Origin: an uncultured Kordia sp.
GTDB taxonomy: Bacteria; Bacteroidota; Bacteroidia; Flavobacteriales; Flavobacteriaceae
Assembly: GCF_947489565.1 (NCBI RefSeq)
Contig: NZ_CANLEA010000033.1
Location: 1 to 45,799 of the forward strand
Direction: 5' to 3'
DNA length: 45,799 nt
Shown here one piece after another: positions 1 through 45,799 of this stretch (position 1 is its first letter; each line of letters begins with the position of its first letter). The notes under the pieces were generated by a model that was given only the letters and a program-made list of their open reading frames with translations, was not told where the DNA came from and did not search any database. A program made the translations under genes and the position numbers.

Positions 1-77
1 ATCTGTTTATCTGTTTATCTGTTTATCTGTTTATCTGTTTATCTGTTTATCTGTTTATCTGTTTATCTGTTTATCTG
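1..77. repeat. 8-bp tandem repeat (ATCTGTTT)n
   Basis: Nine perfect copies of ATCTGTTT followed by a partial copy (ATCTG) run from the window edge to base 77. The array may continue to the left of the window. It lies between the porV terminator and whatever is upstream, so it appears intergenic. Perfect identity over more than nine copies suggests recent slippage expansion. Confidence 0.97.
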
Positions 78-89
78 AAAAACAAAAAA

Positions 90-115
90 CCTTTCAAGGA
101 ACTTGAAAGGTTTTT
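90..115. terminator. Bidirectional rho-independent terminator after porV
   Basis: A 9-bp stem (CCTTTCAAG / CTTGAAAGG) closes on a GAA loop. T5 follows on the plus strand, and an A-rich run precedes it, which gives a U-run on the minus strand. It ends the minus-strand porU-porV unit 25 bases past the porV stop. Confidence 0.8.
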
Positions 116-139
116 GTAATATTTTTTATGTGGTGAATT

Positions 140-1381
140 TTACAATTCGTCGTACGTGTCTCCTAAGTTGAATGTTAAAGAGAAACGCAATGTATTTTCT
201 AATGGATTACGAACTTGTGATGCAGAGAATAAGTAAGATACATCAATTTTTACAGCACTGTATTTGAATCCTGCTCCAAGCGTAAAGAACTTTCTAGCTC
301 CTTTGATTTCGCTTTCATTGAAGTATCCTGCACGTAAAGCAAATGAATCTTGGTACCAGTATTCTGCTCCTAAAGCATATGTGAATTCTTTTAATTCTTC
401 ACTGAAACCTCCTGGTGCATCTCCAAAAGATTGGAAGATTCCTGAAACGAAACTTACATCATCATCTTGTCCTTCTACAATGATTGTTGGTTCATTTTCA
501 TTTACATCAGGTGTCGATAAATCGTCTGAATCTTGGTTCCCATCATCATCTAAATCAACGAATCCGAGTTTTGGTGGTGTTGGTACTAATAATTTATTTA
601 CTTCAACGCTTACTGCTAATTTGTTGTATTCGTCAAAGATAAAATCAAATCCACCTCCTAATTTTAATTGCGTAGGCAAGAAGTTTTCTTGTCCTAATTC
701 GTCATATTTTAATTTTGGCCCTAGATTCGAAATGTTGAATCCAGCTCTCCAACGTCCGTTGAAACTGTCATATGCAGTTTCTTCAGACTGATAGTATCCT
801 GCAATATCTACTGCAAATGTACTTGCGGCATTCGCTTCTACATCTGGCTGCGATTGCAATTTCAAATCAGAACGCAAGAAACGACCTGTTACCGACATTG
901 AGAACTGATCACTTAAACGCAATGCATACGACGCATCAATTGCCAATTCGTTTGGTCTTTCAATTAATGGCGTAAAGTTTCCAATATCTGCTTGTTGTTG
1001 TGTAATAATTTCAATTTCACCCAAACTAAAGTACTTGATACTTGCAGACCATGCACTTCTTTCGCTGATTCTGTTGTAAAACGTTAAGTTTCCTAGAAAT
1101 ATATCATTTACTAAGTCACTTAAATAAGGCGTGTAACTGATTCCTACTCCAATTTGTTCCTTTGCAAAAGCATATTTTGCTGGATTCCATTGTTGCGAAT
1201 ATGTATCAGGTGATGTTGCAACTCCTAGTTCTCCCATTCCACCTGCTCTTGCGTCTGGTGTAATTAATAAGAAAGGAACTCCTGTGGTAATTACTCTTGT
1301 ATCATTTGGATTTACTACCGTCGTTTGTGCCATCATTCCCAATGGGATTAAACACAATAAGGATAAAAATATCTTCTTCAT
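140..1381 (-). CDS. porV: Type IX secretion system outer-membrane protein PorV (LptO)
   Basis: PorV is an outer-membrane beta-barrel of the type IX secretion system. It carries exported cargo from the translocon to the PorU sortase at the cell surface. The 413-aa product starts with a signal peptide (MKKIFLSLLCLIPLGMMAQ) and has the PorV N-terminal pattern PFLLITPDARAGGMGELGVA near residues 37-56. The rest is alternating beta-strand sequence ending in an aromatic/aliphatic strand typical of outer-membrane barrels. An acidic Asp/Asn-rich insert near residues 270-310 resembles a surface loop. The gene lies 31 bases downstream of porU on the same strand and ends at a strong hairpin, so the two are probably cotranscribed. 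The porU-porV pair divergent from gldJ is the usual flavobacterial arrangement. Confidence 0.93.
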   Translation of the reverse strand: MKKIFLSLLCLIPLGMMAQTTVVNPNDTRVITTGVPFLLITPDARAGGMGELGVATSPDTYSQQWNPAKYAFAKEQIGVGISYTPYLSDLVNDIFLGNLTFYNRISERSAWSASIKYFSLGEIEIITQQQADIGNFTPLIERPNELAIDASYALRLSDQFSMSVTGRFLRSDLKLQSQPDVEANAASTFAVDIAGYYQSEETAYDSFNGRWRAGFNISNLGPKLKYDELGQENFLPTQLKLGGGFDFIFDEYNKLAVSVEVNKLLVPTPPKLGFVDLDDDGNQDSDDLSTPDVNENEPTIIVEGQDDDVSFVSGIFQSFGDAPGGFSEELKEFTYALGAEYWYQDSFALRAGYFNESEIKGARKFFTLGAGFKYSAVKIDVSYLFSASQVRNPLENTLRFSLTFNLGDTYDEL

Positions 1382-1412
1382 TCAGTTAAATTTTAACAAA
1401 TATAGTTTTTAT

Positions 1413-4400
1413 TTATAGTATTACAAGTTTTTCAAATTTTTCAACTTTCTGATTTGTTAACGGAGATTTTACAGTAATCTTGTATACGTAGACTCCTTTT
1501 GCTAGTTTATCGCCAAAATCATCCTTGCCATCCCAGACAATATCTCTTGACAATGAACTGAAGTCTTTACTTGTAGCACCTGCATTTGTTTTTCCTACTA
1601 ATGTACGTACTACTTTTCCTGAAACTGTAAAGATTTGCACCATAATATCAAGCTCACTAGAACTGTTGTGATTGAACCAAAATTCTGTATAACTTACAAA
1701 AGGGTTTGGATAATTTAACACATTGGTAATCGTAAGCGAGTTGCTTTCATTGAAAACTGTGAATTGTATTTCTGTTGTTGAAGAGTTGTTGTATACATCC
1801 CATGCTTTGAGCGATAATGTATGCGTTCCTTCTTCTAAATCACGCAGTGGGAATTTTACAATTCCTCGCGTGTAATCGTTTAATTCGGTTTCGTAATAAT
1901 CATTTAATACGATCGGATTGACTTCATCGCCATCTAAGACCGCAACAATATCATGCCCAATTCCACTTGCTGTATTGATTCCGTTAGCATCAGAGAGTTT
2001 GGCTAACAAAAATGGAGATTCATTGGTAATTCCTCCAGAGACAAAACTTTCATCATTTAAGAATAAGTTGACTACTGGCGCATCGTTATCTACAGGAGCA
2101 TCTTCGTTGAGTTCTCCAACTTTAAAGCTGTCGTTGAATCCAGTATGATCTTCTAAAACACCTTCTTTTTCAGCATAAAAACTGATACGTCCATTTCCAA
2201 CAGGAATTGTAATATCTCGCGGCACTACAAATTCAAATTCAAATTCTCCTTCTACAACTTCGGCTTTTCCTCTAAAGATAATTTCACCTAAAGTTTCAAA
2301 GTCCAATACAAAAGGAAAGTCATTTGCCAGTGTTTGACGCTGAATGTTTTTATCGTAAATCGTAGAAAAAACAGTTCCGTTATAACTACTCATTAAGTTT
2401 CCTGAATCGTCCGTAATGTTTCCTGCCAGTTTTACTCTACTTAGTGCTTTTAGCGTATCTGTTGGCTGTGTAATTGGCACATCATTAATTGCCGTAAGAT
2501 TTACTCTTGGTCTTGGAATTGCAAGTTTCATTGCTGGATCTCCAATAAAGAAAACCGTACGTTTATTCGTTGTAGTTACTAAATTTTTTGTTAGACGCAA
2601 TGCTTCCGATACTGGTTCATATTCGTTAGAACCGTATGAAAACAGGTATCTTGCTAGCAATTCATTGATACTTACTCCAACATTCTGGAATATTTGTCGT
2701 GTGGTCGTTAATAAAGAGACAGCTCCACCACCTTCATTCCAAAACATAAATTCTCCTGCTGTTTCACGTAATGGATTATCGAAACGTGTATATTCACAAG
2801 TAATTGTAATAAATAATGGAAGACGACAATCGTTTGCCAATTCTTGCGAGTCTCCTTTTTCAAAAATTCGTTCTCCTGCTAATCCATCTTCACCACCATG
2901 TCCAAAGTAATTTACAACTAAAGAACCTAAAGCAATGTTATCTTTGATGGCTTCATTTACATCTGGATAACGTTCACCAGCTGCTGATGATTGTTGTTGA
3001 AAGGCATCTGAGTGTATTTTAGAGATATTGATGAATGGTTTTTCGGTAGAAATTACATCACCAAGTGCATCTAAATCTACTTCTAAGTCTTTGTCTGAGT
3101 TGTTTTCAGCATCATCGGAAACAATGGTTACGGTATTTCTCCATCGTCCAAAAGCTTCTTTACTGTAGTATACCAACGTTTTGTCTACAATATTTTTTGC
3201 TTGATTTGGATCGAGCACTAACATTCTTCCCAAAGCAATATCCAAACGATCTGTAACAGCCATAGTTCCTTCATTATCGTCCATCATTCCGTAGAAATCA
3301 TCTGTCATAAAACCACTTGTCAAGTTAAAGCTATCATATGCTTGAAAAACTGGAACAATATTGGTATTTCCTTGAATTCTATCTTTATAATCATACGAAG
3401 CATCTCCAAAGAAACACACGTATTTTAAGCGATTTTCTGGAACAGTTGCATTGTCATATACATACTTTAAGAAGTTACGAATAGCACCAATATCAGGATT
3501 TCCAGTATTGAATTCGTTGTAAATACTTGTTAGTGTCACTACTTGCGCATTCATTCCTGAGTTTCCTCTATGAAAATCTGCAATACGTTCTGCTTGTGAA
3601 GCTAAATTTTCAGGCGAGATGATTATATATTCTATATCGCCATTTGCAAAAATTGATCCTTTTAAATCTTGATTTTGCACTTGGTTATTTGGTTCTATCG
3701 TTGGAATTAAGAATCGAGAAGTATCTCCAGCAATATATTGTCTGATTTCTCCCATTGGCGCTCTAAACGAGAATGAAGTAGCCGAATCAGTATTTGTTAC
3801 TTTCGTAACATTCCAAATATCTGTGATATCCCAAACTTCGTACACTCTTGCTGCGTTTGAAATCACATATTCACCAATTCCTATGATGTTTCGCGCATCA
3901 TTATATTTGAATTTAAATTGATCATCAATTCCCATTAATGTACGCTTCGATTCTACCGAAATATAATCGAGATAGGCAATAGATCCTGCAATTCCATTAT
4001 TTTGATAGTTTAAGGTAATATTTAAATCTCCAGAACTTAAGTTTACTTCATCTATAATTAATCCATTTCTGTTTGCAGGAACACCACTTACATTGTGTTC
4101 TGTTGCCAATCTTGAATCATTTATTTGCGGAAATGTAAAGTTAAATGCAGATTGTCCATTGATATTTTCTGCAGGCTGACCGTTAATAATAGTATTCATG
4201 TTTGTGATATTATTCGAGATTGCTGCAGGTTTAATCCCGATACGTACTGGTTCAGAAGTCACTAAATTTGGTAATGTAAAATTGAAAGTACGTTCCGTTT
4301 CAATATTAAAAACTTCTCCAAACCATCTTCTTCCTAGTTTTACAATATTTACGTTATCTACTTCGTGAAATTGATAATCATCATATGTCGTAATTGTTAC

Positions 4401-5288
4401 ATCTGGTGCCACTGTTGGCTGTACTGCTTCTGGAATTCGTTTTCCATCTTCGGTACCATCTGCAGTAATAAAATAATAGGTTTTATCCGTGTATGCATTA
4501 ATATGTGTCTGACTATCATCATTGAATACATCTGTTCCTTCCGCATAGAATAATATGTAATCTTCGGCATTAAATGCTCCATCTTCTTCACCAAAAACCG
4601 TAATTGCGTTTTCAGTGACATCATAATTTTCATTCGCAGAATTTAAATGCGGAATCATTCTTCCACCATTTCCATAGATTTTTATTTTTCTTGGATCAAT
4701 GCTTCCTGTATTTAATCCTACTTGATTTAAAAAGTTTGCATCTAATCTATAAATTCCAGATTCTACGATTGAGAATCTATAAAAATTACCGCTAGCGAGT
4801 ACCGAACTGGTAATATTGGTATTATTTTTTGCTATAGAATTCGGTCTTCCAGCCAAAAATGTATAGTTTACATCAAAGCTAAGCACCTTCTTAACAACTC
4901 CATTTTCTCTAATTAAAGGAGAAACTATTAATATGTGTGCATTTTTACCTCTGGCGCCAGAATTTACAATTTTTGCCTGAAGTGATGTTGGCAATCGTTG
5001 CTTATCAATTCCGCCTAGATTTTGATTGGTAATGCTTCCATACACTACATTTTCAATCTGCATAGAATTTTTGTTCACAAAGCGATCATCGTCCCATAGC
5101 GCTATAAAACTGATCGTACCATCATCATTACTAACAAAATATTCTTCGTTGAATGTTGGCAATTTCACAGACGAATTTTCCTTTGAAAATTCTTTTGGTG
5201 TTTCGCTCCACGTTAAATCAAAGTGCTTATTTTGCGCATATGCACTTATAAAAAGGAGGCCTAATAGAAAAGTAAGAGTTTTTTTCAT
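1413..5288 (-). CDS. porU: Type IX secretion system sortase PorU (C25 gingipain-like)
   Basis: PorU is the cell-surface sortase of the type IX system: it removes the C-terminal sorting domain of cargo and attaches the mature protein to anionic lipopolysaccharide. The 1291-aa product has a signal peptide (residues 1-18) and a beta-rich N-terminal prodomain. The gingipain-like catalytic domain has the His of NYFGHGGEDG at residue 797 and the Cys of ITITCEYTRF at residue 831, a 34-residue spacing as expected for family C25. Ig-like segments follow, then a C-terminal domain with the NYPNPF signature and a terminal KGVYVYKITV strand, so PorU itself carries a sorting-type domain, as known for the family. 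It precedes porV and is divergent from gldJ. Length and order fit flavobacterial PorU. Confidence 0.94.
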   Translation of the reverse strand: MKKTLTFLLGLLFISAYAQNKHFDLTWSETPKEFSKENSSVKLPTFNEEYFVSNDDGTISFIALWDDDRFVNKNSMQIENVVYGSITNQNLGGIDKQRLPTSLQAKIVNSGARGKNAHILIVSPLIRENGVVKKVLSFDVNYTFLAGRPNSIAKNNTNITSSVLASGNFYRFSIVESGIYRLDANFLNQVGLNTGSIDPRKIKIYGNGGRMIPHLNSANENYDVTENAITVFGEEDGAFNAEDYILFYAEGTDVFNDDSQTHINAYTDKTYYFITADGTEDGKRIPEAVQPTVAPDVTITTYDDYQFHEVDNVNIVKLGRRWFGEVFNIETERTFNFTLPNLVTSEPVRIGIKPAAISNNITNMNTIINGQPAENINGQSAFNFTFPQINDSRLATEHNVSGVPANRNGLIIDEVNLSSGDLNITLNYQNNGIAGSIAYLDYISVESKRTLMGIDDQFKFKYNDARNIIGIGEYVISNAARVYEVWDITDIWNVTKVTNTDSATSFSFRAPMGEIRQYIAGDTSRFLIPTIEPNNQVQNQDLKGSIFANGDIEYIIISPENLASQAERIADFHRGNSGMNAQVVTLTSIYNEFNTGNPDIGAIRNFLKYVYDNATVPENRLKYVCFFGDASYDYKDRIQGNTNIVPVFQAYDSFNLTSGFMTDDFYGMMDDNEGTMAVTDRLDIALGRMLVLDPNQAKNIVDKTLVYYSKEAFGRWRNTVTIVSDDAENNSDKDLEVDLDALGDVISTEKPFINISKIHSDAFQQQSSAAGERYPDVNEAIKDNIALGSLVVNYFGHGGEDGLAGERIFEKGDSQELANDCRLPLFITITCEYTRFDNPLRETAGEFMFWNEGGGAVSLLTTTRQIFQNVGVSINELLARYLFSYGSNEYEPVSEALRLTKNLVTTTNKRTVFFIGDPAMKLAIPRPRVNLTAINDVPITQPTDTLKALSRVKLAGNITDDSGNLMSSYNGTVFSTIYDKNIQRQTLANDFPFVLDFETLGEIIFRGKAEVVEGEFEFEFVVPRDITIPVGNGRISFYAEKEGVLEDHTGFNDSFKVGELNEDAPVDNDAPVVNLFLNDESFVSGGITNESPFLLAKLSDANGINTASGIGHDIVAVLDGDEVNPIVLNDYYETELNDYTRGIVKFPLRDLEEGTHTLSLKAWDVYNNSSTTEIQFTVFNESNSLTITNVLNYPNPFVSYTEFWFNHNSSSELDIMVQIFTVSGKVVRTLVGKTNAGATSKDFSSLSRDIVWDGKDDFGDKLAKGVYVYKITVKSPLTNQKVEKFEKLVIL

Positions 5289-5449
5289 TGCATCTTTAAC
5301 GATAAATACATCGAAATATTATTCAATGTTTTAGCTAATTTTTTAAAAAAACAAAATTAAGAATAATAAATAACAACTGTGCCCGTTATATGAAAACTAT
5401 TGATATTTATAATTGATGTAGAATGTCATATTAATTTTTGAAATTAATC

Positions 5450-5479
5450 TTGATAATTTGTCGTTAATTACTATATTGC
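5450..5479 (+). promoter_or_regulatory. Candidate promoter for gldJ
   Basis: TTG at 5450-5452, a 19-base spacer, then TATATTGC at 5472-5479. This is close to the Bacteroidota sigma consensus TTTG-N(17-23)-TAnnTTTG. It lies 33 bases upstream of the gldJ ATG in the gldJ/porU divergent region. The -7 element has one imperfect base, so the call is moderate. Confidence 0.4.
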
Positions 5480-5512
5480 AAACCTAAAATTTTCAATACT
5501 CAAGTCTTGACT

Positions 5513-7186
5513 ATGAAAAAGCGAACATTAAAAATTATGCTACTTGTCGCAGTAGTATCATTCGGATTTTTTAGCTGTAAAAGATCATCATCAAATAACA
5601 CCTCAAAAGCCACAGGATGGCGTATTGACGGAAAAGATGGAGGATTCACAGCCAATACAAAATACAAAGACCAGGAAACTGCTCCTGGATTGGTATTTGT
5701 AGAAGGAGGTACTTTTACAATGGGAAAAACCCAGGATGATCCTATGCACGACTGGAACAATACCCCTAACCAACAACACGTTCAATCATTCTACATGGAT
5801 GAAACAGAAGTTACCAATTTAATGTACACAGAGTACTTATATTGGACAAAAACTGTTTTCCCTCCAGAGAATGAAAACTACAGAAACATTTATACTGGTG
5901 CATTGCCAGATACGTTGGTTTGGAGAAATCGTTTAGGATTTAACGAAACAATGACAACTAACTACTTAAGACATCCTGGATATGCAGAATATCCTGTAGT
6001 TGGTGTAAACTGGATTCAAGCAGTCCAATTCTGTCAGTGGAGAACTGATAGAGTTAACGAAGCAGTTTTAGAACGTGAAGGATATATTGCTAAAGGTGCA
6101 AAATCTGTTGATAGTTTAAGCCCTGAAGCTACATTCAGCACTGAAGCATACTTAACAGATCCTACCAAAACATATGGAGGTAAGATCGATGAGTATAAAG
6201 GAAGAATTGCTGAAAAATCAAATAAATCAAAAGATTCTACAGAATCAGATAGTAATGTATATGCAAAACGTACTTCTGGTGTTATTTTACCTGAGTATCG
6301 TTTACCAACTGAAGCTGAGTGGGAATATGCCGCTAAAGGTTTAGATGGATTAAGAGAATACAACAACGTTCGTGGTAGAAAGAAATATCCATGGAAAGGT
6401 GAATTTACAAGAAGTGGAAACAGAAAAAGACGTGGAGATCAGTTAGCAAACTTCAAAAACTCTAAAGGAGATTATGGTGGAATTGCAGGTTGGTCTGATG
6501 ATGGTGCAGATATTACTGCTCGTGTAAAATCGTACCCTCCAAATGATTTTGGATTGTATGATATGGCAGGAAATGTTGCAGAATGGGTTTCTGATGTATA
6601 TCGTCCAATTGTAGATGATGAAGCAAGTGACTTTAACTACTATCGTGGTAACGTTTATACTAAGAACGTAATTACTGACGAAGGAAAGTCTGAAATCGTA
6701 ACGACAAGTACAATCACTTTAGATACACTTCCTAACGGAAGAGTTATGGCAAGAAACCTTCCAGGTCAATTAGCCGAAACTCCTATTGATGAAAACGAAA
6801 CGTACTTAAGAACGAATTTCGATAAATCTGACAACAGAAACTATCGTGATGGTGATGTTTCTTCTTCTAGATACTTCGACTTATTTAACGAAGACGAAGA
6901 CGGAGAATCAGATGCGAAGCGCATGTATAACGCACCAAAGCACGTAGTTGGAGCTGATTCAACTGGAATGTTAAGACAATATGACAAGTCGAACACAAGA
7001 ACTACATTAATTGATGACAACGTAAGAGTTTACAAAGGTGGTTCATGGAAAGATAGAGCGTACTGGATTGATCCAGCACAAAGAAGAGCTTTCCCTGAAT
7101 ATATGGCAACTTCTTACATCGGATTTAGATGTGCAATGTCAAGAGTAGGTTCAAAAGCACAAGGAAGAAAGAGTCCTAGAAAATAA
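5513..7186 (+). CDS. gldJ: Gliding motility lipoprotein GldJ (SUMF1 fold)
   Basis: GldJ is a periplasmic or outer-membrane lipoprotein that stabilises GldK and the type IX motor and is needed for gliding in flavobacteria. I start it at ATG 5513 (MKKRTLKIML) rather than the in-frame TTG six bases earlier, because this gives a clean lipoprotein signal whose lipobox ends in FFSC (Cys near residue 21). The 557-aa body is a formylglycine-generating-enzyme (SUMF1) fold: VFVEGGTFTMG near residue 65, DETEVTN, RLPTEAEWEYAA, YDMAGNVAEWVSD and the C-terminal VYKGGSW...GFRC blocks. Large inserts between the blocks are typical of GldJ and not of catalytic SUMF1. It is divergent from porU/porV and ends at a hairpin ahead of murF. 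Confidence 0.93.
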   Translation: MKKRTLKIMLLVAVVSFGFFSCKRSSSNNTSKATGWRIDGKDGGFTANTKYKDQETAPGLVFVEGGTFTMGKTQDDPMHDWNNTPNQQHVQSFYMDETEVTNLMYTEYLYWTKTVFPPENENYRNIYTGALPDTLVWRNRLGFNETMTTNYLRHPGYAEYPVVGVNWIQAVQFCQWRTDRVNEAVLEREGYIAKGAKSVDSLSPEATFSTEAYLTDPTKTYGGKIDEYKGRIAEKSNKSKDSTESDSNVYAKRTSGVILPEYRLPTEAEWEYAAKGLDGLREYNNVRGRKKYPWKGEFTRSGNRKRRGDQLANFKNSKGDYGGIAGWSDDGADITARVKSYPPNDFGLYDMAGNVAEWVSDVYRPIVDDEASDFNYYRGNVYTKNVITDEGKSEIVTTSTITLDTLPNGRVMARNLPGQLAETPIDENETYLRTNFDKSDNRNYRDGDVSSSRYFDLFNEDEDGESDAKRMYNAPKHVVGADSTGMLRQYDKSNTRTTLIDDNVRVYKGGSWKDRAYWIDPAQRRAFPEYMATSYIGFRCAMSRVGSKAQGRKSPRK

Positions 7187-7211
7187 TATACACACTCATA
7201 TGTGTAAAAAA

Positions 7212-7237
7212 AGCCCTGACTTATCAGGGCTTTTTTT
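7212..7237 (+). terminator. Rho-independent terminator after gldJ
   Basis: An 8-bp stem AGCCCTGA / TCAGGGCT with a CTTA loop and a run of T7 begins 25 bases past the gldJ stop. It separates gldJ from murF. Confidence 0.9.
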
Positions 7238-7268
7238 CGTTTAAACTTTATTTAATTCAGAAGTGATG

Positions 7269-8537
7269 ATGAAAGAATTATATTCAATATTCCAAAAATA
7301 CCCGACAGTATCAACCGATTCAAGAAACATAACACCTAATTGTATTTTTTTCGCCTTAAAGGGTGAGAATTTTAATGGCAATATATATGCTAAGGATGCT
7401 TTGGAAAAAGGCGCTGCATATGCTGTTATTGACGAAAAAGAATATGAACTAAACACACGCACGATACTTGTTGAAGATGTATTAGAAACACTGCAAAAGT
7501 TAGCTAATTTACATCGTAAAGAACTAAACATTCCTATTATAGGACTCACAGGAAGTAACGGAAAAACCACCACAAAAGAATTGATCAACGCAGTAATTTC
7601 CAAAAAATATAAAACCACTGCCACCAAAGGAAACTTAAACAATCATATTGGTGTTCCGCTGACTTTACTTTCCATGACTTCCGACACAGAGATTGGAATT
7701 GTAGAAATGGGCGCAAATCATCAAAAAGAAATCGCTTTTCTTAGCAATATTGCCGAACCAGATTACGGATATATTACGAATTTTGGAAAAGCTCATTTAG
7801 AAGGTTTTGGCGGTATTGAAGGAGTTATCAAAGGAAAAAGCGAATTATATGACTATTTAAAGGCAAATGACAAACTCATTTTTGTCAACGGAGATGATTC
7901 CAAACAAGCAGAAAGAACACGCGAAGCAAAGAGTTACACGTTTGGAAGCTCCGACACACACACACCAAACATTCGTTTTCAAAGTGCAAACCCAATGGTA
8001 AAAGCAATTGTAAATGACACTGAAATCCACAGTCAATTAATTGGTGCGTATAATTTTTCAAACATTGCAGCTGCTGTTGCTATTGGAACTTATTTTAGCG
8101 TAAAGCTTTCTCAAATAAAAGACGCCATTGAAGCATACATTCCTTCTAATAACCGATCGCAGATTATACATAAAAACTCCAATAAAATCATTTTGGACGC
8201 GTATAACGCAAATCCTACAAGCATGAAAGCTGCTTTAGACAACTTTTCAAACCTAACCGACACCACTAAAATTGCTTTCTTGGGCGACATGTTTGAACTT
8301 GGTCCTAGTGCAGCAACAGAACATCAATTTATAAATGAATATGCTAGTACTTTAGCAATTGATCATATTTATTTGATTGGAGAAAACTTCGGAATCACTA
8401 AGAACACAAACTCAAAAGTTAGCATTTACAAAACTTACGAATCTTTAAAAGAACATTTCCCAGAAGTGAAAAATAGCACTTTATTAATTAAAGGCTCTCG
8501 CGGAATGGCCTTGGAACGAATTTTAGATTTGTTATAA
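7269..8537 (+). CDS. murF: UDP-N-acetylmuramoyl-tripeptide--D-alanyl-D-alanine ligase MurF
   Basis: MurF is the cytoplasmic ATP-dependent ligase that adds D-Ala-D-Ala to UDP-MurNAc-tripeptide, the last soluble step of the peptidoglycan precursor. The N-terminal substrate domain has VSTDSRNI and FFALKGENFNG. The ATP-binding P-loop is GLTGSNGKTTTKELI (about residues 90-105). Further Mur-ligase blocks are GIVEMGANHQKEI, NFGKAHLEGFGG and LDAYNANPTSM. At about 422 aa it is the normal family length. GTG 7263, ATG 7266 and ATG 7269 are all possible starts. I chose 7269 (MKELYSIF), which matches the usual short N-terminus; six bases either way change little. The gene is flanked by two hairpin terminators, so it is probably transcribed alone. 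Confidence 0.94.
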   Translation: MKELYSIFQKYPTVSTDSRNITPNCIFFALKGENFNGNIYAKDALEKGAAYAVIDEKEYELNTRTILVEDVLETLQKLANLHRKELNIPIIGLTGSNGKTTTKELINAVISKKYKTTATKGNLNNHIGVPLTLLSMTSDTEIGIVEMGANHQKEIAFLSNIAEPDYGYITNFGKAHLEGFGGIEGVIKGKSELYDYLKANDKLIFVNGDDSKQAERTREAKSYTFGSSDTHTPNIRFQSANPMVKAIVNDTEIHSQLIGAYNFSNIAAAVAIGTYFSVKLSQIKDAIEAYIPSNNRSQIIHKNSNKIILDAYNANPTSMKAALDNFSNLTDTTKIAFLGDMFELGPSAATEHQFINEYASTLAIDHIYLIGENFGITKNTNSKVSIYKTYESLKEHFPEVKNSTLLIKGSRGMALERILDLL

Positions 8538-8545
8538 ACTAAAAA

Positions 8546-8572
8546 AAGCTTCTTAAATAAGAAGCTTTTTTT
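8546..8572 (+). terminator. Rho-independent terminator after murF
   Basis: AAGCTTCTTA pairs with TAAGAAGCTT (8546-8555 with 8558-8567; the closing A-T pair is probably open) and is followed by T5. It starts nine bases after the murF stop. The preceding A7 also makes it usable on the minus strand, just past the first tRNA. Confidence 0.85.
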
Positions 8573-8573
8573 G

Positions 8574-8648
8574 TGGGCGATACTGGATTCGAACCAGTGA
8601 CCCCCTGCTTGTAAGGCAGGTGCTCTGAACCAGCTGAGCTAATCGCCC
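8574..8648 (-). tRNA. tRNA-Val (anticodon UAC)
   Basis: A 75-nt cloverleaf reads on the minus strand. The acceptor GGGCGAT pairs with ATCGCCC. The D-arm contains AGCTCAGCTGGTT, the anticodon stem is CCTGC/GCAGG around loop CTTACAA (anticodon TAC), and the T-arm is CTGG-TTCGAAT-CCAG. CCA is not encoded. It is nearly identical to the tRNA gene 28 bases upstream on the same strand. Confidence 0.97.
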
Positions 8649-8676
8649 CGAAATTCATTAATTTCAGTAAATATTG

Positions 8677-8751
8677 TGGGTAATACTGGATTCGAACCAG
8701 TGACCCCCTGCTTGTAAGGCAGGTGCTCTGAACCAGCTGAGCTAATCACCC
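8677..8751 (-). tRNA. tRNA-Val (anticodon UAC), second copy
   Basis: A 75-nt minus-strand cloverleaf with the same body as the neighbouring tRNA-Val. The acceptor reads GGGTGAT against ATTACCC and contains one G-T wobble. The anticodon loop is again CTTACAA, giving anticodon TAC, and CCA is not encoded. The two genes form a tandem pair between folC and murF. Confidence 0.96.
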
Positions 8752-8818
8752 TTGTTGCTTATAGCGGATGCAAATATAAAATAGATTTTATATCTGACAA
8801 AATTTAAACCTAAAAATT

Positions 8819-10039
8819 TCAAAGTATTTCAGCCACCACAAAAGTACTTCCTCCAATGTACATGACATCGTTATCCGTAGTTTTAGCTTTTGCTGCAATA
8901 TAGGCTTCTGAAACTGAATTATATACATTTCCACTTAGACCAAATTCTTCCGCTTTTTGCTGTAATTCATAAACATCTAAAGCACGATCTATTTTTGGAC
9001 TACAGAAATAATAATATGCATTTTTAGGAAATAGCGGGAATATTTTATCTAAATTTTTGTCACTCACAACCCCAAAAACGATATGCAATTCTTGAAAATC
9101 TTCTTTTTGCAATTGTTCCATGACAATTTGCAAACCTTCTTTGTTATGTGCTGTATCGCAAATTATTTTTGGAACTTCAGATACGATTTGCCATCTCCCT
9201 TGGAGGTTTGTATTTGAAACTACATTTAATAATCCGTTTTGAATATGTTTTTCTTCTATCTGAAAGCTTTTTAGCAATCGAATGGCCTGCACTGCCGATT
9301 TGTAATTTTTCTGCTGGTAATCTCCTAAAAGATCTGTTTGATAGATTTGTTGAATTGTTTTTTCTGCTAGATATACTTCTGAATTCAAATTCTCAGCTTT
9401 TTCGACAAAAACAGGAAAGGTTTCTTTGTGATATTCTCCAATCACTACAGGGATATTTTTTTTGACAATTCCTGCTTTCTCAGCTGCTATTTTTGCCAAT
9501 GTATTTCCTAAAAATTGCACATGATCCAATCCTATGTTTGTAATCACACTGACTTCTGGAGTAATGATATTTGTAGAATCTAATCGCCCACCTAAACCAA
9601 CTTCTATAACTGCTATATCAACTTCCTGCTGCGCAAAATAGTTAAAAGCCATTGCGACAGTCAATTCAAAAAACGAAAGATTTTCTGAAGTTACATAGAT
9701 ATTATAATCTCTTACAAATTCAAGAGTTGCCTTATGAGAAATCATTTCGCCATTCACGCGAATGCGCTCTCTAAACTCTTTTAAATGCGGAGACGTATAC
9801 AAACCGACTTTATAACCTGCTTCTTGAAGTACAGAAGCAATCATATGGCTTGTAGAACCTTTTCCGTTGGTTCCAGCCACATGTATACTTTTAAATTTTG
9901 TATGAGGACTTTTTAAATGCTCCGCAAACTTGGTAATTTTCACTAAATCCCATGCTCCCGAATTGTTTGAAGCACCTTTTTTTTGATAAGAAGCTTCATA
10001 TTGTGCTTCCAACCATTGCAAGGCTTTTTTATCTGTCAT
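8819..10039 (-). CDS. folC: Folylpolyglutamate synthase / dihydrofolate synthase FolC
   Basis: FolC is a cytoplasmic Mur-ligase-superfamily enzyme that joins glutamate to dihydropteroate and to folates using ATP. The 406-aa product has the P-loop HVAGTNGKGSTSHMIAS (about residues 53-69). Further family blocks are YTSPHLKEFRERIRVNG, VIEVGLGGRLDSTN, TNIGLDHVQFLGNT, EKAGI and, towards the C-terminus, CDTAHNKEG. Length matches the bacterial family. It is the last gene of the exbB-exbD-exbD-like-tonB-folC run, ten bases after tonB on the minus strand, so it is probably cotranscribed with that system, although the biochemical link is unclear. Confidence 0.93.
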   Translation of the reverse strand: MTDKKALQWLEAQYEASYQKKGASNNSGAWDLVKITKFAEHLKSPHTKFKSIHVAGTNGKGSTSHMIASVLQEAGYKVGLYTSPHLKEFRERIRVNGEMISHKATLEFVRDYNIYVTSENLSFFELTVAMAFNYFAQQEVDIAVIEVGLGGRLDSTNIITPEVSVITNIGLDHVQFLGNTLAKIAAEKAGIVKKNIPVVIGEYHKETFPVFVEKAENLNSEVYLAEKTIQQIYQTDLLGDYQQKNYKSAVQAIRLLKSFQIEEKHIQNGLLNVVSNTNLQGRWQIVSEVPKIICDTAHNKEGLQIVMEQLQKEDFQELHIVFGVVSDKNLDKIFPLFPKNAYYYFCSPKIDRALDVYELQQKAEEFGLSGNVYNSVSEAYIAAKAKTTDNDVMYIGGSTFVVAEIL

Positions 10040-10049
10040 TAAAAAAGTA

Positions 10050-10943
10050 CTATTGTCCTAATTTGAAATTCACCACTATAAAGCCAACTTGTGTAGTTGG
10101 TGCTTTTGAATCTTTATTCCAACGGTACTCATATGCAGCCTTTTCTGCCGGTTTTAAGAGGCATTTAGCACTGTTTGTAGTTCCTTTTACTCCAGCAACG
10201 GCATCAATTACTTTCCCTGCACGATTTACAGTAATTTTCACAACTACACGTCCAGCTTCGTTACAATCTTGCTTATCTACATTTCCTCCACTAAGCTTGC
10301 TTCTTCCATTTAAACCATAACCTCCTGCGCCACCGCCGCCTGTACCTGGTGCACCATAATAACTTGTCGCATATGGATCTCCATCTGGATTTCCTTTGTT
10401 TCCATCTCCATCATTTGGCCCTTCTCCTTCTCCATCGTCACTTCCAGTACCACCTTCACTATTTAAGTCTTTCGTCAGCGCTTCAAAATCTGCTTTCTTT
10501 TTTGCTTCTTCAGCTTTCTTTTTTGCTTCCGCTTCTGCTTTTGCCTTTGCAATACGATCTGCTTCTGCTTTCTTTTTAGCATCTTCGTCTGCTTTACGCT
10601 TTTTTTCTTCTTCTGCCTTTTTTATGGCAATTGCCTCTTCAGAGTCTTGGGTTACTACTTCTTCAGCTGCAGACGTATCTGGTTGCGTTTCTTCTACAGG
10701 TTCCGTTTCTTGAGGCTGCTCTACTTCTTCTTGTTGAGATTTCGCTACAGGTTTTGGATTTTTTTGTGTTTCCACCTGACCTTTTCCTGTATCTGTAGTT
10801 CCAAAGTTTACGGCAATTCCGCTTTCCTCTGGCGGATTCATGTATTTCATTCCAAATACAAACATTAATAATAATAGAATAACCATCAACACTGTTGTAA
10901 TAGTTGCTGATTTTCGTTTGTGTTCTGTATTGAATATTGACAT
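10050..10943 (-). CDS. tonB: TonB-family energy transducer
   Basis: This protein probably transmits proton-motive energy from the ExbB/ExbD motor to outer-membrane receptors. The 297-aa product has a short cytoplasmic start and one membrane helix (about residues 14-33, rich in Val/Leu/Met). A long Pro/Glu/Gln- then Lys/Ala/Glu-rich periplasmic linker follows (about residues 50-160). After that come a Gly/Asp-rich stretch and a C-terminal domain of about 75 residues with GRVVVKITVNRAGKVIDAVAG, as in Bacteroidota TonB/TolA-like transducers. A Cys pair (QDCNEAG and AKCLLKP) lies in that domain. It follows the exbD-like gene by six bases and precedes folC by ten. TolA-like function is the main alternative. 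Confidence 0.82.
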   Translation of the reverse strand: MSIFNTEHKRKSATITTVLMVILLLLMFVFGMKYMNPPEESGIAVNFGTTDTGKGQVETQKNPKPVAKSQQEEVEQPQETEPVEETQPDTSAAEEVVTQDSEEAIAIKKAEEEKKRKADEDAKKKAEADRIAKAKAEAEAKKKAEEAKKKADFEALTKDLNSEGGTGSDDGEGEGPNDGDGNKGNPDGDPYATSYYGAPGTGGGGAGGYGLNGRSKLSGGNVDKQDCNEAGRVVVKITVNRAGKVIDAVAGVKGTTNSAKCLLKPAEKAAYEYRWNKDSKAPTTQVGFIVVNFKLGQ

Positions 10944-10949
10944 AATACT

Positions 10950-11333
10950 TTATTTTAGTGCTGTTTCAAGAATAATCTCATAATTATTTTTTCTTGCAAT
11001 TTCCATAATATCTCCCATAATTTCCAGAGAAATATTCTCTATTATTTTTAGCGTTATGACTGGATTTGCATACCCTTCAAATTGTATTTTTAATACTTCC
11101 TCAAGCTGATTAACATCAATTTTCGTTCCATCAAGGAAAACATCTAAATTTTCTTCAACTCGAATTCTTATTGTTTTTTTAGTTTTCGCTTGTTGAACCT
11201 CAACATCAGTTACTTTTTCTGATAGGTTTTCTAAATAATTCGCGAAATACGCTAAACCAGCTAAAAAGAGTACACCTGCAATAAAAACGAAGGGCAAATT
11301 AAATTTTTTATTCCTTGTTTCAAGCAAACTCAT
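10950..11333 (-). CDS. ExbD-like protein lacking the proton-path aspartate
   Basis: A 127-aa paralogue of the neighbouring ExbD. One membrane helix lies at about residues 13-32, followed by a periplasmic domain. That domain aligns throughout with ExbD: LDVFLDGTKI against LQVYIDSDRV, and MEIARKNNYEIILE against MDIANKNKYKIILA. The membrane helix (FNLPFVFIAGVLFLAGLAYF) has no acidic residue, whereas ExbD/TolR normally have an essential Asp there, present in the upstream copy. It can therefore hardly conduct protons itself and may act as a structural partner in the pentameric channel or stator. Its start codon shares one base with the exbD stop (TAATG), which indicates translational coupling. Confidence 0.75.
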   Translation of the reverse strand: MSLLETRNKKFNLPFVFIAGVLFLAGLAYFANYLENLSEKVTDVEVQQAKTKKTIRIRVEENLDVFLDGTKIDVNQLEEVLKIQFEGYANPVITLKIIENISLEIMGDIMEIARKNNYEIILETALK

Positions 11334-11719
11334 TATTGCGGTCGAACAGCTAAAATGATTTTATATTTATTTTTATTTGCAATATCCATGATATTCACTG
11401 CCTTTTCGATAGGAACACCTTCTTCAGCTCTTAATATTATTGTTGGAGAATCTTGCCCTCTCAACTTCGCTTTTAGCTTTGCTTCCAATTGCCCTTCTCG
11501 CACTCGATCCGAATCTATATATACTTGCAAATTTTTCTTGATACTTACAGCTACATTTTGCGTGTTTGTTGATTTTCCTTTGGCTTTCGGCAAGAGTAAA
11601 TCAAGTGCGTTTGGTGAATTAGATGTTAACATAAAAAACACCAATAATAAGAATACGATATCTGTCATGGACGACATACTAAATTCTGGACTTACTTTAT
11701 TTCTACCTCTTAACTTCAT
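11333..11719 (-). CDS. exbD: Biopolymer transport protein ExbD
   Basis: ExbD is the inner-membrane proton-channel subunit that works with ExbB to energise TonB. The 128-aa product has a cytoplasmic start and the transmembrane motif MTDIVFLLLVFFMLTS, with the essential Asp at residue 20, then the periplasmic domain with VYIDSDRV, PTIILRAEEGVPIEKAVNIMDIA and a C-terminal ILAVRPQ. This is normal ExbD/TolR length. It follows exbB by nine bases and overlaps the exbD-like gene by one base, so it sits inside a tight operon. Confidence 0.9.
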   Translation of the reverse strand: MKLRGRNKVSPEFSMSSMTDIVFLLLVFFMLTSNSPNALDLLLPKAKGKSTNTQNVAVSIKKNLQVYIDSDRVREGQLEAKLKAKLRGQDSPTIILRAEEGVPIEKAVNIMDIANKNKYKIILAVRPQ

Positions 11720-11728
11720 AGATTCAGG

Positions 11729-12415
11729 TTATACAGGTTCGTTTAATAAATCTAAGAAGTCTACCGCATTTGCTTCCATTTGGTGCACTACTTTGTCTGT
11801 TTTCACAACCAAATGATTGTACCCAATATACGCAATAATTCCCACAATTAAACCAGCAACTGTTGTCGTCATCGCAGTGTAAATACCTCCTGCAAGTGAT
11901 CCCATTTCGGCTTGACCGCCACTTGTTGCCATTTCACGGAAGGCGATAATCATACCGATTACCGTTCCTAAAAATCCAATCATGGGCCCTGCCCCAGCTA
12001 TAGTTGCCAAAATACTTACATTTTTTTCGAGTTTGTACACTTCTAAAGTACCTGCATTTTCAATAGCCTTGTTAATATCTTCTAAGGGTTTTCCAATTCG
12101 AGAAATTCCTTTTTCTGTTAATCTTGCCACCGGAGAATCTGTTTGTGCACATAACATTTTTGCAGCATCTAGTTTTCCAGCAGAGACATTATCTCGAATT
12201 TGATTCATAAAATTCTTATCTATTTTTGAAGCTGCTTTGATTGCAAATGTTCGCTCAAAATAAATATACAATGCAACGGCAAGCATTAGCAACAAAATAC
12301 TGATAATAATAATACTACCAATTCCTCCATCAAGAATTAATTGTATTATAGAGAATGTTTCTTCTTGAGGCTCAGTATTTTCAACAGCTGTTGTTGGGGT
12401 TTGAAATAATAACAT
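11729..12415 (-). CDS. exbB: MotA/TolQ/ExbB proton channel protein
   Basis: ExbB is the inner-membrane scaffold of the TonB-energising motor. The 228-aa product has three membrane helices: about residues 29-50 (GSIIIISILLLMLAVALYIYF), 127-150 and 170-192. The family signature GAGPMIGFLGTVIGMIIAFREMA appears at about residues 140-162, followed by GGIYTAMTTTVAGLIVGIIAYIGY, the second pore helix. The long Gln/Glu-rich N-terminus is typical of the Bacteroidota group. It is the first gene of the exbB-exbD-exbD-like-tonB-folC set and lies 66 bases downstream of nhaD. TolQ function is the alternative, but the linked TonB-like gene favours ExbB. Confidence 0.9.
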   Translation of the reverse strand: MLLFQTPTTAVENTEPQEETFSIIQLILDGGIGSIIIISILLLMLAVALYIYFERTFAIKAASKIDKNFMNQIRDNVSAGKLDAAKMLCAQTDSPVARLTEKGISRIGKPLEDINKAIENAGTLEVYKLEKNVSILATIAGAGPMIGFLGTVIGMIIAFREMATSGGQAEMGSLAGGIYTAMTTTVAGLIVGIIAYIGYNHLVVKTDKVVHQMEANAVDFLDLLNEPV

Positions 12416-12481
12416 AGTTGTTTTTTGATTTAGACTATAATAACGGTGTTTTTTTTAATTAAGTATACGGTGCTGATATAC

Positions 12482-13900
12482 TTAGAACAAGGTTCGCATG
12501 ACCATGAAAGCTATTGAACCGATAAGGAATCCAATAAAGGCTAACCAAGATATTTTTTTAAGATACCAAAAGAAGTCTATTTTTTCCATTCCCATAGCTA
12601 CAACTCCAGCAGCCGAACCAATAATTAACATACTTCCTCCCGTTCCTGCAGCAAAAGCAATAAAGTGCCATAGTTCGTGATCTAAAGGCTCTGTAAACAT
12701 TCCTAAACTTGCTGCTACTAATGGTACATTATCAATTACTGCCGAACCTACTCCAAGTGCCATAACTACTAAGTCTGAAACTCCTCCTTCATGCATTTCT
12801 GTACCTAATTGTGGCGTAGCATCTTTTAACCAATCTGCAAAGTTGAACAGTAATCCCAGAGATTCCAGGGCTGCTACAGCCATTAATATTCCTAAGAAGA
12901 ATAAGATACTTGGCAATTCAATTTTTGATAAAGAATGATGTACCGGACTGTGATGTGCAGATCCGCCATCGGCATCATGCCCTTCGTTTGCTCCAACTGA
13001 AGCCATTGTAAATTTGGAGTTACTATATATTTCTGCAAATATTGCCACTACCGAAAGTGATAACATCATTCCCACATATGGTGGTAAATGTGTTACTACT
13101 TTAAAAATAGGTACGAAAATAATAGCTGATAACCCTAAATATAACATGGTTGGCCCAAAACGATGTGTTTTGTTCTCTTCTACTCCTTCTTCTTCATCAG
13201 GCAAATTACCTTGAAATGGTTTTAGGAATGAAGCAATAAATGTTGGAACTATCATACATAATAATGATGGTACGAATAAGTATCCAAATAGTTTTCCTGT
13301 AGACACTTTATCTCCAATCCATAACATCGTTGTGGTAACATCTCCAATTGGTGACCATGCACCACCTGCATTTGCTGCAATGATAATTAAACCTGCATAC
13401 CAAATACGAATGTTTCTATCGGAAATGATTTTTTGTAAGATGGAAATCAACACTATTGTTGCTGTAAGATTGTCTATGATAGCAGATAAAATAAATGCTA
13501 AGAATCCAAAAATCCAGAGAACACGCTTTTTACTTCGGGTCTTGATAAAGCTTTTTATTGTTGCAAAACCATTGAAATAATCAATAATTTCTACAATAGT
13601 CATCGCTCCAAGCAAGAAGACCAAAATTTCTGCGGTTTTCCCCAAATGGTGCAATAGACCTTCTTCCATCATGTGCATCTTTTCGGGTTTGGCAAGTTCT
13701 CCAAAACCACCATCTCCGCCGACGAGCGCATGTGCTCCTGAGTCAAACCAATTTTGAAAATCTTCGATTCCAAAAGCGATAAATGCCCAACAAATTGCCA
13801 TCATGGCTAATGCGGGAATGAGCTTATCAATTTTTAAGTTGTGTTCTAAGGTTATGGCTAAATATCCTAAGACAAATACGGCTATTATTGCTGATTCCAT
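12482..13900 (-). CDS. nhaD: Na+/H+ antiporter NhaD
   Basis: NhaD is an inner-membrane sodium/proton antiporter of the ion-transporter superfamily, common in marine and halophilic bacteria. The 472-aa product is almost wholly hydrophobic with about a dozen membrane segments. NhaD-like blocks include ILSAIIDNLTATIVLISIL and IIAANAGGAWSPIGDVTTTMLW near residues 137-195, and the C-terminal SAVIDNVPLVAA and GTGGSMLIIGSAAGVVAM. A His/Asp-rich loop (HDADGGSAHHSPVHHS) lies near residue 305 in a cytoplasmic or periplasmic turn. The gene starts 21 bases after the dehydrogenase gene stop, so it is probably cotranscribed with it. It suggests an Na+-rich, probably marine, habitat. Confidence 0.92.
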   Translation of the reverse strand: MESAIIAVFVLGYLAITLEHNLKIDKLIPALAMMAICWAFIAFGIEDFQNWFDSGAHALVGGDGGFGELAKPEKMHMMEEGLLHHLGKTAEILVFLLGAMTIVEIIDYFNGFATIKSFIKTRSKKRVLWIFGFLAFILSAIIDNLTATIVLISILQKIISDRNIRIWYAGLIIIAANAGGAWSPIGDVTTTMLWIGDKVSTGKLFGYLFVPSLLCMIVPTFIASFLKPFQGNLPDEEEGVEENKTHRFGPTMLYLGLSAIIFVPIFKVVTHLPPYVGMMLSLSVVAIFAEIYSNSKFTMASVGANEGHDADGGSAHHSPVHHSLSKIELPSILFFLGILMAVAALESLGLLFNFADWLKDATPQLGTEMHEGGVSDLVVMALGVGSAVIDNVPLVAASLGMFTEPLDHELWHFIAFAAGTGGSMLIIGSAAGVVAMGMEKIDFFWYLKKISWLAFIGFLIGSIAFMVMRTLF

Positions 13901-13921
13901 TTCTATTTTTTATGTTGATGT

Positions 13922-15148
13922 TTAGACTAATTCTTTTAATGCAATTTCAAAAGCTGTTTTACTTACATCTACTTTTGATGCATTTCGTTTGAATGTATTT
14001 TGTAATGCTTTTTTGATAATTCTAGAAGTATCTTCAAAGATAGCTTCATCGGTCATGGATACTCTGCGTTCCATAAAATAAGCAAACACACGTGCCATTC
14101 CGCAATTTGAGATAAAATCCGGAATTAAACTCACTTTTTGATCGGTATGTTCCATGATAGATCCAAAGAAAATTTCCTTGTCTGCAAACGGTACATTTGC
14201 ACCACAGGTAATAACTTCCAATCCAGTATCAATCATTTTATCAATTTGCTCTTGCGTAATCAATCGTGATGCGGCACATGGTGCAAAAATCTCTGTTGGC
14301 AATTCCCAAATACGTTGATTTATTTCTTCAAATGGAATCATGTTATCTGCTACAAGCGTATTTCCATCTTTATTCAAGTAAAACTGCTTGATTTCGTCAT
14401 TAGAGAATCCTTCTTCGTTGATAACGCCTCCAACTCGATCAATAATTCCGACTATTTTTGCGCCCATTTGAGACAAATAGTACGCTGCTGCTGCTCCAAC
14501 ATTTCCAAAACCTTGTACAATAGCACGTTTTCCTTTGATGGATCCGCCATAAATATCATAAAAATGACGCGCTGCTTCAGCCACACCGAAACCAGTAATC
14601 ATATCGGCAATTGTGTACTTACGAGAAACATCTGGAGAATAATTGTCACTTTCAATGACTTTGATTACGCCCATACGTAACTGACCAATTCTATTAATTT
14701 TATCTGCAACTGTTGGTTTAAAATGCCCATTAAAGACACCTTCTTGCGGATGCCAAACACCGCTATCTTCGGTAATTGGGATTACTTCATGAATTTCGTC
14801 AACATTTAAATCTCCTCCCGTTCCGTAGTAACTTTTTAATAAAGGTGCTACTGCTTGATACCAACGTTTTAATACGCCATTTTTTCGCGGATCACGTGGA
14901 TCAAAATTAATTCCCGATTTTGCGCCTCCAATTGCAGGACCAGAAACTGTAAATTTTACTTCCATGGTTTTCGCTAACGAAAGGACTTCATTCATATCCA
15001 AGCCTTTGCGCATGCGCGTTCCACCTCCTGCTGCACCTCCACGAAGTGAGTTGATTACCGTCCAACCTTCCGCATCTGTTTCAGGATCTTTCCAGTTGAA
15101 AATGATCTCAGGTGCTTTATTTTCGTATATTTTGAGTAATTCTTTCAA
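13922..15148 (-). CDS. Glu/Leu/Phe/Val-type amino-acid dehydrogenase
   Basis: This is an NAD(P)-dependent oxidative deaminase of the Glu/Leu/Phe/Val dehydrogenase family, cytoplasmic. The 408-aa protein has the N-terminal catalytic domain with LRGGAAGGGTRMRKG, VSGPAIGGAKSGI (catalytic Lys in GGAKSGI) and YYGTGGDLNVDE. The Rossmann domain has VQGFGNVGAAAAYYL and later ITCGANVPF. It is longer than typical leucine dehydrogenase (about 360 aa) and shorter than hexameric glutamate dehydrogenase (about 450 aa). The true substrate cannot be read from sequence; branched-chain amino acids or glutamate are both possible. It lies between anmK (88 bases upstream) and nhaD. Confidence 0.88.
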   Translation of the reverse strand: MKELLKIYENKAPEIIFNWKDPETDAEGWTVINSLRGGAAGGGTRMRKGLDMNEVLSLAKTMEVKFTVSGPAIGGAKSGINFDPRDPRKNGVLKRWYQAVAPLLKSYYGTGGDLNVDEIHEVIPITEDSGVWHPQEGVFNGHFKPTVADKINRIGQLRMGVIKVIESDNYSPDVSRKYTIADMITGFGVAEAARHFYDIYGGSIKGKRAIVQGFGNVGAAAAYYLSQMGAKIVGIIDRVGGVINEEGFSNDEIKQFYLNKDGNTLVADNMIPFEEINQRIWELPTEIFAPCAASRLITQEQIDKMIDTGLEVITCGANVPFADKEIFFGSIMEHTDQKVSLIPDFISNCGMARVFAYFMERRVSMTDEAIFEDTSRIIKKALQNTFKRNASKVDVSKTAFEIALKELV

Positions 15149-15236
15149 GTATTTGTATTTAGTGTACTATAGTTTGTATTCTAGCAAATATAAAAATTGT
15201 TCGCTTCTTAGAGGCAAACATTTAAGACAATTTAAC

Positions 15237-16301
15237 TTAATGATAATCGTAAATTTTCCCAGAGCTATGATCTTGGGTTGCGCCTGTAACACTTTTCAGA
15301 CAATTTACTTCATTGCGCAAGCGTAACACACCTAAAAACCCAAAGATTAGCGCTTCTTTGTATTCTATCAATTCATCGGCAGGTTTTACCAAATCGAGTT
15401 CTTTATGATAATGAATTCTGCCTAATAAATAATCGTTGTATGCACCGCCGCCTGTGACTAGTATTTTCGATCTGATCTTAAAGTTTTTTGCCAGTTGTCT
15501 TGCTGCATGTTCTGTAAATGTTCGCAAAAGATCTTTTTCTTTTCTTTTAAATGCTTCTAATCGGGGAAATATTTCTTTTTGAACCCATTCCAATCCTAAT
15601 GATTTTGGTGGAAGCTGTTTGTAATACGGTAAGTTATCTAATTCTGAACCTAAACTTAATAGATATTCGCCCGATTTTGCCAATTTTCCTTTATCATCAT
15701 AATCAAACCCTAATTGCTTTGCATATTTATTCAACACAATATTTACGGGACAAATGTCATACGCAATACGTTTTCCTTCTTTATGAAAAGACACATTTGC
15801 GAATCCGCCCAAATTCAAACAATAATCATATTCAGAAAATAACAATTCGTCTCCAATTGGCACTAAAGGTGCGCCTTGTCCGCCAAGTTTCACATCTTGC
15901 ACTCTAAAATCACAAACTATTGTTTTTACATGATGTTTCAATAAACCTCCTAATTCTGGCAAATTGCCTATTTGATGAGTAATTCCTTTTTCTGGTTGAT
16001 GCAAAATAGTGTGTCCATGTGAACATACAGCATCTACATCCGTAATGTTATGTTTTTCTATAAACGAATTGATAACCTTGGCCAATTCCTTCGTGTAGTA
16101 TGTATCAAAGCGTCCTAAATCTCGATTATTATAATGAATAGCATCTTGCAAATCTTTCTCCATTATTTTATGATACGGAATGGTTTCCGCCACTAGAATT
16201 TTAAATTTCCAGTGTGCTGCTTTTTCGAAATGTATATAGGCTAAATCAATTCCATCGAGGGAAGTTCCTGACATGACACCAATCACTTTGTACTGACTCA
16301 T
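15237..16301 (-). CDS. anmK: Anhydro-N-acetylmuramic acid kinase AnmK
   Basis: AnmK phosphorylates and opens 1,6-anhydro-MurNAc, recycling peptidoglycan fragments in the cytoplasm. I place the start at 16301 (MSQYKVIGVMSGTSLDG); the reading frame is open 16 codons further upstream but that extension does not fit the family. The 354-aa product has the ATP-binding motif GVMSGTSLDGIDLAY at residues 8-22, VDAVCSHGHTILHQP, CDFRVQDVKLGGQGAPLVPIG, LNLGGFANVS and the C-terminal ILVTGGGAYNDYL. All fit AnmK. It is divergent from the acyl-CoA dehydrogenase gene and heads the minus-strand run into the dehydrogenase and nhaD. Confidence 0.92.
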   Translation of the reverse strand: MSQYKVIGVMSGTSLDGIDLAYIHFEKAAHWKFKILVAETIPYHKIMEKDLQDAIHYNNRDLGRFDTYYTKELAKVINSFIEKHNITDVDAVCSHGHTILHQPEKGITHQIGNLPELGGLLKHHVKTIVCDFRVQDVKLGGQGAPLVPIGDELLFSEYDYCLNLGGFANVSFHKEGKRIAYDICPVNIVLNKYAKQLGFDYDDKGKLAKSGEYLLSLGSELDNLPYYKQLPPKSLGLEWVQKEIFPRLEAFKRKEKDLLRTFTEHAARQLAKNFKIRSKILVTGGGAYNDYLLGRIHYHKELDLVKPADELIEYKEALIFGFLGVLRLRNEVNCLKSVTGATQDHSSGKIYDYH

Positions 16302-16404
16302 ATTGTAAATGTATTTAAAATTTATTGTTTTAAATTCACTTTTACACAAGATTGATAATTATCACTCCAATAAATTAAGAATTCCTAAAAATAAGTGCTT
16401 ATTA

Positions 16405-16435
16405 TTGAAAATCTGCTATTTTAGAATTATCTTTG
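16405..16435 (+). promoter_or_regulatory. Bacteroidota-type promoter for the acyl-CoA dehydrogenase
   Basis: TTG at 16405-16407, a 20-base spacer and TATCTTTG at 16428-16435, a perfect match to the -7 consensus TAnnTTTG. It lies 45 bases upstream of the ATG. Confidence 0.65.
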
Positions 16436-16480
16436 TGCGACTTTTTTAAAAATTTACTAATACAATTACAATATATAATT

Positions 16481-17623
16481 ATGGATTTTAATCTTACAGA
16501 GGAACACATGATGATTCGTGATGCAGCGAGAGATTTTGCGAGAACCGAATTACTTCCTGGAGTTATTGAACGTGATAATAAACAAGAGTTTCCAAATGAG
16601 TTGGTTCGTAAAATGGGCGAATTAGGATTTATGGGAATCATGGTAGATCCAAAATATGGAGGAAGCGGAATGGACACAATTTCTTATGTATTAATTATGG
16701 AAGAATTGTCTAAAATTGATGCATCTGCCTCTGTAATTGTATCTGTAAACAATTCATTAGTATGTTATGGTTTAGAAGCCTATGGTACTGAAGAGCAAAA
16801 ACAAAAGTATTTAACAAAGTTAGCAACTGGAGAAAATGTAGGAGCATTTTGTTTAAGTGAACCAGAAGCTGGAAGTGACGCTACTTCGCAAAAAACAACG
16901 GCGATTGACATGGGCGATCATTATGTAATTAATGGTACTAAAAACTGGATTACTAGTGGTGGACGCGCAGATGTATATTTAGTAATTGCACAGACAGATC
17001 GTGATAAAGGACATAGAGGAATTAACGCGTTTATCGTAGAAAGAGGAACGCCTGGTTTTGATATTGGTCCAAAAGAAGACAAATTAGGAATCCGCGGAAG
17101 CGACACGCATACCTTACAATTTAACGATGTTAAAGTTCCAAAAGAGAACAGAATTGGTGAAGATGGTTTTGGATTTAAGTTTGCGATGAAAACGCTTTCT
17201 GGTGGACGTATTGGAATTGCTGCACAAGCCTTAGGAATTGCTTCTGGAGCATATGAATTGGCATTGAAATATTCGAAAGAACGTAAAGCTTTTGGAACTG
17301 AAATTTGCAATCACCAAGCTATTGCTTTTAAATTAGCGGACATGTACACAGATATTACTGCTGCACGTCATTTAGTAATGCAAGCAGCTTGTAAGAAAGA
17401 TGCAAAAGAGAATTATGATATGGAAAGTGCTATGGCAAAGTTATTTGCTTCTAAAGTAGCAATGGAACATACCGTAGAGGCTGTTCAAATTCACGGAGGA
17501 AATGGTTTTGTAAAAGAATATCATGTAGAACGTTTGATGCGTGATGCTAAGATTACACAGATTTATGAAGGAACTTCTGAAATTCAAAAAATTGTAATTT
17601 CAAGAGGAGTTATTAAAGGATAA
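16481..17623 (+). CDS. Acyl-CoA dehydrogenase
   Basis: This is an FAD-dependent acyl-CoA dehydrogenase that oxidises acyl-CoA to enoyl-CoA in fatty-acid or branched-chain amino-acid breakdown, cytoplasmic. I start it at ATG 16481 (MDFNLTEEH), not at the upstream in-frame codon, because the family begins this way and the promoter lies between the two. The 380-aa protein has GAFCLSEPEAGSDATS (about residues 122-137), VINGTKNWITSGGRAD, the AFGTEICNHQAIAFKLADM block and, near the C-terminus, QIYEGTSEIQKIVISRGV, which contains the catalytic Glu of the short-chain/butyryl-CoA type. A hairpin terminator follows. Confidence 0.92.
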   Translation: MDFNLTEEHMMIRDAARDFARTELLPGVIERDNKQEFPNELVRKMGELGFMGIMVDPKYGGSGMDTISYVLIMEELSKIDASASVIVSVNNSLVCYGLEAYGTEEQKQKYLTKLATGENVGAFCLSEPEAGSDATSQKTTAIDMGDHYVINGTKNWITSGGRADVYLVIAQTDRDKGHRGINAFIVERGTPGFDIGPKEDKLGIRGSDTHTLQFNDVKVPKENRIGEDGFGFKFAMKTLSGGRIGIAAQALGIASGAYELALKYSKERKAFGTEICNHQAIAFKLADMYTDITAARHLVMQAACKKDAKENYDMESAMAKLFASKVAMEHTVEAVQIHGGNGFVKEYHVERLMRDAKITQIYEGTSEIQKIVISRGVIKG

Positions 17624-17644
17624 ACTCCATATATAGTATATAAA

Positions 17645-17674
17645 AACGCGTTGAACTTCTTCAACGCGTTTTTT
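17645..17674 (+). terminator. Rho-independent terminator after acyl-CoA dehydrogenase
   Basis: An 11-bp stem AACGCGTTGAA / TTCAACGCGTT with a CTTC loop and a T run. It lies between the convergent dehydrogenase and outer-membrane protein genes and may serve both strands. Confidence 0.9.
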
Positions 17675-17693
17675 GTTTTATAAAGTTATGTTT

Positions 17694-18497
17694 CTAAAAA
17701 CGATAGTCAACTCCAAAACCTAAAGCATTGATACGAACGCTTCCAAGATTGTAACGATTGTAACCTCCGTGAACAGAAAAACGTTTCAGGTGATAACGTG
17801 CATGTAGCTTCAACTCATCTATCGAAGAATCATTGATAAAACTTTGTTTCCAAAAAGCACTAATACTTATTGGCTGATCTAAATACACATCGACACCAAC
17901 TTGATATGCGAATCCTGCTTCATCTACACCATTCCCTACATATGTAGCTCCAACTCCCCAAAAAGCAGTTATATATTGCTCTCGAACTCGATAATAATTA
18001 AACATAAAAGAACTTACACCAAGTTCATTTTTGGGATTTTCTTCGAAAAAGTGCAGATGATTCACTTCAATACCTGCTAAGGGAACAAAACGATAATTTA
18101 GTTTTACATCATTGCCATAGAATTCTTTTCCACTCGTAAAAAATGTATTAGAAAGAATCACTTGAGCATTTTTCACAGGCACATCGTCTTCTGGATATGC
18201 ATATTCTCCATGAGAACCGTTTGAATATGGATATTTATAAAAATAGCGTTCTTCTGCATTTCCAATAAAAACCCCGATGGTTATTTGGTAAGCAATTTCA
18301 AAAAAAACACCTTCAAAAAAATTGATATTATCATCGTCTCCCCAATCATCGTCATCATCATTCCAAGAACGTGAATCGTTATTACTGGAGCCACTTCCCG
18401 AAAGGTCGTTTTTAGCTTTGTTTAATTTTCCTTGCGCATGACTTACACTAAAAACAAAGCTGCATACGAGTAGAGAGAGTAAAATTTTTGATTTCAT
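17694..18497 (-). CDS. Predicted outer-membrane beta-barrel protein, function unknown
   Basis: I start this gene at 18497, where MKSKILLSLLVCSFVFSVSHAQ forms a good signal peptide; the frame is open 30 codons upstream but that segment is not signal-like. The 267-aa product has a Ser/Asn-rich and then strongly acidic linker (WNDDDDDWGDDDN, about residues 45-57). Alternating strands rich in Tyr/Phe follow, ending in the barrel-type terminus GFGVDYRF. No catalytic motif is visible. It is most likely an integral outer-membrane protein of the small barrel class seen widely in flavobacteria. A 43-codon gene lies 96 bases upstream on the same strand. Confidence 0.7.
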   Translation of the reverse strand: MKSKILLSLLVCSFVFSVSHAQGKLNKAKNDLSGSGSSNNDSRSWNDDDDDWGDDDNINFFEGVFFEIAYQITIGVFIGNAEERYFYKYPYSNGSHGEYAYPEDDVPVKNAQVILSNTFFTSGKEFYGNDVKLNYRFVPLAGIEVNHLHFFEENPKNELGVSSFMFNYYRVREQYITAFWGVGATYVGNGVDEAGFAYQVGVDVYLDQPISISAFWKQSFINDSSIDELKLHARYHLKRFSVHGGYNRYNLGSVRINALGFGVDYRF

Positions 18498-18593
18498 AAA
18501 ATTGGTTTTAACGTTGCCAAACTTCATCAAGAAAAGTGCCAAAAAATCTCTGTATCGTAACGTCAAAATCGGGAAGTCAAAAAACAAGTCCTG

Positions 18594-18725
18594 CTATTCT
18601 TGGGAAACAGTCACTTGATTATTATTAATGGCTATTGTCAAATTGGATTCTTTCACTTCGTCATAATAGATTTCTACTTCTTTAAATTGATTTCCGATTT
18701 GAATAGTTGTTTTTGATGGTTTCAT
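18594..18725 (-). CDS. Small hypothetical protein (43 aa)
   Basis: An open frame on the minus strand starts at ATG 18725 and stops at 18594. It encodes MKPSKTTIQIGNQFKEVEIY and continues to the C-terminus AINNNQVTVSQE. The product is hydrophilic, with alternating strand-like residues and no signal or membrane segment. It precedes the outer-membrane protein gene on the same strand with 96 bases between. I recognise no family. Support is limited to a complete frame with plausible composition, so it could be spurious. Confidence 0.4.
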   Translation of the reverse strand: MKPSKTTIQIGNQFKEVEIYYDEVKESNLTIAINNNQVTVSQE

Positions 18726-18905
18726 TTGGTTAATTTTTTTCGTTCTTTATAAATATCCTTCAAAAACTAGCTTAAAACAATACTTAATTATACGTATTTT
18801 TGAATCGTTAGTATTAATGAGGTTATTCATTTAATAGTTTAAAGTATTTTCTCTCAGTTTCTAATGAATTGTGTAATTTCACGAATTCCTTATATGATTT
18901 AATGT

Positions 18906-19760
18906 ATGATGCTACTTGCTGTCTTATTCCAAAACATTGGGAAATTTCTCTGTCTAAAACTTTTTAAAACAAAACTGAGAGATCTTCGAAAACAATGGCA
19001 CTGGAAACGTTTTGTATATGAACTAAGTGGTTCTATATTTCTTTTTCTTCTTTCGTTTATAATATATGCTTCTATAATGATGTATTACGGAAAAGTATAT
19101 TTATCAAATGACAACTTGATTTATGGTATTGAAGCGAGCGAAGTTGCAGAACATATAGGTTTTCAAGATGGTGACAAACTAATAGCAATTAATGGTGAAA
19201 AAATTACTGAATTTGATGCTAAAGAATTAATGATAGATGTATTACTAACTGATAGTGTACATATTGATCTTACCAGAGATTCTAAAAAAATTCGATTGTC
19301 AATTTCTGAAGAACAAAAGAAAATGATTCTTGCCAATCGTGATAGTATGAATCAATTTATTATGGCTAGAAATCTTAGTGAATTAGAATTTACTCATGAA
19401 AATTACAGTGTATCCGAAATCACAGCTCGTTTTTATAAAAATTTAGAAACGACTACTGAATATGTAAGAACATTAATTATAGGTCCGGAAAAAATGAACG
19501 GTTATCTGAGAAGAATTCCGGTAGCAATATTTGAAGTTCATAATTTTCTATCCTTTCTAAGTGTATTCAGTTTCACAGCATTGATGTTGGTCATCATCAA
19601 TCTAATTCCGCTGCCTGGTTTGGATGCGGGCAATATGATTATTGCACTTATGGAACATAATAGAGAAAAGGTATTTTCTGCTAAAAAACTATTCATCATT
19701 CGCTTATTAGGAATTGGAATTTTAATTATTTGGGTTTTGATTAATACTTATTTATTGTAG
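18906..19760 (+). CDS. RseP/S2P-like membrane protein with PDZ domain, zinc motif lost
   Basis: A 284-aa protein with the plan of a site-2 protease (M50): an N-terminal helix, a second membrane helix (about residues 36-58), a PDZ-like segment (GIEASEVAEHIGFQDGDKLIAINGEKI), then a helix carrying NLIPLPGLDAGN and a last membrane helix. In active enzymes the first helix carries HExGH; here the equivalent place reads LFQNIGKFLCLKLFKTKL, that is QNIGK at residues 9-13, which cannot bind zinc. The second motif keeps the Asp (residue 240) but has LDAGN in place of LDGGH. It is also much shorter than a flavobacterial RseP (about 440 aa). I infer a pseudoprotease that may bind substrates through the PDZ domain. 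No operon partner is evident. Confidence 0.72.
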   Translation: MMLLAVLFQNIGKFLCLKLFKTKLRDLRKQWHWKRFVYELSGSIFLFLLSFIIYASIMMYYGKVYLSNDNLIYGIEASEVAEHIGFQDGDKLIAINGEKITEFDAKELMIDVLLTDSVHIDLTRDSKKIRLSISEEQKKMILANRDSMNQFIMARNLSELEFTHENYSVSEITARFYKNLETTTEYVRTLIIGPEKMNGYLRRIPVAIFEVHNFLSFLSVFSFTALMLVIINLIPLPGLDAGNMIIALMEHNREKVFSAKKLFIIRLLGIGILIIWVLINTYLL

Positions 19761-19996
19761 TAAAACTATCATAACACCAAAAAAACACTATAAAATAACA
19801 CGTAAATTCACTTTTTTAATTCCAACCTGTAACAACTCGGAAAAAAATAGACAGATATTATTGTTAAATTCTTTATATTTAAAAGCTAGTTTCAAAAACG
19901 TTTTTTTGCTTTCATAGCTCAATACATTTTAAAAACAACTAGTACCGAAAACAAACGACAAAAAAATACATTCATTAATAAAAAACCACGTAATAT

Positions 19997-21376
19997 ATGG
20001 CTGACGATTTTGATTTACTAGAAACTTCAGGAGCAGAACAAAAACAAAAATCTAATGACAAAGTAGATTGGGGAAGAGCAATTGACCAAATGAAGTCGAA
20101 ACTTGCCCAAGAAGATAGTCCCGAAGTTCGCCAAAAAATATTGAACGCAACTTTGGACAATGTGGTGGATATGGCTGAAAAAGATCGTACTTCACTCCTC
20201 GATGCCATTAAAGACTTAACGGATTATCAAGACGAAGTAGGAATTATTTTTGAGCGTTTTTCAACATTAAACGATGAAGAACAACGTGTTATTGATGATG
20301 CGCAGAAAGAACTTGAAAAAGCAAAAGTAGAATACCAAGCTGCTATAGACAAGCCTGATACATGGTGGAATAATCTTTGGGGACGAAAGTCTAGAATTAA
20401 AAGAGAGAAAACCGAATTAGAACAAGCGGAAAAGGACAGAAAATTTGCAGACTCAAAAGCAAAGGAAATGTTTCAAAAGCGTATTGAAAGTTCAGATACG
20501 GAAACGTTGTTGAAAGAACTTTCATTTAAGAGTCAGGCAGCTGTAAAACGTTTGAAAGATCGTGAAATAGAAATCAAAGAAGTTGAGGACAGACTACAAG
20601 TTGCTATCGTAGAAGCTAGTAAAAACCACACAAAAGCTTTAGAGAAGAAAGAAGAAACAGAAGCAGATCTCGAAAAACAAAAAGCATTGTTGAGTCAGGC
20701 ACGACAAGAATTGGAAGAAATTGTTGACAAGCAATCTCCTGAATATTCTGAAGCGTTGGCTAAAATTACGCAACTTGAACAAAAAGTAGAAGAGCTTGAT
20801 GGTTTACGAACTGCATACATCACATTAGCAGCCAGTAAAGATAGTTTTGTGCACAAACACAACTTAACGATTAAAGTATTGACATCTTTACGTAGCAACT
20901 TACAAACGCACAGAGCAAAACTAAAATCTGATACGGAAGAAAGAATCCGTTATTACGATGGTTATGTAGTGGCTTTAAAAGCACGTACTGATCAAGAGTT
21001 TGCTGCAATTTTAGAACACTTAGGTGTAAAAACTGATGAGAAAATCGGAGAAACATTGGCAGCAATGTACACTGCAAGTTCGAAAGCGCGTCAAGATATG
21101 ATGGAAAATATTCCTGTTCACGAAAAAGTAATGAAAGGTATTTATAGTAGTTATGCAGAATCGTTACAAGAAATTCGTGAAAAGGATGTGGAAATCCGCA
21201 AGAATTTTGCTGATCGTTACGGAATTGACATGAAAGAATTATTCGAAGAGTATTATCAAAACAATGAAAATCCATCTACTGGAGATGCTGGCGGAAACGA
21301 CGCTTCTGGTGGAGAAAGCGGTGGCGGAAGTCCTGCTTCTTCCAATGATGGTGGTTCTGATGACTTGTTAGGTTAA
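19997..21376 (+). CDS. Long coiled-coil cytoplasmic protein, function unknown
   Basis: The 459-aa product lacks a signal peptide and membrane helices. Long heptad-like Glu/Lys/Ala-rich segments occur at about residues 95-125, 135-260 and 300-420. A short Trp-rich break (DTWWNNLWGRK) lies near residue 125. The C-terminus is a Gly/Ser/Asn/Asp-rich tail ending DDLLG, and the N-terminus also begins with an acidic DDFDLLE, so both ends may be flexible docking peptides. I recognise no named family. It is followed by two plus-strand genes (353-aa protein and AAA+ ATPase), and related genes resume at 31653, which suggests a multi-protein cytoplasmic and membrane machine. The role as scaffold is inferred only. 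Confidence 0.8.
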   Translation: MADDFDLLETSGAEQKQKSNDKVDWGRAIDQMKSKLAQEDSPEVRQKILNATLDNVVDMAEKDRTSLLDAIKDLTDYQDEVGIIFERFSTLNDEEQRVIDDAQKELEKAKVEYQAAIDKPDTWWNNLWGRKSRIKREKTELEQAEKDRKFADSKAKEMFQKRIESSDTETLLKELSFKSQAAVKRLKDREIEIKEVEDRLQVAIVEASKNHTKALEKKEETEADLEKQKALLSQARQELEEIVDKQSPEYSEALAKITQLEQKVEELDGLRTAYITLAASKDSFVHKHNLTIKVLTSLRSNLQTHRAKLKSDTEERIRYYDGYVVALKARTDQEFAAILEHLGVKTDEKIGETLAAMYTASSKARQDMMENIPVHEKVMKGIYSSYAESLQEIREKDVEIRKNFADRYGIDMKELFEEYYQNNENPSTGDAGGNDASGGESGGGSPASSNDGGSDDLLG

Positions 21377-21404
21377 TTCTGAAAACTACATATTCATCGA
21401 TATT

Positions 21405-21575
21405 GCATGAAGGATTGAGGCGGCATCCTTTTTAAAATTGAAACGTCATTACGAGGAGTTTGCGACGAAGTAATTTGTTTGTAAAAAAATAGATTGTCAC
21501 TAAAATTTTCAATGTATCTCGCAATGACGTATTAAAAAGATACAGCCGAAAGCCTGGTCGTATTGCGGACATGCC
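21405..21575. repeat. Composite intergenic repeat element (326-base gene-free stretch)
   Basis: The gap 21377-21702 holds no gene. It contains AAGGAT..ATCCTT with a T5 run (21410-21433), which can act as a terminator for the coiled-coil gene. An imperfect inverted repeat follows (21444-21529), then a block with AGCCGAAAGCCTGGTCG and GCGGACATGCC (21534-21575). From memory, the outer two blocks resemble a pair of sequences that recur between flavobacterial genes; I cannot confirm this here. Further small hairpins lie at 21638-21655 and 21664-21677. Confidence 0.5.
21444..21529. repeat. REP-like imperfect inverted repeat
   Basis: CGTCATTACGAG (21444-21455) and CTCGCAATGACG (21518-21529) are inverted copies with one mismatch, separated by 62 bases that include GCGACGAAGTAAT. 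This matches the CGTCATTGCGAG type of dispersed palindrome common in Bacteroidota and other bacteria. It lies inside the composite element. Confidence 0.7.
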
Positions 21576-21702
21576 AAAAAATAGCTAACTACTTCGAGGC
21601 ATATTCGTGAAACATTGATAAGAAACGACTAAAAAAATTGACGCAAGCGTCGAAACATTTAAATCTCGATTATCGAGTAATTACGTATATAATTTTGTTT
21701 TA

Positions 21703-22764
21703 ATGTCTTTAAACGATATCACAACACCTTTAGATTCTGCAGCGCTAGAATCGGACGACCAATATGATTTGTATTACCGAATGGTAATGCATGTTCTGGA
21801 TGAATTTGAGATTAATTTGGTGGAATGGAATCATTACCGAATTTGCACCAAAGAAGAACTGAAAGCTTTAGAAAACTATTGCAAACGTTTGGCGTTCTCA
21901 CTTCGTGTAATGCAGTTAAAATATCGCTTTGACGAAGAGCAAATGAAGGTCGATTTGACCGAATCTGGTTTTCCAAACTATTTAGAGTTGCGTTATATTC
22001 ACAACGATCTGGACTTGAAAGAAGAGTTTAAAGCCAAATTACCAGCTGCTAGCGAATTCAAAGAAAAGTTCATTCGCCAATTAATGGTGCACAAACAACA
22101 TGTGAGCAAACGCGATTTGTTTGAAGCATCTTCGTCTCTCTATTACAATAGAATTCAGGAAGAAAAAGTATTCAAAAAGTTTGTTTTAGGGAAAATCAAA
22201 AAGACGAAAAGTACTTTTGCGACTTATGTGCTCGACTGGGCTTTTTACGATGTAACGCTCAACAGACCGTTTATTTGTTTTATGTATTTTGATTATAAAC
22301 ATGATGATGAAATAGAACAAGAAATTTACGATACGATAAAAGATTGTGCCGATCGCCATCAAGATTTGAACAATATGGCGTATATGATTGACAAACGTTT
22401 GAAAAATGTGCATCCGCGCAAAATAAAACGTGTTGATTTAGGAATTTTACACAGTATTTTTTCCAAAGATGATCATGAAATTACACAAGCTTTGTTGCAA
22501 GCAATTGCGCAAAAAGATGTAAAACTAAATTCGTTCTCGCTGACGACGACTGTGGAAACAATCAATGCAGTAAATTCATCAAAAGTAAGCAATGATTTAT
22601 TATCATTTAAGAAGCAAGAAATTCAAGTGTGGAGTGACATCACAACGCACAAGTATATTTTAGCTCCGCATAGAGTCATTCAATTGTTGTATGGAAAAAT
22701 TCCAAACACTATTATTCACTTACATCATGAACCTTTTGAAGTAGAAGAATTGCCTGAGAATTGA
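21703..22764 (+). CDS. Conserved-type hypothetical protein, 353 aa
   Basis: A soluble, charged protein without signal peptide or membrane helix. It is mixed alpha/beta with many Lys, Glu and His residues (for example NTIIHLHHEPFEVEELPEN at the C-terminus). It has no motif I can assign. ATG 21703 is preceded at once by TAATTTTG (21690-21697), which fits the -7 promoter consensus but would give a very short leader. It stands between the coiled-coil gene and the AAA+ ATPase gene on the same strand, so a common function with the ATPase is plausible, for example as adaptor. That is inference from position alone. Confidence 0.75.
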   Translation: MSLNDITTPLDSAALESDDQYDLYYRMVMHVLDEFEINLVEWNHYRICTKEELKALENYCKRLAFSLRVMQLKYRFDEEQMKVDLTESGFPNYLELRYIHNDLDLKEEFKAKLPAASEFKEKFIRQLMVHKQHVSKRDLFEASSSLYYNRIQEEKVFKKFVLGKIKKTKSTFATYVLDWAFYDVTLNRPFICFMYFDYKHDDEIEQEIYDTIKDCADRHQDLNNMAYMIDKRLKNVHPRKIKRVDLGILHSIFSKDDHEITQALLQAIAQKDVKLNSFSLTTTVETINAVNSSKVSNDLLSFKKQEIQVWSDITTHKYILAPHRVIQLLYGKIPNTIIHLHHEPFEVEELPEN

Positions 22765-22906
22765 GCTTGAAATTGAACTCGAAATTGAAGTTGAAATATT
22801 GACGCTTCGACTTCACTCAGTTCAAACGAATAACGAATTGACAAAAGAACAAATCAACAAATTGACGAATCAACAAATTGACGAATCAACGAATTGACAA
22901 AAAAAC
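22760..22906. repeat. Low-complexity direct repeats between the 353-aa gene and the AAA+ gene
   Basis: The spacer is built from short near-repeats. GAAATTGAA-type words occur between 22765 and 22799. AACAAATTGACGAATC then occurs twice in tandem (about 22856-22886), with related ACGAATTGACAAAA words on each side. This looks like slippage or recombination debris. No gene is encoded. Confidence 0.6.
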
Positions 22907-22948
22907 AAAGAGCACAGCGACAAACCAATAACAAACAAAAAAACATAC

Positions 22949-24910
22949 ATGGAGAAACAACCGACATTTCCTATCAAAAAGACTGAATTGACAATTTTGC
23001 GTGAAGAAGCTTCTTCGTTCATCAAAAGTGTACAATGGGAACAAGGTTATAAAGCAAGAAGTAGAGATGGAAACAAAGAGCAAGAAGATATTTTACTATA
23101 TCTATCGAAAGCCAAAGGAAATGGTGGCGCTAATGCAATTTCGATCTCCAAAACGATTTTAAGTCTTAAAAAACGCTTATTACCAGATTCTGTTGCTTTA
23201 CCGCTTTCGCTGAATGAAACACTGTTCAATCTACAGGAAGCCATTGCTATTGGTTTATGGATCCGAGACAGTTATTATGATGCGTCAGGTTTGTCTATTC
23301 TTCATGAAAAAAGAGCAGGTCTTTCTACAGATCAACGCAAAGAATACGAATCCAAACAACAAACCGCTACGGCATTTATGTTGTTCAGTTTGGCGTATTA
23401 TGTAGTAGCAAAACTAAAAGAAAAAGCTTCGGAAGAAAATACTGTAATGCAAAACAAATTTGCAGGTATTCCAGAAGTGTCATTGTTGTCTCCTACAAAA
23501 GGAATTTCTTGTCAATTGTTCTATTATGACAAATATATGAATCATCCAAACTTGGTCAACTCTGAACAAGATGTGATTGATTTTACCGTAATGTACTTTG
23601 AAGCGTATTTAGACGAAATCATTCAACGAAAAGGCGCGTTAGATCATACCGATGTCATTACAGACAGAACCTATCAATTGGAAGATTCTGAATTTTCTAT
23701 TGCAGGATGGGAAACTGTTTTTACAGGAAGCGCCAAGAGTGTGGAATTTAATCCAATTCGTTTTGAGCAAATTGTTGGAAACAAAGATGCAAAACACTTT
23801 GCCAAGCGTTTGGTAGAACGTTTGATGAGTTACGACATTGCGACCAAAAGAAATCCTTTTCAAGAATTGGGCGGATTTATGCCTGTTTTTATGGGATACG
23901 GAATTCCTGGAACAGGAAAAAGTATGCTGATTGCGGCTATTGCAACGATGTTAAAAGAACGTTGTGATCATTTGGATATTCCATTTTTATTTCACCCAAT
24001 GCCAGATACTGTAGTTTCGACTTTTCAAGGTGGATCAGCAGAAAAAATGGTACAATGGATGAAGCCAATGCAAGATCCTTCACGATTGATTTTTGCGCCT
24101 ATTGATGATGCAGAAAACAATTTACAAGAACGAACTGCTCAAGGTGTTTCGGCCGGAGTAAAAGAAGTAATTGGTGTATTTTTACGTTATACAGAAGGTG
24201 CTTATGCGGTAAATCACGGAAACAGTTCCATTGGTTTATTTACCAATTTACCCGAACAATTAGACAAAGCCGTTATTTCGAGAATTCAAGGACGTTTTAA
24301 AATTGACGGAGCGCGTACGGAACAAGATTTCTTAGATCAAGATTATATTTGGTGGTCTAAAATTGAAAAAACCTTGCCTGGTTTCGTTTCTATGAAAGAT
24401 CATCCTTCGTACAAATATTTAAGTGATCAAACATTAGCGAACAGTGCTGGCGAAATTCTTGGGAATATTAAAGAACCGGAAGACGATAAAATCAAAAGAA
24501 TCTTTAATGATACTTTAGAAAATAGTTCATTAACTGATCATGTTTTTTACTCAAATTTATATGGAGCTGTTCAAAAAGAATTTCCGTTTTTCTCTTCTAG
24601 AGATATCCGAAATATTCAAAGTGCCATTTCACTACGTTTGACAGATTTTAACTTGGAAGACGATTGGTTTGAAAATCCAGAAGTCTATTTCCAAAAAGAT
24701 TACGATACCAAATTGGGTATGCTGAAAGAATTGATGAAGTCTAACATGAAAGGACTCAATTTTGCTGAAATTCGTAAGCAAGAAGTCATTCGTTATTTAG
24801 ACAATGTGGCTACCATTGCAGATACTGATTTCTCACGTAAAGTAGAACAACAAATCATGCAAATGAAAATAGGAACAGAAGCGCGCAGTCGTTTTGAAGA
24901 AGGGTTATAG
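22949..24910 (+). CDS. AAA+ family ATPase
   Basis: A 653-aa cytoplasmic protein with a helical N-terminal region (residues 1-300) and one AAA+ module. Walker A is GIPGTGKS at residues 318-325. The Walker B position reads LIFAPIDDAENN (380-391), that is IDDAE instead of the usual hhhDE, with Asp 386/387. Sensor-1/arginine-finger-like text is GLFTNLPEQLDKAVISRIQGRF (about 428-449, 22 residues, Arg in SRIQGR). A C-terminal helical domain follows. The module resembles the single-ring unfoldase/remodelling clade rather than a protease. It is preceded by the coiled-coil and 353-aa genes. Its stop lies two bases before the amidohydrolase ATG, so downstream translation may be coupled. Substrate unknown. 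Confidence 0.85.
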   Translation: MEKQPTFPIKKTELTILREEASSFIKSVQWEQGYKARSRDGNKEQEDILLYLSKAKGNGGANAISISKTILSLKKRLLPDSVALPLSLNETLFNLQEAIAIGLWIRDSYYDASGLSILHEKRAGLSTDQRKEYESKQQTATAFMLFSLAYYVVAKLKEKASEENTVMQNKFAGIPEVSLLSPTKGISCQLFYYDKYMNHPNLVNSEQDVIDFTVMYFEAYLDEIIQRKGALDHTDVITDRTYQLEDSEFSIAGWETVFTGSAKSVEFNPIRFEQIVGNKDAKHFAKRLVERLMSYDIATKRNPFQELGGFMPVFMGYGIPGTGKSMLIAAIATMLKERCDHLDIPFLFHPMPDTVVSTFQGGSAEKMVQWMKPMQDPSRLIFAPIDDAENNLQERTAQGVSAGVKEVIGVFLRYTEGAYAVNHGNSSIGLFTNLPEQLDKAVISRIQGRFKIDGARTEQDFLDQDYIWWSKIEKTLPGFVSMKDHPSYKYLSDQTLANSAGEILGNIKEPEDDKIKRIFNDTLENSSLTDHVFYSNLYGAVQKEFPFFSSRDIRNIQSAISLRLTDFNLEDDWFENPEVYFQKDYDTKLGMLKELMKSNMKGLNFAEIRKQEVIRYLDNVATIADTDFSRKVEQQIMQMKIGTEARSRFEEGL

Positions 24911-24912
24911 TG

Positions 24913-27168
24913 ATGATAAAAAAAAGTGCTCTCTTATTATTTTTATGTGTACTTGTCAGCTACAGTCAAAATAGTGAATCGACCTTTATTTCTCAAAGAG
25001 TTCCAATACAAAAGCATGTTAATAAAAAGTTTATTTTTTCTGTTCAAGCTAAAGTAAAACAATTTTCTCCCAAGGCAAATGCGCAACTATTTATAAACGT
25101 ATATAATGGCAAAAGACAGTCTTTACATAAAGGACGAATGTACGATTCACCTATTACAAAGAATGAATGGCAAACATATTCGCTTAAAGGCTTTATAAAA
25201 GATTCGGCCAACTATATACACTTTGGAGCGACGACTGAAGGAGCTGGACTATTTTATTTAGACAATTTCACACTGAAAGTTCAAGAGAAAGATGGTTCTT
25301 GGAACAATGTAACTATTGCAAATTCCGGATTTGAAGAAGCGCTACATTATAAATTTATACGCTATTGGAGAGCTGATTATGCAAATAAAAACTTTTCATA
25401 TAATTTAAGTCCCAAAACACCTGACAGTAATGAAAATTCAAATTCATTATTAATTAAAAGTGAGTTTACTCCTAATGAAATTCCTATAGAAATAAAAAGT
25501 ATTAAACTCAATGCAAAAGGTCAGGATGTACTTCTTGAAAATATAGCTATCATTGATGTTATCAATGGAAAACAGAAAGTACAGAGTGTTTTAATTCGTG
25601 ACAAAAAAATTGTTGAGATTAAAAAGAAGATTTCCGCAGATAGTTTTAATATTATAAAAATCGACGGAACAGGAAAATGGTTACTTCCTGGTTTAATTGA
25701 TAGTCATGTACATTTATTTCAATCTGGAAGCTTGTATACACGTCCAGATGCATTTGATTTACGAACATATAGACCTTATAACGAAGAGCGAAAATGGTTG
25801 CGTGTTCATGCTGCCGACTTATTGAAACGCTATTTACAATGTGGAATTACAACTATTATTGATGTTGGTGGACCAATGTATAATTTTAAAATTCGTGATC
25901 GTTACAGTAATAATACTGAATTCCCAAATATCTATTTAACAGGACCTTTAATTTCTACCTATCAACCAAAGGCTTTTGACATTGAAGACAGTCCTATTAT
26001 CAAAGCACATACTGTAGAGAACGCTGTTAATTTAGTAAAGGAGCAATTACCCTACAAACCTAACTTTATCAAAATTTGGTATATCAATAATGAGAATACA
26101 GAACTAAATTATGAAATTGTGAAAGCTACCATTGAGGAAAGTCATAAACACAATTTAAAAGTAGCTGTACACGCAACAGATTTAGAAACTGCCAAACGCG
26201 CTTTAAAAGCCAAAGCTGATATTTTAGTACACAGTGTCGATGAACCAATTGATAAAGAGTTCATACAAATGATTAAAAAAACGAAGGTAAGTTATGTTCC
26301 TACTTTAATGGTGAGCAATCAATATGCTGAAGCGTTTTCACAAGAAATCTCTTTTACCAATGAAGAACTACGATTATCAAATCCGTTTCCAATTAAGAGC
26401 TTTCAAGATTACAAACATTTGGGTAATATAAAATTATTCAATGATTATAAAAGATATGGTAAGCTTAGAAAAAAAGCATTAGCTACTTTTGATAAAATTA
26501 AAGCTGATAATTTAGCCTTGTTGCAAAAACACAACATTAATATTGCAACAGGAACTGATGCTGGAAATATTGGAACCTTACACGCTACTTCATATCAACA
26601 AGAATTACAAGACATGAAAACTGCTGGATTGTCTAACTTAGAAATTATTCAAGCTTCTACAATTAATGCTGCAAAAGTTTTAGATAAAGACAACGAAATA
26701 GGAAGTATTGAAGTGTCAAAAATGGCAGATTTGATTATTCTGGATAAAAATCCTTTAGAAGATATTAAAGCATTGCAACAAATTAGTCATGTTGTAAAAG
26801 CAGGAAGTGTTTATAAAAAAGAAGACATTCTAGAGGAAACTCCTGAAAATATTGTTCAAAGACAAGTGAATGCTTATAATCTAGGAAATGTAGAAGCTTT
26901 TTTAGAGACGTATAGTGATGATATTGAAATTTACACATTCCCAGATATATTAGAAAAAAAAGGAAAAGAAGAATTCAAAAAAGATTGGAAAGAGTTTTTT
27001 GAAGAATACCCTTATTTGCATTGCGAAATTCTAAATAGAACAACTAGATTAAATACGGTGATCGATCACGAACGTATAAAATATTCCGATGGAAATTACA
27101 GTGAAATTATAGCAATTTATAAAATAGAAAATGGAAAAATAGCGAAAGTTTATTTCGTTGAAGATTAA
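24913..27168 (+). CDS. Secreted amidohydrolase with C-terminal NTF2/SnoaL-like domain
   Basis: I start at ATG 24913 (MIKKSALLLFLCVLVSYSQ, signal peptide), since the GTG three bases earlier overlaps the ATPase stop. The 751-aa protein has three parts. Residues about 20-165 look like a beta-sandwich, perhaps carbohydrate-binding. Residues about 190-600 are a metal-dependent amidohydrolase (imidazolonepropionase/prolidase-like) with GLIDSHVHLFQSG (H265, H267), KVAVHATD, DILVHSVDEP, TGTDAGNIGTLH and the C-terminal IGSIEVSKMADLIILDKNPLEDI. Residues about 640-751 form an NTF2/SnoaL-like domain (VNAYNLGNVEAFLETYSDDIE) that recurs as two separate proteins just downstream. The substrate is unknown, and the export route is presumably Sec to the periplasm. 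Confidence 0.85.
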   Translation: MIKKSALLLFLCVLVSYSQNSESTFISQRVPIQKHVNKKFIFSVQAKVKQFSPKANAQLFINVYNGKRQSLHKGRMYDSPITKNEWQTYSLKGFIKDSANYIHFGATTEGAGLFYLDNFTLKVQEKDGSWNNVTIANSGFEEALHYKFIRYWRADYANKNFSYNLSPKTPDSNENSNSLLIKSEFTPNEIPIEIKSIKLNAKGQDVLLENIAIIDVINGKQKVQSVLIRDKKIVEIKKKISADSFNIIKIDGTGKWLLPGLIDSHVHLFQSGSLYTRPDAFDLRTYRPYNEERKWLRVHAADLLKRYLQCGITTIIDVGGPMYNFKIRDRYSNNTEFPNIYLTGPLISTYQPKAFDIEDSPIIKAHTVENAVNLVKEQLPYKPNFIKIWYINNENTELNYEIVKATIEESHKHNLKVAVHATDLETAKRALKAKADILVHSVDEPIDKEFIQMIKKTKVSYVPTLMVSNQYAEAFSQEISFTNEELRLSNPFPIKSFQDYKHLGNIKLFNDYKRYGKLRKKALATFDKIKADNLALLQKHNINIATGTDAGNIGTLHATSYQQELQDMKTAGLSNLEIIQASTINAAKVLDKDNEIGSIEVSKMADLIILDKNPLEDIKALQQISHVVKAGSVYKKEDILEETPENIVQRQVNAYNLGNVEAFLETYSDDIEIYTFPDILEKKGKEEFKKDWKEFFEEYPYLHCEILNRTTRLNTVIDHERIKYSDGNYSEIIAIYKIENGKIAKVYFVED

Positions 27169-27195
27169 TTTTTTAATCTTTGTAACACCAAGCTT

Positions 27196-27603
27196 ATGAA
27201 AAAACTCCTCATTTTAGTATTTGCAGCCATTTCCTTGACAACGTATACTGTTCAAGCACAAAATGACGCTGGAATTTTAGTTCAAAAACAAATCAATGCC
27301 TATAATGCTAAAGATATTGATGCTTTTGCAGCAACCTTTAGTGATGATGTGATATTTTATAACTTTCCAGAAGAAGTATTTTTAAAAGGTAAAAAACAAC
27401 TACGTGAAATTTTCGGTGATCTTTTTAGAAAAAGTCCTGATTTGTATTGCGAAATTGAAAATAAAATTGCGACGGGTAATACTGTAATTTTACAAGAAAA
27501 CGTTCGGTTTCAAAAAGGACAAGCTTTTCTAGAATTTATTGTGATGTACAAAGTAGAAAATGACAAAATCAAAGAAGTCTATTTCTTAAAACGTCCACAA
27601 TAA
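27196..27603 (+). CDS. Secreted NTF2/SnoaL-like domain protein, copy 1
   Basis: The 135-aa product has a signal peptide (residues 1-21, ending VQAQ) and a single SnoaL/NTF2-like domain: QINAYNAKDIDAFAATFSDD, then IFYNFPEEVFLKGKKQLREIF and C-terminal FIVMYKVENDKIKEVYFL. The same order of motifs occurs in the C-terminal part of the amidohydrolase and in the next gene. The fold forms a cone-shaped pocket and can be an enzyme or only a ligand binder. No catalytic residue can be assigned here. It lies 27 bases after the amidohydrolase and 16 before its paralogue. Confidence 0.8.
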   Translation: MKKLLILVFAAISLTTYTVQAQNDAGILVQKQINAYNAKDIDAFAATFSDDVIFYNFPEEVFLKGKKQLREIFGDLFRKSPDLYCEIENKIATGNTVILQENVRFQKGQAFLEFIVMYKVENDKIKEVYFLKRPQ

Positions 27604-27619
27604 CATAAACAAAACTACC

Positions 27620-28015
27620 ATGAAAAAATTATTCTTCTTGTTTCTATTTGTGACTTCTTTTGCGACAGCACAAGAAAATACAGAAGTGAAAATTATAGCA
27701 CAAAAACAAATGGAAACCTATAATGCTCATGATATAAAAGCATATTCAGACTTGTTTAGTGACGACGTTAAGGTATATGACTTTCCAAAAAAATTACGCT
27801 ACCAAGGGAAAGATAAATTAATTAAACGCTATGGAGACTTCTTTAAAAAAACACCTGAATTATTTAGTTATATTGAGAAGCGAATTGTATCTGGCAACAC
27901 CATTATAGACCAAGAGAAAGTAATTTATGAAAAAGGCGGAACACCAAAGGAGTTTGTAGTCATGTATGTCGTGAAAGATAAAAAGATTGCGGAAGTGTAC
28001 TATATTAAACGATAA
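27620..28015 (+). CDS. Secreted NTF2/SnoaL-like domain protein, copy 2
   Basis: A 131-aa paralogue of the preceding gene with a signal peptide (MKKLFFLFLFVTSFATAQ). Its domain reads QMETYNAHDIKAYSDLFSDD, VYDFPKKLRYQGKDKLIKRY and FVVMYVVKDKKIAEVYYIKR, which matches copy 1 and the amidohydrolase tail along their length. This indicates local duplication. It ends two bases before the TTG start of the next gene, so it belongs to the same transcript. The role is unknown; a binding partner or regulator of the amidohydrolase would be a reasonable guess. Confidence 0.8.
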   Translation: MKKLFFLFLFVTSFATAQENTEVKIIAQKQMETYNAHDIKAYSDLFSDDVKVYDFPKKLRYQGKDKLIKRYGDFFKKTPELFSYIEKRIVSGNTIIDQEKVIYEKGGTPKEFVVMYVVKDKKIAEVYYIKR

Positions 28016-28017
28016 TT

Positions 28018-28659
28018 TTGAAAAGAGAAAACTTTTTAAAATACTTCCTTTTAACCTATTTAGTTTGTTTGGCTCCTGTAGGAACGTCTATTTTTCCAGA
28101 CGAAACCTTGTCATGGAAAGAAAAAACTGGACTGATTTTGTTAATTCCACTAGGTGTTGCTATCGTACTTGCACCTATCCTTTATTGGCTTCATCCAAAA
28201 TTACATAGAAGACATCGTCGTAAAAGAGCAAAGAAAAAATTATTCAAAACATTTATAGAAAGACATCACTTCAAAGTATTAGAAGACGGCTATGTTGTGG
28301 GGAAAATTGATGAATATATCGTGATTATGCATGCTGCACATAACGAATTTCAAGGTTCTAAATGGATTGAAATTCAAGTTATTTTTAATCCTAAGCAGAA
28401 CAATCAGTATATTGAAAATGAATTCATATATCGTATGATTCGAAAATACAGTGAAAAAAATGTTTCTTGGCATATTAATAGTGTCGTTGTCAAAAAATCA
28501 TATGCTTTAAAAATGCCTAAGTATGAAGTCATATTTCCTATAGTAAAACGTTGTATCTCTGAATTAAAAGCACATAATATTGCTCCTATTTCACATCGTG
28601 AATGGCAGAGTATGATTCCTGAAACACAGCTATACTTAGACAAACTAAAGACATCATGA
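28018..28659 (+). CDS. Small membrane protein, TTG start, function unknown
   Basis: A 213-aa frame that must start at TTG 28018 (MKRENFLKYF), two bases after the preceding stop; the next in-frame ATG lies far inside. Two hydrophobic segments occupy about residues 9-25 and 37-57. They are followed by a strongly basic stretch (HPKLHRRHRRKRAKKKLF), which should be cytoplasmic, and a soluble domain of about 140 residues with no motif I recognise. Its ATGA overlap with the next gene (28656-28659) ties it to the TPR-AraC regulator. A role in relaying or anchoring that regulator is possible but unproven. Confidence 0.7.
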   Translation: MKRENFLKYFLLTYLVCLAPVGTSIFPDETLSWKEKTGLILLIPLGVAIVLAPILYWLHPKLHRRHRRKRAKKKLFKTFIERHHFKVLEDGYVVGKIDEYIVIMHAAHNEFQGSKWIEIQVIFNPKQNNQYIENEFIYRMIRKYSEKNVSWHINSVVVKKSYALKMPKYEVIFPIVKRCISELKAHNIAPISHREWQSMIPETQLYLDKLKTS

Positions 28660-30371
28660 AAAAGTTGTATTACATACTCGTCGCTGTCTTTTTCATACAA
28701 CTCACAGTTGCGCAAACTTCTGAGAAAATAACACAAACTACGCTTCAAAAAGTATCAATTGATAGTTTAAAAAGTGGATTTCGAAAGTTTCAAAAAACAA
28801 ATCCCAACATTGCTAAAGAGTATTTAATTGCACTTTTAAAACAATCTTCTAGTGATTCAAAAGAAATCATCGCGCATAAAATTCATTTTCAGTTGGCGAA
28901 TATGTATAGTACGTTGCGAAATAAAGACAGTGCGTTACATCATATAAATATTGCCATCAAACAAGTTGAAAATGATGAAAAATTCCTTGTCAATCATATC
29001 TATTTTAAAGGAGGTATCTATTATGAATTTGGCGACTATTTAAAAGCAATTGAATTTTACACCAAAGTATACGAGATCGCAAAACAACAAAATGATCTGT
29101 TGGCACAAGCAAATATTGCCAACGATATTGCTTTGATCAAAACGCAAATAGGTCAAAATGCAGACGCATTACAATTGGTAAAGAAAAACATTCCATTTTA
29201 TGAAGATTTAGTGAATCAAAAAGATGGTGCACAGTATGGCTTGCCATATATTAATTCGCTAATGACGATCAGTGACATTTATACAAATATGTTTATTGAT
29301 CAAAGAAAAGCAGATACAAGATATTTAGATTCTGCACAATATTACAATACGATTGCCATCAAAAAGAGCTTGCAATATAATGACGATTTGGGTTTTGCCA
29401 TTTCGCTTGGACTCAAAGGAATTATTCATCACGAAGAAGGCAATATTGAACAAGCTACTACCGATTTGATAAAGGCCGAAGAGTTAATTCAGAATTTAAA
29501 TCTTCCGAGTCGACTCATCATTCTATACTTATACAGAGGTAAAAATTATTATGTCACAGGCAAGTATAAAAAAGCGCTTTCGTATTTTAAAAAAACAGAT
29601 TCTTTAGTACAGCAAACAAAAACCGATTTTCCTGATATTCAAGAATTGTACATTCTCATGGCAAAATCGTACGAGCAACAAAACGATTCTGAAAATGCCA
29701 TCAAATATTTTAATTTGTTTCATCAAAAAGATGCGCGAAACGATGATTTAAATCAGCAACGTTTAGATAAATTGTATCATAAATATGATGTTGTTAAGTT
29801 TAAAGATTCTATTGAGACCTTAGAAACTAATCTTGAAGAAAAAAGTTATCATTATAGTATTATTTTGGGATGTATGTTGTTTGTCATTCTTGGAATTGTG
29901 GTGTATTACAAACGAAAGCAATCACAAAATCAACAACATTTCCAACGTGTTTTAGAGAAATTGAAGCAAAAGAATCAGAAAAAATCTTCTCCTAAAAAAA
30001 TAAATATCAGTCAAGAGAATATTTCAAAAATTCTAGAAGGTTTAACACAGTTCGAAGACAACAAATTATTTCTAAATAAAAATTGTTCTTTGAGTTTTGT
30101 GGCAAATAAAATTAATACAAACAGTACGTATTTATCCAAAGTCATTCAAACACACAAACAAAAAAAGTTCATTCAGTACATCACAGATCTTCGTATTGAT
30201 TATGCTTTGGAGAAACTAACCAACGACAGAAAATTTAGAGCGTATAACATCAGATCAATTGCTGCTGAACTTGGTTATAATTCTGCAGAATCGTTTTCGA
30301 AAGACTTCAAAAGAAGAACCAAATTATATCCTTCGTATTATATCAAAAAAATAAACGAAACTGAAGTCTAA
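28656..30371 (+). CDS. TPR-transmembrane-AraC regulator, copy 1
   Basis: A 571-aa membrane-bound transcription regulator. A signal or first membrane segment (MKKLYYILVAVFFIQLTVAQ) is followed by about 350 residues of TPR-type helical repeats, for example NHIYFKGGIYYEFGDYLKAI and LYLYRGKNYYVTGKYKKALS. One membrane helix lies at about residues 398-416 (SIILGCMLFVILGIVVYY). A basic linker leads to a C-terminal AraC helix-turn-helix domain with SFVANKINTNSTYLSKVIQ, and IRSIAAELGYNSAESFSKDF as second helix-turn-helix. The TPR part should be periplasmic and the AraC part cytoplasmic, a one-component sensor plan known in Bacteroidota. It immediately precedes two GG-leader peptide genes and resembles the regulator at 36532. 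Confidence 0.88.
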   Translation: MKKLYYILVAVFFIQLTVAQTSEKITQTTLQKVSIDSLKSGFRKFQKTNPNIAKEYLIALLKQSSSDSKEIIAHKIHFQLANMYSTLRNKDSALHHINIAIKQVENDEKFLVNHIYFKGGIYYEFGDYLKAIEFYTKVYEIAKQQNDLLAQANIANDIALIKTQIGQNADALQLVKKNIPFYEDLVNQKDGAQYGLPYINSLMTISDIYTNMFIDQRKADTRYLDSAQYYNTIAIKKSLQYNDDLGFAISLGLKGIIHHEEGNIEQATTDLIKAEELIQNLNLPSRLIILYLYRGKNYYVTGKYKKALSYFKKTDSLVQQTKTDFPDIQELYILMAKSYEQQNDSENAIKYFNLFHQKDARNDDLNQQRLDKLYHKYDVVKFKDSIETLETNLEEKSYHYSIILGCMLFVILGIVVYYKRKQSQNQQHFQRVLEKLKQKNQKKSSPKKINISQENISKILEGLTQFEDNKLFLNKNCSLSFVANKINTNSTYLSKVIQTHKQKKFIQYITDLRIDYALEKLTNDRKFRAYNIRSIAAELGYNSAESFSKDFKRRTKLYPSYYIKKINETEV

Positions 30372-30386
30372 AAAACCAAATAGTGC

Positions 30387-30427
30387 TCGAAATTATTGGA
30401 TTTCGACTATAAACCCTTGATTTCAAA
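30387..30427 (+). promoter_or_regulatory. Candidate AraC operator upstream of the GG-peptide pair
   Basis: The inverted repeat TCGAAAT-N6-ATTTCGA spans 30387-30406. TTGGATTTCGA (30396-30406) is partly repeated in direct orientation exactly 20 bases on, as CTTGATTTCAA (30416-30426, 8 of 11 identical). The 12-mer TCGAAATTATTG recurs upstream of the peptide gene at 31344. The site lies 45-85 bases before the ATG at 30472. Binding by the adjacent regulator is inferred. Confidence 0.45.
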
Positions 30428-30471
30428 GAGATGTGCTTCTATATTAGCATCAAAAAATAACATTAAGACAT

Positions 30472-30729
30472 ATGAAAAAATTAAGCTTAAAAAAGATGCA
30501 AATTGCCAAAATTGGAAATATCCATTCAGTATTTGGCGGCTCTGAAAACTCAAATGCAGTCACAATTTGTGAAGAAACAGGAGCAGTTTCAGTCACATGT
30601 TTTACTAACTGTAATTGTGGTAATAACATCACAAACTTACCCAATAGTTGTAAAACAGGTTATCCAAGTAATACCAGACCTAACAATAGTGTTCAACTAT
30701 CTGCAACTTGTCCTGATTTACAAGGATAG
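30472..30729 (+). CDS. GG-leader Cys-rich peptide precursor, pair member 1
   Basis: An 85-aa peptide with a flavobacterial natural-product leader (MKKLSLKKMQIAKIGNI) ending in Gly-Gly at residues 22-23. Six Cys lie in the remaining 62 residues, many next to Ser/Thr (VTICEETG, VSVTCFTNCNC, LSATCP). The leader pattern LxLxKxxI..GG is like that of Bacteroidota class I lanthipeptide-type precursors. The ending ATCPDLQG and the start SENSNAVTICEETG are shared with the next gene. No dehydratase, cyclase, radical SAM enzyme or peptidase-ABC exporter is visible in the window, so maturation and export are unknown. It follows the TPR-AraC gene by 100 bases. Confidence 0.8.
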   Translation: MKKLSLKKMQIAKIGNIHSVFGGSENSNAVTICEETGAVSVTCFTNCNCGNNITNLPNSCKTGYPSNTRPNNSVQLSATCPDLQG

Positions 30730-30807
30730 TTTTTGATTCAAAAACTAAGAACAAAGAAATTTTTATTTAAAAAAACACTCATTTTTCCTTTACAAATACT
30801 TTAAATC

Positions 30808-31056
30808 ATGCGAAAATTAAAATTATATAAGTATAAAATTGCTGCAATAAACACTCCTAATCTTCTTTTGGGTGGCTCTGAAAACTCAAATGCAATCACA
30901 ATTTGTGAAGAAACTGGTGAGGTTTCAGTCACTTGTCATACAAATAGTTGTGATGAACAAACCAACCAACCTGCAAGCTGTAATCAAACAAATCCAGGTG
31001 ATTCGAGACCTAACTCAAGTATCAAACTTTCAGCTACGTGTCCAGGATTAGGATAA
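30808..31056 (+). CDS. GG-leader Cys-rich peptide precursor, pair member 2
   Basis: An 82-aa paralogue of the preceding gene. The leader MRKLKLYKYKIAAINTPN ends in Gly-Gly at residues 22-23. The core begins SENSNAITICEETGEVSVTC and ends SIKLSATCPGLG, with five Cys in all. The middle of the core has diverged more than its ends: HTNSCDEQTNQPASC replaces a Gly/Asn/Cys cluster. It lies 78 bases after its partner and ends before a bidirectional terminator. Tandem duplication with core diversification is typical of secreted or modified peptides. Confidence 0.8.
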   Translation: MRKLKLYKYKIAAINTPNLLLGGSENSNAITICEETGEVSVTCHTNSCDEQTNQPASCNQTNPGDSRPNSSIKLSATCPGLG

Positions 31057-31080
31057 CAGTACTAGTTGACTTCAAAAAAA

Positions 31081-31116
31081 AAGGGAAAGCGAATATATGT
31101 CGCTTTCCCTTTTTTC
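31081..31116. terminator. Bidirectional terminator between convergent peptide genes
   Basis: A 12-bp stem AAGGGAAAGCGA / TCGCTTTCCCTT with a 7-base loop. A T run follows on the plus strand and an A9 run precedes it. It separates the plus-strand peptide pair from the minus-strand peptide gene. Confidence 0.92.
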
Positions 31117-31119
31117 TTT

Positions 31120-31344
31120 TTAACGAGCACAAATACCTACATCGTCACAAGAAATAGTTGGGCATCCATTTGTCAGTGGTGGTGGCGGACATGTATTATT
31201 AGAACCTCCTCCTGTTGGAGCACAAATTCCAACTCCCGGACATGAAATAAGTGTAATAAACGTTCCTCCTTTTACTGAAGATTCTTGTAAACTAGAAATA
31301 GACTTTTTGTTTAATTGTAAACTTTTGAATTGTTGCTTTTTCAT
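31120..31344 (-). CDS. GG-leader Cys-rich peptide precursor on the opposite strand
   Basis: A 74-aa peptide whose leader FKSLQLNKKSISSLQ ends in Gly-Gly at residues 26-27. The core has six Cys and an internal duplication: ISCPGVGICAP early and ISCDDVGICAR at the very C-terminus, joined by a Gly/Asn/Pro-rich middle (GGGSNNTCPPPPL). The leader resembles those of the four peptides at 35.2-36.3 kb (L-x-L-x-K-x-x-I-S), while the core is different. It is convergent with the peptide pair, and its control region shares a 12-base word with theirs. No processing gene is adjacent. Confidence 0.78.
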   Translation of the reverse strand: MKKQQFKSLQLNKKSISSLQESSVKGGTFITLISCPGVGICAPTGGGSNNTCPPPPLTNGCPTISCDDVGICAR

Positions 31345-31415
31345 CTTTTTAAATATTTTAATGATTAATACGAATCAAAGATATATTGCAGAGTTTGTTG
31401 AAAAAACAGCGCTTA

Positions 31416-31458
31416 CTCGACATTCAACAATCACAAGTCGAAATTATTGAAATCTCGA
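31416..31458 (-). promoter_or_regulatory. Candidate operator upstream of the minus-strand peptide gene
   Basis: TCGAAATTATTGAAATCTCGA (31438-31458) has inverted ends (TCGA/TCGA) and shares TCGAAATTATTG with the site at 30387. TCGACATT at 31417-31424 repeats TCGAAATT at 31438-31445 with 21-base spacing and 7 of 8 bases the same. It lies 70-115 bases upstream of the start at 31344. The 308-base gap 31345-31652 otherwise holds only the promoter region of the next plus-strand gene. Confidence 0.42.
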
Positions 31459-31599
31459 CCACAAAACAGGAATCTCATTTTTGTGCAGATGGTCTAAAAA
31501 AACTTTATTTTTCTATTATAAAGCAGCATTTTTCTTTAAGAATTTTAAATTGCATAGTGCATTCGCTGTAACAAGCAACAAAAATTAGCTACTTATAAA

Positions 31600-31628
31600 G
31601 TATCTTAGCAAGAGATACCTTATTTTTG
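31600..31628 (+). promoter_or_regulatory. Promoter with overlapping inverted repeat upstream of the 415-aa gene
   Basis: TATTTTTG at 31621-31628 fits TAnnTTTG exactly, 24 bases before the ATG at 31653. GTATCT (31600-31605) and AGATAC (31613-31618) form an inverted repeat in the spacer, placed where a regulator could block the promoter. No clear -33 TTG is present. This shows the downstream three genes can be transcribed on their own. Confidence 0.45.
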
Positions 31629-31652
31629 AAAAAAGGTGAATTAAATTAACAC

Positions 31653-32900
31653 ATGGAAAAATTAAAACGATCTGAATTATTTGGCGCTGCCTTAGTCCCT
31701 GTAACTGGTGCTTTGGTAGAACGCTATAATAAATGTCTTTCTTTTATTGGAACTGCGCCAACACAACTCAAAAGTTTTCATATTGATGTCACAGGTTGGA
31801 GTCCAGAAATTGCTGATGAAAAAGATGATTTTTTATATTTAAATTCGGGGGAAGCCAATCCAAATGCTATTATTCTTTCGCCTAAACAAAACGAAAAACC
31901 TGCATATTCGCCTTTTCATAGTTTTGATAAAGACATTATGCATCACATATTTAAAAAGCAAAATCACATTATTAAAGACATTACGCGTGATGCCGCAATT
32001 TGTGTTGATTTAAACCAATATATAGATGCTTTTTATGAACCTGAAGACTTATTAAAATACAATCAGATTTCTGTTGATTTTACGGTTGTTGAAGATTTAT
32101 ACAACATACAACAACAACAATTAAAGTTGATTGAAGAGTTTCATGAAGAAGATAATTTTTTAGAAGAAAATCTGCATTTAAAAATTTTAGCTTCTGCTAG
32201 AAAACATGGAGATTTACGTTCGCGAACGCTCAAAATGGATCGCATGAATTTCTTAACGACTTCTTTTTACACAAAAGCCTTTGGTGGCGTATACGTGATT
32301 AGAAAGCAAGAAAGCGGAAAAAATATTTTAATTTTTGAAAATAAAGAAGAAGCTGACAAAGTAAAAACTTCGAACAAAACAAAATCATTTCACATTAGTG
32401 ATGGACGCTTTTTTAGTGCTTTGGCCGCTGAAAAAATGCTCATTCTAGATCCTGAAAAAAGCGATGAAATTGGATATTTTGAACGTGTGAAAAAAATAAT
32501 TTTCTTATCACATATTAAAGATGCTACACATTCATTAAGTGATATTATAGAGAACTCAAATGTATACAAACGATATTTGAATCGCTTAAGCCCAGATACG
32601 CGTAAGCAACTTATGATTATAAATCGTATGCAACTCAAAGCAAAAGATGCCAATGCGCTGGCTGTTGAAGGCGGATTGACTCCAGAAATATTGGCATGTA
32701 TTCAAATACCATCTCCAGACATTCCTGTGAAATTACAGGAACTTATTTGGAAGCTTATTGTAAAAACGTCCGCATATAAAGATCCACTTTTCTTGTATTG
32801 GTACGACAAGGAAACATTTTATAAAGAATATAATTCTTGGGATGGCTCCTATCAAGATTGGGTCATAAAATTAATTAAACAAAACACCTGGAACTCATGA
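31653..32900 (+). CDS. Uncharacterised soluble protein, 415 aa (possibly DUF6638-like)
   Basis: A cytoplasmic protein without signal or membrane helix and no catalytic motif that I can assign. It is mixed alpha/beta in the N-terminal half (SFHIDVTGWSPEIADEKDDF, FDKDIMHHIFKKQNHIIKDI) and helical towards the C-terminus (KQLMIINRMQLKAKDANALA; then a Trp/Tyr-rich end). From memory it may belong to a Bacteroidota family called DUF6638, but I hold that loosely. Its stop overlaps the next start by four bases (ATGA at 32897), so it forms an operon with two membrane-protein genes. I suspect a link with the AAA+ gene 6.7 kb upstream. Confidence 0.75.
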   Translation: MEKLKRSELFGAALVPVTGALVERYNKCLSFIGTAPTQLKSFHIDVTGWSPEIADEKDDFLYLNSGEANPNAIILSPKQNEKPAYSPFHSFDKDIMHHIFKKQNHIIKDITRDAAICVDLNQYIDAFYEPEDLLKYNQISVDFTVVEDLYNIQQQQLKLIEEFHEEDNFLEENLHLKILASARKHGDLRSRTLKMDRMNFLTTSFYTKAFGGVYVIRKQESGKNILIFENKEEADKVKTSNKTKSFHISDGRFFSALAAEKMLILDPEKSDEIGYFERVKKIIFLSHIKDATHSLSDIIENSNVYKRYLNRLSPDTRKQLMIINRMQLKAKDANALAVEGGLTPEILACIQIPSPDIPVKLQELIWKLIVKTSAYKDPLFLYWYDKETFYKEYNSWDGSYQDWVIKLIKQNTWNS

Positions 32901-33436
32901 ACATATTAGAAGTTATCATATTTGCTTCAAGCGTTGTTTTTGGAATCAGCATTTACTGGTTAGAATCTAAAAACAATAAATTATATCGATTTTTCAATAA
33001 ACTTTTCAATTCTAAGGAATTGCAAATACCCGCAAATAGCAAAAAAGGATTTATCATAGAACAAGGATTTATGCCAAGATTTATCTACATAAATATTTTC
33101 TTAATTTTTGTGTTGATTGTGGTATTATTTCTTCCTATTATAAAAAATATTGGAATCCAATATCAATATGTATCTGCTTTGATTGGAATTATGATCGGAA
33201 TCTATCTAGGTAATTTTATGATCAGCATTAAAGATAAATCTGAAGAAATCATTGATCAAGTGGTTGATACCGGCAAAGAAATTATTGACGATCTAAAAAC
33301 CAAAGGGAAAGAAGCTGTGGACAGTTTATCTGATGATAAAAAAGCGGAAACAACCGAAGAAAAAACAACCGAAGAACCAGAAGCACCAAAAAAGAGTGCT
33401 AGAGAACGTTTAAAAGATAAAGGACTAATAAAGTAA
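32897..33436 (+). CDS. Small membrane protein with cytoplasmic acidic/basic tail
   Basis: The 179-aa product has three hydrophobic segments (about residues 4-21, 60-80 and 90-112). After these comes an amphipathic stretch, KSEEIIDQVVDTGKEIIDDL, that recalls YtxH/late-embryogenesis-type helices, and then a Glu/Thr/Lys/Pro-rich tail ending in a basic RERLKDKGLIK. There is no signal peptide and no enzyme motif. It overlaps the 415-aa gene by four bases and precedes the 545-aa membrane protein gene by five, so the three should be made together. A membrane anchor for the soluble partner is a reasonable guess. Confidence 0.75.
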   Translation: MNILEVIIFASSVVFGISIYWLESKNNKLYRFFNKLFNSKELQIPANSKKGFIIEQGFMPRFIYINIFLIFVLIVVLFLPIIKNIGIQYQYVSALIGIMIGIYLGNFMISIKDKSEEIIDQVVDTGKEIIDDLKTKGKEAVDSLSDDKKAETTEEKTTEEPEAPKKSARERLKDKGLIK

Positions 33437-33441
33437 GAACT

Positions 33442-35079
33442 ATGTTAAAAAGATTTTGGAACCGTGGAACAAAACAAAAAATCATTCTTATTGTTGTAGG
33501 ATTGATTCTTTTCTGTGCGCTTTTTATTTTAAGAGATGAATATCAGCCGTTTTTGCTCTTTTTAAGAAAGTACTTATTTGTATTATTATTGTTTGGTGTG
33601 ATTCTGTTTTTTGGAATCAGATTTGTTCGAAGAACAGTCAGTACACCCAAAAAAATACTCAAAGGTTTTTTAACCTTAGCCAGTATCGTATTGGTTTATA
33701 TTGTTTTATTTACCGTAGGAATGTATGAATATATGCAGACCTATAACGTATACAACAATATGAATTTGCAAGAAATTGCAGATTTACCATTGAGTAGAAA
33801 CGAGCGCATTCAGCCATACAATAATATCAAAACAATGGCGTATGAATCTATTACAGAAACACAAGAAGTTTCGGCTCCGCAATTGGTTCGTGTAGACGAT
33901 CGTAACCAATGGACTATGGCCGTGCAACCTTCTCAAGAATATTTTATACAGCGTACAAAAGACAATATTGAAGAATTATTTTCAGTGTCAAGTACGTCGC
34001 CTTCTCCTCGTTTTTCAAACGATAATAGAATTAAAGCAACATTCTCTATTGGTGAATCGTTAGCCTTTAGTAGAAACACCTATAATGCGGTTGTACAACG
34101 TTTCAATCCTTGGCAGTTGTTTAATTATGAGCCGCATGAAGCGTATTATATGAAAAACGATCAAGGAAAATGGGTTCAGGTGGTTAGTTTGATTAAATGG
34201 AATGGTTTCTTTTTCCCATATCCAACTTTTGGTGGTGTGATGGTTGTAGAAACTGGAGAACACGATTTTAATGATTATTTAGAACGCTTGTTGATTGGTA
34301 AAGGAACTTTTATTCCCGCAGAAGAAGTTCACAAGTATCCATATTTAACACGTCAAAATACCTTATCGGAAAAAGTATCACGCATTCAAGCAAAATCAAT
34401 GATGTTTTTAGGCGGATTTACAGATCCACTTCCGTGGAATAAGAAAACGGCAGTGAAAATTCCAGATTTAAAAGAAGATCAAAATCAGCAACCTTTTGTA
34501 ACCGATTTTAAATTTACAGGAACAACTGATAGTGCTTATGACGGTTTGTATCATTGGTTTGGTTTAGAACCTATTGGAAATGAACGTACAGGTTTATCAA
34601 TCAGTGTTTTTATTCCTGCAGACGGAAGCGACAAAGTGTATTACTATAACCACGCTAACAAAAAAGAAGGTTTGGCAGGAGTTTCTGCAATGCCAGCCAA
34701 AGTAATGGAATCACGCAAAGAATACGATTGGAACGTGAATAAACCTGTTGAATTTAGACCTTTTATTAGAGATATTGCAGGAAAAAGACGTTTGTTCATG
34801 TTGAGTACTATTGCTGCAAAACGTGAAAACAGCAATCAGTTTGATGGTGGTTCTACACCCGATTTAGCTTTGGTTGATGTTTCGTATAAAGATGTCGTTT
34901 GGATTGATGCAAAACATCCTTCAAAATGGAATGAACAAATTGTCAATCAATTGGGAGAAACTTGGAAAATAAGTGAAAAATTATCCGACTCAGACATCTA
35001 TCCAAACAGAAAACGCACACCGGAAATTGATTCTACGACCGTTGTAAAAGATACTATTGTTAACGATACTTTGAAATAA
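33442..35079 (+). CDS. Membrane protein with large extracytoplasmic domain, function unknown
   Basis: A 545-aa protein with three membrane helices near the N-terminus (about residues 13-31, 38-58 and 73-95). These are followed by some 440 residues likely to face the periplasm, rich in strands and aromatic residues (WVQVVSLIKWNGFFFPYPTF, YHWFGLEPIG, WIDAKHPSKWNEQ). The C-terminus is a low-complexity Thr/Val/Asp tail. I recognise no family. It is the last gene of the three-gene set and ends before a bidirectional terminator. The domain could be a substrate-binding or structural part of a membrane complex driven by the AAA+ ATPase, but that is inference. Confidence 0.75.
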   Translation: MLKRFWNRGTKQKIILIVVGLILFCALFILRDEYQPFLLFLRKYLFVLLLFGVILFFGIRFVRRTVSTPKKILKGFLTLASIVLVYIVLFTVGMYEYMQTYNVYNNMNLQEIADLPLSRNERIQPYNNIKTMAYESITETQEVSAPQLVRVDDRNQWTMAVQPSQEYFIQRTKDNIEELFSVSSTSPSPRFSNDNRIKATFSIGESLAFSRNTYNAVVQRFNPWQLFNYEPHEAYYMKNDQGKWVQVVSLIKWNGFFFPYPTFGGVMVVETGEHDFNDYLERLLIGKGTFIPAEEVHKYPYLTRQNTLSEKVSRIQAKSMMFLGGFTDPLPWNKKTAVKIPDLKEDQNQQPFVTDFKFTGTTDSAYDGLYHWFGLEPIGNERTGLSISVFIPADGSDKVYYYNHANKKEGLAGVSAMPAKVMESRKEYDWNVNKPVEFRPFIRDIAGKRRLFMLSTIAAKRENSNQFDGGSTPDLALVDVSYKDVVWIDAKHPSKWNEQIVNQLGETWKISEKLSDSDIYPNRKRTPEIDSTTVVKDTIVNDTLK

Positions 35080-35144
35080 ACACACTTACGAACACATACA
35101 AATCGTTGATGCCATTCATATAATTTGCACACGATAATTCATGA

Positions 35145-35180
35145 AAAATCATGGTTGAGAAAATTTTCAACCATGATTTT
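35145..35180. terminator. Bidirectional terminator between the membrane-protein gene and the peptide array
   Basis: A 14-bp perfect stem AAAATCATGGTTGA / TCAACCATGATTTT with an 8-base loop. It lies 65 bases past the plus-strand stop and 34 bases past the minus-strand peptide stop. Confidence 0.85.
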
Positions 35181-35214
35181 GATTTTAGTTCAGTTTGTAA
35201 TTATTCGCTTTGAA

Positions 35215-35382
35215 TTAGTCACAAGCAAAACACAATGTTTTTTTACATAAAGTAAGTACTTGTAACGTTGAAGCAGGCGGAATTGGTTTTGAAGGACGCG
35301 CGCCTCCATTAATTAATGTTTCTTGAATAGTTGCGATCGTTTTCTTCGATACTTTTAATTTCTTTAAACTTCTCTTTTTCAT
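35215..35382 (-). CDS. GG-leader peptide precursor, array member 4 (55 aa)
   Basis: A complete small gene starts at ATG 35382. The leader (MKKRSLKKLKVSKKTIATI) ends in Gly-Gly at residues 26-27. The core begins ARPSKPIPPASTLQ and ends LCKKTLCFACD, giving the motif C-x4-C-F-x-C at the C-terminus that all four array members share in similar form. No homologue of a modifying enzyme is nearby. A terminator-like hairpin follows, so each array unit may be transcribed separately as well as by readthrough. It is the most distal unit relative to the divergent regulator. Confidence 0.78.
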   Translation of the reverse strand: MKKRSLKKLKVSKKTIATIQETLINGGARPSKPIPPASTLQVLTLCKKTLCFACD

Positions 35383-35494
35383 TTTGGTTTTAATTTAAAA
35401 GGTTCATAAAATAAAGACAGTTATAGAATTATTGGGGAAACCGTGTATTCTATTGAAATTAAATCGCTTGTAATAATTTAAGTATTGACTTGTA

Positions 35495-35522
35495 AAAGAA
35501 ACGGTTAAAAAACCGCTTCTTT
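35495..35522 (-). terminator. Hairpin downstream of array member 3
   Basis: AAAGAAACGGTT pairs with AACCGCTTCTTT (one mismatch, A4 loop), 24 bases after the stop of the gene at 35546-35716. It resembles the hairpin at 35814-35842 in sequence (GAAGCG core) and position, which suggests that gene and hairpin were duplicated together. Confidence 0.55.
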
Positions 35523-35545
35523 CATTTCAACAATACTATATTAAA

Positions 35546-35716
35546 TTATTTACACTCATAACATGCTGATATTCTGCACGAATCTACCCATGGCATTGTA
35601 GATGCTGGTGGAACACAACCTCCTCTGGTTCTTTGAGCTTCTCCTCCGCTGATAGCATTCATATTAGAAATTGTTCTCTTTGTAAAAGTCAAGTTTTTTA
35701 AATTCTGTTTTTTCAT
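35546..35716 (-). CDS. GG-leader peptide precursor, array member 3 (56 aa)
   Basis: Starts at ATG 35716. The leader MKKQNLKNLTFTKRTISNMN ends in Gly-Gly at residues 24-25 and is nearly the same as in the neighbouring member. The core begins EAQRTRGGCVPPASTMPW and ends CRISACYECK, a C-x4-C-Y-x-C ending. The words RTRG, GCVP and SACYEC are shared with array member 2, so these two are the closest pair. A perfect 19-bp palindrome lies 78 bases upstream. The function is unknown: a signalling peptide, bacteriocin or modified natural product are all open. Confidence 0.8.
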   Translation of the reverse strand: MKKQNLKNLTFTKRTISNMNAISGGEAQRTRGGCVPPASTMPWVDSCRISACYECK

Positions 35717-35793
35717 TTTTGTTTTGATTTAAAAGATTTATAGATAAACAGTATTGGGAATTGTAGGAGAAAACCATTTTTTGAATTAGCCGC

Positions 35794-35812
35794 TTATAAT
35801 GAGTCATTATAA
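35794..35812. promoter_or_regulatory. Perfect 19-bp palindrome in the peptide array
   Basis: TTATAATGAGTCATTATAA: two 9-base arms around a central G. It lies 78 bases upstream of array member 3 and directly before the hairpin that ends member 2. A related but degenerate CGCTTGTAATAATT occurs at the equivalent place upstream of member 4 (about 35465). It may be an operator. Confidence 0.5.
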
Positions 35813-35813
35813 C

Positions 35814-35842
35814 GAAAGAAACGACTTGCAGTCGCTTCTTTC
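35814..35842 (-). terminator. Hairpin downstream of array member 2
   Basis: GAAAGAA-A-CGACT pairs with AGTCG-C-TTCTTTC around a TGC loop (12 pairs with one opposed mismatch), 21 bases after the stop of the gene at 35864-36037. Its U-rich end on the minus strand is moderate. Confidence 0.6.
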
Positions 35843-35863
35843 TTTTAAAGCAATACTATATAA

Positions 35864-36037
35864 TTATGAACATTCATAGCATGCTGATACTGGACAAGTA
35901 CGCTGATAAGTCAATGGCCTAACTGGAACACAGCCATCGCCTCTTGTTCTACGATCTTGCGCTCCTCCGTTGATAATTTCTAATTGAGAAATAACGCTCT
36001 TTGTCAATTTTAGATTTTTTAAATTCTGCTTTTTCAT
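35864..36037 (-). CDS. GG-leader peptide precursor, array member 2 (57 aa)
   Basis: Starts at ATG 36037. The leader MKKQNLKNLKLTKSVISQLE ends in Gly-Gly at residues 24-25. The core begins AQDRRTRGDGCVPVRPL and ends CPVSACYECS, that is C-x4-C-Y-x-C one residue from the end. Leader and core are both close to array member 3. The high number of Arg and the shared RTRG..GCVP block suggest a defined core scaffold rather than a random tail. No exporter or protease for the Gly-Gly site is visible in the window. Confidence 0.8.
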   Translation of the reverse strand: MKKQNLKNLKLTKSVISQLEIINGGAQDRRTRGDGCVPVRPLTYQRTCPVSACYECS

Positions 36038-36139
36038 TTTAATAAGGTTTAAAAGGGTTCGTAATAAATTGTTGTGGTATTAATATGTAGAGAAATAGAA
36101 ATACTATGCATTCCTATGTAAGCCGCTCATTCTGTTTTG

Positions 36140-36316
36140 TTATTGACACGCGTAACAATACGATGCACAATTACTATATCTTGCCGAAATAGGAACAGGT
36201 CTGTATGGTTTGGACGCTCTTAAGGTATCAATAGCGCCTCCTTGCAACATTTCTGTGGTTATTTTAGAAATGGTTTTCTTAGTCAGTGTCAAGTTTTTCA
36301 GGTCTTTTTTTTTCAT
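36140..36316 (-). CDS. GG-leader peptide precursor, array member 1 (58 aa)
   Basis: Starts at ATG 36316, next to the divergent regulator. The leader MKKKDLKNLTLTKKTISKI ends in Gly-Gly at residues 26-27. The core begins AIDTLRASKPYRPVPISAR and ends CASYCYACQ, a C-x3-C-Y-x-C ending, one residue shorter between the first two Cys than in the other members. The KPYRPVPISA segment recalls RPSKPIPPAS of member 4. The shared control region with the TPR-AraC gene carries 20-base-spaced direct repeats. Confidence 0.78.
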   Translation of the reverse strand: MKKKDLKNLTLTKKTISKITTEMLQGGAIDTLRASKPYRPVPISARYSNCASYCYACQ

Positions 36317-36391
36317 TGTTTTAGTTTTGTTTGGTTAACAATGCCGCTAAATAACAGGGGAATTTTGAGAGAAAAAAAAGAGCTTCTTGCC

Positions 36392-36426
36392 AATTTATGA
36401 AACGTCTTGATAATTTATAAAAAGTC
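36392..36426. promoter_or_regulatory. Direct-repeat operator in the divergent regulator/peptide control region
   Basis: AATTTATGAAACGTC (36392-36406) and AATTTATAAAAAGTC (36412-36426) match at 12 of 15 bases with a start-to-start distance of 20 bases, two turns on one DNA face. A third copy, AATTTATAAATTGTC, lies at 38245 before the next peptide gene. Tandem direct half-sites of this spacing are typical of AraC-family regulators. The protein that binds is inferred. Confidence 0.55.
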
Positions 36427-36478
36427 AAATTTCTTTGGTCAAAAAGTGCTTTTTACGCTGTTTTACTTGGAATGAAAT

Positions 36479-36508
36479 TTTGGTAAACAATTCAATATCT
36501 CTATTTTG
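36479..36508 (+). promoter_or_regulatory. Candidate promoter of the second TPR-AraC gene
   Basis: TTTG at 36479-36482, a 19-base spacer, then TATTTTG at 36502-36508, close to TAnnTTTG. It lies 23 bases upstream of the ATG at 36532 and downstream of the direct repeats. Confidence 0.4.
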
Positions 36509-36531
36509 CGAATAAATCTTTGCTATAACAA

Positions 36532-38253
36532 ATGATACAAAATAGCCTACCGCGCATTTACAGATACTTCTTAATACTACTTTCTTTTCTTTCATTAGAA
36601 TTATCTGCTCAAACAGAAATAAAACAACTTAACCTCAGTTCACTTTCATTCGATGAACTCGATTCATTATTCATGACGGATCAGAATACTGATTTTAAAT
36701 CCTTAGAAATATATGCGCAAAAAATGTTGGCAATCGCTAGAAAATCGAACGATTTAGATCAAAAGAATATAGCGTTTTACAAACTCGCCTTAGCATATAA
36801 ACGACAAGGAAAAAAAGTAAACTTAACACAAGCTATTGATAGTCTTCAGTATTATGCAACCAAAGCTAATGACTCCTACATGCTTGTCAGTTGTTATAAC
36901 TTGAAAGGAACAATAGCTTATGAAGATGGAGATTTGGAGACTGCTTTTTCTAATTATAAAAAAATCATTACCGTAAATGCAAATTCAGACGATCCGTATA
37001 TGAGTTGGGTTGCGTTGAATAATATTGCACTCATCAAGAAAGAATTGCAAACACCTAAAGAAGCATTAAAAGATGTACATATTGCGTTAAAAGGTTTTGC
37101 AAAAGAAAAAGAGTTCTACAGTGAAATTAGTGCCATGCATCTTATTGGAGAGTTATATTTAGATATGTTTCGCGTAGAAGCAAATGCTAAATATTTAGAC
37201 TCCACGCAATTTTATGTAGACTCCGGACTAAAGAAAAGCAAGCAATACGATGATACTTTTGGATATTTTCTGTTCTTAAGCACACAAGGACAATGGTTTC
37301 AAGCTACAAAACAATACGACAAAGCTTTGAAAGCTTTTCAGGAGGCATTGCACTATTTTGAAGAAAACAATGATGCCAAATGGAAGATATTTTTGTACTT
37401 ATATTTAGGACGATTGCATGATGAAACCAAAGCACATCAAGCTGCTATTGACATACTCGAAAAAGCAAGTGCTCTTTTAGCTACTAAAGATTTTCATTTT
37501 AATGACACTGCTGAAATCTTCTTATTGCTCACTAAAAACTATTTTCATGTAAATAATCACGAGAAAGCAGATCAATACTTTGAGAAATACAAAAACTCAA
37601 GTGGTAAAGTGCAACAAGACAATCGAAAGTTATACGCAAAATTGCAGAATGCGTATAATGTTTCTGTGTTAGAAAAAAAGATTTCTCAGATAGAAACTCA
37701 GGCTACCTATCAACAAAAAATTATTTTATTAATTACCATCATTGGAATTATTGGGATCGGAATCGTTGCGTTATTTTATTATAGAAAGAATCGTTATAAT
37801 AGTAAAAAGTTAGCGGAGATTCTTGAAAAAATTGACACTAAAACTCGTAAAGAAACACACAATCTTACCACAGTTCACACTAAAAAAATTGAAGATGTAG
37901 AAGTGAAACGTATTTTAGCTTCTTTAGCACAATTAGAAAATACCGAATACTTTTTAGCCGTAAGTTGTACTTTAAATTCCGTAGCCAAAGAAATTGATAC
38001 AAATACGTCTTACCTTTCCAAAATTGTGAATGAATATAAAGGGAAATCATTTGCAAATTACTTGAATGAATATCGAATTAATAAAGTATTGGTCAAATTA
38101 AAATCTGAAAAACACTATCAACAATACACCCTAAAATATATTGCCGAACAGTTTGGTTTTGCTCGTCATGAAACCTTTAGCAGAGTTTTTAAAAAGCAAA
38201 CAGGCATCTCTCCTTCCTACTATTTAAAGAAGATAAAATATGATAATTTATAA
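36532..38253 (+). CDS. TPR-transmembrane-AraC regulator, copy 2
   Basis: A 573-aa paralogue of the regulator at 28656 with the same plan: N-terminal signal or membrane segment (YFLILLSFLSLELSAQ), TPR-type repeats over about 350 residues (SCYNLKGTIAYEDGDLETAF, YLYLGRLHDETKAHQAAIDI), one membrane helix near residues 398-418 (IILLITIIGIIGIGIVALFY), a basic linker and a C-terminal AraC domain. That domain has NSVAKEIDTNTSYLSKIVN and LKYIAEQFGFARHETFSRVF as its two helix-turn-helix elements, ending SPSYYLKKI. It is divergent from the four-peptide array and 78 bases upstream of another GG-leader gene. I infer that it senses a periplasmic signal and controls the peptides. Confidence 0.88.
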   Translation: MIQNSLPRIYRYFLILLSFLSLELSAQTEIKQLNLSSLSFDELDSLFMTDQNTDFKSLEIYAQKMLAIARKSNDLDQKNIAFYKLALAYKRQGKKVNLTQAIDSLQYYATKANDSYMLVSCYNLKGTIAYEDGDLETAFSNYKKIITVNANSDDPYMSWVALNNIALIKKELQTPKEALKDVHIALKGFAKEKEFYSEISAMHLIGELYLDMFRVEANAKYLDSTQFYVDSGLKKSKQYDDTFGYFLFLSTQGQWFQATKQYDKALKAFQEALHYFEENNDAKWKIFLYLYLGRLHDETKAHQAAIDILEKASALLATKDFHFNDTAEIFLLLTKNYFHVNNHEKADQYFEKYKNSSGKVQQDNRKLYAKLQNAYNVSVLEKKISQIETQATYQQKIILLITIIGIIGIGIVALFYYRKNRYNSKKLAEILEKIDTKTRKETHNLTTVHTKKIEDVEVKRILASLAQLENTEYFLAVSCTLNSVAKEIDTNTSYLSKIVNEYKGKSFANYLNEYRINKVLVKLKSEKHYQQYTLKYIAEQFGFARHETFSRVFKKQTGISPSYYLKKIKYDNL

Positions 38254-38259
38254 ATTGTC
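38245..38259 (+). promoter_or_regulatory. Third copy of the AATTTATAAA-GTC box
   Basis: AATTTATAAATTGTC matches the box at 36412 at 13 of 15 bases. It overlaps the regulator stop codon and lies 73 bases before the GG-leader gene at 38332. Only a weak second half follows at 20-base spacing. Confidence 0.45.
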
Positions 38260-38331
38260 AAGCTAACTTTTATTTTCATAAGGTTCAATCGCATACATTT
38301 ACATACCTATTTAATTAAACCTAGAAACCTT

Positions 38332-38529
38332 ATGAAAAAACTTCATTTTACGAAAAAGACAATTTCCAGCATGGAAAATTTACATCAACTTACGGGAGGT
38401 GCTGCTGGAACCCAAGAAACTCGTTTTTGCGACACACAAGAAGAGTGTACTTATTCAGCCGTTCCGGGTTGTCCAATAACATCATCAAGAGCTACAGAAA
38501 GTAGAAGCAGAAGTCGCGGAGGCAATTAG
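38332..38529 (+). CDS. GG-leader peptide precursor after the second regulator
   Basis: A 65-aa peptide whose leader MKKLHFTKKTISSMENLHQ ends in Gly-Gly at residues 22-23. The core has three Cys (RFCDTQEECTYSAVPGCP) and a Ser/Arg-rich tail (ESRSRSRGGN). The leader matches the array family (TKKTIS), but the C-terminal three-Cys ending is absent, so this is a different core type. It is preceded by a copy of the candidate operator and is convergent with the histidine kinase gene. Confidence 0.75.
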   Translation: MKKLHFTKKTISSMENLHQLTGGAAGTQETRFCDTQEECTYSAVPGCPITSSRATESRSRSRGGN

Positions 38530-38557
38530 TAAAATCTATTATTTAATACTCTAAAAA

Positions 38558-40489
38558 CTATCGTAGCGGAATATTGAGAACAACTTCGGTTCCTCTTGGA
38601 TTTTCATATTGATCTTTTAAATCCATGAAGTGAATGGTAAAACTGTTTTTGAAACCTTTTACAAAATTTGTCAAACGATTTTTGGTGAGTGTTATCCCGA
38701 TAGACTTTCGTTTTACAATTTTATTGGCTGCGATTTTTTGTGCAGCTTCACGACCAATTCCATTATCTTCTATTGCAATAGTCACAAAATCTCCTTGTGT
38801 TTTTGACACGGACAATTTTATGTTTTTTTCTCCTTTTTTGGACGATAATCCATGCCAAAGTGCATTTTCTAAGAAAGGTTGCAATACAAGTGATGGAATT
38901 TTTATTTGCTCAAGATTGATAGATTCATCAACCAATACTTCAAAATTAATCTCATTAGAGAAACGAATGTTTTCAATACTCATGTACAAATCCATGGTTT
39001 CCAATTCGTCACTCAAAGAAACTACTTTTACGCGGGAAGCATCTAGTATTTTACGAATGAGTTTTGCGAATTTATTCAAGTAATGTACCGCATTTTTTTG
39101 CTCATTACTAATGATATATTGTTTGATGGAGTTCAACGAATTAAATACGAAATGCGGATTCATTTGACTTCGAAGCATGTCTTGTTCTAGCGTTAAAATC
39201 TTCTTTTCATTGTTTAGCAAACGCTGTCTGTACAAAATGTAAATCATAATTGCCAAAAATGCCAACACTACACTACTTGTAACCCAAATATTTTTATTTC
39301 GTTGCAACGTTTCCTTTACGGTAGCGTTTTCTTTTTCAAGATTTTCTATTTTCTGACTGTATCTTTCTTGATCGTTCTTTACAATCAAATCATTGACATA
39401 CCTAAAATTTTGATCATTTCTAATCTTTTCATTCAATTCGTATGATTGCTCTCTATACGATAAAGCTTCTTCAAATTCTCCTTGTCTTTGAGACAACGTA
39501 GATAGATGCATATAGGCTTCTGCAACAGCACTTTTTAGATTGAATTCTTTCGAAAGTTCCAAACCTTCATTTAAGAATTTCTCCGCGAGTTTATAGTTTT
39601 TCAATTCCAGATATACCCAACCTAAATTAAGGTAAACGCCTGAAAGATGGAAGTTGTCTCGCAGTCCTTCTCCAATTTTTAAGGCTTTGGTAATAATTTT
39701 AACGGCTTCTTGATATTTTTCTTGCTGAATGTAGATTCTACCAATAGTAGAATTACAGATAAGACGTCCTAAATCAGAATCAATCTCATTGTTGTAGCGC
39801 AACGATTCTCTGTAATCAACAAGTGCGCCTTCTAAATCTCCAGTGGCTTCCTTAGCATACCCAATATTATGGTAATTAATTGCCAAGCCCAGTTTATTAT
39901 CGACACTCTTTTCAATTTTCATTGATTTTTGGAAACGCTGTATCGCTAAATCGTATTGTTCTAAAGCCAAATAAATATTTCCCATACTATTCAGGGAAAC
40001 AGCAATACTTTTCTTGACAACTTTTGTACGTTCTTCGATACTTTCTGCAAGTACTAATGCTTCTTGGTGATAATCTAATGCTTTTCGTATATCTTCAAGT
40101 CTACGATACACTACACCTAGCATATTCAATGATCGTACATGTAGTTGTTTGTTTTCGGCTTCTTGCGCTTTGGTTAAAGCTTTGTCATGGAATAAAATAG
40201 CTTTGTCATATTGAGAAGTATTTCGGCAATATTCGCCTATTGCATTTAGCGTATAACTTTCTCCTTCTAGATATTTCTTTTCTTTATAAAGGTCTAAGAT
40301 GTATTGAAGTTTTAGAGAATCTTTTTTATAAGCTCTCAGTTTTCCATCTATTTCTCCATATTCTTTAACTTTTTCTTGTAAAAGTGCATTCGCTTCCTTC
40401 ACCAACGTATTGTCTACAGTTTGTGAAAAGCTAAGGGTAGATAAGAAGAGGGAAAGAATGAGTAATACATTCTTAGGTAATTGGCACAT
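38558..40489 (-). CDS. TPR sensor histidine kinase of the LytS/YehU type
   Basis: A 643-aa membrane kinase. Signal peptide (MCQLPKNVLLILSLFLSTLSFSQ), then about 350 residues of TPR repeats (NMLGVVYRRLEDIRKALDYH, NSMGNIYLALEQYDLAIQRF), a coiled coil, one membrane helix near residue 405 (WVTSSVVLAFLAIMIYILY) and a His_kinase domain. That domain has the phospho-acceptor block RSQMNPHFVFNSLNSIKQYI and the ATPase parts LQPFLENALWHGLS and IEDNGIGREAAQK. The kinase lies 16 bases downstream of a LytTR response regulator, its expected partner. The pair diverges from three secreted-protein genes, which may be its targets. The TPR-membrane plan parallels that of the two AraC regulators next door. Confidence 0.92.
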   Translation of the reverse strand: MCQLPKNVLLILSLFLSTLSFSQTVDNTLVKEANALLQEKVKEYGEIDGKLRAYKKDSLKLQYILDLYKEKKYLEGESYTLNAIGEYCRNTSQYDKAILFHDKALTKAQEAENKQLHVRSLNMLGVVYRRLEDIRKALDYHQEALVLAESIEERTKVVKKSIAVSLNSMGNIYLALEQYDLAIQRFQKSMKIEKSVDNKLGLAINYHNIGYAKEATGDLEGALVDYRESLRYNNEIDSDLGRLICNSTIGRIYIQQEKYQEAVKIITKALKIGEGLRDNFHLSGVYLNLGWVYLELKNYKLAEKFLNEGLELSKEFNLKSAVAEAYMHLSTLSQRQGEFEEALSYREQSYELNEKIRNDQNFRYVNDLIVKNDQERYSQKIENLEKENATVKETLQRNKNIWVTSSVVLAFLAIMIYILYRQRLLNNEKKILTLEQDMLRSQMNPHFVFNSLNSIKQYIISNEQKNAVHYLNKFAKLIRKILDASRVKVVSLSDELETMDLYMSIENIRFSNEINFEVLVDESINLEQIKIPSLVLQPFLENALWHGLSSKKGEKNIKLSVSKTQGDFVTIAIEDNGIGREAAQKIAANKIVKRKSIGITLTKNRLTNFVKGFKNSFTIHFMDLKDQYENPRGTEVVLNIPLR

Positions 40490-40505
40490 ACACTTTAAAT
40501 TTTCT

Positions 40506-41243
40506 TTATAATTTTTCTAAGAACGCTGCTTTGCGTTGTCTTGAAATTGGTATTTTATGATTGGAAACCAAAATGACGTAGCCATCAGATTTTATAAACT
40601 CTTTGATTTTGTCTAAATTGACAATATATGAATTGTGGATTCTAAAAAAACGTTCATCAGGCAGCATTGCATTTACTTCTTTCAGTTTTTTTGTCAGCAC
40701 TATTTTCTTTGAATTGGTCAAATATAATGTACTGTAGTTTCCGTCAGATTCTGCAAAAAGTAAATCATCTAAGTCCAGAAAAATTAGTTTTCCATCCGTA
40801 TTGATGGTAATTCGTTTTTTATTGAATCGGCTATTATAATCAGATAAAATGCGTTCAAACTTTTCGGTAGAAACATCATTTCTAGAAATATATTTTTTCA
40901 CTTTCGAAATGGCTACTTTCAAGTCATCCATATCAATCGGTTTCAACAAATAATCGATCGCTTCTTCTTTTAACGCTTTAATAGCGTATTCATTATAAGC
41001 AGTTGTGATGATCACAGCAAAATCCTTTGATTTTAACATGTTTAAGAACTGAAAACCATCCATAGTGGGCATTTCTATATCTAAAAAAAGACAATCACAT
41101 GGAGTTTTTTCTATATACTTTAAAGCTTCTTCCGGATCGGTAAATGTAGCGAGTATTTCAATCTCGTCGCTAAAATTATCTAGCTCCCATGAAAGGCTTT
41201 CAAGAGCTTTAGGTTCGTCATCTATTAAAATTGCTTTTAACAT
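40506..41243 (-). CDS. LytTR-type response regulator
   Basis: I start this gene at 41243 (MLKAILIDDEPKALESL); the frame is open upstream, but the extra 21 codons do not belong to a receiver domain. The 245-aa protein has a receiver domain (residues 1-120) with acidic pocket D8/D9, phospho-acceptor D55 in LFLDIEMPTMDGFQF, and ITTAYNEYAIKALKEEAIDYLLKPI. A LytTR DNA-binding domain follows (about residues 140-245: ADGNYSTLYLT-type text here is SDGNYSTLYLTNSKKIVLTK, then FFRIHNSYIVNLDKI and ISRQRKAAFLEKL). It is cotranscribed with the kinase gene. LytTR proteins bind direct repeats; I found no convincing site. Confidence 0.92.
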   Translation of the reverse strand: MLKAILIDDEPKALESLSWELDNFSDEIEILATFTDPEEALKYIEKTPCDCLFLDIEMPTMDGFQFLNMLKSKDFAVIITTAYNEYAIKALKEEAIDYLLKPIDMDDLKVAISKVKKYISRNDVSTEKFERILSDYNSRFNKKRITINTDGKLIFLDLDDLLFAESDGNYSTLYLTNSKKIVLTKKLKEVNAMLPDERFFRIHNSYIVNLDKIKEFIKSDGYVILVSNHKIPISRQRKAAFLEKL

Positions 41244-41573
41244 AAGTATGGTTTTATAGTCTAAAGGTACACTTTTCGGGTTAATTTCTGACGCCGTTCG
41301 TATCATTGGTTCAAAAATATGTATATGCGGTTTAGTTTCTTAAATAGATAACAAACAAGGGGATTTTCACCTTTTTTCAGTAAAAACAAACTATACAACA
41401 TTTGATTCCATTTATACAAAAACTGAACTTATTAACTTTTTCTTCACATATATTTGAATCGTTATTAAGCCCACCCCAAATTTTGATAGCTATGTAATTT
41501 AAGAAATGTACGTTATGCGCACATGTAAAACTATAATACAATTTATCTAATACTAACAATCAAAATCAAAGTA
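41244..41573. other. Gene-free divergent control region (330 bases)
   Basis: This stretch separates the response regulator gene from the secreted-protein operon. It holds TATATTTG at 41449-41456, a match to TAnnTTTG on the plus strand, without a convincing -33 element at the right distance. I see no repeat or small gene with support. Confidence 0.5.
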
Positions 41574-43046
41574 ATGAAAAAAATTACACTATTCTTAATG
41601 TTAATTTGTTTTGCCTTTAGCACAAATACAAAAGCAAACAACATCCAAGTGAACAATATTTCACTTGAAAACTTAAATGAAGTTTCTAACTGGGTTCATG
41701 TAGAATTTGACCTATTTTGGGAAAACTCATGGAGAATTAGTTCAGGTCCATCAAATTGGGACGCTGCTTGGGTATTTATTAAATACAGAGTAAATAATGG
41801 AAGTTGGACACACGGTATTGTGAGTCAAGCAAGTTCTGTAGCTGCAGCTGGATCTACTTTAGATGTTACATCTGATGGAATGGGAGCTTTTATCTACAGA
41901 TCTGCTGACGGTAGCGGAAACGTGAATTTTCAAAACACACAATTACGCTGGAACTTTGGTTCTACAGATACGAATGACATTATTGACATTCAAGTATTTG
42001 CTATAGAAATGGTATATGTACCAGAAGGTTCGTTCTATGTAGGAGGAACTACGGGTGATGAAGCAAATAAATTTCACTCTGGTGGATTTTCAACAAGTTC
42101 TTCATACCGAATTACTTCTGAAAGTGTGTTAACTATTGCAAACACATCAGGAAACTTATACTATACGGCTGATAATTCAAACGGTGGAGACCAAACAGGA
42201 TCATTGAGTGCTTCATACCCTAAAGGATTTGGTGCTTTTTATAGCATGAAATATGAAGTAACAGAAGCACAATGGTTAGGATTCTTCAATAGTTTAACAG
42301 AAACACAAAAAACGAACAGAGATGTTACTGATGCCACTCACAAAAACAGTGATGCAGTAATTAGTAGAAATACGATTTCATGGACAGGAGGTTCTGCAAG
42401 TGCCACAACTTCAGCACCCGACAGAGCTTGTAGTTATTTAAGCCCTGGAGACATGAATGCTTATATGGATTGGACTGGAATGCGTCCTATGACAGAATTG
42501 GAATACGAAAAAGCCTGTAGGGGACCAATATTACCTAAACCAGGTGAATTTGCTTGGGGAAGTGCTAATATTGCTTCCAACGCGTATACTTTAGTCAACT
42601 CAGGTTTTTCAAGTGAGCGAATCACAAATCCAGAAACAAATACTGGAAATGCCATCTATTCCGATACGAATGGTACAATTAGCGGACCATTACGTAATGG
42701 AATCTTTGCTGCAAGTGCTGTAAATAACAATCGTGAAGAAACTGGTGGTTCATACTACGGTGTTATGGAAATGTCAGGAAATTTATATGAAAGAGTTATA
42801 ACTGTAGGAACTGTGCAAGGTCGTAACTTTACAGGTGTACATGGAAATGGAATTATCAGTTCTACCGGAAATGGTACCGCTATTAACTGGCCAAACAATA
42901 CTACTGGAGACGGATATAGTTACAGAGGTGGAAGCTGGTTAAATGGATCAGACTTCATTAGAGTTTCAGATAGATTTGACGGAGCATCAATAATCGCTTC
43001 TGGAAATAACCGTTTAGGATTTAGAGCTGCTAGAACTGCACCATAA
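41574..43046 (+). CDS. Secreted SUMF1/formylglycine-generating-enzyme-fold protein
   Basis: A 490-aa protein with a signal peptide (MKKITLFLMLICFAFSTNTKA), a beta-rich N-terminal domain of about 120 residues (NWVHVEFDLFWENSWRISSG), and a SUMF1-fold domain from about residue 148. That domain has MVYVPEGSFYVGGTTGDEAN, FYSMKYEVTEAQWLGFFN, RPMTELEYEKACRG, GVMEMSGNLYERVI and the C-terminal YRGGSWLNGSD...RLGFRAART. It lacks an evident catalytic Cys pair, so I expect a structural or binding role on the cell surface as for GldJ and GldK relatives. It begins a three-gene set with one-to-four-base gaps and is divergent from the response regulator. Confidence 0.83.
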   Translation: MKKITLFLMLICFAFSTNTKANNIQVNNISLENLNEVSNWVHVEFDLFWENSWRISSGPSNWDAAWVFIKYRVNNGSWTHGIVSQASSVAAAGSTLDVTSDGMGAFIYRSADGSGNVNFQNTQLRWNFGSTDTNDIIDIQVFAIEMVYVPEGSFYVGGTTGDEANKFHSGGFSTSSSYRITSESVLTIANTSGNLYYTADNSNGGDQTGSLSASYPKGFGAFYSMKYEVTEAQWLGFFNSLTETQKTNRDVTDATHKNSDAVISRNTISWTGGSASATTSAPDRACSYLSPGDMNAYMDWTGMRPMTELEYEKACRGPILPKPGEFAWGSANIASNAYTLVNSGFSSERITNPETNTGNAIYSDTNGTISGPLRNGIFAASAVNNNREETGGSYYGVMEMSGNLYERVITVGTVQGRNFTGVHGNGIISSTGNGTAINWPNNTTGDGYSYRGGSWLNGSDFIRVSDRFDGASIIASGNNRLGFRAARTAP

Positions 43047-43047
43047 G

Positions 43048-44469
43048 ATGAAGGAGATGAAAAAAAGAATTATTTTCTTATTGTCTATTTCTCTCCTGTA
43101 TAGTATGCAAGTTGCTGCTCAATTTGAAGGAAGTAATGGTGATGGATTTGACCGAGAAATTGTCTCATCAATCACATTAACCAATCTTTCATTAGAAGTA
43201 TTGTATGAAGGTAGTAATGGTGACGGGTTCTCTAATAGAATATTGACAGCCACTACACTTGAAAATATCTCTCTTGCAGTATTGTATGAAGGTAGTAATG
43301 GTGATGGGTTCTCTAATAGAATATTGACAGCCACTACACTTGAAAACATTTCACTTGCAGTATTGTATGAAGGTAGTAATGGTGATGGATTTGCTTTAAG
43401 ACTATTACCTGCCACTACACTTGAAAATACAGATTTAGCAGTATTATATGATGGTAGTAATGGTGATGGGTTCTCTAATAGAACTCTCTCTGCCACTACA
43501 CTTGAAAATACAGATTTAGCGGTATTATATGACGGAAGTAACGGTGATGGGTTTTCTTTAAGACTATTACCTTCAACGACACTTGATAATTTACAATTAT
43601 CTGTACTTTATGAAGGTAGTAATGGTGACGGATTTGATGTTGATCAATTCAATGGATTCTTGGATCCAAATCAAGTTGTAGATCTAAGAGTACGAGCAGT
43701 AGTCTTCTTACAGGGTCCTATTTTAAACTCTGTTGATGATGACTTGATGAATGATAACTTACGTTCTGGAAACTTAATTCCAAAAATAAGTCCTTATGAT
43801 GCTGGAGATGTAATCAATAACTCTAATGTATTTAATGATGGAGGAATCTCTGGAGTAGGTACTCCTGAAGATAATATTGTTGATTGGGTATGGATTGAAA
43901 TCAGAAGTAGCGCAAACAATACAACTGTTATTGATGGTACATCAGCTTTAGTACAACGTGATGGAGATATTGTTGCCTTAGATGGAACATCGGATGTAAT
44001 CTTAAGAGGAATTACTGGCAACTATTTTATTACAGTAAAACATCGAAATCACTTAGGTGTAATGACACAAACTACCAGAGCATTATCGGTAGCTACTACA
44101 GGGATTACAGATTTTACTAGAAATAGTACTGCTGTATTTGGAACAAATTCACGTGTACAATTAGCTAGTGGAGATATGGCATTATGGGCTGGAAATGCGA
44201 ATGGTGATACCATGGTACAATATTCAGGAACAACTCCTGATTCACCAAGTATACTATCAGAAGTGTTGAATGATCCTGGGAACTTTTTAAACTTCCCTAC
44301 TTATGTAGTAAATGGTTATAATACAAATGATATTAACATGGACGGAAATACACAATATACTGGAACAAGTCCTGATACACCAATACTATTACAAAATGTA
44401 TTAGCACATCCAGGGAATTTCCTAAACTTTAGTACATATCAAATTCAAGAACAATTACCAGAAAACTAA
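43048..44469 (+). CDS. Repeat-containing exported protein with dockerin-like C-terminus
   Basis: A 473-aa protein with a signal peptide (ending VAAQ, residues 1-25) and seven tandem 27-residue repeats of the form EGSNGDGFSNRILTATTLEN plus SLAVLY (residues 27 to about 196). A region follows with acidic strands (VDWVWIEIRSSANN, RHNHLG-like KHRNHLGVMTQTTR). The C-terminus has two related segments of the type GNxNGDxxxQYSGTTPDSPS ... PGNFLNFPTY, which resemble dockerin/calcium-loop sequences common in flavobacterial surface proteins. The start could be ATG 43048 or 43057; the first lies one base after the upstream stop. No standard type A sorting domain is present. It is probably a cell-surface protein. 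Confidence 0.8.
   Translation: MKEMKKRIIFLLSISLLYSMQVAAQFEGSNGDGFDREIVSSITLTNLSLEVLYEGSNGDGFSNRILTATTLENISLAVLYEGSNGDGFSNRILTATTLENISLAVLYEGSNGDGFALRLLPATTLENTDLAVLYDGSNGDGFSNRTLSATTLENTDLAVLYDGSNGDGFSLRLLPSTTLDNLQLSVLYEGSNGDGFDVDQFNGFLDPNQVVDLRVRAVVFLQGPILNSVDDDLMNDNLRSGNLIPKISPYDAGDVINNSNVFNDGGISGVGTPEDNIVDWVWIEIRSSANNTTVIDGTSALVQRDGDIVALDGTSDVILRGITGNYFITVKHRNHLGVMTQTTRALSVATTGITDFTRNSTAVFGTNSRVQLASGDMALWAGNANGDTMVQYSGTTPDSPSILSEVLNDPGNFLNFPTYVVNGYNTNDINMDGNTQYTGTSPDTPILLQNVLAHPGNFLNFSTYQIQEQLPEN
43126..43635 (+). repeat. Seven 81-bp in-frame tandem repeats
   Basis: GAAGGTAGTAATGGTGATGG-type units start every 81 bases from 43126 to 43612 (six full units and the first part of a seventh). 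Units 2 and 3 are almost identical in DNA; units 1, 6 and 7 have diverged most. The length keeps the reading frame when copies are gained or lost. Confidence 0.93.
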
Positions 44470-44473
44470 TATT

Positions 44474-45298
44474 ATGAAAAATACAATAAGAATATTTATC
44501 GTGAGTTGTATTTGTCTTTTAGCTTTCCAGCTGAATGCACAAGATGGATACACATATACGTTGATGCATAACGGCGGGTACAGTTTTACAGTACAAGCAG
44601 TACCAAATACAAGTTCAAATAACTTTGCAACCTCTGTTCAGAGTTATGGATTTACACTTATACTTCCAGATGGAGTAACCATTGATACAGGATCGGCTAC
44701 TTCTTTAGGAAGTGCCGCAAGTGCGACGTTCTTTGATGGAAATAATGTTGCACAACCGACTATTGACGGGTATCTAGTTACAGAAACTTTAGGAACGCCT
44801 GCATCATTGCCTGCGCCTTCTGCTGCAACGAACTCTAATATGTATACGTTTACAGTAAATGGAAGTCCAACAACTGGAACTATGTATATATTGGAAAATA
44901 ATTCTGCATTAGCAAACACAGTAACACCTCTAAAATCATTCATGCAAGCGGATATGATTGATAATGGAATGGCAGAATTTGCAAATGTAGTAGACCCAAA
45001 TGCTTCTGCTGTCTCTGGAATGAGTACATTTGACTTTAACACTTTATCTGTTGAGGAAGAAAATGAACTATCTGGTTTATCATTATATCCAAATCCAGCT
45101 AGTGATATTGTTAAAATTCAACTTCCAAATGGAATACAAGATATTGAAATCGAAGTATTTGATAATACAGGAAAAGTAATTGATATGCAATTATCTGCTG
45201 ATAATACTATAGACGTAAGTAACATTGCATCTGGGTTATATCTAATCAATATAACATCTAATGATATAAAGACTACTAAAAAGCTTATTGTAAAATAA
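44474..45298 (+). CDS. Type IX secreted protein with type A sorting domain
   Basis: A 274-aa cargo protein. Signal peptide (IFIVSCICLLAFQLNAQ), a beta-sandwich body of about 165 residues (YTYTLMHNGGYSFTVQAVPN at its start), a short acidic linker (SVEEENEL), and the C-terminal type A sorting domain: LSLYPNPASDIVKIQLP, then EIEVFDNTGKVI and ASGLYLINI, ending KKLIVK. The domain directs export through the type IX system whose PorU and PorV are encoded at the left end of the window. It lies four bases after the repeat-protein gene and ends before a strong terminator, so it closes the three-gene set. Confidence 0.9.
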   Translation: MKNTIRIFIVSCICLLAFQLNAQDGYTYTLMHNGGYSFTVQAVPNTSSNNFATSVQSYGFTLILPDGVTIDTGSATSLGSAASATFFDGNNVAQPTIDGYLVTETLGTPASLPAPSAATNSNMYTFTVNGSPTTGTMYILENNSALANTVTPLKSFMQADMIDNGMAEFANVVDPNASAVSGMSTFDFNTLSVEEENELSGLSLYPNPASDIVKIQLPNGIQDIEIEVFDNTGKVIDMQLSADNTIDVSNIASGLYLINITSNDIKTTKKLIVK

Positions 45299-45321
45299 TA
45301 AGCTTCTATTTTTTGTTTCAC

Positions 45322-45360
45322 AAACCTCTTGAGTTGATCACTCAAGAGGTTTATTTTTTT
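45322..45360 (+). terminator. Rho-independent terminator of the secreted-protein operon
   Basis: A 12-bp stem AAACCTCTTGAG / CTCAAGAGGTTT, loop TTGATCA, then a T-rich run, 23 bases past the cargo gene stop. Confidence 0.92.
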
Positions 45361-45731
45361 ATACTTATTGCATACATCTATAGGTTTTGAAAAATCTCTT
45401 ATCCCAATTTTCCTTCATCACTAAATCATAATAAAACGATTAGATAGTTACTTGCCTACTTATGTAGAAACTCTCCTCTGTAATAAAATATCTAAAATTC
45501 AACTAAAAGAATCTTTTCTTTATAAAAACAAATCAAGATAAGATTACTATAATAAATTTTAAATACCTCTCAAGATACTTTTCACTGATGTCTCGACAAT
45601 CTATTAGAAAGGCAATTAAAGTATTCTAACAAATAAATACGAAGGATTTAAAGAGTGTATTAAAGTCTGAAGTTGGTTGTTTCTAATCATTTGAGAAAGA
45701 TAGAAAGAAAACATTGAGTTTATGATACAAA
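45361..45731. other. Gene-free AT-rich stretch
   Basis: No frame with support on either strand, no repeat and no tRNA. It separates the secreted-protein operon from the end of the rRNA operon. Confidence 0.6.
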
Positions 45732-45761
45732 AAAACCCTTATCAGTTAAGATAAGGGTTTT
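45732..45761 (-). terminator. Terminator of the rRNA operon
   Basis: A 12-bp stem AAAACCCTTATC / GATAAGGGTTTT with a 6-base loop, seven bases beyond the end of 5S rRNA on the minus strand, with T-rich runs on both sides. Confidence 0.85.
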
Positions 45762-45768
45762 AAAAAAA

Positions 45769-45799
45769 GGCGGCGACATACTCTCCCACATTTCTGCAG
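45769..45799 (-). rRNA. 5S rRNA, 3' end only (cut by window edge)
   Basis: The minus strand ends in CTGCAGAAATGTGGGAGAG followed by TATGTCGCCGCC, the characteristic 3' terminus of Bacteroidota 5S rRNA. Only the last 31 bases are inside the window. The rest of the rRNA operon presumably lies to the right. Confidence 0.92.

Follow-up and report, generated by a model that had tools for sequence, protein, structure and literature searches.

In the available excerpts of the literature, RRNPP systems are described as two adjacent genes with intracellular receptors of 250 to 500 aa, occurring in Firmicutes and using SEC-type or SHP propeptides (PMC10075063). The Alo systems of Paenibacillus comprise up to 40 receptors, 27 of them with a peptide, in one genome, and more than 25 pairs in one Firmicutes genome have been termed a record (PMC7425212). 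Class I lanthipeptides of Bacteroidetes are described with LxLxKx5L...GG leaders and a split LanB as in pinensin (PMC7268733), and in the prochlorosins of picocyanobacteria (ProcM/ProcA, SyncM/SyncA) one maturation enzyme serves many, partly unlinked precursor genes (PMC7268733, PMC9872173). The excerpts of these two papers make no mention of a regulator of the TPR-membrane-AraC kind for prochlorosins. A survey of Bacteroidales reports two RiPP clusters that contain TPR genes and briefly touches on pheromone binding (PMC10352776). Among the literature titles and abstract openings listed, we found no description of TPR-membrane-AraC regulators paired with GG-leader peptides.

Two regulators of this kind and eight genes for such peptides lie in the window analyzed here, a stretch of 45,799 nucleotides from an uncultured Kordia sp. 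(Table 1).

The locus and its regulator family

The original prediction of two paralogous regulators and eight small peptides with a Lys-rich GG leader was borne out: R1 and R2 both have Pfam TPR and HTH_18 matches and are 31% identical, and all eight peptide ORFs were recovered, each with the Lys-rich leader and GG. Its claim that each regulator is paired with peptides holds for p1 and p8, the direct downstream partners of R1 and R2; the remaining six are additional peptides.

Table 1. Features of the window; positions of operators and repeats are relative to the start of the named gene
Feature	Position	Strand	Remarks
R1, TPR-membrane-AraC regulator, 571 aa	28656..30371	+	TPR_12 and HTH_18 over Pfam cut-off
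Predicted R1 operator TCGAAATTATTGGATTTCGA	30387..30406		inverted repeat 7/10; centre 75 bp upstream of p1
p1, GG-leader peptide, partner of R1	30472..30729	+	100 bp downstream of R1; orthologous pair in G006
p2, p1-like peptide, second copy	30808..31056	+	ORF with Lys-rich GG leader
p3, GG-leader peptide	31120..31344	-	NF038153 top match, 20.5 bits (cut-off 22)
Imperfect inverted repeat TCGA...TCGA upstream of p3	31438..31458		centre -104; resembles R1 operator; single case
p4, GG-leader peptide	35215..35382	-	NF038153 14.8 bits
p5, GG-leader peptide	35546..35716	-	NF038153 17.3 bits
p6, GG-leader peptide	35864..36037	-	ORF with Lys-rich GG leader
p7, GG-leader peptide, divergent from R2	36140..36316	-	NF038153 12.7 bits
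Predicted R2 operator TGATAATTTATAAAAAGTCA	36408..36427		centre -101 of p7, -114 of R2
R2, TPR-membrane-AraC regulator, 573 aa	36532..38253	+	Pfam TPR and HTH_18
Predicted R2 operator TGATAATTTATAAATTGTCA	38241..38260		palindrome 9/10; centre -81 of p8; overlaps R2 stop
p8, GG-leader peptide, partner of R2	38332..38529	+	78 bp downstream of R2; direct same-strand partner

The regulators have a hydrophobic signal at the N terminus, TPR repeats, a single membrane segment and, at the C terminus, a DNA-binding domain of the AraC type; in R1 and R2 a single hydrophobic segment separates the TPR repeats from the HTH_18/AraC domain, and the AlphaFold model of R1 has a mean pLDDT of 89. The same Kordia genome has 47 matches to such regulators, R1 and R2 among them, of which 43 are full-length (538 to 627 aa); the remaining four are two fragments and two copies with an internal stop. 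The membrane segment was found 120 to 230 residues before the C terminus in 71/71 regulators, and the N-terminal hydrophobic core in 64/69 with an 11-residue window or 41/71 with a stricter 19-residue window. R1, R2 and the regulator linked to LanB have a C-terminal HTH_18 over the Pfam cut-off, as is asked of AraC/XylS proteins. TPRs are common scaffolds, and the best fold matches were eukaryotic peptide binders, followed by Rap and NprR, which counts against the peptide-receptor reading proposed below. Kordia algicida OT-1 (taken to be G002) has 17 such regulators, and all 8 that were sampled are paired with a peptide. Across 11 genomes the number of regulators correlates with that of leaders (rho 0.83), and genome size also tracks both regulators (rho 0.92) and leaders (rho 0.67).

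Rfam identified only two tRNAs in the window. The region 36100-38600 had no match in a phage collection, and we therefore set aside the reading of it as phage cargo.

Pairing with peptide genes and predicted operators

A leader-type ORF occurs within 3 kb of 36 of the 47 regulator matches in the own genome, compared with 2 of 50 control genes taken from fixed-grid stretches (P = 1.6e-14); a regex-type leader is absent within this distance at the other 11. With the criterion unchanged, three other genomes gave 21/29, compared with 2/15 for positions shifted by about 100 kb, and the predicted enrichment of GG-leader genes near these regulators is thus confirmed. In a stricter test, in which the peptide had to lie directly downstream on the same strand, 69 of 74 regulator copies from four genomes had a partner and five had none, compared with 3 matches among 138 control genes, one of which resembles a true leader peptide. 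The set of 74 excludes two own-genome matches with an internal stop (no ORF) and includes two fragments and one G006 copy with an internal stop. Pairing reaches 66/69 among copies longer than 500 aa and 40/43 among the full-length receptors of the own genome, and the spacer between regulator and peptide measures 49 to 150 bp in 68 of the 69 direct pairs. Subtracting two paired damaged copies (spacers 257 and 95) leaves the 67 pairs used below, and in these pair statistics orthologous pairs are counted several times.

For the wider family, we sampled 52 of at least 65 regulator places outside the own genome. In genomes with LanB 14/30 were paired, and in LanB-less genomes 3/22, one partner not being leader-like. 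The tandem regulator arrays of G087 and G112 contain no intervening peptide. Six of 20 named LanB loci have no regulator within about 7 kb; in the remaining ones 4 of 23 regulators are unpaired, all of them in Aquimarina.

In 31/67 pairs, compared with 7/218 controls, a palindrome is located about 79 bp upstream of the peptide start; the other 36 pairs have no strong palindrome. It was first noticed by eye in motif-search output, and the criteria were set afterwards. In a free search the 23 strongest palindromes all fell at -91 to -74, and their distance varied with an sd of 5.0 to the peptide and 14.9 to the regulator; a set limited to -86..-70 gave an sd of 3.5 versus 13.6, but is bounded by its own search interval. 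Because the distance is fixed to the peptide start and not to the regulator stop, we rejected the reading of the palindrome as a terminator. The arms vary from locus to locus, and within a locus they are found again upstream of some of the other peptide genes. The G006 orthologue of the R1 operator is TCGAAATCCAATAATTTCGA at -72, and the R2 operator pattern matches the window twice (both sites in Table 1) versus 0.02 expected, and the whole genome at 11 places, versus none for the reversed pattern. Ten of 11 TGA-class operator places in the own genome precede peptide genes, and operator sites are also present at unlinked peptide genes.

Across 11 genomes the operator pattern has 70 sites; 12 of 19 distinct sites examined have a peptide at the expected distance, a criterion that 21 of 2000 random positions also satisfy. 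One of the seven misses, locus L205 of G005, is a p8-like cassette with the operator at -89 that failed only the Lys/Arg count; three lie 81 to 96 bp before another ORF, and three have no explanation. In K. algicida OT-1, two operators precede a gene for a secreted-type protein. Among paired family cassettes, 7 or 8 of 16 checked reach an 8/10 palindrome; at the LanB loci of Aquimarina, palindromes at the expected place are weak (5-7/10).

The position-fixed, locus-specific predicted operators agree with the original prediction that the regulators control neighboring peptide genes. Autoregulation of the regulators is weakly supported by their upstream sequences: a core palindrome occurs in 4/67, compared with 0/218 controls, and the rank of the own operator there is not significant (P = 0.11). 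The repeat upstream of p3, a single case, was not picked up by a 20-bp scan with the R1 operator. A greedy 14/20-mer motif search upstream of p4-p8 and p1-p3 yielded nothing clearly above shuffles. The Bacteroidetes promoter word TAnnTTTG occurred in 16/67 spacers versus 5.0 in mononucleotide shuffles, a weak control, and was set aside.

Precursor peptides and a single maturation island

The propeptide leaders are short and Lys-rich and end in GG, with no hydrophobic signal seen on sequence inspection. They are of the Bacteroidetes class I lanthipeptide type. None of the window peptides reaches the curated NF038153 cut-off of 22 bits, p3 scoring best, and p1, p2, p6 and p8 have no match. Elsewhere in the own genome there are at least 36 matches at 22 bits or more, and 67 matches at E <= 0.02 are spread over the genome, versus one LanB.

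In line with the original prediction, the 30 window proteins scanned with Pfam (some shorter ORFs lay outside the scan) include no enzyme of lanthipeptide or radical SAM type and no C39 exporter, and genome searches for LanB and C39 found no place on the window contig. The genome has a single complete class I lanthipeptide island with LanC (LANC_like, 3e-47), a split LanB (Lant_dehydr_N, 8e-150; Lant_dehydr_C, 2e-72), HlyD (HlyD_3) and a C39-ABC exporter (Peptidase_C39-ABC), so that both LanB and LanC are available to the precursors. All 11 Kordia genomes examined have exactly one LanB. Because the island carries its own copy of the TPR-membrane-AraC regulator with peptides, the window peptides are satellites of it and not orphans. 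The original prediction had called them orphans and had set such an island against itself; the finding refutes the orphan status, but not the signaling circuit. Control of the LanB operon or exporter by the cassettes is not supported: in four LanB islands, scans with the own operator found cassette sites only, and neither the LanB operon nor the exporter had a site upstream.

Candidate signaling cassettes and comparison with known systems

What do these regulators sense? With moderate confidence, we propose that the TPR-membrane-AraC protein and the small gene downstream form one signaling cassette, and we infer from the sequences that the regulator senses the peptide. The peptide would be made, probably dehydrated and cyclized by the single LanB/LanC, cleaved at GG and then exported through the C39 transporter. 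Once in the periplasm, it would bind its own regulator in the TPR groove and change the membrane-tied AraC domain, which would bind its own palindrome and activate the paired peptide gene, giving positive feedback. Further targets may be other precursor genes at that locus and a small number of unlinked genes. Such cassettes, dozens in number, could run in parallel as private channels feeding one set of enzymes and exporter. We regard it as an evenly balanced possibility that this is an undescribed class of bacterial cell-cell communication, in which membrane one-component receptors read periplasmic RiPP-type (partly lanthionine) peptides, with about 40 insulated receptor-peptide-operator channels in a single Gram-negative genome and one shared center for maturation and export.

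Palindromes co-vary with the DNA-binding domain and peptide cores with the TPR domain; a 45-pair test covered pairs with palindromes of at least 7/10. The operator tracks the HTH beyond the TPR, distant pairs included (0.28 versus 0.12). Among pairs with TPR identity below 50%, the core correlates alike with TPR (0.283) and HTH (0.284), and over all 67 pairs the correlation of core and HTH given TPR is small yet nonzero (0.09, P = 0.02). Hence, the co-variation of the core stems from close relatives and may in part reflect linkage. The peptide-signaling circuit originally proposed is supported as the best reading.

A possible but rather unlikely alternative is that the regulator only controls local lanthipeptide genes, its TPR domain sensing envelope stress, a prey compound or another protein, and that the peptides act as toxins or interaction factors. 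Predicted operators and a local regulon need no peptide sensing, and most peptides resemble lanthipeptide substrates (Cys in 66/67 paired cores of the genus and 78/78 unpaired cores of the own genome). This alternative would not lead one to expect a peptide directly behind almost every regulator, even with other peptides elsewhere, nor a paired-peptide leader that differs from the others (LNK in 5/67 versus 38/78). Moreover, Cys is absent from 4/14 paired peptides of LanB genomes outside the genus, which makes lanthionine formation impossible in those four, and the core tracks the TPR rather than the HTH, though not among distant pairs. The regulator could also sense its own lanthipeptide as a threat, the neighboring peptide being a bacteriocin and not a signal. 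We consider this improbable; it would give identical anatomy, and many cassettes adjoin extra precursor genes, but the TGA-class operator places of the own genome nearly all (10/11) precede peptide genes, and reading two loci gene by gene revealed no gene of immunity type. That the cassettes spread by duplication, with co-variation from linked descent and most copies without function, is highly improbable: the damaged copies (two with internal stop and two fragments among 47) and a core co-variation that does not distinguish TPR from HTH in distant pairs would suit it, but the operator stays at a fixed distance from the peptide while spacers differ in length, lies also at unlinked peptide genes and follows the HTH beyond the TPR in distant pairs too.

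According to the available excerpts, protease release by K. algicida is responsive to conditioned medium; the study detected no acyl homoserine lactone and did not identify the factor (PMC3117869). In a later study fresh medium did not restore activity, which pointed to nutrient starvation (PMC10565126). If our reading is true, the cassettes are candidates for the signal behind this density-dependent release. Receptor, peptide and predicted operator are all named, and hence the idea is directly testable.

Compared with autoinduced lantibiotic operons such as that of nisin, in which a lanthipeptide-type product controls the peptide genes via a histidine kinase and a response regulator (NisRK), the Kordia system has a one-component TPR-membrane-AraC receptor and many parallel cassettes. 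It shares the leader type (NF038153), split LanB, LanC and C39 exporter with Bacteroidetes class I lanthipeptides, but its precursors are spread genome-wide, with many clusters having their own regulator and operator. The arrangement of one enzyme for many precursors is that of the class II prochlorosins, but with class I enzymes and a dedicated regulator-operator system; it may be a class I counterpart of this logic with a built-in addressing system. As in the RRNPP/RRNPPA (Rap-Phr, NprR-NprX, PlcR-PapR) and Alo systems, a TPR receptor gene is followed by a small propeptide gene, directly adjacent at 69/74 copies versus 3/138 controls; many paralogous pairs share a genome, and receptors tend to regulate adjacent genes, in Kordia by prediction. 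In contrast to the intracellular RRNPP receptors, those of Kordia are longer (538 to 627 aa), have an N-terminal hydrophobic signal, a membrane segment and a C-terminal AraC-type DNA-binding domain, and their propeptides have a GG RiPP-type leader. Peptide quorum sensing via TPR receptors is known from Firmicutes; here, one Kordia genome has 40 paired receptors out of 43. On this comparison, the best reading is that the cassettes resemble Rap-Phr of Gram-positive bacteria, but with a membrane receptor.

Regulators and their paired peptides

The two regulators and eight peptide open reading frames (ORFs) of the original prediction were confirmed at the coordinates claimed. R1 and R2 both score above the Pfam cut-off for TPR repeats and for HTH_18 at the C-terminus, and the structural model of R1 (mean pLDDT of 89) consists of helical repeats (residues 35 to 376), a single long helix containing a hydrophobic segment (379-441), and a helical DNA-binding domain (454-570). 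Hydropathy places a membrane segment ahead of the HTH in 71/71 sampled regulators, of which 64 are richer in Lys/Arg on the HTH side of that segment. An N-terminal hydrophobic core is present in 64 of 69 regulator copies longer than 500 amino acids versus 8 of 414 background windows, and in 41 of 71 sampled regulators when a stricter 19-residue window is used. This pattern of hydropathy and charge fits a predicted arrangement with the TPR domain in the periplasm and the HTH in the cytoplasm. The genome contains 47 matches to R1 and R2 at 100 bits or more, these two counted in; an internal stop interrupts two of the matches, and another two are fragments.

The proposed enrichment of GG-leader genes within 3 kb of such regulators held: a leader regular expression, which does not pick up p1, p2, and p8, found leaders near 36/47 regulators versus 2/50 control genes (from 20 fixed-grid stretches of the same genome) and, in three other Kordia genomes (G002, G003, and G006), near 21/29 regulators versus 2/15 shifted positions. 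Matches to the class I lanthipeptide leader family (NCBIfam NF038153) are by themselves near 26/47 regulators versus 3/35 weaker homologues. The first small same-strand ORF downstream is a leader-type peptide (four or more Lys/Arg among residues 1-20 and a G[GAS] around residue 13-45) in 69/74 regulator copies (41/45 in the window's genome, 8/8 in G002, 10/11 in G003, and 10/10 in G006) versus 3/138 control genes; among copies longer than 500 amino acids in the window's genome, the count is 40/43. The spacer has a median of 95 bp and measures 49-150 bp in 68/69 cases.

Coordinates of features in the window, elsewhere in its genome (G000), and in other Kordia genomes
Location	Coordinates	Strand	Feature
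Window	140-5288		PorV and a large C25-family peptidase (presumably PorU-like, by position) of the type IX secretion system
Window	28656-30371	+	R1, regulator, 571 aa; paired with p1
Window	31653-35079		DUF6638 and two other proteins, between the two loci
Window	36532-38253	+	R2, regulator, 573 aa; paired with p8, divergent from p7
Window	38558-41306		TPR histidine kinase (His_kinase) and LytTR response regulator adjoining R2-p8
G000	C8:129772-139591		Four regulators in tandem, each followed by its own downstream peptide
G000	C17:45730		Regulator copy with one internal stop
G000	C14:104005		Regulator copy with one internal stop
G006	C1:3920329		Regulator copy with one internal stop
L191 (G002, K. 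algicida)	1500-1706		326-aa ORF whose N-terminus looks signal-like, with two TGA-class operators ~195 and ~81 bp upstream
L206 (G006)	1500-1607		471-aa ORF whose N-terminus looks signal-like, with a perfect TGA-class palindrome ~96 bp upstream
L186 (G000)	C18:8248		TGA-class palindrome 86 bp before a 128-aa ORF
L208 (G008)			TGA-class palindrome 86 bp before a 128-aa ORF

The R2-p8 neighborhood looks conserved, judging from a near-identical kinase ORF that likewise lies beside an R2-like regulator in another Kordia genome (G005, locus L205).

A predicted operator in the peptide promoter

A generic motif search had no success; the palindrome spotted afterwards, upstream of p8 and between p7 and R2, has the core TTTATAAA. 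Such palindromes occur in 17/67 regulator-peptide spacers versus 0/224 control 3' flanks and 0/218 control upstream regions, at a density of 2.6 per kb versus 0.0075 per kb across control stretches totaling 534 kb. With any core, a 20-bp palindrome of at least 8/10 is centered at -86 to -70 of the peptide start in 31/67 pairs versus 7/218 controls, and in a free search from -150 to -20 all 23 palindromes of at least 9/10 sit at -91 to -74. Because the position of these 23 is fixed relative to the peptide start (standard deviation of 5.0) and not to the regulator stop (14.9), a terminator is ruled out and the palindrome is the predicted operator of the peptide promoter.

The arms vary by locus (TGA..TCA in 15, TCG..CGA in 4, and GTG..CAC in 4 of 45 pairs with a recognizable operator, others in the remainder). 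Unpaired peptides within 3 kb bear the operator of their own regulator (mean rank of 0.175 versus 0.5; n = 24, p = 2.6e-5), which was best or tied for 12 of them. The TGA-class pattern TGAYNNTTTATAAANNRTCA has 11 places in the window's genome, two of them in the window, and 70 over the 11 genus genomes, and the reversed pattern has none in either. Ten of the 11 lie upstream of a leader-type peptide; four of these peptides are paired, three more belong to regulator loci, and three are remote from all regulators, with sites at -75, -76, and -79 (the -79 refers to the second ATG; relative to the first it is -61). Across the genus, 12 of the 19 sites examined stand 75-85 bp before a peptide. No operator site belonging to the LanB operon and exporter was found in the four islands scanned, and at L186 and L208 a peptide is absent at the expected distance from the palindrome. 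The 326-aa ORF of L191 may be a non-peptide target of a cassette (regulator and downstream peptide gene). We are highly confident, on computational grounds, in the cassette with its predicted operator.

Leader type, lanthipeptide island, and distribution

Four window peptides (p3, p5, p4, and p7) match NF038153 at 20.5 to 12.7 bits, below the cut-off of 22. According to Walker et al. (PMC7268733), the class I precursors of Bacteroidetes have LxLxKx5L leaders, in many cases with a GG end, and C39 proteases in their clusters. By sequence, the window peptides can be classed as members of this known leader type. Pfam scans saw no RiPP function in the proteins between the two loci or in 20 further window proteins. 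The genome has 67 NF038153 matches (E ≤ 0.02) and a single LanB, whose island contains, in order, LanC, LanB (759 aa), the LanB C-terminal domain on its own (302 aa), a member of the window's regulator family, and its peptides, with HlyD and a C39-ABC exporter on the other strand (all domains above the Pfam cut-off). Hence, the description of the peptides as orphans was wrong at the genome level.

All 11 genus genomes have exactly one LanB (E ≤ 1e-10) and 14-46 regulators (E ≤ 1e-45), and in each genome one of the regulators listed is situated no more than a few kb from LanB. The 20 LanB relatives comprise eight Kordia genomes, Lacinutrix, Leptobacterium, Psychroserpens, Aquimarina, one Flavobacteriaceae, and one Aminicenantes metagenome-assembled genome (MAG). 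The Kordia loci among these hold 11 regulators, every one of them paired, and the palindromes there reach 8-9/10 at -75 to -79. Of the other 12 LanB loci, six have no regulator, and in the remainder 8/12 regulators are paired. In a family sample of 149 genomes, the 148 others than the window's own include 14 with LanB and 34 with a regulator (E ≤ 1e-80), the latter found in 13/14 LanB genomes versus 21/134 without LanB (p = 7e-9). Of 52 sampled family regulators, 14/30 in LanB genomes and 3/22 in others are paired; the regulators adjoining LanB outside the genus are paired in 8/8 cases. Tandem TPR-AraC regulators with no intervening peptide genes occur at L146 (G087; seven listed) and L149 (G112), and the Aminicenantes LanB relative (L227, 49% identity) lies on a short contig of a Candidatus Aminicenantes MAG, which may reflect either contamination or transfer.

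What the regulators may sense

Paired cores in the genus contain Cys in 66/67 cases (mean of 3.7) and could form lanthionine rings; the unpaired cores of the window's genome have more Cys (mean of 5.1) and less negative charge than the paired ones. Among the 14 paired peptides of LanB genomes outside the genus, four lack Cys (L147, L150, L152, and L157). Pairing therefore does not depend on a ring, and this favors a signaling role.

Over the 45 pairs with a recognizable operator, and with p-values from permutations without a phylogeny model, operator similarity follows HTH similarity with TPR held constant (0.29, p = 0.0005) more strongly than TPR similarity with HTH held constant (0.13, p = 0.016), and core similarity, again with the other domain held constant, follows that of the TPR (0.47, p = 0.0005) but not clearly that of the HTH (0.05, p = 0.18). 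With the full set of 67 pairs, the corresponding correlations of the core are 0.37 for the TPR (p = 0.001) and 0.09 for the HTH (p = 0.02). Among pairs with TPR identity below 50%, the operator signal is still HTH-sided (0.28 versus 0.12) and the core correlates equally with TPR and HTH (0.283 and 0.284); thus, much of the core signal comes from close relatives through linked descent. The main rival to direct sensing, a model in which the peptide is output only, appears rather unlikely, and the best reading is that the regulator probably senses its paired peptide directly, close to the peptide-signaling circuit originally envisaged.

In K. algicida, protease release reacts to conditioned medium through unidentified factors (PMC3117869), and a later study indicates starvation (PMC10565126). 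We propose the cassettes as named candidates for these conditioned-medium factors.
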